The notes under the pieces were generated by a model, which worked only from the letters and a program-made list of their open reading frames with translations, did no database searches and was not told the origin of the DNA. The translations under genes were made by a program, and so were the position numbers. DNA of 32,381 nt from Clostridia bacterium (GTDB lineage: Bacteria; Bacillota; Clostridia; Oscillospirales; QAMX01), in contig JAFXIT010000020.1 in assembly GCA_017532825.1 (NCBI GenBank), forward strand, positions 1-32,381. The letters run 5' to 3'. Positions 1-32,381 of the stretch are shown here, one piece after another. Within the stretch, counting starts at the first letter, position 1, and the number at the start of each line of letters is the position of its first letter.

Positions 1-140
1 CAGACGGACTGCTTGCCGCCGCATTTATCGGCGACGAGCCGCTTTCTTACGCCGCAGACGGTGTACATCCCACGGCCAAGGGCGCCGATTTTATCGGTAA
101 GCTCTATGCCGACTACGTTTCCTGCCTGATCGAAGGCTGA
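1..140 (+). CDS. SGNH/GDSL-type hydrolase, C-terminal end only
   Basis: The reading frame is open from the left edge and ends at the TGA at 138-140, so only about the last 45 residues are visible. They contain D-G-V-H-P-T-x-x-G, which matches block V of SGNH/GDSL hydrolases, where the Asp and His complete the Ser-His-Asp triad. Family members are esterases or lipases, often acting on acetylated glycans, but the substrate cannot be told from this fragment. A terminator-like hairpin follows directly. The carbohydrate-related genes downstream fit a glycan deacetylase role, which is inference. The nucleophile block lies outside the window. Confidence 0.7.
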   Translation, partial: DGLLAAAFIGDEPLSYAADGVHPTAKGADFIGKLYADYVSCLIEG

Positions 141-153
141 TTATGTCTGTAAC

Positions 154-195
154 GGACCTCTCTTAAACCTATAAAGAGGGGCCCATTTTTCTTTT
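154..195 (+). terminator. Intrinsic terminator or attenuator between the SGNH gene and the first lipoprotein
   Basis: CCTCTCTT (157-164) pairs with AAGAGGGG (174-181), with one G-U pair, and a T-rich run follows (186-194). The Shine-Dalgarno of the next gene begins at about 196, directly after the T run, leaving no room for a promoter between. The downstream lipoprotein is therefore either expressed by read-through or from a promoter further left. I see no convincing -35/-10 pair in 141-195. Confidence 0.7.
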
Positions 196-211
196 GAGGA
201 GGTTATTTTAA

Positions 212-2707
212 ATGAGTAAGAAAGGTATTGCTTTCGGTATAACCGTAATACTATGCATAACCGTCTGTCTTACGACCCTCTGCGCCTGCGGCGGCGGAAA
301 GCAGCCCGAGAACGTGGTTTTGGAGATCCTCAACCAAACCGAAAGCGTAAGCCTGACTCAGCGAAGCTATTATCCCGACTATGCAAGGCTCTCCCGCAGG
401 CTGGCGCAGATGCAGACCGCCGTCGCAAACGGAAGCCTTTCGGACGAGGCTCTTGCCTGCGAGGTGGAGGCGGCTCGGCGTGAGCTTGAGCAGCTTGGAT
501 ATTACTACGATTACGAGGGCAAGACCTCGGTTACCGCCGAGGACGGAAGCGTCTACGGCGCCTGCTCGGCAAGCGGACTGCCTCTGGGCGGCGGCGAGGG
601 ATATCCCTGCGAGTACGGTGAGGACGGAACCAAGGTCGTATATAACGACAGCGACTTCTACTACTACGTTCTGAACGCCCGGGCGGGCGACGTTATATAT
701 CTGCTATCCGACCTTGATATCGATCTCTCGGATTTCAGGATAACCGACCTGCCCGATCTCGTCATTCCGGAGGGGATAACCGTTGCCTCGGGCAGAGGGG
801 TCGACGGTGAGGGCGGGGCAATACTTAGAATGAACGCCGAATGGGAAAAGCTCTTTGCCGCAGCCTCCGACGTCCGTATCACGGGTCTTGTGATCGAGGG
901 ACCCGATCCCAATACCGGCGGAAGGTCGATCGAGACCAACGGTATGATTCTGAACGGAACGGGCATCGTCATAGATAACTGCGAGATATCCGGCTTTTCG
1001 GGAGCGGGAATCATCGTTGAGGGCGGTGACGTTACCGTGAAAAACTGCTATATCCACCATATAAGAGGGGAAAACGGCGGTAACGGAATACTTGTAAAGG
1101 GTGGAAGCGCGACGGTAGAGGAGAGCATCTTTGCAAACTGCAGAAATGCCGTCAGGGTGGAAAACGGGGCCTCGGCTGAGATAAGAAACGGCGTAGAGGT
1201 CGGAAACAGCCTCGAATCGTTTTGCAGAATCGCAGAGGGCGCAAGTGTCAAGCTTGTAAACAACACCGTGCTCGGATATACCGTCCCGACCGTTTTTGAG
1301 GGCGAAAGTACCGAGTTCAAGGCGGAATACAACCTTTTCTCGCTTAACGAGCATCAATACGGTCTTGAGGCCGAGGGCTTTGAAAACAACGCCTTTAATA
1401 TCAAGGCTCCCTACGCTTCGACCGACGGCAAAAAGCAGGAGACCCTGCTCTGCGCTCCGGAGGTGACCGCCCGTCCCGCGGCGGAGGTCGATTACGGAGA
1501 GGTTTATCTGCCCGATATAGTCACCGTAGGCGGAGTGAGTAGGGGCTATGAGGTCATGAAGGAGCTTGATACACTTGTTGCCAATATAGGAAAGTACGAT
1601 TCCGAGAGGGTGCAAAAGCTTTTGCGCTCAGCCTTTAGCGAGCTTGGCTGTTTTTCTGCCTACTATGAGCCAAAGACCGTAATATCCACCGAGATCGACG
1701 GAGTTATGTACGGCGCTTACGTCACCGAGGGTCAGGACCCCATCGGAGGCGGAGTGGGCTACAGCGAGATATTCACCACAGGTGACTACGTAGTGGACAC
1801 CCTTGAAGAGCTTGTTGCCGCCGCCGAGGCCGCAAAGAGCGGAGAGATCATATTCGTCGAGGGCCACGCCTTCATAGACGTCAGCTCGGTAATGACGATA
1901 AACATCGGAGCGGGTGTCACCCTTGCTTCCGACCGAGGCTGCGTCGACGGTGAGGGCAACTGCTCTGCAGGGGCGGTGCTTTACAGTTCGCCAAACTACT
2001 ACCAGCCGGTGATCGCCACGGGGGACGGTGCGCGCATCAGCGGTATCGTCATTGCGGGATACGATACCGAAGCCCATATGGATCACTACAAAAGAAGCTA
2101 CAACGAAACGATAAAGATGCTCTACGGCTTTGAAACGTCGTTCTACTCCCTGCCAATGCAGGACGGTATCTGTCCGGGCAACGATACCCGTATCGACAAC
2201 TGCGAGATATTCGGCTTCGGGCATGCGGGCATACACATCAAGGTCGGCATCAAGGGGATAAGGGTGGACCATTGTTATATCCATCACAATCAGACCCACG
2301 GGCTTGGCTACGGCGTCTGCCACAACGACGGGACCGAATCGGTGATAGAGTACTGTCTGTTCAACTACAACAGACACTCCATTCAGGCAACGGGTGCACC
2401 TACCACGGGATATATCGCAAGATTCAACGTCGATATGGGCAACTGCAACTCCCATTGCTTTGACATGCACGGAGGCTACGACCGCAAGGACGGAACGGAA
2501 ATTGCTGGAACCTATTGCGAGATGTATAACAACACCTTCCTTGCAAGGAATCAGTACCCCTACCTGCTCAGAGGCGTTCCCGAGGATTATCAGATATTCT
2601 ACCGCAACGTCTGCGCGGCGGATTTTGCCAGATACGATATCGTCAAGCTTCAAAACGAGAGAGCGACGCTTTACGATAATATTTTTAACGGAGAGCTGAT
2701 TCCTTAA
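212..2707 (+). CDS. Lipoprotein with two right-handed parallel beta-helix domains (paralogue 1)
   Basis: This 831-residue protein starts with a lipoprotein signal: basic start, hydrophobic core and lipobox L-C-A-C with the lipid Cys at about residue 26. The ATG follows GAGGAGG at 196-202. After a short helical linker come two beta-helix halves, roughly residues 95-420 and 490-831. Each opens with a tyrosine-rich stretch and a glycine-rich loop, then a segment of the form V-x-L-A-S-x-R-G with a following V-D-G-E-G. Stacked rungs follow, such as I-D-N-C-E-I and the H-C-Y-I-H-H-N-Q motif. This is the fold of pectate-lyase-like polysaccharide lyases and glycan-binding proteins. No family can be assigned and no catalytic residues are identified. 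The next gene is a close paralogue 25 bases downstream, so the two are probably co-transcribed. Likely a surface-anchored glycan-degrading or glycan-binding protein (inference). Confidence 0.85.
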   Translation: MSKKGIAFGITVILCITVCLTTLCACGGGKQPENVVLEILNQTESVSLTQRSYYPDYARLSRRLAQMQTAVANGSLSDEALACEVEAARRELEQLGYYYDYEGKTSVTAEDGSVYGACSASGLPLGGGEGYPCEYGEDGTKVVYNDSDFYYYVLNARAGDVIYLLSDLDIDLSDFRITDLPDLVIPEGITVASGRGVDGEGGAILRMNAEWEKLFAAASDVRITGLVIEGPDPNTGGRSIETNGMILNGTGIVIDNCEISGFSGAGIIVEGGDVTVKNCYIHHIRGENGGNGILVKGGSATVEESIFANCRNAVRVENGASAEIRNGVEVGNSLESFCRIAEGASVKLVNNTVLGYTVPTVFEGESTEFKAEYNLFSLNEHQYGLEAEGFENNAFNIKAPYASTDGKKQETLLCAPEVTARPAAEVDYGEVYLPDIVTVGGVSRGYEVMKELDTLVANIGKYDSERVQKLLRSAFSELGCFSAYYEPKTVISTEIDGVMYGAYVTEGQDPIGGGVGYSEIFTTGDYVVDTLEELVAAAEAAKSGEIIFVEGHAFIDVSSVMTINIGAGVTLASDRGCVDGEGNCSAGAVLYSSPNYYQPVIATGDGARISGIVIAGYDTEAHMDHYKRSYNETIKMLYGFETSFYSLPMQDGICPGNDTRIDNCEIFGFGHAGIHIKVGIKGIRVDHCYIHHNQTHGLGYGVCHNDGTESVIEYCLFNYNRHSIQATGAPTTGYIARFNVDMGNCNSHCFDMHGGYDRKDGTEIAGTYCEMYNNTFLARNQYPYLLRGVPEDYQIFYRNVCAADFARYDIVKLQNERATLYDNIFNGELIP

Positions 2708-2732
2708 GACAAGGAAAAACGGAGGACACATT

Positions 2733-5240
2733 ATGAAAAAGACGTTGAGATATACACTTTCTGCAGTGCTTTGTATTTCGATTGTATTATGCCTGCTGAC
2801 CCTCTGCGCCTGCGGCGGTGAAAAGAAGCCGCAGGACGTCGTACCCGAGCTTATTAACCAAACAAAGAGCGTAAGCCTTGTTCAGAAGAGCTTTTATCCC
2901 GACTACGCCGAGCTTTCCGAGCAGCTCTACAAGCTTCGCTACGGCGTCGAAAACGGTCTGTTTACCGACCTGACCCTTGCCCAGGAGCTTGAGAAGGCAA
3001 GGCGTGAGCTTCAGCAGCTTGGATACTACTACGACTACGAGGGTAAGACCTCGGTTGCCGCCGAGGACGGAAGCGTCTACGGTGCAAGCGGCGCCGATAT
3101 AGGCGTGGGTGAGTACGACCTGCCCGAGGTCGATCTTATGGGCGAGTACTACATCATTGACGACAACCAGTTCTATCTCAAGATGACCTCCGCAAAGGCG
3201 GGAGACGTGTTTTATATCGACCCCTATGCGGATATAGACCTTTCCGACCTCAAGGTGACAAACTTCCCCGACCTCGTCATCCCCGACGGAGTTACCATCG
3301 CCTCGGGCAGAGGTGTCGACGGCGAGGGCGGTGCGGTGCTGAGAATGTCTACCCATACGGCAAGCGTGTTTGCCGCTTCGTCCAACGTCCGACTGAGTGG
3401 ACTTGTAATCCAGGGTCCCGACTCCGAGACTCACAAGGGCGAACAGGAGTACACCGAATCTAACGGCATCGTTCTCAACGGAAGCGGTATCGTCATAGAT
3501 AACTGCGAGATCTCCGGCTTTTCGGGCGCGGGACTCATAGTTGAGGGCGGCGACGTCACCGTCAGGGATTGCTATATCCACCACGTAAGAGGGGTAAACG
3601 GCGGAAGCGGAATTCTGGTCAAGAGCGGAAGTCTGAGCCTTGAGGATACCGTCTTTGCAAACTGCGAAAGCGGCGTAAGGGTCGGATCCGGCGCAAGACT
3701 GACCGCAAAAAACAACGTTGAGGTGGGAAACAGCAACGCCGCACTCTTTTATCTGTGCGAGGGCAGCTCTGCGGAGATAAAAAACAATACCGTTCTGGGC
3801 TACACCGAGCTGTTGCTTGCCGACGGCATACCCCTGTCGCTTTCGGCGGAATACAACCTTCTTGCGCTCAACGAGCATCAGTACAAGCAGCTCAAGGCAG
3901 AGGGGATCAAAAACAACGCCTTTAACATAAGAGAACCCTACGCCTCGACCGACGGCAAAAAGCAGGACGTCGTCCTTACCCCCGCCGAGCTTACAGCCTG
4001 TCCCGCAACCGAGGTCGACTACGGATACGACTTCACGCCCGAGGTGGTCACGGTAGGCGGTCTTGGCAAGAATTACGAGGTCATGGAGCTTCTTGACAAG
4101 ATAATAGAGCTTGGCGACAGGTCAAGCGACAAAATTAAGGTAAAGAACATAAACAACGCCCTTACCGAGCTGAGCTGCTTTGGACTCTACTATAAGAAAG
4201 ACATCCAGCTGTCACAGGAGATCGACGGCGTTATGTACGGCGCTTACGTCACCGAGGGTCAGGATCCCATCGGAGGCGGAGTGGGCTACAGCGAGATATT
4301 CACCACGGGCGACTACGTCGTGGACACCCTTGACGAACTCGTTGCCGCCGCCGCGCAGGCAAAAAGCGGCGAGGTCATCTTCGTTGAGGGGCACGCCCGT
4401 ATCGAGGTGACGTCGGTAGGAACTATCGTGATAGGGCAGGGAGTCACCCTTGCATCCGACCGAGGCTACGTCGATGAAAACGGCGATTATTCCACCGGCG
4501 CGGTAATTTGGAGCATCGCCGCATCCCAGGCGGCGGTTGTAGAGACGGGAGACAACGCACGCATCAGCGGTCTGGTAATAAACGGAGGAGACACATCTCC
4601 CCACTTTGCCCACCACAAGAGGTGCTACGGAGACGCGGTATCCCATCCCTCCACCGATATAATCACCTCCTACTATGCCCTTCCGATGCAGGACGGTATC
4701 TGCCCGGGCAACAATACCCGTATTGACAACTGCGAGATACTCGGCTCAGGACATGCAGGAGTGCATCTGACTCCCGAGGTAAAGAACGTAAGGATAGACC
4801 ATTGTTATATCCACCACAATCAGACAAACGGCCTTGGTTACGGTATATGCCATAACAACGGTGCGGAGTCGGTCATAGAATACTGCAGGTTCAGCAACAA
4901 CAGACACTCTATCGCGGGTACGGGTGCCCCCACCACGGGCTATATAGCAAGGTTCAACATCGAGATGGGCAACGAATTTAAGGTGCATATCTTCGATTAT
5001 CACGGCGGAGCCGACAGAGGCGACGGTACGGTTATTGCGGGTACCTATTGCGAGATGTATAACAACACCTTCCTTATAACCGTGCAGTATCCCTACCACC
5101 TCAACGGCGTACCCGAGGATTATCAGGTGTTCCACCATAACATACTGACCTCGAAATTTACGATATACGATATCGACCTTCTCGAAAACGAGAGAGCGAC
5201 GCTGTACGACAATATCTTTGACGGAGAGCTTATCCGCTGA
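2733..5240 (+). CDS. Lipoprotein with two right-handed parallel beta-helix domains (paralogue 2)
   Basis: This 835-residue protein has a lipoprotein signal ending in L-C-A-C (lipid Cys about 27). The start is fixed by GGAGGA at 2721-2726. It matches the preceding gene over its whole length: the same N-terminal helical linker, the same two beta-helix halves, and the same rungs (I-D-N-C-E-I, H-C-Y-I-H-H-N-Q, C-E-M-Y-N-N-T-F). At the junction between the two halves the DNA is nearly identical to paralogue 1 (about 4215-4350 versus 1690-1825), while flanking parts have diverged. Members of this fold are polysaccharide lyases, epimerases or binding proteins. The catalytic type is not evident. A strong hairpin follows the stop codon, closing the transcription unit. 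The duplication suggests related but different glycan targets, which is inference. Confidence 0.85.
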   Translation: MKKTLRYTLSAVLCISIVLCLLTLCACGGEKKPQDVVPELINQTKSVSLVQKSFYPDYAELSEQLYKLRYGVENGLFTDLTLAQELEKARRELQQLGYYYDYEGKTSVAAEDGSVYGASGADIGVGEYDLPEVDLMGEYYIIDDNQFYLKMTSAKAGDVFYIDPYADIDLSDLKVTNFPDLVIPDGVTIASGRGVDGEGGAVLRMSTHTASVFAASSNVRLSGLVIQGPDSETHKGEQEYTESNGIVLNGSGIVIDNCEISGFSGAGLIVEGGDVTVRDCYIHHVRGVNGGSGILVKSGSLSLEDTVFANCESGVRVGSGARLTAKNNVEVGNSNAALFYLCEGSSAEIKNNTVLGYTELLLADGIPLSLSAEYNLLALNEHQYKQLKAEGIKNNAFNIREPYASTDGKKQDVVLTPAELTACPATEVDYGYDFTPEVVTVGGLGKNYEVMELLDKIIELGDRSSDKIKVKNINNALTELSCFGLYYKKDIQLSQEIDGVMYGAYVTEGQDPIGGGVGYSEIFTTGDYVVDTLDELVAAAAQAKSGEVIFVEGHARIEVTSVGTIVIGQGVTLASDRGYVDENGDYSTGAVIWSIAASQAAVVETGDNARISGLVINGGDTSPHFAHHKRCYGDAVSHPSTDIITSYYALPMQDGICPGNNTRIDNCEILGSGHAGVHLTPEVKNVRIDHCYIHHNQTNGLGYGICHNNGAESVIEYCRFSNNRHSIAGTGAPTTGYIARFNIEMGNEFKVHIFDYHGGADRGDGTVIAGTYCEMYNNTFLITVQYPYHLNGVPEDYQVFHHNILTSKFTIYDIDLLENERATLYDNIFDGELIR

Positions 5241-5254
5241 TACATAGCAAAAAA

Positions 5255-5290
5255 AAACACGGGAAGCCCTTTAGGGGCCTTCCCGTGTTT
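5255..5290. terminator. Hairpin terminator after the lipoprotein pair
   Basis: The 12-base arm AAACACGGGAAG (5255-5266) is perfectly complementary to CTTCCCGTGTTT (5279-5290), with further imperfect pairing towards a short T-T-A loop. The T tract on the + side is only three bases. An A run precedes the left arm, so the structure would terminate well in the minus direction and moderately in the plus direction. Confidence 0.75.
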
Positions 5291-5314
5291 AGAGAGATAT
5301 AAGGACATAAAGAA

Positions 5315-7654
5315 ATGAGACAGTTGAAAATCAATTCGGATGGCAGACTTTGCTATTACCTCGGCAACAGAGAATTTATCACCCCCTCGCCCGTGGGACT
5401 GCTTGTAAAGGACGGACGTGTTTACGCTCCGACCTCGGCAGAGGAGGCCTGCGGAGGTGTGCGGGTGGAGTACCCCTGCGGAAGCGTCCTGCTTGACGTA
5501 GACGAAAGGGAGGGCTATCACCGTATTGCCCTAAAGGAAATACCCGAAGGCAGCACCGACTTTATCTTCGGACCCTATTCCACCCTCGGAAGTGATGAGG
5601 GTAAGGTGCTCGGCGCATCCTGGAGCGATGACGGGGAGGTAGTCTGCATACAGTCGCTGATGCCGAAGGTCGGCGGAGGAATAAGCGAGATATCCGCCGA
5701 AAATACCACGGGGATCGATATCTCACCCTGTACTGCCGCCGCAAAGCGCGGAGATGTCGTGACCTTGCAGTGTAACGCCTGCGACCGCTCTAAAGACCGC
5801 ATTCTCGACGGTATACCGACCTGCGGACTGAAGGTCAAGACCGAGGTCGAGGGATTAAAGGGTCCCGACGGTCTTATTGAGGGAAGCGCAGTTGCGCTTG
5901 TTGCCGCAAAAAACGGCGAGGAGCTGCTTGATATCATAATCGGCATGGAAAAGGCAGAGGGCTTGCCATATTCTACCGTGGACGGTATACACGCAAAGAA
6001 GGACCCCCGCACAAATTCCATCTATCTGATATTCTCCAACGGACTGACGGCGGCCAAGCGTATAGAGCTGGCTATGCGTGCAGGGGTAAGCTGTGTATAC
6101 CTTTCGGATATGCTTGGACAGTGGGGACACTATACGATAAACACAAGCGCCTATCCCGGAGGCTCGGATGAGATAAGAGAGCTTGTAAAGCTTGCCGCCC
6201 GGAGCGGTCTTACCGTCGGCACCCACACCTTGAGCAACTTCATAACGGTGGGGGATGAATACGTTTCACCCGTTCCCGACGTCAGACTGCTCAAGATGGA
6301 CTCGACCGAGCTTGCCTGCGACGTTGACAAAAACTGCAATGAGATAGCCCTTGCCAAAGAAAAAAACTACCGTTTCAACACGGTGCTCAACGCCGTCCGC
6401 ATCGACAGCGAGCTTATAACCTTTGAAAGGTTTGATCCCGAGCGTCGGCTGCTTCTCGGATGTAAGAGGGGAGCGTACGGCACCGAACCCTCCTGTCACG
6501 GCAGGGGCACGGAGGTCGCAAGACTTTGGGACCACGGATACCGCACGCTGTTTCCCAACAACGAGCTTCAAGACGAGCTTGCAGACAATCTTGCAGGGGT
6601 GATAAAGGAGCTCGGCATCGGACGGGTATCCTTTGACGGTCTTGAGGGGTGCTACTACAACGGTCAGGGCGAATACGGTCCTGCGGAATTCGTAAGGCGT
6701 GTTTTTGAAAAGTCGGGCGGCAACTTTATATGCGACTCCAGCATTTCGGGCAACTACCTCTGGCATGCAATGTCCTATGCAAACTGGGGTGAGCCCTGGT
6801 ACGACAGCGCAAGACGGGGCGGAATGAACGGCCACCGCCTAAACAATCAGAGCTTTTTCAAGAAAAATCTTATCCCTGCCATGATGGGATGGTACGTCGT
6901 AAGGGCGTCAGCGGGGAAATACCGTGCCACCTCGCCCGAGGATATGGAGTTTATGCTATCCCGTTCGGTGGCCTTTGACGCAGGGCTTGCTGTGGATATA
7001 GAAGCCGATACGGTCAACCGCCACGGTAGATTGGGAGAGTATCTCGATCTGACCGCTCTGTGGCAGGATTTCCGACTTAACGCCGACATCCCCGAGGATA
7101 TCAGAAGGCTTATGCAGCCCGAAGAGAGTAACTGGCACCTCGAAAAGGCGGACGGAGGCTGGAAGCTCACCTCGATAGTTCTTCGGGATAACGACCTTGA
7201 ATACTGCGACCGTGATGTTTCGACCGAGGCAGGTACCATCTTCCGCAAGACGACCGAGGACGGCGATGAAAGGCTTCGCTACCATGCTACGACCTATATG
7301 TTTGACCGTCCTCTCGACGGTCGGCCCGAGGAGATACACTTCCGTGTACGGGTAGGCAGAGCGGGCGTGGGTATGATGAAGGATCTGACCATATCCAGCA
7401 GTGCGAGGCTGCACTTTGAGTTTACCGCCAATGGGGGAGACTACCTTGAATACCGAGGCGGAAATAAGCTTTATCACTACGATTGCGACTTTAACCTTAT
7501 CGAAGAGGTCGAGGGTGATTGCAGTGCGCCGACCTTCACCATCGAGACGGCGGCATTCAGCGAGGTGCGATTTGCGACCGACCGAAACGAAAATGCCGAC
7601 TACGTGATGACCGAGATACGCCGAAGGGCAGAATATTTCATACCGAGAAAATAA
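5315..7654 (+). CDS. Large TIM-barrel-like protein, probable glycoside hydrolase, family not recognised
   Basis: This 779-residue protein has no signal peptide, so it is probably cytoplasmic. The ATG follows AAGGA at 5301-5305. The N-terminal ~220 residues look like a beta-sandwich. From about residue 235 there is an alternating beta/alpha pattern with segments typical of glycoside-hydrolase barrels: G-V-S-C-V-Y-L-S-D, then T-V-G-T-H-T-L, then R-V-S-F-D-G-L-E-G, where D441 and E444 are candidate active-site acids at the end of a strand. The last ~130 residues again look like a beta-sandwich. I infer a retaining or inverting glycosidase acting on oligosaccharides imported after the surface lipoproteins cut the polymer, but no family signature is certain. 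Strong hairpins bound the gene on both sides, so it is a separate transcription unit or a terminator read-through product. Confidence 0.6.
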   Translation: MRQLKINSDGRLCYYLGNREFITPSPVGLLVKDGRVYAPTSAEEACGGVRVEYPCGSVLLDVDEREGYHRIALKEIPEGSTDFIFGPYSTLGSDEGKVLGASWSDDGEVVCIQSLMPKVGGGISEISAENTTGIDISPCTAAAKRGDVVTLQCNACDRSKDRILDGIPTCGLKVKTEVEGLKGPDGLIEGSAVALVAAKNGEELLDIIIGMEKAEGLPYSTVDGIHAKKDPRTNSIYLIFSNGLTAAKRIELAMRAGVSCVYLSDMLGQWGHYTINTSAYPGGSDEIRELVKLAARSGLTVGTHTLSNFITVGDEYVSPVPDVRLLKMDSTELACDVDKNCNEIALAKEKNYRFNTVLNAVRIDSELITFERFDPERRLLLGCKRGAYGTEPSCHGRGTEVARLWDHGYRTLFPNNELQDELADNLAGVIKELGIGRVSFDGLEGCYYNGQGEYGPAEFVRRVFEKSGGNFICDSSISGNYLWHAMSYANWGEPWYDSARRGGMNGHRLNNQSFFKKNLIPAMMGWYVVRASAGKYRATSPEDMEFMLSRSVAFDAGLAVDIEADTVNRHGRLGEYLDLTALWQDFRLNADIPEDIRRLMQPEESNWHLEKADGGWKLTSIVLRDNDLEYCDRDVSTEAGTIFRKTTEDGDERLRYHATTYMFDRPLDGRPEEIHFRVRVGRAGVGMMKDLTISSSARLHFEFTANGGDYLEYRGGNKLYHYDCDFNLIEEVEGDCSAPTFTIETAAFSEVRFATDRNENADYVMTEIRRRAEYFIPRK

Positions 7655-7658
7655 ACAG

Positions 7659-7700
7659 AGAAAAAAGACCCCATCCTCTCGAGGATGGGGTCTTTTTTCT
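7659..7700. terminator. Bidirectional terminator between convergent genes
   Basis: GAAAAAAGACCCCATCCTC pairs perfectly with GAGGATGGGGTCTTTTTTC around the tetraloop-like TCGA centre at 7679-7682. The arms end in an A run on the left and a T run on the right, so the structure serves both the + strand gene ending at 7654 and the - strand gene ending at 7700. Confidence 0.95.
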
Positions 7701-9106
7701 CAGAATCTGAAGTAGATAAAGGGGTTGAAGCCCGAGCTTACAAGGTATACAAGGCTCATGCCAAACAGAGCAAGACTTGCGGCGTTTTTCAGGCTCTCGC
7801 CTGCAAGGCTGTCGGGAAGCTTTATGCGCTTTGCCCAGGGGAATATACATACAAGTCCCAGCGGAATATAGATCAAGGCGTAGAGAAGTGACGAGTCGGC
7901 AGCAACCGCCGCAAAGACGTCGGAGGGGATGCCCGAGAACATTATCCGCAGGTTTTCAAGGGCGGGGGCAAGTCCGTCTGCGTTGAAAAGGACCCAGCCA
8001 AGGGTGACCCAAAAGAAGGTAAACAACCCCGAAAGCAGCTTCGGAAGCCGTGCCAGAAGCTTGCCCAGGAAAAGCTTATCAATGAGCAGGAGCAGAGCGT
8101 AGTAGCCGCCCCAGAGTACGAAATTCCATTCCGCACCGTGCCAAAGGCCGGTAAGGAGCCAGACCGCACAGATGTTGAATATCCAACGGCTGCGGCTTAC
8201 ACGGTTGCCGCCGAGGGGGATGTAGATATAGTCACGGAACCAGGAGGAAAGGGAGATGTGCCATCTCCTCCAGAAGTCGGTGACCGAGGTGGCGGTGTAG
8301 GGATAGTTGAAGTTCTCGCCGAAGCGGAAGCCGAATACACGCCCAAGACCGATGGCCATATCGGAATACCCCGAGAAGTCGAAATAGATATGCAGTGCGT
8401 AGGCAAGGGCGGCAAGCCAGTAAAAGCCGCTGCCGTAGAAGTCGGTATTGCCCGAATATATGAGGGTGGAAATTGCGGCGATGTTGTTTGAAAGAATGAC
8501 CTTTTTGGCAAGGCCGACGGAGAAACGGCGCAGACCTGCGGCCACGTCGTCAAGGGTCTCTTTGCGGCTTGAAAGCTCACTGTCAACGTCACTGTAGCGC
8601 ACGATAGGGCCTGCAATGAGCTGGGGAAAGAGGGAGACGTAGAGCAAAAGGTCGAAAAAGTTTCTCTGCAGGGAGACCTGACCTCGGTAGAGGTCGATGC
8701 AGTAGGAGAGGATCTGGAAGGTGTAGAAGCTGATGCCGATGGGAAGTGCGATCTCCTTGAAGGGGAGGTCGACAGAGAAGAGACTTTCGATGTTTTCAAC
8801 CGCAAAATTGAGGTATTTAAACACCGCAAGGGCAGAGGTGATGAGACAGACGGTGAGGATAAAGACCGCCTTTTTTGCTTTTGTACGGCCTTCGGCGCCG
8901 TATTTTTCGCCGAGCAACCCGCCAAAGTAGGCAACGAGTGTGGCGGCGATCATCAGAAGTATGACCTTGGGCTCGCCCCAAGCGTAGAAAAATAGCGAAA
9001 AGATAAGAAGTACGGTGTTTTTTGCACGACGCCAAGGAAGGGCAAAATAGGCAATAAGGACCGTCGGGAGAAAGAAAAACAAAAAGCTTAAGCTGCTGAA
9101 TACCAT
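7700..9106 (-). CDS. MBOAT-family membrane-bound O-acyltransferase (AlgI-like)
   Basis: This 468-residue multi-span membrane protein has the AlgI/PatA-type MBOAT signature. It contains Y-P-Y-T-A-T-S-V-T-D-F-W-R-R-W-H-I-S-L and, further on, L-L-T-G-L-W-H-G-A-E-W-N-F with the family's invariant His at about residue 323. The length is normal for the family. Such proteins move acetyl or other acyl groups across the membrane to an extracellular polysaccharide, peptidoglycan or teichoic-acid acceptor, working with a periplasmic or extracellular SGNH/DHHW partner. That partner is encoded immediately upstream in the same operon, 3 bases away. The acceptor glycan is unknown. The gene ends inside a bidirectional terminator. 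Confidence 0.92.
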   Translation of the reverse strand: MVFSSLSFLFFFLPTVLIAYFALPWRRAKNTVLLIFSLFFYAWGEPKVILLMIAATLVAYFGGLLGEKYGAEGRTKAKKAVFILTVCLITSALAVFKYLNFAVENIESLFSVDLPFKEIALPIGISFYTFQILSYCIDLYRGQVSLQRNFFDLLLYVSLFPQLIAGPIVRYSDVDSELSSRKETLDDVAAGLRRFSVGLAKKVILSNNIAAISTLIYSGNTDFYGSGFYWLAALAYALHIYFDFSGYSDMAIGLGRVFGFRFGENFNYPYTATSVTDFWRRWHISLSSWFRDYIYIPLGGNRVSRSRWIFNICAVWLLTGLWHGAEWNFVLWGGYYALLLLIDKLFLGKLLARLPKLLSGLFTFFWVTLGWVLFNADGLAPALENLRIMFSGIPSDVFAAVAADSSLLYALIYIPLGLVCIFPWAKRIKLPDSLAGESLKNAASLALFGMSLVYLVSSGFNPFIYFRF

Positions 9107-9109
9107 CTT

Positions 9110-10276
9110 TTAGTCCCCCAAACGAAATTCTTCCATGGTATAAAAGTCGATATTTCCGATGAGAAGGACTTTATCTATACCGTGTTCGGCAATGTAGCTT
9201 TCTATATCAAATTTCTTGTATCTTTGGGAGGCGTAGTTTCGCAGATCGATGGAATATGTGCGGTCGAAATGAGAAGCAAGGAGCTTTAGGATGGCATTGT
9301 CATAGCTCTCGCCGATAACGAGGATGCTTTCAAGCTCGGGTCTTTGGGTGTCAAATACCGTCTCGCCGTTGTCCCAACCGTAATAGGAGCCGTATCTGAC
9401 GGTATCGTCGGAGAGCTCGGGGAGCTTGTATTCGATCCCGTAATCGTCAGCCTTTGCACCGTTTATCGTAACGGTCATCTCCGGGAAATCAAAATCGTAG
9501 GCATAGAACTCCTCGGTAAAAAGGTTGCTGCCGATGGAGGAGTTTCTTGCACCCGAGAACACCGAGGAAATAAGATATTCTCCCTTGGGCTGCAACGGCT
9601 CTCCGCAGTCAAGAAGTTCGGTAAGCTCGGTGTAGCCCTTGTAGGAGCCCTTATAGTTCCAATGGTGGTCGGTGCGGTAGAAATACCTGCGGAATTGCTC
9701 GTAGGAGTCGACCGTAAAGACGCCGATGCGGTCCTTAGGCAGCTCAAGCATACTCCTTACGTAGTCCGAAAGACCGGTTTTTTCACCGTTCTCAAAATTT
9801 ATATCGGCGTCACGTTCGATGTAATAGGCGTAAAATTCCACCTCGGGGAATGATGCAAAAAGGGCGTTGTGGCTCTGTGCGGTAAGGTCAAGCTCGGCTT
9901 TCTTTGAGGAAAGGGGCTTTGGGTAGACGACCAGATGGTTTCCGCCGTAGATGGCAACGCCGCCTTTAAAGGCAACGTATTGGTCGCTTACCCTCAAAAG
10001 GGGTATAAGCATACGCTTGAGATACTCCGAGGTCAACAGATTGTAGCCCTTTTTGATGTGTTGGGCAAGGGGGATCTGGTCGTTCAAGGCATCCTCGAAG
10101 CCGTCCTGATATGCTCCCGAGACAAAGGCCGAGGGAGAAAACGTCGGCAGCTTGTTTGCATATCTGTTTTCGTAGTAGTTTATATCCTTCGGGAAAAAGA
10201 GCGTTCTTGCAAAACCGCCGAGCATCACGCAGGCGATCAAAGCCAGAAAGACGATATTCGAGATGCGTCTGGACAT
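9110..10276 (-). CDS. DHHW-family SGNH-like protein, AlgJ/AlgX-type acyltransfer partner of the MBOAT
   Basis: This 388-residue protein has one N-terminal membrane anchor (about residues 8-28) and an extracellular domain. It carries the family motif T-D-H-H-W (203-206) and a serine block G-E-S-Y (322-325), the positions expected for the Asp/His and Ser of an AlgJ/AlgX-like SGNH fold. In characterised systems this protein receives the acyl group exported by the MBOAT and places it on a polysaccharide. It is first in a two-gene operon, with an AAAGGGG ribosome site on the minus strand (about 10287-10293) and a consensus promoter upstream. The pair probably O-acetylates a cell-surface glycan (inference from the family). 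Confidence 0.9.
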   Translation of the reverse strand: MSRRISNIVFLALIACVMLGGFARTLFFPKDINYYENRYANKLPTFSPSAFVSGAYQDGFEDALNDQIPLAQHIKKGYNLLTSEYLKRMLIPLLRVSDQYVAFKGGVAIYGGNHLVVYPKPLSSKKAELDLTAQSHNALFASFPEVEFYAYYIERDADINFENGEKTGLSDYVRSMLELPKDRIGVFTVDSYEQFRRYFYRTDHHWNYKGSYKGYTELTELLDCGEPLQPKGEYLISSVFSGARNSSIGSNLFTEEFYAYDFDFPEMTVTINGAKADDYGIEYKLPELSDDTVRYGSYYGWDNGETVFDTQRPELESILVIGESYDNAILKLLASHFDRTYSIDLRNYASQRYKKFDIESYIAEHGIDKVLLIGNIDFYTMEEFRLGD

Positions 10277-10312
10277 CGGACAAGCCCCTTTACGTGTGTA
10301 TATTCAAAACTA

Positions 10313-10341
10313 ATTATAGCATCATGAAAAAGTCTTGTCAA
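10313..10341 (-). promoter_or_regulatory. Sigma-A promoter of the O-acylation operon
   Basis: Read on the minus strand, TTGACA (10341-10336) and TATAAT (10318-10313) are perfect consensus hexamers separated by 17 bases. The start point would fall near 10306, leaving a leader of about 30 bases to the ATG at 10276. The 11-bp phased array at 10362-10405 lies directly upstream. A degenerate further unit, CGATCAAAATT (10350-10340), stays in register and overlaps the -35. Confidence 0.9.
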
Positions 10342-10353
10342 TTTTGATCGCGA

Positions 10354-10413
10354 GGGTACGGTATTTTGACAGGTCATTGACATTATTTTGACAAAATTTT
10401 GACAGCCGTACCC
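10354..10413. repeat. 8-bp inverted repeat bracketing the left array
   Basis: GGGTACGG (10354-10361) and CCGTACCC (10406-10413) are exact inverse complements. They sit immediately outside the four TTGACA units, so the whole array is enclosed by a dyad with a 44-base interior. Function is unknown. It may be a second operator or a remnant of how the array was acquired. Confidence 0.6.
10361..10405 (-). promoter_or_regulatory. Four-unit 11-bp direct-repeat array, Pho-box-like (upstream of the O-acylation operon)
   Basis: On the + strand GACA occurs at 10368, 10379, 10390 and 10401, an exact 11-bp period. Read on the minus strand the units are CTGTCAAAATT, TTGTCAAAATA, ATGTCAATGAC and CTGTCAAAATA. 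Known Pho boxes of PhoB are tandem 11-bp units of CTGTCAT plus four A/T-rich bases. OmpR/PhoB-family response regulators in general bind direct repeats of about 10-11 bp. The repeat is seen directly; the regulator's identity is inference. Confidence 0.75.
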
Positions 10414-10415
10414 CT

Positions 10416-10448
10416 AAAAAGCCCCGTTTGACGGGGCTTTTTTGTTTT
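10416..10448. terminator. Bidirectional hairpin between two divergent promoters
   Basis: AAAAAGCCCCG (10416-10426) pairs with CGGGGCTTTTTT (10432-10443) around TTTGA, and further T bases follow to 10448. It has A and T tails on both sides, as in a two-way intrinsic terminator. Its position is unusual: the genes on both sides point away from it, so no annotated transcript should arrive here. It lies close to the centre of symmetry of the two 11-bp arrays. Confidence 0.8.
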
Positions 10449-10464
10449 TGAGGGAGGCGAAAGA

Positions 10465-10505
10465 CTGTCAAAAAAGTGTCATTTTTCTGTCGGAAAACTG
10501 TCTGC
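10465..10505 (+). promoter_or_regulatory. Four-unit 11-bp direct-repeat array, Pho-box-like (upstream of the phage cassette)
   Basis: TGTC occurs at 10466, 10477, 10488 and 10499, an exact 11-bp period on the + strand. The units are CTGTCAAAAAA, GTGTCATTTTT, CTGTCGGAAAA and CTGTCTG. The first two closely resemble the PhoB-type unit (CTGTCAT plus A/T-rich spacer). The array runs into the position where a -35 would be. It is the mirror image of the array at 10361-10405. The repeat is seen directly; the binding protein is inferred. Confidence 0.8.
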
Positions 10506-10525
10506 GGAAGGGGCAAAAACGGGGC

Positions 10526-10531
10526 TATAAT
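10526..10531 (+). promoter_or_regulatory. -10 element of the phage-cassette promoter, no recognisable -35
   Basis: TATAAT at 10526-10531 is a perfect -10. The bases 16-18 upstream (around 10502-10508) read TGCGGA-like sequence, which is no -35. The last TGTC unit ends 21 bases, about two helical turns, before the -10. A start point near 10538 would place the ribosome site GGGAGGA (10541-10547) at the very 5' end. This is the layout of an activator-dependent promoter. Confidence 0.6.
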
Positions 10532-10555
10532 GGTCTCGAAGGGAGGAACTGTTGT

Positions 10556-10876
10556 ATGGATATCAAACCCAAAGGCCTTAAGCGGACGGCGCAAAAATAT
10601 TTTGCGGTGTGCGAGAGCGAAAATGAGCCGATAACGGTAAGCGGACTTGCGCTTGCGCTTGGACTTACCTCGTCCGAGCTTATAGAGCTTGCAGGGGAGG
10701 ACAGAGAGGCGGCAATGGCCCTTGCGAGGGTGGAAAAGGCCTACGAGATACTTCTTGCAAAGTCAGGCAAGGGGGCGGAGAGCTTTGCGCTGAGACTGTT
10801 GACCCGTGACCCCGTGAAAAGAACGGGTGGGACAGAGATCGTGCTTGGAGAGGGGCTTGAGGATTATGGCGGATAG
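10556..10876 (+). CDS. Terminase small subunit-like DNA-packaging protein
   Basis: This 106-residue protein is first in the cassette. The ATG at 10556 is chosen because GGGAGGA lies 8 bases upstream; an in-frame upstream start would have no ribosome site. The N-terminal half (about 20-45) resembles a helix-turn-helix: I-T-V-S-G-L-A-L-A-L-G-L-T-S-S-E-L. The rest is helical and charged, as in TerS proteins that recognise the packaging site and load the large subunit. It overlaps the large terminase gene by 11 bases, the usual TerS-TerL order. Sequence similarity is not strong enough to be certain, and position is the main support. Confidence 0.7.
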   Translation: MDIKPKGLKRTAQKYFAVCESENEPITVSGLALALGLTSSELIELAGEDREAAMALARVEKAYEILLAKSGKGAESFALRLLTRDPVKRTGGTEIVLGEGLEDYGG

Positions 10877-12209
10877 ACACTGTATCATCGAGCCGCCCAA
10901 CCCAAGACAGCGAGAGTTTTTCCTGGCCAGAGAGCGCTACGTCGCCTACGGCGGTGCAAGAGGTGGCGGAAAGAGCTGGGCTCTGCGGAGAAAGGCGGCG
11001 CTGATGTGCGCAAAATACCCGGGCATCAGGGTGCTGATAATAAGGCGGAGCTATCCCGAACTTCGGGAAAACCACGTCCTTCCGCTCAGGGCGGAGATCG
11101 GAGCGATAGCGAGCTGGAGGGAGAGCGACAAGAGCTTTGAGTTTCCAAATTCCTCACGTATACGCCTTGGTTACTGCGATGCGGAGGCCGACGTTTCGAG
11201 ATACCAGGGAGCGGAGTTTGACGTGCTCTGCATCGACGAGGCTACCCAGCTGACCGAGTACCAGTTTTCCGCCCTTGCCGCAAGCGTGCGAGGGGTCAAC
11301 GCCTTCCCAAAGCGGGTCTACCTTACCTGCAACCCCGGAGGGGTGGGACACGAGTGGGTAAAGCGGCTCTTTATCGACCGTGACTTCCGTTTGGGAGAGG
11401 ACCCCGACCAGTACCGCTTCATACCCGCACGAGTGGAGGACAACACCGCCCTTGCGCTGAAAAATCCCGAGTACCTGCGTATGCTGGAGGCGCTCCCCGA
11501 CGGATTGCGGCAGGCCTGGCGTGAGGGTGATTGGAACGTCCTTTCGGGACGGTATTTTACCGAGTTCGACCCCTGCGTACACGTTGTACCGCAGTTTGAC
11601 CCACCGCCCGGATGGAGACGGTACGTCACGATGGACTACGGCCTTGATATGCTGGCGGCATACCTGATCGTGCTATCGCCCGATGGGGGTATCTACGTCA
11701 CCGACGAGATATACCGAAGCGACGTGATAGTCTCGGAGGCGGCAAGAATGGTCGGGTCGCTCTGCCAAAAGCCCTACGCCTTTTTGGCGCCGAGGGACCT
11801 TTGGGCAAGACAGCGTGAAAGCGGCCGCACCACCGCCGAGATATTCGCCGAAAACGGGATCGCACTGACACCCGTCGGAGGGGGAAGGGTGGACGGCTGG
11901 CTTGCGCTCAAGGAGGCCATGAAGGTAAGCGTCGGGCTTTCGGGAGAGAGGAGCTCTGCTCTGAGGATATTCCCGTCCTGCCAAAACCTCATACGAACGC
12001 TGCCTCTGCTTCGGCACGACGAGCACGACCCAAACGACTGCGCAAACACCCCCCACGAGCACACCCACGCACCCGACGCACTGCGGTACTTCTGCAGCTA
12101 CCGTACCGCAGCGGCGGCAGAGAGAATGCCCTCGCCGAGGGTAAACTTCTTCTTCGAAAGAGCCAAGAAAAGTCCCTTGGGCTACGGAGAAAGGACCACG
12201 ATAGTGTAA
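10866..12209 (+). CDS. Terminase large subunit (ATPase-nuclease)
   Basis: This 447-residue protein translocates DNA into the prohead and cuts it. The ATG at 10866 lies inside the end of the small subunit gene. The ATPase domain shows Walker A G-G-A-R-G-G-G-K-S (29-37), Walker B V-L-C-I-D-E-A (D124, E125) and the coupling motif T-C-N-P-G-G (about 156-161). The C-terminal nuclease domain opens with M-D-Y-G-L-D (about 254) and ends with H-A-P-D-A-L-R-Y, the usual metal-binding region of RNase H-like terminase nucleases. All key residues are present, so the motor looks functional. Length is typical of headful or cos terminases of this class. Confidence 0.95.
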   Translation: MADRHCIIEPPNPRQREFFLARERYVAYGGARGGGKSWALRRKAALMCAKYPGIRVLIIRRSYPELRENHVLPLRAEIGAIASWRESDKSFEFPNSSRIRLGYCDAEADVSRYQGAEFDVLCIDEATQLTEYQFSALAASVRGVNAFPKRVYLTCNPGGVGHEWVKRLFIDRDFRLGEDPDQYRFIPARVEDNTALALKNPEYLRMLEALPDGLRQAWREGDWNVLSGRYFTEFDPCVHVVPQFDPPPGWRRYVTMDYGLDMLAAYLIVLSPDGGIYVTDEIYRSDVIVSEAARMVGSLCQKPYAFLAPRDLWARQRESGRTTAEIFAENGIALTPVGGGRVDGWLALKEAMKVSVGLSGERSSALRIFPSCQNLIRTLPLLRHDEHDPNDCANTPHEHTHAPDALRYFCSYRTAAAAERMPSPRVNFFFERAKKSPLGYGERTTIV

Positions 12210-12222
12210 AAGGAGAGAAAAA

Positions 12223-12342
12223 ATGCTGAAGATCTTTAAAAAACGCAAGAAAACCGCCCCTGCATCGGCCTGCACGGCAGGCGCCGAGAAGAGGAGCGAG
12301 GAGCTTCTGGACCTTCTTTACAAGGTAGAGAGCTACAAATGA
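12223..12342 (+). CDS. Small basic protein of unknown function
   Basis: This 39-residue reading frame lies between the terminase and portal genes. It begins at ATG 12223 after AGGAGAG (12210-12216) and ends at TGA 12342, 13 bases before the portal start. The N-terminus is strongly basic (K-I-F-K-K-R-K-K) and the C-terminal half is an acidic amphipathic helix (residues about 22-39). The good ribosome site and tight spacing support translation. It might assist packaging or bind DNA, but nothing identifies its role. Confidence 0.55.
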   Translation: MLKIFKKRKKTAPASACTAGAEKRSEELLDLLYKVESYK

Positions 12343-12355
12343 AAGGAGAGCTTTG

Positions 12356-13918
12356 ATGGAAAAGAAACTTGATGCGGCAGGGCTTTGGAGGCTCTACCGC
12401 AGGGGAGTAGACTCCCACTCACGTGAGCAGCTTTACGACCGCACCGCCCGTGCCTTCCGCTTTTTTGAGGGAGACCAGTGGCACGGCATAGAATCGGACG
12501 AGCAGCTTCCGACCTTAAACTTTATCCAGCCGACGGTCGAATACAAAACTGCAATGGTAGCCATGCAGAATCTTTCGATATATTACTCGCCGCTTGACCC
12601 CACGGCCTTTCCCGGCTCGGAGGAGGTCTGCCGCAGCCTCAACCTCTACGCCGCAAAGCAGTGGGAGCACAACAAGATGGACTCCCTGCTTTGGGATGCG
12701 GTAAGGGAGGCCTGCATTGCAGGGGACAGCTATCTGTTCTTTTACGACTCAAGACAGCACGCCCAGATAGTATCAAACACCTCCCTCTACCTTGCCGACG
12801 AGACCCAACGTGACATTCAAAAGCAGCGCTATATCATTATCGCCGAACGCCGCCCGATAGAGGAGGTCAGGCGTGAGGCAAGGGCAAACGGCATCAAAAA
12901 GGAGGATATCGACCTTATCCTTTCGGACGGAGATACCGATACCGTCGTCTCCAGCCGCAACGCCGACGATTCCTCGGCCGACGATATGTGCACCTGCATC
13001 CTCTATATGAGAAGGGGTGAGGACGGCTTTATATACTTTACAAGGTCGGTCCGAAACGTCATCTACCAGCCCGAGCAGTGCCTCAAGGGACTCAGACTCT
13101 ACCCGATAGCCTCCTTTGCCTGGCTTCCCAAGAAGGGCAGTGCCAGAGGTGTCGGCGAGGTCGTGCCGCTGATACAGAACCAGATAGAGGTCAACCGACT
13201 CCTTGCAAGAAGGCTCATCTCGGCAAAGCTCAACGCATTTGCAAAGCCGGTATACGTTGAAAATATGCTGGAAAATCCCGAGGATGCCGAAAACGTCGGC
13301 AGGGCCATACGCATAAAGACCGGCTCGGTACAGCGTGTAAACGATATATTTACCTACGTCTCTCCCGCGCCCATGAGCGGTGAGGCCGCCGCACTTCAAA
13401 ACGAGCTCATCTCAAAGACCCAGGAGCTTTCGGGTGCAGGCGATGCGGCACTGGGTATGATAAACCCCGAAAAGGCATCGGGTGCGGCAATACTTGCCGT
13501 GCAGGATCAGAGCGCCATACCCCTCAACGGACAGATCGCCGCCTACAAGCAGCTGGTGGAGGATATCGCCCTTGTGTGGTTTGATCTGCTGTGCGCCTAC
13601 CATACCGAGGGGCTTACCGTCGACAGAGCACTTCCCGAGGGCGGCACCGAGCGCACCGAGATAACCCCACTTGCCCTTGAGAGCCTCAAGGTGTCGGTCA
13701 GGATCGACGCCGCTCCGACAAATCCCTTCTCCCGCTACGCCCGTGAGCAGGCACTTTCAAACGCCCTTACGGCAGGGTATATAACCTTTGAGGAGTGGGT
13801 AAGCGCCATAGACACCGATGCCTCTGCTCCCAAGGCGGAGTTTGAGCGTATACTCGAAAACAGAAAAAGTGAGATCCCGTCTGCAGGGACGGTTATTGAT
13901 ACAACGGAGGAGATCTGA
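12356..13918 (+). CDS. Portal protein
   Basis: This 520-residue protein would form the dodecameric ring at the packaging vertex. The ATG at 12356 follows AAAGGAG (12342-12348). Its position between terminase and scaffold/coat is the portal slot. The sequence has the expected pattern: an N-terminal region with F-F-E-G-D-Q-W, an aromatic-rich alpha/beta core, a long helical stem region, and a C-terminal crown with S-G-A-A-I-L-A-V-Q-D-Q-S, a segment common in P22-like portals. No truncation is seen. The stop overlaps the start of the scaffold gene by one base, which indicates translational coupling. Confidence 0.85.
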   Translation: MEKKLDAAGLWRLYRRGVDSHSREQLYDRTARAFRFFEGDQWHGIESDEQLPTLNFIQPTVEYKTAMVAMQNLSIYYSPLDPTAFPGSEEVCRSLNLYAAKQWEHNKMDSLLWDAVREACIAGDSYLFFYDSRQHAQIVSNTSLYLADETQRDIQKQRYIIIAERRPIEEVRREARANGIKKEDIDLILSDGDTDTVVSSRNADDSSADDMCTCILYMRRGEDGFIYFTRSVRNVIYQPEQCLKGLRLYPIASFAWLPKKGSARGVGEVVPLIQNQIEVNRLLARRLISAKLNAFAKPVYVENMLENPEDAENVGRAIRIKTGSVQRVNDIFTYVSPAPMSGEAAALQNELISKTQELSGAGDAALGMINPEKASGAAILAVQDQSAIPLNGQIAAYKQLVEDIALVWFDLLCAYHTEGLTVDRALPEGGTERTEITPLALESLKVSVRIDAAPTNPFSRYAREQALSNALTAGYITFEEWVSAIDTDASAPKAEFERILENRKSEIPSAGTVIDTTEEI

Positions 13919-14475
13919 TGGAAGAAACAAACACCTTAAACGGGGTGGAGGGTGCTGTCGTGGGCACCGAAGGCTCCGGAAGTGACGGTAGCGAAGCCGC
14001 TTCGGCGTCCGACGCAAGGACGCAGCTTCCGGACAAGCAGACCGCCAAAGAAAATGCGGGCTTTGCCAGGCTGAGAAGGGAAAACGAGGCGTTGAACAGA
14101 CGTCTGGGCGACCTTACGGCATCTGCCCGAAGAAACGACGGCTACCGCCGTGCGGCATTCAAGGCGCAGTACGAAAGCGATATGCGCCAGATAAAGGAGG
14201 CTTTTCCCGACGAGAGTGCAAACGACGTTCAGGCTCTGGGGAAGGAATATGCACGCCTCCGTGCCGCAGGGATAGACAATCTTACGGCCTACGGTGCGGT
14301 AAGACTTCTCAGAAAGTCCGCACCGCCCGAGATAGGTGCCGTCGCCGACACCGCCGATGCGCGGGATTTCTACACCGGAGCGGAGCTTGACGCACTCAGC
14401 GAGCGTCAGCTTTCCGATCCGAAGGTACTTGAGCGAGCCATAAGATCGCTCGCAAGATTAAAGAAAGGAAGATAA
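13918..14475 (+). CDS. Putative scaffolding protein
   Basis: This 185-residue protein has a low-complexity, acidic, Ser/Gly/Ala-rich N-terminus (1-35), a charged coiled-coil segment (about 45-110) and a basic C-terminal end (L-A-R-L-K-K-G-R). That architecture and its place directly before the coat gene are characteristic of scaffold proteins of P22-like and other podoviruses, whose basic C-terminus docks on the coat. The start codon overlaps the portal stop, and GGAGGAG lies just upstream. Assignment rests on architecture and order, not on motif identity. Confidence 0.75.
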   Translation: MEETNTLNGVEGAVVGTEGSGSDGSEAASASDARTQLPDKQTAKENAGFARLRRENEALNRRLGDLTASARRNDGYRRAAFKAQYESDMRQIKEAFPDESANDVQALGKEYARLRAAGIDNLTAYGAVRLLRKSAPPEIGAVADTADARDFYTGAELDALSERQLSDPKVLERAIRSLARLKKGR

Positions 14476-14478
14476 ACT

Positions 14479-15300
14479 ATGTCCTACGAAAATTTTAAGC
14501 CCACTATCTGGAGCAAGCACATCGAACAGGAGCTCTCCAAGCTCACCGTTATGCAGGAGGACTGCAATACCAGCTTTCAGGGTGAGGTCGGCCCCGGTAA
14601 GACCGTAAAGATCATCGGCGCCGCCCGTCCCAGCGTCAACACCTACGTTCCCGGCCAGAACATCGAGGCCGCCGAGACCCCTGCCGATACCTCGGTATAT
14701 CTCTCGGTCGATCAGTACAAGTACACCCACTTCCTGGTCGATGACATCGACGCCGCACAGAGCGTTGACGGTATGATGCAGGCCTACATGAAGGGCTCTT
14801 CCGAGGAGCTTGCCGAGACCAGAGATAAGTTCCTTGCCGACCTTGCCGCACGCAACGGCTTTGCCTCCGCGTCTACCGCTATTGCTACCGATGACGACGC
14901 CAAGGCCGCCGTCGACGCCGCATTTACCTACCTCTGGAACAACGGCGTCAAGATCGGTGACGATATCTCCATCGTCCTGACTCCTTGGTTCTATTCCAAG
15001 TTCAAAAACTCCCTCTCGGCTCTCTGCACCGACAATATGGAGCTGATAAAGAAGGGTGTCGTGGGTATCTACAACGGTGCCACCGTCAAGATCTCCAACA
15101 ACCTCTATAACGACGGTACCGATGATTATATGCTGGTGCGTACCAAGAACGCCATCGCCTTTGCAGGCGGTATCAGCAAGACCGAGGCCTACCGCCCCGA
15201 TCTGCAGTTCTCCGACGCAGTCAGGGTCCTTGACACCTACGGCGCAAAGGTCGTCAGACAGGACGAGCTCTACGTCATCAAGGCCCACGCAAACGCCTAA
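14479..15300 (+). CDS. Major capsid protein (P22-like coat, HK97 fold)
   Basis: This 273-residue protein starts at ATG 14479, 3 bases after the scaffold stop, with AAAGGAAG as ribosome site. The N-terminal part (F-K-P-T-I-W-S-K-H-I, then K-I-I-G-A-A-R-P) and the middle D-D-I-D-A-A-Q segment resemble P22 gp5-type coat proteins. The central part has the Ala-rich helix of the HK97-fold P domain, and the C-terminus ends in E-A-Y-R-P and Y-V-I-K-A-H. It uses a markedly restricted set of codons, consistent with high expression. Length is normal for a small podoviral head. Confidence 0.88.
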   Translation: MSYENFKPTIWSKHIEQELSKLTVMQEDCNTSFQGEVGPGKTVKIIGAARPSVNTYVPGQNIEAAETPADTSVYLSVDQYKYTHFLVDDIDAAQSVDGMMQAYMKGSSEELAETRDKFLADLAARNGFASASTAIATDDDAKAAVDAAFTYLWNNGVKIGDDISIVLTPWFYSKFKNSLSALCTDNMELIKKGVVGIYNGATVKISNNLYNDGTDDYMLVRTKNAIAFAGGISKTEAYRPDLQFSDAVRVLDTYGAKVVRQDELYVIKAHANA

Positions 15301-15321
15301 TAACGAAAGGAGATATTTCAG

Positions 15322-15636
15322 ATGAATACCGTACTTAAAAGAAACGTACCCTCGGATATGCCCGAGATGACCGCCATAGTCGGCGAGTACTATCTCCCTG
15401 CCGCCGCTGACGACAAGATGCTCATCATCGTCAACGCTTCCGCCGCAGGCACCATTACCATTGTCAAGGGTGATGCAAAGTGGGGCGCAAAGGACGATCT
15501 TGACATCGTCTTTGAGGCCGCAGGCAGCAAGGCTCTCGCCGTTGAGAGCGCAAGATACGTTATCACCAAGGGTGATAACAGGGGAAAGATCAAGATCACC
15601 GGCAACGGCAGTGTCGGCTGCGTAGTTCTTCCCTAA
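15322..15636 (+). CDS. Putative head decoration or minor capsid protein
   Basis: This 104-residue protein lies directly after the coat gene, with AAAGGAGA upstream. It is predicted to be nearly all beta (alternating valine/isoleucine strands) with no cysteine-rich, membrane or coiled-coil features except one Cys near the end. Small all-beta proteins in this slot are commonly capsid-stabilising decoration proteins. I recognise no specific motif. A GC-rich hairpin follows the stop codon and may uncouple high-level coat and decoration mRNA from the tail genes. Confidence 0.55.
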   Translation: MNTVLKRNVPSDMPEMTAIVGEYYLPAAADDKMLIIVNASAAGTITIVKGDAKWGAKDDLDIVFEAAGSKALAVESARYVITKGDNRGKIKITGNGSVGCVVLP

Positions 15637-15644
15637 ACCCAAAA

Positions 15645-15676
15645 GACCCCTGCCCCCTTTAGTGGGGGCGGGGGTC
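15645..15676 (+). terminator. GC-rich stem-loop after the coat/decoration genes
   Basis: GACCCCTGCCCCC (15645-15657) pairs with GGGGGCGGGGGTC (15664-15676), with one G-U pair and a six-base loop. There is no T tract, so it is not a classical terminator. Its place after the most abundant structural genes suggests mRNA 3'-end protection or partial attenuation. The next ribosome site, AAAGGAG, starts a few bases later. Confidence 0.6.
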
Positions 15677-15696
15677 GGAGAAAGGAGATGCTTTAA

Positions 15697-16053
15697 ATGA
15701 CGGGAAGCGAAGTTTTTGCACAGACACTTTCCCTTATACAGGAGACCGACCCCTCTCCCTACGGAGTTCTTCCTCTTAATTGGCTGAACTTCGTTCTCGC
15801 CGAGACCTGGGAGGTCGCAAACAGACGCAGGGAGCAGAAGGGTCTTGAGCCCTTTGAAAAAATACCCGTGATGGGGGCTATGTCGGAGGAGATACCCTAC
15901 GACGACGAGCTTGTCCGCAGAACATTTCCCCTTGGACTGCTGGTACGTCTCTATACCGACGAGACCGACACACTTATGCTCGACCTTTACCGCAGGGAGT
16001 ACGCTTCGGCGGTAAATCTCTGCGACCGCGGCGTTGCGGTGTGGGAGGTTTGA
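15697..16053 (+). CDS. Putative head-tail connector (adaptor) protein
   Basis: This 118-residue, mostly alpha-helical protein has a tryptophan and aromatic-rich N-terminal half and a long C-terminal helix ending in R-G-V-A-V-W-E-V. Its size, helical nature and place between capsid and tail-nozzle genes fit gp4/gp11-like adaptors, which bind the bottom of the portal and seal the packaged DNA. No diagnostic motif is visible. The stop lies 2 bases before the next ATG, so the two genes are translationally coupled. Confidence 0.55.
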   Translation: MTGSEVFAQTLSLIQETDPSPYGVLPLNWLNFVLAETWEVANRRREQKGLEPFEKIPVMGAMSEEIPYDDELVRRTFPLGLLVRLYTDETDTLMLDLYRREYASAVNLCDRGVAVWEV

Positions 16054-16055
16054 GT

Positions 16056-17924
16056 ATGGAATACAATCCTCTCGTCCGCTCCGCACCCACCCCTCAAAGC
16101 ACCAGATACGTACGCTTTAAGGGGATAGACCTTTCCGCGGACCCTGCGCTTATCGATCCCGGCCGTTCACCCGATGCACCCAACCTCATATCCGACAGCG
16201 GCGGATATCCCGAGAAAAGACTCGGCTGGAGAAGCCTCTGCCGCTTTGAAAAGAGGATAAACGGTATCCACCGAGGGGTACTTACCTCCGGAGAGTACAT
16301 ATTGGTACACTCGGGTGACGGACTTTATTCCTATTGTGAGGGCAACGCCCTACTGTTGTGCGACGGCCTTAACGACGACCGCTCCTTTTCCTTCGTCGCA
16401 AGGGGGAGGATGTGGATACTTACCGGCAGAGAGTACCTCGTCTTTGACGGTGAAAGGGTAACGCCCGTGGCCGACATAGCCTACGCCCCCACGACGGTGC
16501 TTTCCTCGCCGCCCGAAGGCGGCGGGTACCCCTTTGAGGCGGTAAATCTGCTGACTCCGAGGAGAAAAAACAGCTTTCTCTCGGACGGGACGGCCACTAA
16601 ATACGTCCTTGACTGCGACGGGATCGACCTTGTGGAGTCGGTCAAGGTAAACGGGGAGGAGGTCGAGGGCTACACCGTCGACCTTGAAGAGGGCAGTATC
16701 ACCTTTGCCGATCCTCCCGAGGCTCCCGAGGTGACGGGGCAGGACAACCTGACCGTGACCTTTTCAAAGACGGTAGAGGGCTACTCCGAGGTCATCTCAA
16801 GATGCCGCTTTGCCGCTGCCTACGGCTTTGACAGCACCGAGGGCGAGCGGGTGTTCTTCTCGGGAAACCCCGATAAGCCAAACGTCGACTGGCACTGCGA
16901 GGCGCACGATCCCGACTACCTTTCCGACCCGGCATACGTGCCCGATACCTCGTTTGCCTACATAGGCGCCGACTCAAACCCCATAATGGGCTACCGACGT
17001 CTGGAGGGGTATATGGCAATAATCAAGGGTCAAAACGACCAGGACGCCACGGTATTTCTTCGCAGCTCGACGGTGGATGAGGACGGTGAGGCGGTCTTTC
17101 CCGTCATGCAGGGTGCGGCGGGCTACGGAGCGGTATCGCCCTATTCGATAGCCTCGCTGGGCGGTGAGCCGCTGTTTTTGTCACCCAGAGGTATAATCGG
17201 CATTGCCTCGGAGGACATAACCGACAGCTGTACCATGCAAAACCGATCCTTTTTTGCCGATGCGGGGCTCTGTGCCGAAAGGGATCTTTCCCAGGCCGTT
17301 GCCGCAGAGTGGGACGGCAGATACATCCTTGCGGTAAACGGCGGGGCCTATCTGCTTGACGGCAGACAGCAAAAGACCTACCTTGCAAGGAGCGGGGGAG
17401 ACTACGTCTATGAGTGCTTCCGCTTTGAAAATATTCCCGCACGGGTCCTCTGCGAGGCGGACGGTACCCTATATTTCGGCACCGAGGACGGCCGATTCTG
17501 CCGCTTCAATAACGACATCGTCGGCATGGAGCGCTTTTCGGACGACGGCGAGCCCATCGTTGCGAGATGGTCTACCAAGGCCGATGACGACGGGGATTTC
17601 GGAAGGTATAAGCAGCTGCTGCGGAGAGGCTGTGCGGTCATGCTCAAGCCCTATACACGCAGCTCTGTGAAGATATACCTGCGTACCGAAAGCGATTTCG
17701 GTGAGCTTGTGCGCTCGGAGATGATGGACATCTTCGACTTCAACGAGTTCGATTTCTCCCGCATATCCTTCAATACCTCCGATATGCCGCAGGTCTGCCC
17801 CGTAAACCGAAAGGTACGCCACTACATTACCCTCCAGATAACCGTCGAAAACGACAGTGTAAACGAGGGCTTCGGCGTTTACGGTATAGTAAAGCGCTAT
17901 ACCAAGGGGAGGTATGTAAAGTGA
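16056..17924 (+). CDS. Tail nozzle / DNA-stabilisation protein, beta-propeller type
   Basis: This 622-residue protein starts at ATG 16056 after GGAGGT (16044-16049); a longer in-frame start at 16041 lacks a ribosome site. Its N-terminus has the pattern R-S-P-D-A-P-N-L-I-S-D-x-G-G-Y-P-x-K-R-L-G-W, typical of podoviral tail-tube or nozzle proteins, where a short arm clamps the adaptor ring. The body is a series of beta-blades with repeated strands such as Y-I-L-V-H-S-G-D-G and Y-S-I-A-S-L-G-G-E-P-L-F-L. This resembles T7 gp12 or P22 gp10-like nozzles. It confirms a short-tailed particle, since no tape measure or sheath genes exist. Confidence 0.75.
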   Translation: MEYNPLVRSAPTPQSTRYVRFKGIDLSADPALIDPGRSPDAPNLISDSGGYPEKRLGWRSLCRFEKRINGIHRGVLTSGEYILVHSGDGLYSYCEGNALLLCDGLNDDRSFSFVARGRMWILTGREYLVFDGERVTPVADIAYAPTTVLSSPPEGGGYPFEAVNLLTPRRKNSFLSDGTATKYVLDCDGIDLVESVKVNGEEVEGYTVDLEEGSITFADPPEAPEVTGQDNLTVTFSKTVEGYSEVISRCRFAAAYGFDSTEGERVFFSGNPDKPNVDWHCEAHDPDYLSDPAYVPDTSFAYIGADSNPIMGYRRLEGYMAIIKGQNDQDATVFLRSSTVDEDGEAVFPVMQGAAGYGAVSPYSIASLGGEPLFLSPRGIIGIASEDITDSCTMQNRSFFADAGLCAERDLSQAVAAEWDGRYILAVNGGAYLLDGRQQKTYLARSGGDYVYECFRFENIPARVLCEADGTLYFGTEDGRFCRFNNDIVGMERFSDDGEPIVARWSTKADDDGDFGRYKQLLRRGCAVMLKPYTRSSVKIYLRTESDFGELVRSEMMDIFDFNEFDFSRISFNTSDMPQVCPVNRKVRHYITLQITVENDSVNEGFGVYGIVKRYTKGRYVK

Positions 17925-17952
17925 TATTTTTCATACGAAAGGAGATAAAACA

Positions 17953-18660
17953 ATGAGCATACGCGATCTCAAATTCTCTTCGGGAGATTTTTCGGGCAAG
18001 GACATATCCTCTCTGCCCGACCGTCCGCAGATATCCACCGCCGAGCTAAAGGCGAGGTTTGACAGCATCGGCAAGAGCATGCTTGCCCTTGGCAGCTTTA
18101 ACGGGCTTGTCGATGCGCTGACGGCAAATACCGGAGCAGGGGAGATAGGAACGACCTCGGGCAGAAGCCTACAGACCGAGCTGGATATGAAGGCGGTCAG
18201 ACATTCCCCCTCGTTTACGGGAATTCCCACCGCAGATACGCCACCCAGAGGCAGTGACACCACCCAGCTTGCCACAACGGCGTTTGTCAACCGAGCCCTC
18301 GGTGACGGCGGCTACGGCAATATGATGCGTGAGATATACGACTCGCAGGGCCGTGAATGCGACGTGTTTGCCTATGCCGACAGCAAGGCGACCGTGGAGC
18401 ACCATACCTTCACCCTCGGCACCGATTGGGAGGGAGTCGGTCCGTACACCTGCGATATAAGCCTTGAGGGTATAAGACAGGGCGACTGCCCGAAGGTCGA
18501 CGTCGTTCTTTCCGACGATGCCGAAACGGCGAAGGCCGAGATAGAGGCATACTCCAAGATCGGCAGGATGACGGTCGTCGGAGAGGGCGTGATAAGGGCC
18601 TACTGCTATGAGTCTACCCCCGGCACCGCCCTCACGATCCAGCTGGAGGTGGTCAGATAA
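17953..18660 (+). CDS. Tail fibre / appendage protein
   Basis: This 235-residue protein has an N-terminal helical anchor (about 1-65). A fibre-type repeat segment follows: S-P-S-F-T-G-I-P-T-A-D-T-P-P-R-G, then T-T-Q-L-A-T-T-A-F-V-N. This motif is widespread in phage tail fibres, where it precedes the receptor-binding or exchange domain. The C-terminal ~90 residues form a beta domain. AAAGGAG lies upstream. The stop overlaps the next start by one base, coupling it to the glycine-rich adhesin. Confidence 0.75.
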   Translation: MSIRDLKFSSGDFSGKDISSLPDRPQISTAELKARFDSIGKSMLALGSFNGLVDALTANTGAGEIGTTSGRSLQTELDMKAVRHSPSFTGIPTADTPPRGSDTTQLATTAFVNRALGDGGYGNMMREIYDSQGRECDVFAYADSKATVEHHTFTLGTDWEGVGPYTCDISLEGIRQGDCPKVDVVLSDDAETAKAEIEAYSKIGRMTVVGEGVIRAYCYESTPGTALTIQLEVVR

Positions 18661-19895
18661 TGGGTGATTGCTTTATCACAAGACGAGGCGGCGGTGGCGG
18701 AGGAAAGTTCCGCACCGAGATATACACCAAAAGCGGAAGCTGGATATGTCCCCCGGGCGTGAGAAAGGTAAACGTACGCCTTTTCGGAGGCGGCGGCAGT
18801 GCGGGAAGGGCTCTTTCCGACAGAGCAAGCTCGGTCTTCGGCGGAGGCGGCGGTGGAGGCGGCCATATGGCCTATGCATCGCTCGACGTCGAGCCGGGCA
18901 GGGAATATATCGTAACCGTCGGCGCAGGCGGTGCGGGCGTAGGTAACGTGACCTCGACGCCTATCAGCGAAAGCATTGCGGGAAACAGCGGCGGAGTTAC
19001 CTCGTTCGGGGATCTGCTTTCTGCCAGCGGCGGCTCGGGCGGTACCTCCGAGGGAGGCGACGGCGGCTCGGGCGGCGGCGGTTGGAAGGCAAACAGCAAC
19101 TATGCCGGTAAGGGCGGTAATGCAAGCTACGGCGGAGGCGGCGGTGGCGGCGGCTCGGGTGCGATAGGCACTACCGCGGCTACCGCAGGCGGTAACGGCG
19201 GCGACGGCGGCATCTACGGCGGCGGAGGCGGCGGTGGCGGTACCCACAGCACCGACGGAAGTATTTCCGGCGGCCTTGGCGGTGCAGGCGGCCAATACGG
19301 CGGCAACGGCGGCCGAGGTGACAACTACTACGAGTGGGAAAACGGCACCGGCTGTGCCGAGCCCGGCTCAAACGGTACCGACACCACCTCCGATCGCACT
19401 CTTGAATTCGTCGGCACCGGCCTTGGCGGTGAGATCGGCAGGAGAGAGGGCGCCTATTCGACATACGCAAACGGTGTCGGAGGGGGCGGAGGCGGTGGCT
19501 ACGGCGGCAACGGCGGAAGCAGCTGCGCAGTTTACAATATAACCCAGTCAAAGCAGTCCTCGGGCGGCGGTGGCGGAGGCGGTTACGGTGCTGACGGCGG
19601 CAAAGGCGGTCAGGCAAACCAGTATTCAAACTCCAACGGCGGCGGAGGCGGCGGAGGTGGCGGCGGCTACGGTGCTCCGGGCGGTGACGGCGGCTTTGGC
19701 GGAGGCGGCGGTGGCGGCTACGGCCTTGGCGGCCTCGGCGGAAGCTCCAACGCCGGCTTCTCGGTAAGCTCCTTTGTCGGCGGACGCAATCCCAACGGCG
19801 GCATAGCCGCAGGCGGTGCTGCAAGGTATATCGGTACCCAGTGGTTCTACGGCTCGGGCGGCGACGGCATCGTCATAATCCAGTACTACGAATAA
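18660..19895 (+). CDS. Glycine-rich tail-tip adhesin
   Basis: This 411-residue protein has an N-terminal beta motif T-K-S-G-S-W-I-C-P-P-G-V-R-K-V-N-V-R, the usual lead-in of glycine-rich phage and bacterial surface proteins. After it come more than 300 residues dominated by runs of four to nine glycines separated by short variable loops, ending in W-F-Y-G-S-G-G-D-G-I-V-I-I-Q-Y-Y-E. Such arrays can fold as polyglycine-II helix bundles, as in the receptor-binding tip of Salmonella phage S16. The loops would contact the receptor. The DNA is rich in GGCGGC repeats, so the large reading frames on the opposite strand here are artefacts. It probably determines which cells the particle binds (inference). 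Confidence 0.75.
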   Translation: MGDCFITRRGGGGGGKFRTEIYTKSGSWICPPGVRKVNVRLFGGGGSAGRALSDRASSVFGGGGGGGGHMAYASLDVEPGREYIVTVGAGGAGVGNVTSTPISESIAGNSGGVTSFGDLLSASGGSGGTSEGGDGGSGGGGWKANSNYAGKGGNASYGGGGGGGGSGAIGTTAATAGGNGGDGGIYGGGGGGGGTHSTDGSISGGLGGAGGQYGGNGGRGDNYYEWENGTGCAEPGSNGTDTTSDRTLEFVGTGLGGEIGRREGAYSTYANGVGGGGGGGYGGNGGSSCAVYNITQSKQSSGGGGGGGYGADGGKGGQANQYSNSNGGGGGGGGGGYGAPGGDGGFGGGGGGGYGLGGLGGSSNAGFSVSSFVGGRNPNGGIAAGGAARYIGTQWFYGSGGDGIVIIQYYE

Positions 19896-19906
19896 GGAGA
19901 AGGTCT

Positions 19907-20164
19907 ATGAAGATATTTCAGATACTCAACGGTGTCTGCCATTGGGACGCTACCAAGCTCCATCCCACGCTTAACAGCACCCTTGGCAGATATGCGGCAA
20001 ATATAGCCTTTGTCGAAGCGCCCGACTTCGTCTTTGAAGGCTGGGGCTACGACGCAAGTGCAGAGGGTGATGCCAGATTTATTCCTCCCGAGACTCCCAA
20101 AGGCTGGCTCTACGACGACCGAAGCGGTACCTTTTACCCTGAGTCGATGAATACGGAGGAATAA
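19907..20164 (+). CDS. Small protein linked to the fibre genes, function unknown
   Basis: This 85-residue protein starts at ATG 19907, supported by AAGGAGA at 19893-19899; an upstream in-frame start lacks such a site. It is rich in aromatic residues. The C-terminal part F-E-G-W-G-Y-D-A-S-A-E-G-D-A-R-F-I followed by G-W-L-Y-D-D resembles short proteins that follow fibre genes in clostridial phages, sometimes described as fibre-assembly or tail-accessory proteins. It has no signal peptide or membrane segment. Role is not established. Confidence 0.5.
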   Translation: MKIFQILNGVCHWDATKLHPTLNSTLGRYAANIAFVEAPDFVFEGWGYDASAEGDARFIPPETPKGWLYDDRSGTFYPESMNTEE

Positions 20165-20165
20165 T

Positions 20166-20474
20166 ATGGCAGAAACGGTGGTGACCTCGCTCAGTGCCGT
20201 TATCGTAGCGGCAGTGGGTGCTCTGACGGTCCTGCTTGAGTGCAAGGCCGACAGAGACCGCAAGCGCATAAGCGGTGAGGACAGAGACAGAAGCGAGCTG
20301 TTTTTACATATGGTACGCCAGCTTGACGCCCAGGGACGTCTTACCGAGATATGCGCCAAGCGCCTTGCGGGCATCGCCCTCAACGGCGACGTCGCCGCCG
20401 CTATGGAGTCGGCGCATGCGGCCCGTGAGTCGACAGAAGAGCTGGTACAAAAGGTAACCTCAAAGCATATATAA
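20166..20474 (+). CDS. Small single-span membrane protein in the lysis region
   Basis: This 102-residue protein has one N-terminal hydrophobic helix (about 8-25), then a highly charged, helical cytoplasmic or external tail with many Arg, Asp and Glu. It starts 1 base after the previous stop, with the upstream gene's end serving as leader. Position just before the holin suggests a second holin, antiholin or a virion-associated membrane protein. No motif decides between them. Confidence 0.5.
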   Translation: MAETVVTSLSAVIVAAVGALTVLLECKADRDRKRISGEDRDRSELFLHMVRQLDAQGRLTEICAKRLAGIALNGDVAAAMESAHAARESTEELVQKVTSKHI

Positions 20475-20480
20475 AAGGGG

Positions 20481-20780
20481 GTGAGGGATACGGAGATCAC
20501 AAAATACGTAAAGCCCGAGCTTATGATCCTTGCGGCGGTATGCTATATGCTCGGACTGCTTCTTAAGCGCTCGGATGGGGTCAAGGATAAGCTTATACCC
20601 CTTATTCTCGGCATATTTGCCGTGCTCTGCGCTACGCTCTACGTCTTCGGGTCAAGCAGGATCGCAAATCTTGCTCAGGCGCTTGACTGTATGTTTACGG
20701 GAGTGACCCAGGGAGTCCTGTGTGCGGGACTTGCCGTGTACGGGGATCAGCTGATCAAGCAATCGGGAAAGGATGAGTAA
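20481..20780 (+). CDS. Phage holin
   Basis: This 99-residue protein has three hydrophobic segments (about 14-28, 38-57 and 68-88) joined by short charged loops and a charged C-terminal tail. The pattern E-I-T-K-Y-V-K-P-E-L and the closing T-Q-G-V-L-C-A-G-L-A-V-Y-G-D-Q are familiar from holins of clostridial phages. It would form membrane lesions that release the endolysin encoded next. The likely start is GTG at 20481 next to a G-rich ribosome site; the first ATG lies 43 bases further in and would remove part of the first helix. It overlaps nothing essential and ends 1 base before the endolysin start. Confidence 0.8.
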   Translation: MRDTEITKYVKPELMILAAVCYMLGLLLKRSDGVKDKLIPLILGIFAVLCATLYVFGSSRIANLAQALDCMFTGVTQGVLCAGLAVYGDQLIKQSGKDE

Positions 20781-20781
20781 T

Positions 20782-21597
20782 ATGACTCTCGGCGCAGATA
20801 TTTCGGCCTGGCAGGAAAGGGTCGATTTTGAAAGGTTTAGGCAGGGCGGAAGAAGCTTCGTGATGATTCGTGCAGGTGCGGGGAACAAGCCCGACAGCCG
20901 CTTTGCGGAGCATTACGATGCGGCCATTGCCGCAGGTGTGGACGTGGGGGCGTACTGGTTTTCCTACGCCGCAGACACACAAGCCGCCCAGCAGGAGGCA
21001 GGGAGATGCATCGAGGTCCTTTCGGGAAGGCGTATAGTCTATCCCGTTGCCTTTGATTACGAGGCCGCAAGCGCCGAAGGCGGCCCTCTGCCGTCAAGGA
21101 AGGCGCTTACCGATATGGCCCTTGCCTTCTGCAGGGAGATAAGAGCGGCGGGATTTATCCCCGCAGTATATACAAACCCCGATTACCTTGCAAACCGCTA
21201 TGAGGCCGAAAGGCTTTCGGAGGTCGATCTGTGGCTTGCGGCCTGGGGACGGAGCGATCCGCCAACGGCTGATAACAGCGGCAGATGTGACATCTGGCAG
21301 TACGCCGTGGTCGGAAGCCGATCCGACGTGGAGGCGGGCAGGGCAAGCGCTTCGGGAGAGGTGGCGGGTATCGAGGGTGCGGCGGACGTAGATATATCTT
21401 ACCGTGACTATGCCGCAGAATATGCGGCAAGGGAAAGATGGAACCGCATCGAGGACCTGCCGAAGTACTACCGTGACGAGATAGCCGAGCTTGTAAGGGT
21501 CGGCGCACTTAAGGGCGGCAGCGGCGGACTTGACCTTTCGGAGGATATGGTGCGCTGTATGATCGTCGCAAAGCGGTATACCGATATCAAAGGATAG
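20782..21597 (+). CDS. GH25 endolysin (N-acetylmuramidase)
   Basis: This protein of about 271 residues is a GH25 lysozyme that cuts the MurNAc-GlcNAc bond of peptidoglycan. It opens with G-A-D-I-S-A-W-Q, the family's D-x-S-x-W start. The catalytic D-x-E appears as V-A-F-D-Y-E-A (about residue 90-96), and W-x-Y/F and Y-T-N-P motifs follow. The C-terminal ~45 residues (R-I-E-D-L-P-K-Y-Y-R-D-E-I through D-M-V-R) form a short helical module found on many clostridial lysins. I prefer ATG 20782 because AAAGGA sits 8 bases upstream; ATG 20773 is the alternative. It works with the holin for lysis. Confidence 0.92.
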   Translation: MTLGADISAWQERVDFERFRQGGRSFVMIRAGAGNKPDSRFAEHYDAAIAAGVDVGAYWFSYAADTQAAQQEAGRCIEVLSGRRIVYPVAFDYEAASAEGGPLPSRKALTDMALAFCREIRAAGFIPAVYTNPDYLANRYEAERLSEVDLWLAAWGRSDPPTADNSGRCDIWQYAVVGSRSDVEAGRASASGEVAGIEGAADVDISYRDYAAEYAARERWNRIEDLPKYYRDEIAELVRVGALKGGSGGLDLSEDMVRCMIVAKRYTDIKG

Positions 21598-21612
21598 GAA
21601 AGGATACAAAGG

Positions 21613-23064
21613 ATGTCAAAATATTTTACGACCACCTACATTGACCCTGAGGGCAGGGTGCATACCGGATACGTCAAGGACGGCAAGACCTATAAGGATG
21701 CCGAGCATACCAAGCGTATCGACCCGGGCACGGTGGTAAACACCCTTGGCGGAAGCTACATAATGACCGAAAACGGCGGTGTAAAGCTTTCCGAATACAA
21801 GGGAAATACAACTGCTGTCACCTCCGGCGGAGGTGAATATCTCAAAAACGCAAAAAGCGGTGCCATCGCGGCACAAAAGCGCAGAAACGAGGCGGCCATC
21901 GCCGAGCTGGAGGCGGGACGCTCGGGTATAAACGAAAGCTACGACGCTCTTGCAAGGGAGGCCTACGCCGCCTACCGCATGGGTAACGAAGGTCTTGCAA
22001 ACGGCCTTGCCGCATCGGGACTCTACCGCTCGGGCTATTCCGACACCCTCCGAGCCGAGGGTCTGAGCTCCTATCGTGAGGGTCTTTCCAGAACACAGCG
22101 TGAGCGTGTAAGCAAGCTTAACGAGCTTGACAGAGAGATAGCACGCACACGTGCCGAGGGTGAGAGCAGGCTTGGCGAGATAGAAAGCGAGTACGCTCTT
22201 GCGGAGCTTAAGCAGTACAACACCGAGCGTGACCTGAACTACAAGCTCTCCCGTGACGAGGTCGAGGATGCGAGATATGCCGAGGAGGCGGCCTATCAAA
22301 AGCAGAAGGATGCGGCCTCCGAGGCCCTTAAAAAGGCGACCGAGGCGGCAAAGTACGGTGATTACGGTCTTCTTGCCGACCTTGGCATCGACACGTCGGC
22401 CTATCAGGCCGAGAAGGAGGCCAAGGTGCGTTCCGAGCAGGAAGCTCAAGCCTGGTCGAGGGCGCTTGATGCCATGGCGGCGGGGGATACCTCACTTCTC
22501 AAGGCGCTCGGAGTAGATACCTCCGCATACGAGCGCAAGCGTGACTGGGCGGAGGCGATAGATGCGCTGTCGGTAGGGGATACCTCACTTCTGCAGGAGC
22601 TTGGGGTCGACACCTCCTACTACGACAAAAAGCTCTCGGACAAGCTTGCCTCCGAGGCCTATTCCGAGGCGGCGGGACTGTCGCCCCTTGAAATGGAAGA
22701 GGCTGTACAGTATGCAAAGAGCTTTGTTACAAGCCAGCTCGAAAGCGGAAACGGGTATGAATATATTACCGAACGCCTGCGGGTGATGGAAAGCGACGTC
22801 AGACGGATATTCGGAGACGGCTTCTGGGAGGTATACCTGGATACCTGTCTGTCCCTTCTGCCGGGAAGTCTTACCTACGTCGAGCCGAAGGCAGAGGAGG
22901 AGAGCTACAAAGGTCCGTCGCTGTATACCGCCAAGGAGTATTATATACTCTTTGACGATATGCTCAAGCACGGAAAGAGTCGAAAAGAGGTAGATGCTAT
23001 CCTCGACCAGACGGGCCTTTCCGAGCAGGAGAAAATCGAGATCAAAAATCTGCTTGTCGGCTAA
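21613..23064 (+). CDS. Coiled-coil repeat protein, putative virion or ejection protein
   Basis: This 483-residue protein is the last gene of the cassette. Residues ~1-75 are beta-rich, ~80-245 are long charged coiled coil, and there are three repeats centred on G-(I/V)-D-T-S at residues 258, 300 and 331. Each repeat is preceded by G-D-(T/Y)-x-L-L-x-x-L. A compact C-terminal helical domain follows. There is no signal peptide or membrane segment. In podoviruses, long helical proteins late in the structural block are often internal ejection proteins, but those usually precede the fibre and lysis genes. A role in DNA ejection is therefore only a guess. It is intact and has a normal ribosome site. 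Confidence 0.55.
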   Translation: MSKYFTTTYIDPEGRVHTGYVKDGKTYKDAEHTKRIDPGTVVNTLGGSYIMTENGGVKLSEYKGNTTAVTSGGGEYLKNAKSGAIAAQKRRNEAAIAELEAGRSGINESYDALAREAYAAYRMGNEGLANGLAASGLYRSGYSDTLRAEGLSSYREGLSRTQRERVSKLNELDREIARTRAEGESRLGEIESEYALAELKQYNTERDLNYKLSRDEVEDARYAEEAAYQKQKDAASEALKKATEAAKYGDYGLLADLGIDTSAYQAEKEAKVRSEQEAQAWSRALDAMAAGDTSLLKALGVDTSAYERKRDWAEAIDALSVGDTSLLQELGVDTSYYDKKLSDKLASEAYSEAAGLSPLEMEEAVQYAKSFVTSQLESGNGYEYITERLRVMESDVRRIFGDGFWEVYLDTCLSLLPGSLTYVEPKAEEESYKGPSLYTAKEYYILFDDMLKHGKSRKEVDAILDQTGLSEQEKIEIKNLLVG

Positions 23065-23071
23065 AATGGGC

Positions 23072-23100
23072 TTGCAACCGATGAAAAACTGTGGTATAAT
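23072..23100 (+). promoter_or_regulatory. Promoter of the serS T-box leader
   Basis: TTGCAA (23072-23077) and TATAAT (23095-23100) are separated by 17 bases. The -10 sits within a small dyad, CTGTG (23089-23093) and CACAG (23103-23107). The -35 begins 8 bases after the stop of the last phage-cassette gene, so the cassette has no terminator of its own before the T-box. Confidence 0.8.
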
Positions 23101-23109
23101 ATCACAGTT

Positions 23110-23323
23110 ATAATGACGTACGAGGGAGAATACGGCGAAAATGCTCCGTTCAGAGAGCCGACGGCAGGTGAGAGTCGGTCGGGGATATCGTCCTTCCGCC
23201 TCCCCAGTCATCGGTACACGCCCGGAGCGTGCATGCAAATGAGTGGTCGCTTATGCGGCAATTTGGGTGGCAACGCGGATATTATCCGTCCCATGGCTTT
23301 TCATGGGACGGTTATTTTATTTT
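23110..23323 (+). promoter_or_regulatory. T-box riboswitch controlling serS
   Basis: The leader contains the conserved T-box sequence at 23260-23278 (AATTTGGGTGGCAACGCGG). The bulge TGGC would pair with a tRNA 3' end GCCA, which matches the G discriminator of tRNA-Ser. A terminator follows: CCGTCCCATG (23286-23295), loop, CATGGGACGG (23302-23311) and a T-rich run. The base of stem I is GGGAG (23124-23128) with CTCCC (23200-23204). A TCC serine triplet at 23195-23197 is a plausible specifier. When uncharged tRNA-Ser binds, the antiterminator forms and serS is expressed. Confidence 0.93.
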
Positions 23324-23335
23324 GGAGGTATAACG

Positions 23336-24622
23336 ATGCTTGACATCAGATTCGTAAGAGAAAACCCCGAGATCGTAAAGCAGAATATCAAAAACAAATT
23401 TCAGGACAATAAGCTCCCCCTGGTCGACGAGGTCATCGAGCTTGACCGTGTCAGCCGTGAGGTAAAGCAGGAGGCAGACAACCTCCGTGCCCAGCGCAAC
23501 GCAAAGTCCAAGCTTATCGGCGGACTTATGGCAAAGGGCCAGCGTGACGAGGCCGAGGCCGTTAAGGCAGAGGTGGCGGCAAACTCCGCCAGGCTTGCCG
23601 CACTTGAAAAGGAAGAGGGCGAGCTTGAGGAGAAGATCCACGCCATCATGATGCGTATTCCCAACATCATCGACCCCTCGGTACCCATCGGCAGGGACGA
23701 TTCCGAGAACGTCGAGGTCAAGCGCTACGGCGAGCCCGCCCTGCCGGACTTCGAGGTGCCCTACCACACCGACATTATGGAGCGCTTCTGCGGTATAGAT
23801 CTTGACAGCGCAAGGCGTGTGGCAGGCAACGGCTTTTACTATCTCATGGGCGACATCGCAAGGCTTCATTCGGCCGTTATCTCCTATGCCCGTGACTTTA
23901 TGATAAACCGCGGATTTACCTATTGCGTACCGCCCTTTATGATCCGCAGTGAGGTCGTCACGGGTGTTATGAGCTTTGCCGAGATGGACGCCATGATGTA
24001 TAAGATCGAGGGAGAGGACCTCTACCTCATCGGAACAAGCGAGCATTCGATGATAGGCAAGTTTATCGACACCATCGTCCCCGAGGCCGAGCTTCCCTAT
24101 ACACTTACCAGCTATTCCCCCTGCTTCCGCAAGGAAAAGGGCGCTCACGGTCTGGAGGAGAGGGGCGTATACCGCATCCACCAGTTCGAAAAGCAGGAGA
24201 TGATAGTCCTCTGCCGTCCCGAAGAGAGCCCGATGTGGTTTGATAAGCTCTGGCAGAACACCGTCGATCTCTTCCGCAGCCTTGATATTCCCGTGCGTAC
24301 CCTTGAGTGCTGCTCGGGTGACCTGGCTGACCTCAAGGTCAAGTCGGTCGACGTAGAGGCCTGGTCCCCCAGACAAAAGAAATACTTTGAGGTCGGCTCC
24401 TGCTCCAACCTCGGCGAGGCTCAGGCACGCCGCCTCAAGATCCGTGTGGCAGGGGAGAAGGGCAAGTACTTTGCCCACACCCTCAACAACACCGTCGTCG
24501 CTCCTCCGAGAATGCTCATTGCATTCCTTGAAAACAACCTCCGTGCCGACGGCAGCGTTGCCATCCCCGAGGCTCTGCGCCCCTACATGGGCGGTATGAC
24601 CGAGCTCACCCCCAAAAAGTAA
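23336..24622 (+). CDS. serS: Serine-tRNA ligase
   Basis: This 428-residue class II synthetase charges tRNA-Ser. It starts at ATG 23336 after GGAGGT (23324-23329); the longer in-frame extension would read through the T-box terminator. The N-terminal M-L-D-I-R-F-V-R-E-N-P begins the long tRNA-binding coiled coil (to about residue 110). Motif 2 (C-F-R-K-E-K-G-A then R-I-H-Q-F), the T-S-E-H serine/adenylate loop and motif 3 (P-P-R-M-L-I-A-F-L-E-N) are present. The motif 2 loop E-K-G-A-H-G-L-E-E-R-G-V-Y is the form seen in a subset of clostridial SerRS. Length is normal. Controlled by the upstream T-box. Confidence 0.97.
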   Translation: MLDIRFVRENPEIVKQNIKNKFQDNKLPLVDEVIELDRVSREVKQEADNLRAQRNAKSKLIGGLMAKGQRDEAEAVKAEVAANSARLAALEKEEGELEEKIHAIMMRIPNIIDPSVPIGRDDSENVEVKRYGEPALPDFEVPYHTDIMERFCGIDLDSARRVAGNGFYYLMGDIARLHSAVISYARDFMINRGFTYCVPPFMIRSEVVTGVMSFAEMDAMMYKIEGEDLYLIGTSEHSMIGKFIDTIVPEAELPYTLTSYSPCFRKEKGAHGLEERGVYRIHQFEKQEMIVLCRPEESPMWFDKLWQNTVDLFRSLDIPVRTLECCSGDLADLKVKSVDVEAWSPRQKKYFEVGSCSNLGEAQARRLKIRVAGEKGKYFAHTLNNTVVAPPRMLIAFLENNLRADGSVAIPEALRPYMGGMTELTPKK

Positions 24623-24674
24623 AGAAAAAGTTTTTCCGATGATGCTATTAAGCTAAAGGTTTAACGGTAATTGA

Positions 24675-24716
24675 AAAAATAACCCACCTCGTTCAAAACG
24701 AGATGGGTTATTTTTA
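24675..24716. terminator. Bidirectional terminator after serS
   Basis: AAAAATAACCCA (24676-24687) pairs with TGGGTTATTTTT (24704-24715). An inner CTCGTT/ACGAG stem lies between, separated by one mismatch. T and A tails on both sides make it suitable for serS on the + strand and for the - strand gene ending at 24761. Confidence 0.9.
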
Positions 24717-24760
24717 ATGTAAATCTTGTTGTAAGAATGAGGAGCCAATGGATATTATAT

Positions 24761-25249
24761 CTACTTGATTTGCTCGGGGAAATAGACTCCTGCTTGCCTT
24801 AACATTTTGACGTAATTTGGGTCTTTTAATCTTTGTTCCGATTTTGAATATGCGGTATCTAACTCTCGTTGGGCTTTCTTCCTGTTTCGGAATGCAAAAA
24901 TAACGCAGCACAAATAAATACCGATTGAGACGATTGCACACGTGAGTGATACCCAACCTGCATAAGTGTCAAATGCTGTTTTATCATAAAAGAGGGGTAC
25001 TAAAAACATTACTCCCAACACCCCAAATGGAAAAAACATAGTCATAATACAATTGAAATTTGAAATTACAAATTTTTCCTTGGGAAAAAACGCGTGTTCT
25101 TTTATGTCTTTATCTACAAAAACTGTTCCACATTGAGAACACTTCAAAAACGGGCAACCATAGTGGTTGTACATGTGCTTTGTTAGTGTTGAATAACTCT
25201 CGTACATGTTTCCACACTTTGGACAATACTTGTGAGTGTGTGTGCTCAT
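24761..25249 (-). CDS. Membrane protein with an N-terminal C2H2-type zinc finger
   Basis: This protein has 162 residues if it starts at the second ATG (25249), preferred because AGGAG lies 8 bases upstream; the first ATG (25255) is only 2 bases from it. Residues C9, C12, H25 and H29 fit C-x2-C-x12-H-x3-H with Y16 and L22 in the core positions of a classic C2H2 finger. A second, degenerate unit has C37, C40, F44, I49 and H52. Two membrane helices follow (about 65-92 and 100-125), then a basic helical tail of about 35 residues, probably cytoplasmic. The gene and its flanks are far more AT-rich than the rest of the window, suggesting recent acquisition. Function is unknown; zinc binding is inference. 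Confidence 0.7.
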   Translation of the reverse strand: MSTHTHKYCPKCGNMYESYSTLTKHMYNHYGCPFLKCSQCGTVFVDKDIKEHAFFPKEKFVISNFNCIMTMFFPFGVLGVMFLVPLFYDKTAFDTYAGWVSLTCAIVSIGIYLCCVIFAFRNRKKAQRELDTAYSKSEQRLKDPNYVKMLRQAGVYFPEQIK

Positions 25250-25386
25250 TGACATCTCTCCTATTCTTCATTTAACCAAGTGTTGTTAAGCAAAACAGGG
25301 GGTGCGACTGGATATCGTTGTAATCGGTTTTTTATTCGACAGTGATATCCAAATTTAATATCGCTATTTCTACCATCTTGCACAAG

Positions 25387-25402
25387 CAATAACGAATTAT
25401 TG
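25387..25402. repeat. Small AT-rich inverted repeat downstream of the esterase gene
   Basis: CAATAA (25387-25392) and TTATTG (25397-25402) are exact inverse complements around CGAA. It follows the esterase stop codon on the minus strand and may be a weak terminator, though no T tract follows. The remainder of 25250-25413 is AT-rich and shows no convincing promoter hexamers or coding sequence. Confidence 0.35.
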
Positions 25403-25413
25403 TGTTGGAGCGG

Positions 25414-26739
25414 TCAGCTACAGGGGACCTCCCAGGGTATTTTATCCGAAACGTCGAAATATTCTGTATTGAAGTCGACCGAGGGCTCGATACCGTAAAA
25501 GACCCTGTCGGTGAAGGCGATGAGGTTGCGCCAGTCCTCGTCGGTCTGGGCGTGGTCGCCCTCACGTATCACCATTCCGCAGCTGTCCTCGGGACCGCCC
25601 AGGAATGCACATATTTTGTTAAGGACGGTAATATTTGTATAAGTGCCGAGAGGGTTTGCCCACAGATCGTTTTTTGCCTCGGTACAGAGTACGGGACGGG
25701 GTGCGATGCAGGCAAGGGCAAATATCATATCAACGGGGACACGCCTTACGTTGGAGCCCTTGCCAAAGGTGGCAAGCTCGGATGAAAACCAGCATCCGAG
25801 GTTCGAGATTATCGAGTTGAGGTCCTCGCTTCCGCTGCCCATGACGGTAAACGAGCCTGCGCCGCCGCAGCCCGAGCCGTTGGGTATGACCGCCGCAAAG
25901 CGCTCGTCCATCGCCGCGGCACAGATGGCCGCCTTTCCGTCACGTGAGTGGCCGGTTATGGCGACACGGGTGGGGTCTATCTGCGGCATATCTTCGATGT
26001 AGTCAAGGGCGACGATGGCACCAAAGGCCCATATACCGACCGCACCGAGGTCGTACTCGCCATAGGGAAGCTCGGATCTGTCATGCGGCTCGTCCGGACA
26101 GAGGTCCTTGCGGCTGACCGTTACGAAGATGTATTTTCCCTCAAGGAGCATCTCATCCTCCACCGCAGGGGCGTAATCCCTTTCGCAGAGGTAGTCAAGC
26201 CGCATCACGACCGGCAGAGCCTCCGCACCGACGGGGTAGGTGATGCGTATCTTCATCGAAAGTCCGTCGAAGGCGACGGTATGGTATTCGGTGACGGCTA
26301 TACCATCAAGGGTGTCCTCGGTCGTTTTTTCAACGAGCTCTATGCTTTCGGGATGGGGCGGCAGGTGGCCGTAGACGTAGTGCTGCATCAGCTCACGGAG
26401 ATAGGCCTTGTTTTCGTAAAACTCCTCGGGAGTTTCTACCCTGCTTCCGTCGAACCTGAGGAAGGGGTCACGCAGGTCGGTGTATCTTTCCATTTCCTTT
26501 ACCTCACGGTAGACGTATTTTCCGTCGACCACATCCTTTACGGGGGTGCGGTAGCTTTGGCTTTCGGTGGACGTCGTCTCGGGAGGGGGAGTAGTTGCAA
26601 CGGTGGTCGCGGCGGTAGTTGCGGCGGTGGTCGCGGCGGTGGTCGCCTCCGAGACTGCGGGAGAGCCCGAGGCGCAGGCAGAGGTAAATGCAAGCACTGC
26701 CGAAAGGATAAGGGGAGCGGGACGGACGGAAATCTTCAT
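25414..26739 (-). CDS. CE15-like alpha/beta-hydrolase lipoprotein (probable carbohydrate esterase)
   Basis: This 441-residue protein starts at ATG 26739, with GGAGGG upstream; a longer in-frame extension would precede the signal peptide. The signal ends in T-S-A-C, lipid Cys about 22. A Thr/Ala-rich linker (about 31-60) built from tandem repeats would pass through the cell wall. The catalytic domain has the nucleophile elbow G-H-S-R-D-G-K (263-269, Ser265) and the glycine-rich G-S-G-C-G-G-A-G segment seen in the CE15 glucuronoyl esterase family (usual elbow G-C-S-R-x-G-K). A late His in G-D-H-A-Q is a candidate for the triad. CE15 enzymes cut ester links between glucuronate and lignin or other esters. 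The Cys-to-His change at the elbow and the exact substrate leave the specificity open. Confidence 0.75.
   Translation of the reverse strand: MKISVRPAPLILSAVLAFTSACASGSPAVSEATTAATTAATTAATTVATTPPPETTSTESQSYRTPVKDVVDGKYVYREVKEMERYTDLRDPFLRFDGSRVETPEEFYENKAYLRELMQHYVYGHLPPHPESIELVEKTTEDTLDGIAVTEYHTVAFDGLSMKIRITYPVGAEALPVVMRLDYLCERDYAPAVEDEMLLEGKYIFVTVSRKDLCPDEPHDRSELPYGEYDLGAVGIWAFGAIVALDYIEDMPQIDPTRVAITGHSRDGKAAICAAAMDERFAAVIPNGSGCGGAGSFTVMGSGSEDLNSIISNLGCWFSSELATFGKGSNVRRVPVDMIFALACIAPRPVLCTEAKNDLWANPLGTYTNITVLNKICAFLGGPEDSCGMVIREGDHAQTDEDWRNLIAFTDRVFYGIEPSVDFNTEYFDVSDKIPWEVPCS
26598..26650. repeat. Tandem 12-base coding repeat in the esterase linker
   Basis: Units close to GCGGCGGTGGTC repeat about four times in tandem and encode Ala-Thr-Thr-Ala repeats of the wall-spanning linker. 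Such repeats can change copy number by slippage and alter linker length without shifting the frame, since the unit is a multiple of three. Confidence 0.7.
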
Positions 26740-26760
26740 AGAATATATACCCTCCAAAGT

Positions 26761-26772
26761 CGGAAGCTTCCG
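26761..26772. promoter_or_regulatory. Perfect 12-bp palindrome in the esterase leader
   Basis: CGGAAGCTTCCG is a perfect palindrome located 22 bases upstream of the esterase ATG, inside the ~120-base untranslated leader. It could be an operator for a dimeric repressor. No known consensus is recognised. Confidence 0.35.
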
Positions 26773-26865
26773 CACCTTACATCAAAAGGAAGAGACTCTG
26801 TCGCAGGGACGGTGCAAGAAGCGGATTTGGTTTTATTTTTTTGCGTGAAGTGACCCTGTATGGCT

Positions 26866-26895
26866 ATTATATCACACAAAAAAGCAGGGTGCAAC
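26866..26895 (-). promoter_or_regulatory. Promoter of the esterase gene
   Basis: On the minus strand TTGCAC (26895-26890) and TATAAT (26871-26866) are separated by 18 bases or fewer (17 by the best alignment). The start would be near 26860, giving a leader of about 120 bases before the ATG at 26739. Confidence 0.7.
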
Positions 26896-26909
26896 ACATT
26901 TTCGTGGGT

Positions 26910-26939
26910 TGACAAATACCCGCCGCAGAGGCTACAATG
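26910..26939 (+). promoter_or_regulatory. Upstream promoter of the hydrogenase-linked operon
   Basis: TTGACA (26910-26915) and TACAAT (26934-26939) are 18 bases apart. Start would be near 26946, about 140 bases before the first gene. It is divergent from the esterase promoter, and the two -35 elements are only about 15 bases apart. Confidence 0.65.
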
Positions 26940-27002
26940 TAGACTGTAAAAGGGCGAGTAGGAGAGATAAAGGTCGCAGCCGTGAGAAAACGCAAATTTT
27001 AC

Positions 27003-27030
27003 TTGCTTTTTTATAGAATTATGATATAAT
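27003..27030 (+). promoter_or_regulatory. Proximal promoter of the hydrogenase-linked operon
   Basis: TTGCTT (27003-27008) and TATAAT (27025-27030) are separated by 16 bases in an AT-rich stretch. The transcript would begin at about 27037, exactly where a stem-loop starts. Confidence 0.55.
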
Positions 27031-27036
27031 TATATA

Positions 27037-27060
27037 GATACGTGGAAACCCATACGTATC
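27037..27060 (+). promoter_or_regulatory. 5'-terminal stem-loop or operator before nuoE-like gene
   Basis: GATACGT (27037-27043) pairs with ACGTATC (27054-27060) around a 10-base loop. It begins at the predicted start of the proximal transcript and ends 9 bases before the Shine-Dalgarno (GGGAGG, 27070-27075). It may stabilise the mRNA or be a repressor site overlapping the start point. Confidence 0.45.
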
Positions 27061-27083
27061 ATCAGATAAGGGAGGAAATATCT

Positions 27084-27581
27084 ATGAGCACTAAATCACA
27101 GATCCCCTTCAACGGGACACCCGAACAGGAAAAAAAGCTTTACGAGGTCACTGCCAAGTACAAGAATATGCCCGGCGCACTGATGCCCGTTCTTCAGGAG
27201 GCACAGGACATCTACAGCTACCTTCCCATTGAAGTGCAGACCATTATATCCGAGGAACTGAATATACCTCTTGCCGAGGTGTTCGGCGTAGTTACCTTCT
27301 ATGCACAGTTCTCTCTTACCCCCAAGGGCCGCAACGTCATCAGCGTATGCCAGGGTACTGCCTGCTACGTCAAGGGCGCCCAGGCCATTCTCGACGCCGT
27401 TGAGAAGCAGCTTGGAATAACCGTCGGCGAGACCACCCCCGACGGCGAGTTCTCCATTCAGGACACCCGTTGCCTCGGTTGCTGCGGACTTGCTCCCGTA
27501 ATGCTCATCAACGAAAGCGTTTACGGCAAGATCGCCCCCAACGACATCAAGGGCATTCTTGCAAGCCACAGACAGAACTAA
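27084..27581 (+). CDS. NuoE/HndA-like [2Fe-2S] subunit of an NADH-linked hydrogenase complex
   Basis: This 165-residue protein starts at ATG 27084, supported by GGGAGGAA just upstream; an in-frame start at 27042 lies inside the leader hairpin. The N-terminal helical bundle is followed by a thioredoxin-like domain with C-x4-C (C89, C94) and C-x3-C (C130, C134), the four ligands of the [2Fe-2S] cluster in the NuoE family. In electron-bifurcating [FeFe] hydrogenases (HydABC, Hnd) this subunit passes electrons near the flavin subunit. It leads an operon that reaches a NuoF/HndC-like gene at the right edge. Confidence 0.92.
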   Translation: MSTKSQIPFNGTPEQEKKLYEVTAKYKNMPGALMPVLQEAQDIYSYLPIEVQTIISEELNIPLAEVFGVVTFYAQFSLTPKGRNVISVCQGTACYVKGAQAILDAVEKQLGITVGETTPDGEFSIQDTRCLGCCGLAPVMLINESVYGKIAPNDIKGILASHRQN

Positions 27582-27589
27582 AAAACGAT

Positions 27590-27934
27590 ATGAAACTGTC
27601 CGACGTTAGAAGCGCGCTTTGCGCAACACTCATAACCGAGGGGGACGATCTTGACCGTGAGGTATCGTCCGCCTGCGGAAGCGATATGATGAGCGACGTG
27701 CTGGCATATGTCAAGGATCAGGCCGTACTGCTTACGGGTCTTGTCAATCCCCAGGTAATAAGGACTGCCGAGATGATCGATATGGTATGCGTGATCTTTG
27801 TCAGAGGCAAGGCGCCGACAGCCGAAATGATCGAGCTTGCCCGCGAATGCGGGATAGTGCTGATGAGGACCGATCTTCGTATGTACGAAGCCTGCGGCGT
27901 TCTCTATTCGGCGGGTCTGCGCCCCAACAAATAA
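27590..27934 (+). CDS. DRTGG-type regulatory domain protein (copy 1)
   Basis: This 114-residue protein starts at ATG 27590, 8 bases after the previous stop. It is a small alpha/beta protein with the pattern A-Y-V-K-D-Q-A-V-L-L-T-G-L-V-N-P-Q-V-I-R-T-A and a closing E-A-C-G-V-L-Y-S-A-G-L, typical of stand-alone DRTGG-like domains encoded in clostridial hydrogenase operons. The DRTGG fold is related to HPr-kinase N-terminal and CBS-associated regulatory domains. No enzymatic motif is seen. A second copy lies at 29666-30001, so it may act as a paired ligand sensor (inference). Confidence 0.75.
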   Translation: MKLSDVRSALCATLITEGDDLDREVSSACGSDMMSDVLAYVKDQAVLLTGLVNPQVIRTAEMIDMVCVIFVRGKAPTAEMIELARECGIVLMRTDLRMYEACGVLYSAGLRPNK

Positions 27935-27952
27935 TTGAGGCGGAGAACTGAA

Positions 27953-28378
27953 ATGAGCGAGCCCTACAGGATGAATTTTACTGTCGACGGCGAGAACTTT
28001 ACTTCGGCGGGGGATGCTTCCGGACGTGTAAAGAAGGCGCTCAGACAGCTCGGATTTTCGCCGGAGATAATCAGGCGTGTTTCAATAGCGATGTATGAGG
28101 GCGAGATCAACATGGTGATCCATGCCGGAGGCGGCAGGGCAGAGGTGTCGGTCTTCGACGATTACATCGAGATAGTACTTGAGGATGACGGACCGGGCAT
28201 TGCCGATATCGAGCTTGCAATGCAGGAGGGCTTCTCGACCGCTCCCGAGCAGGTCAGAGCCATCGGCTTCGGCGCAGGTATGGGTCTGCCCAACATGAAA
28301 AGGTATACCGATGAAATGACCATCGATACCGAGGTAATGAAGGGCACCAGGATAACCATGCGGGTGAAGACCGTATGA
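27953..28378 (+). CDS. HATPase (GHKL) anti-sigma-factor/serine-kinase-like protein
   Basis: This 141-residue protein starts at ATG 27953 with GGCGGAG upstream. It has the GHKL ATP-binding motifs: N-box E-G-E-I-N-M-V-I-H-A, G1 box D-D-G-P-G-I and G2-like G-F-G-A-G-M-G-L-P-N-M. It is a single-domain protein of the RsbW/SpoIIAB type, lacking a histidine phosphoacceptor domain. In hydrogenase operons of Clostridia such proteins accompany the H-cluster-like sensor and the DRTGG proteins. It overlaps the next gene by 4 bases (ATGA), implying coupled translation and probably a physical complex. Confidence 0.88.
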   Translation: MSEPYRMNFTVDGENFTSAGDASGRVKKALRQLGFSPEIIRRVSIAMYEGEINMVIHAGGGRAEVSVFDDYIEIVLEDDGPGIADIELAMQEGFSTAPEQVRAIGFGAGMGLPNMKRYTDEMTIDTEVMKGTRITMRVKTV

Positions 28379-29673
28379 AAAAGTATCAGCATTCGGTATC
28401 CCTTGACACCGAAAAGTGCAAGGGCTGTACACACTGCCTTAAGCGTTGTCCCACCGAGGCGATCAGAATACGAAACGGGCACGCCGTGATAAACTCCGAG
28501 CGCTGTATCGACTGCGGCGAGTGTATACGGGCCTGTCCCTACAAGGCCAAGCGGGCCATCTGCGACAAGCTTGATGCCCTCAAGGCCGAAGGCCGTTTTC
28601 TGGTTGCCCTTCCCGCACCCTCGCTGTACGGACAGTTCAGCGGACTTGACGATATAGACAGAGTTCTTGAGGGACTGCTGGAGATCGGATTTGACGACGT
28701 CTACGAGGTGGCTACCGCCGCCGAGCTGGTGTCCGCCTACACAAGGAGATACCTCAAGCGAAGCGACATATCAAAGCCGATAATAAGCTCCGCATGCCCC
28801 GTGGTCGTGAGGCTGATAAGCCAACGCTATCCGTTTTTGTGCGACCACGTTATGCCGATCGTTCCCCCGGTCGAGATGGCGGCAATGTTTGCCCGCAGGA
28901 GGGTGCTTGAGCGCCATCCCGAGCTCAAGGCCGAGGACGTCTGCATCTGCTTTATATCGCCCTGCCCGGCAAAGGTAAGCTACGTCAAGAACCGACTGGC
29001 AGGAGACAAGAGCAACGTCGACGCAGTTGTATCGGTAAACGATATCTATTTCGCCCTCAGAGGCGTTATAAAAAACATCACCACCCCCCAACCGCTCGCA
29101 CGGACGGGCATGGTCGGAATAGGGTGGGCATCGACCGGCGGCGAAGCCACGGCGGTGTTCAACGATAAATACCTCGCCGCGGACGGCATAGAAAACGTCA
29201 TCCGCGTGCTTGAGGAGATAGACAACGAGAACTTCGCAGATCTTGACTTTATTGAGCTCAATGCCTGCGACGGAGGCTGTGTTGGCGGCGTTATGACGGT
29301 TGAAAACCCCTATATCGCCCAGGCAAGGCTTCAGATGCTCAAGCGCTATCTACCCGTCTCGCAAAACTGGGTCAGGTCGGGAGACGGACCCGACGACGGA
29401 TATATTCCCGATGAATATTTCCTCAAAAGCGAGATAGGATACGAACCCCTTACCGAGCTTGGCGACCGCAATACGGCGGTCGAAAAGCTCAAGGATATTG
29501 AAAAGCTTTATCAGACCCTTCCGGCCCTCGATTGCGGCTCCTGCGGCTCGCCGACCTGTATGGCATTTGCCGAGGACGTTATAAAGGGCTACTCCACACC
29601 CGAGGAGTGCATCGTATGCATGAGGGAGAAGATAAAGGAATTTCTCGGAGAGAAGGACGGGAAAGATGAGTAA
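28375..29673 (+). CDS. H-cluster-domain [FeFe]-hydrogenase-like protein, probable redox sensor
   Basis: This 432-residue protein has two N-terminal [4Fe-4S] ferredoxin motifs (Cys 15-25 and 44-54). A hydrogenase large-subunit-like domain follows: S-S-A-C-P (138-142), S-P-C-P-A-K (Cys197) and N-A-C-D-G-G-C-V-G-G (Cys298, Cys302). The four Cys that hold the H-cluster are present, but the neighbouring proton-relay Cys of catalytic enzymes (T-S-C-C-P) is Ala140. A C-terminal extra cluster motif has C387, C390, C395 and C412. This layout fits putative sensory [FeFe] hydrogenase-like proteins rather than the production enzyme. It overlaps the genes on both sides, tying it to the HATPase and DRTGG partners. 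Confidence 0.85.
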   Translation: MKKYQHSVSLDTEKCKGCTHCLKRCPTEAIRIRNGHAVINSERCIDCGECIRACPYKAKRAICDKLDALKAEGRFLVALPAPSLYGQFSGLDDIDRVLEGLLEIGFDDVYEVATAAELVSAYTRRYLKRSDISKPIISSACPVVVRLISQRYPFLCDHVMPIVPPVEMAAMFARRRVLERHPELKAEDVCICFISPCPAKVSYVKNRLAGDKSNVDAVVSVNDIYFALRGVIKNITTPQPLARTGMVGIGWASTGGEATAVFNDKYLAADGIENVIRVLEEIDNENFADLDFIELNACDGGCVGGVMTVENPYIAQARLQMLKRYLPVSQNWVRSGDGPDDGYIPDEYFLKSEIGYEPLTELGDRNTAVEKLKDIEKLYQTLPALDCGSCGSPTCMAFAEDVIKGYSTPEECIVCMREKIKEFLGEKDGKDE

Positions 29674-30001
29674 GACCGTTTCCGAGCTTGTGTCCGAACT
29701 GGGCCTTGAGGCCCTTGCTCTGACCGAGGGTGAACGTGAGCTGAAGGGCGGCTTCACGGGCGATCTGCTGAGCTACGTTATGGCTCATCTGCGCTCGGAT
29801 GAGGCCTGGATCACGATAATGACCAACGTCAACGTCATTGCCGTTGCTTCGCTTACCGACGCCGCCTGCGTCATAGTCGCCGACGGTGCCGAGGTAGACA
29901 CCGAGGTGGTCCAAAGTGCGGTTCAAAGGGGAGTAAACCTCCTTCGCAGCAATGCAAGCGCATTTGAGCTGTGCAAGGGACTTGCGCAGATCGGACTATG
30001 A
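29666..30001 (+). CDS. DRTGG-type regulatory domain protein (copy 2)
   Basis: This 111-residue protein starts at ATG 29666, overlapping the previous gene by 8 bases. Its alpha/beta pattern, with F-T-G-D-L-L-S-Y-V-M-A-H and V-I-A-V-A-S-L-T-D-A-A-C-V-I-V-A-D, parallels the copy at 27590-27934, though the two are well diverged. No catalytic motif is visible. It overlaps the following PHP gene by 4 bases (ATGA). Together with copy 1 it frames the H-cluster protein, which suggests the two form a heteromeric regulatory unit (inference). Confidence 0.78.
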   Translation: MSKTVSELVSELGLEALALTEGERELKGGFTGDLLSYVMAHLRSDEAWITIMTNVNVIAVASLTDAACVIVADGAEVDTEVVQSAVQRGVNLLRSNASAFELCKGLAQIGL

Positions 30002-30718
30002 GGTATTACTACGATCTTCACATCCATTCCTGTCTGTCGCCCTGCGGCGACGGGGATATGACGGTCAACAATATCGCAGGTATGTCGGCACTCAAGGGAC
30101 TGCAGATCGCCGCCCTGACCGACCATAATTCCTGCAAAAACTGTCCGGCCTTTTTTACCGCCTGCCGACGGCAGGGGATTGTGCCGGTCGCCGGTATGGA
30201 GCTTACCACCGCCGAGGAGATACATCTTGTGTGTCTGTTTGAGCACCTTGAGGACGCAATGGCGTTTGATGAAAGGGTGGAGGAGTTCCTGCCAAGGATA
30301 AAGAACCGTCCCGACATCTTCGGCAGACAGCAGATACTCGACGCCGAGGACAACGTCATCTCCGAGGAGGACAGACTTCTTATCAACGCAACCACCCTTA
30401 TGCTAGAGGATGCATGGCGGCTGTGCGAGGAATACGGAGGGGTGTGCTTTCCGGCACACGTCGACCGTGATACAAACGGCATCATCGCCGTCCTCGGCGC
30501 ACTTCCGCCCGAGCCTCCTTTCGTGTAATATCGAGCTGCACGACGGCAGCTTTGATACCGACAGGGATGACCTTCGGGGGAGGTCGGTGCTGGTAAATTC
30601 CGATGCTCACTACCTATATGATATAAACGAGGCGGAAAACTTCTTAGAGCTTCCGGAGGTCGCCTCGTCCGCAGACGTCAGAAAAAATCTCTTTACACTG
30701 TTGAGAAAAGGACAATGA
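29998..30718 (+). pseudogene. PHP-domain phosphoesterase gene, interrupted by a frameshift
   Basis: The first 176 residues (to TAA at 30526-30528) begin D-L-H-I-H-S, the metal-binding start of PHP phosphoesterases, with L-T-D-H-N and F-P-A-H-V-D-R-D following. The expected C-terminal part, including V-N-S-D-A-H with the last metal ligands, is found in the next frame and runs to the TGA at 30716-30718. A +1 shift (one extra base) near 30505-30525 would restore one protein of about 239 residues. Both halves look conserved, so this is a recent mutation, a sequencing or assembly error, or less likely programmed frameshifting. The truncated product would lack metal ligands. Related PHP genes are common in clostridial hydrogenase operons. 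Confidence 0.8.
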
Positions 30719-31260
30719 AGGAACTTTCGCTGAACATTCTCGATATCGTGCAGAACTCGGTCAAGGCCGGGGCAACACGCATAGAGATATGCCTTGAGGA
30801 GACCGACGAACGGTTTTCCTTTTGGGTACGTGACAACGGATGCGGAATGTCGGAGGAGCTTCTAAGCAGGGTCAAGGACCCCTTTGCCACGACCCGTACC
30901 ACCCGAAACGTCGGGTTGGGTATTCCGCTGCTTACACTTGCGGCAGAGCAGACGGGCGGCGGCGTGAGCATAGAATCCTCAACGGGTGAGGACCACGGCA
31001 CCCTCATACGGGCCGATTTTAACAAACGGCATATAGATTTCACACCCTTGGGAGACATCGTCTCGACCGTGACGACCGTCATTCAGGGAAACCCGGATAC
31101 CGACGTGATATTCAGCCATAGTGCAGGGGAGGGGCGGGTCGAGCTTTCGACACCCGAGCTCCGTGAGGTACTGGATGGGGTATCGCTTTCGGAACCGGAG
31201 GTGCTTGCCTGGATAGAAGAAAACCTTCGAGGGCAGTACGATCAAATGCGTATGTTTTAA
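30715..31260 (+). CDS. HATPase (histidine-kinase-type ATP-binding) protein
   Basis: This 181-residue protein starts at ATG 30715, overlapping the PHP reading frame end by 4 bases. N-box L-D-I-V-Q-N-S-V-K-A-G-A, G1 D-N-G-C-G-M and G2 G-L-G-I-P-L-L are intact. No sensor, membrane or phosphoacceptor domain is present. Residues ~120-181 form a separate small domain. It is the second single-domain GHKL ATPase in the operon and belongs to the type found next to the HndB-like gene in Clostridia. Kinase activity towards a partner is possible but not shown by the sequence. Confidence 0.87.
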   Translation: MKELSLNILDIVQNSVKAGATRIEICLEETDERFSFWVRDNGCGMSEELLSRVKDPFATTRTTRNVGLGIPLLTLAAEQTGGGVSIESSTGEDHGTLIRADFNKRHIDFTPLGDIVSTVTTVIQGNPDTDVIFSHSAGEGRVELSTPELREVLDGVSLSEPEVLAWIEENLRGQYDQMRMF

Positions 31261-31308
31261 GCTATTTAAAATATAAACATAACCTAAAACCAGAAAGGAA
31301 ATCAAGTT

Positions 31309-31677
31309 ATGAAAACGTTAGCCGAGCTTGCAGCAATCAGGGACAAGATGAAGGCACAGGTCGCCCTCCGCGAAGGAAACGGCAATACCCGTATCGTAGT
31401 CGGCATGGCCACCTGCGGCATCGCAGCCGGAGCCAGACCCGTACTTAACGCCTTCGTAGACGAGGTCGCCAAGAACGGACTTTCCGAGACCGTCACCGTC
31501 ACCCAGACCGGATGCATAGGCATCTGCCAGTACGAGCCCGTCGTCGAGGTCTATACCGGAAGCGACGAGAAGGTCACCTACGTAAAGATGACTGCCGAAA
31601 AGGTCGAAAAGGTCATCAAAGAGCACATCATGGGCGGCAAGGTCGTATCCGAATACACCATCGGCGCCTCGGTGTGA
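31309..31677 (+). CDS. Thioredoxin-like (2Fe-2S) ferredoxin, HndB-like
   Basis: This 122-residue protein starts at ATG 31309 with AAAGGAAA upstream. The second half is a thioredoxin-like ferredoxin domain: M-A-T-C-G-I-A-A-G-A-R (Cys36) and T-G-C-I-G-I-C-Q-Y-E-P (Cys69, Cys73). Only three of the four usual cluster Cys are visible. The position of the other is Ala in the G-I-A-A-G-A segment, which I believe is normal for HndB-type proteins, though a search would be needed to confirm. It would join the NuoE-like and NuoF-like subunits in the NADH-linked hydrogenase complex. Confidence 0.85.
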   Translation: MKTLAELAAIRDKMKAQVALREGNGNTRIVVGMATCGIAAGARPVLNAFVDEVAKNGLSETVTVTQTGCIGICQYEPVVEVYTGSDEKVTYVKMTAEKVEKVIKEHIMGGKVVSEYTIGASV

Positions 31678-31717
31678 TCCAAACAGGAGCAAACAAAGGT
31701 ATAGGGAGGATAAATAC

Positions 31718-32381
31718 ATGATACGTTCACACGTATTGATCTGCGGCGGTACCGGATGTACCTCTTCCGGCAGCCCTGCGATCGCCACTAAAATGGAGGA
31801 AGAGATCAAGGCTCAGGGCCTTGAAAACGAAGTTCAGGTCATAAAGACCGGTTGCTTCGGTCTGTGCGCCCTCGGTCCCATAATGATCATCTACCCCGAC
31901 GGAACCTTCTACAGCAAGGTTACCGTAGAAGACATCCCCGAGATCGTCTCCGAGCATCTGCTCAAGGGACGTAAGGTCGAGCGCCTCGTTTATGACCACT
32001 CCGGCGTCGAAGGCGTAAAGGCCAATTCCCTCAACGAGACCGGCTTCTACAAAAAGCAGAAGCGTGTCGCACTGCGTAACTGCGGTGTTATCAACCCCGA
32101 AAACATCGACGAATACATCGGTGTGGACGGCTACCAGGCTCTTGGTAAGGTCCTGACCGAGATGACCCCCGACGAGGTCATAAAGCTCATCAGCGACAGC
32201 GGACTCCGCGGCCGCGGCGGCGCAGGCTTCCCCACCGGTACCAAGTGGAACTTCGCCCGTATGCAGCCCCCCGGAAAGAAGTACGTCTGCTGCAACGCCG
32301 ACGAAGGCGACCCCGGTGCGTTTATGGACCGTGCCGTTATCGAGTCCGATCCCCACAGCCTCATCGAAGGCATGATGATCG
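31718..32381 (+). CDS. NuoF/HndC-like flavoprotein subunit, N-terminal part (runs off the window)
   Basis: The frame is open from ATG 31718 (GGGAGGA at 31704-31710) to the right edge, about 221 residues. An N-terminal thioredoxin-like [2Fe-2S] domain has C9, C14, C46 and C50. After a linker the FMN/NADH module begins: L-R-G-R-G-G-A-G-F-P-T-G (NADH-binding glycine loop) and C-N-A-D-E-G-D-P-G-A-F (FMN site). This is the NAD(P)H-oxidising subunit of bifurcating hydrogenases (HydB/HndC). The C-terminal [4Fe-4S] part and, presumably, the catalytic hydrogenase gene lie outside. Confidence 0.95.
   Translation, partial: MIRSHVLICGGTGCTSSGSPAIATKMEEEIKAQGLENEVQVIKTGCFGLCALGPIMIIYPDGTFYSKVTVEDIPEIVSEHLLKGRKVERLVYDHSGVEGVKANSLNETGFYKKQKRVALRNCGVINPENIDEYIGVDGYQALGKVLTEMTPDEVIKLISDSGLRGRGGAGFPTGTKWNFARMQPPGKKYVCCNADEGDPGAFMDRAVIESDPHSLIEGMMI

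What the first reader, a model, noticed from the sequence alone, without database searches (positions are those of the whole stretch)
24720..25413. AT-rich island with a membrane protein carrying a classic C2H2 zinc finger
C9, C12, Y16, L22, H25 and H29 fit the full C2H2 consensus including hydrophobic core spacing, which is rare in bacteria outside Ros/MucR. Fusion to two membrane helices suggests zinc sensing, membrane-tethered DNA or RNA binding, or a defence role. Base composition differs sharply from both sides, and the gene lies close to the phage cassette.
Basis: partly seen in the sequence, partly recalled or inferred. Interest (0 to 1): 0.5.

Follow-up and report, generated by a model that had tools for sequence, protein, structure and literature searches.

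The report
Membrane zinc-ribbon protein, not C2H2 finger
A small bacterial membrane protein that looks at first like an animal-style zinc finger belongs to an uncharacterised family with an ordinary four-cysteine zinc ribbon, whose nearest relative sits in a virus-derived stretch of a bacterial genome and may help the cell keep out other viruses.

Summary
In detail: an AT-rich island (gene GC 0.37, window 0.55) encodes a 162-164 aa protein with two predicted membrane helices and C-x2-C-x12-H-x3-H spacing. I assembled 16 homologues. The Cys pairs C11/C14 and C39/C42 are invariant in 17 of 17. No homologue has C2H2 spacing. H27 lies in a 4-residue loop insertion found only in the window protein and its nearest relative, and that relative lacks H31. 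Without these two rows the family profile loses its strong C2H2 matches and 0 of 15 members match zf-C2H2. It is a Cys4 zinc ribbon on a two-helix hairpin with a conserved C-terminal motif, in an unnamed family. Three homologues lie inside prophage modules: two between repressor and integrase, one in a late operon. The window's closest relative is one of them. All three and the window copy are AT-rich for their loci. I infer a phage-carried accessory gene, perhaps superinfection exclusion; that function is untested. Twelve homologues are chromosomal, so a host role remains possible.

The parts
24761..25255 (-). Gene for the membrane zinc-ribbon protein (164 aa from 25255; 162 aa from the more likely start at 25249)
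   Evidence: start inferred from AGGAGAG at 25256-25262 and the aligned start of the G080 homologue
25214..25225 (-). First zinc knuckle, C11-P-K-C14
   Evidence: C11 and C14 invariant in 17 of 17 members
25130..25141 (-). Second zinc knuckle, C39-S-Q-C42
   Evidence: C39 and C42 invariant in 17 of 17 members
25163..25177 (-). Loop holding H27 and H31, the apparent C2H2 histidines; residues 27-30 are a lineage insertion
   Evidence: the insertion is in 2 of 17 members; no other member has both His
24890..25060 (-). Two predicted transmembrane helices (about residues 66-88 and 98-122) with a short outside loop
   Evidence: hydropathy peaks; helices in both models
24764..24889 (-). Basic C-terminal tail with the conserved ESxxRLxxxxYAxxLxxxGYxVPxxYL-type motif (S139, R142, Y148)
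   Evidence: S139, R142, Y148 invariant in 17 of 17; 11 K/R against 5 D/E after the second helix
24675..24715 (.). Inverted repeat with A- and T-runs outside it, probably a two-way terminator shared by serS (+) and this gene (-)
   Evidence: 19-nt arms, 95% complementary, 3-nt loop; terminator role inferred, not called by the scan
25256..25413 (-). AT-rich upstream region, probable place of the gene's own promoter
   Evidence: GC 0.38; the scan found no promoter-like site in this stretch and no excess over shuffles, so the promoter is inferred

Best explanation
The gene encodes a small membrane protein: an N-terminal Cys4 zinc ribbon, a two-helix membrane hairpin and a basic, conserved C-terminal tail, with both ends predicted inside the cell. 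Shown by sequence: the four Cys are the conserved metal-site residues and the two His are not conserved. Inferred: zinc is structural; the ribbon is a docking surface that, with the tail, binds a partner at the inner face of the membrane. The gene is a laterally acquired accessory gene of the kind temperate phages carry and express in the lysogen. Inferred further, and only about 25% likely: its benefit is superinfection exclusion, i.e. blocking another phage at the membrane. The confidence below is for the Cys4 membrane ribbon plus lateral, phage-type origin, not for exclusion.
For: C11, C14, C39, C42, P35, E53, S139, R142, Y148 invariant in 17 of 17 members; no homologue has C-x2-4-C-x11-13-H-x3-5-H. 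The other 15 members align end to end with the window+G080 pair, hhalign probability 99.5 over 155 columns. Removing those two rows drops the best C2H2 match in the PDB from E 1.7e-7 to 0.08, and Tim15 becomes the best match at a non-significant 0.06. Zn_ribbon_TFIIB matches 6 of 15 and zf-C2H2 0 of 15 at E 0.01. The 3-row model gives strands 6-10, 17-21, 36-38, 45-47. Phage link: G080 copy between an XRE-type repressor and a tyrosine integrase; G326 copy between a CI-like repressor and an integrase; G549 copy inside a phage late operon, antisense, between a large phage gene and holin-like/amidase genes. G080 is the window's nearest relative (41% identity; sister with support 91/77). Gene minus locus GC is -0.176 in the window and -0.141, -0.134, -0.106 in G080, G326, G549, against -0.078 to +0.051 in the other 13.
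Against: In the window the gene is separated from the phage cassette by serS; no integrase or repressor was recognised by eye, and no shared 11-mer was found between 9900-10900 and 23000-25800 that could be att sites. Twelve of 17 members are not beside phage genes, three of them in a conserved purN-gene-purH position. tblastn finds none in 50,697 phage records with three queries or 72,556 plasmids with one, and five completed scans of viral contigs gave no true member. The tree is mostly unresolved: 10 of 14 inner branches open. Single-sequence AlphaFold2 favours a C2H2-like helix.
Confidence: 0.6

Rival explanations
1. A host accessory or regulatory membrane protein of Clostridia, with the same Cys4 ribbon, whose phage-linked copies are incidental pick-ups. 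The ribbon and tail bind a host partner at the membrane.
For: 12 of 17 members are at chromosomal places without phage genes, including purN-gene-purH in G364, G848 and one G849 copy, and copies next to hisS (G842) and between a copper-ATPase-like gene and pyruvate kinase (G271) (neighbours named by eye). 9 of 71 genomes of one genus carry it (10 with a match, one weak partial match dropped).
Against: Sporadic: 1 of 21 genomes of the window's family, 1 of 18 of G080's and 1 of 58 of G549's. The window copy's nearest relative is in a lysogeny module, and its GC is far below its surroundings.
Confidence: 0.3
2. In this one lineage the ribbon has been remodelled into a true C2H2 finger (C11, C14, H27, H31), with C39/C42 left as a second half-site.
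For: Pfam zf-C2H2 over the whole-protein cut-off; single-sequence AlphaFold2 helix at 23-32; the 4-residue insertion makes the Cys-to-Cys period 28, like tandem C2H2 fingers (that period is recalled).
Against: C39 and C42 are kept in full; the nearest relative (41%) has the insertion and H27 but R at 31, and only 17.7 bits to zf-C2H2; the best single zf-C2H2 match in the window is under the cut-off; the alignment-based model shows no helix. Chance of the His positions given the loop is 0.4-1% per protein, not negligible after scanning a genome.
Confidence: 0.08
3. The ORF is not a gene, and the motif is a chance product of AT-rich intergenic DNA.
For: The motif pattern itself is at chance frequency in the genome (10 vs 8 in a control).
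Against: 16 homologues with end-to-end similarity, E 3.4e-33 for the best.
Confidence: 0.01

Closest known systems
Cys4 zinc-ribbon domains of the Zn_ribbon_TFIIB / zinc-ribbon type (Pfam PF13453, PF13240 and similar)
   Same: Two CxxC knuckles, short strands, structural metal site; Zn_ribbon_TFIIB is the Pfam model that most members match, 6 of 15
   Different: The matches are weak (best E 2.8e-5; cut-off bits are not listed in the alignment scan); here the ribbon is joined to a membrane hairpin and a conserved tail, for which no matching Pfam model was seen
Lysogeny-module superinfection-exclusion proteins such as Sie2009 of lactococcal phage Tuc2009 and Ltp of TP-J34
   Same: Small membrane-associated product, gene lying with repressor and integrase in prophages (here in G080 and G326); location described in PMC7693887 and PMC3952083 (passages read)
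   Different: No zinc ribbon is mentioned for them in the passages read; no sequence link was tested; the window copy is outside such a module; activity unknown
Eukaryotic-type C2H2 zinc finger (Pfam PF00096)
   Same: Window protein has C-x2-C-x12-H-x3-H
   Different: His pair absent from all 16 homologues; four conserved Cys instead
Ros/MucR bacterial zinc-finger regulators
   Same: Bacterial protein with a C2H2-like motif
   Different: Ros has a 9-residue spacer, three His and a DNA-binding domain of another fold (PMC9779718, passages read); here a 12-residue spacer, two membrane helices and a Cys4 site

Membership tests
Classical C2H2 zinc finger (PF00096) | C-x2-4-C-x12-H-x3-5-H in the protein | tested here: met
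   window protein 11-31; 26.4 bits whole protein vs cut-off 25.2, best single match 22.1
Classical C2H2 zinc finger (PF00096) | His ligands conserved among relatives | tested here: not met
   0 of 16 homologues have the spacing; H27 column 2 of 17 (window, G080), H31 column 2 of 17 (window, G326)
Classical C2H2 zinc finger (PF00096) | beta-beta-alpha fold | tested here: inconclusive
   helix 23-32 in the single-sequence model, none in the 3-row model; mean pLDDT about 65 in both
Cys4 zinc ribbon | two CxxC knuckles conserved | tested here: met
   four Cys in 17 of 17 members, with C-x4-C in the second knuckle of G364
Cys4 zinc ribbon | two beta-hairpins around one metal | tested here: inconclusive
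   four strands in the 3-row model; no significant fold match; metal not testable
Ros/MucR | 9-residue spacer and three His in the finger | tested here: not met
   spacer is 12 and there are two His (Ros features from PMC9779718, passages)
Superinfection-exclusion protein | gene in the lysogeny module between repressor and integrase | tested here: not met
   window copy lies between serS and an esterase-like gene; the feature is met by relatives G080 and G326 only
Superinfection-exclusion protein | membrane association | tested here: met
   predicted only: two hydrophobic helices
Superinfection-exclusion protein | blocks entry of other phages | not testable with these tools
   needs a plaque assay
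Known anti-phage defence family (PADLOC) | match to a PADLOC model | tested here: not met
   window protein 0 models at E 0.1; best of 8 members scanned E 0.031

The most novel reading that the evidence does not exclude
A new family of lysogen-expressed membrane zinc-ribbon exclusion proteins, picked up separately by unrelated temperate phages of Clostridia (between repressor and integrase in two, in a late operon in a third) and now and then left in the chromosome. In the window's lineage a 4-residue loop insertion has also created a C2H2-like metal site beside the ribbon.
Probability: 0.2. Interest if true: 0.5.

Novelty: new member of a known kind. Interest (0 to 1): 0.25.

Why it matters
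It removes a tempting but wrong case of a eukaryote-type C2H2 finger in a bacterial genome, and shows how a tandem-finger-like Cys spacing plus two stray His can pass a Pfam cut-off. It also points to an unnamed family of membrane zinc ribbons, some of them in prophage lysogeny modules, that can be tested for phage exclusion.

Tried and rejected
Close-homologue scans with the window protein alone found nothing in genome contigs, viral contigs, phages or plasmids; related proteins appeared only through whole-genome searches, profiles and a two-row alignment.

Rows dropped before counting the 17 members: L002 (chance match in the own genome), G113/L006 (no family-like reading), G764/L008 and G731/L009 (matches to the membrane part only), G100/L023 and G041/L024 (membrane part or tail only), G563/L028 (7 stops), G864/L045 and a second G857 match L047 (partial, lacking the ribbon; not translated), and viral contig L032 (30-residue match in a locus with no family member seen by eye). 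L025 is the same contig as G080's and was counted once. G849 has two copies, both counted.

Fold searches with the 3-row model gave no match at E 0.001. The empty-site idea failed: the six closest serS loci of the family have different neighbours and hold neither the island nor the phage cassette. No att-like repeat was found. A paper search combining zinc ribbon, transmembrane, prophage, moron and superinfection gave 37 papers; none of the 8 listed contained the words zinc ribbon. I do not claim that the family is absent from print.

Full report
What was checked. The window is a complete 32,381-base contig of a 1.83-Mb genome assembly. The gene is on the minus strand between serS (+) and an esterase-like gene (-). 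The GC drop is real: 0.372 in the gene, 0.312 and 0.380 in its two flanks, 0.563 and 0.576 in serS and the esterase-like gene.

Is it a C2H2 finger? Taken alone the protein passes Pfam's zf-C2H2 cut-off (26.4 against 25.2 bits), but two stretches are counted there; the best single match is 22.1 bits. In 117 genomes of the order no genome has a single match over the cut-off, and the window's is the best. The decisive test is homology. Whole-genome searches gave homologues in 394 genomes of the order (8 with a match, own included, of which 2 dropped), in 391 of the class (3 with a match, own included, of which 1 dropped), and in 71 genomes of one genus (10 with a match, of which 1 dropped); one more came from a genome-contig scan. 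After dropping partial matches there are 16 homologues plus the window protein. All 17 have C11, C14, C39 and C42. P35, E53, S139, R142 and Y148 are also invariant. The loop between the two Cys pairs is 20-22 residues in 15 members and 24 in the window protein and G080; the four extra residues begin with H27. G080 has H27 but R at position 31. G326 has a His in the H31 column but none at 27. No homologue has C2H2 spacing, even with relaxed gaps.

Controls. A profile of eight members that includes the window and G080 matches designed and natural C2H2 proteins in the PDB (best E 1.7e-7). A profile of the 15 other members does not (the same chain falls to 0.08; best is Tim15 at 0.06, also not significant). 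Pfam zf-C2H2 is not among the 19 families matched by these 15 at E 0.01, Zn_ribbon_TFIIB is matched by 6 of 15. Yet these 15 align along 155 columns with the window+G080 pair (hhalign probability 99.5), so this is one family and the ribbon is its shared form. At DNA level the motif occurs 10 times in the genome against 8 for the reversed pattern.

Structure. With a three-row alignment AlphaFold2 gives four short strands and no helix in the His loop, which is under pLDDT 50. With the single sequence it gives a helix at 23-32, as in a C2H2 finger. Both have mean pLDDT of about 65, so neither decides; I record the second as evidence against my reading. Fold searches were empty at E 0.001. Both models have long helices fitting the hydropathy peaks. 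Eleven K/R in the tail and one K/R in the short loop between the helices fit ends inside and loop outside (positive-inside rule, recalled).

Where the family lives. G080: XRE-type regulator, two small genes, the homologue, a second membrane-like gene, then a tyrosine integrase, all in one direction. G326: CI-like repressor, the homologue about 30 nt later, then an integrase. G549: the homologue lies antisense inside a phage late operon, with phage structural genes on one side and holin-like and amidase genes on the other (holin and amidase named by eye). G291: near an ImmA/IrrE-type protease, phage-like genes and a tRNA-Arg, but on the far side of the tRNA. The other 12 are at chromosomal places, three of them between purN-like and purH-like genes (neighbours named by eye). 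The window copy is about 1.7 kb from the last phage gene, with serS between. Its closest relative by tree is G080 (91/77), but most of the tree is open. The three phage-embedded copies and the window copy are the four with the largest GC deficit against their loci; part of G080's deficit is that its whole module is AT-rich (flanking kilobases 0.50 and 0.53).

How it most likely works. Shown: the family, its invariant residues, its predicted membrane hairpin and its places. Inferred: zinc held by the four Cys stabilises a small docking head; head and tail meet at the inner face of the membrane and bind a partner. For the phage-borne copies, the place beside a lysogeny repressor suggests expression in the lysogen, as for superinfection-exclusion genes, which in lactococcal phages lie between integrase and repressor and encode small membrane-associated proteins (PMC7693887, passages read; PMC3952083 for Ltp, passages read). 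That step is analogy only: I give it about 25%, and the window gene itself does not meet the location criterion. PdpSau of S. aureus prophages (PMC10127798, passages read) is another membrane-anchored prophage defence protein, without known kinship.

Known or new. In the scans made, only generic or weak Pfam, NCBIfam, PHROGs and PADLOC matches were seen; the matches over a listed cut-off are the window's two zf-C2H2 models and a second, C-terminal ribbon in the G549 member (Zn_Ribbon_1, 32.1 bits). The alignment scans list cut-offs only for their first member. The finding is a member of a known kind, a membrane-anchored zinc ribbon, in an uncharacterised family.

Noticed in passing
window 10559-23064: Phage morphogenesis cassette (large terminase, portal, major head protein, tail fibres, holin, endolysin) with no integrase, repressor or replication gene recognised by eye, ending about 270 bp before the serS start.
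   Followed up: partly
window 23336-24622: Seryl-tRNA synthetase: within the window's family of 21 genomes (own included) the best match is either 70-85% identical (6 genomes) or 31-36% identical (12 genomes), as if two deeply diverged types had been exchanged (2 genomes without a match).
   Followed up: no
window 212-5240: Two tandem, closely related 831- and 835-aa predicted lipoproteins with right-handed beta-helix-like repeats (seen by eye).
   Followed up: no
L013 4408-5157: The G549 homologue carries a second, C-terminal zinc ribbon (Zn_Ribbon_1, 32.1 bits) absent from the window protein.
   Followed up: partly
L053 8373-8909, L054 8869-9393, L011 8460-9182: In one genus the homologue sits repeatedly between purN-like and purH-like genes, while other genomes of that genus have it elsewhere or lack it.
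   Followed up: partly
window 25414-26775: Esterase-like secreted protein with a low-complexity Thr/Ala linker near its N-terminus (seen by eye).
   Followed up: no
L010 2768-3634: In the G080 lysogeny module the gene right after the homologue overlaps it by 4 bases and encodes another membrane-like protein with no PHROG match; possibly a partner.
   Followed up: no
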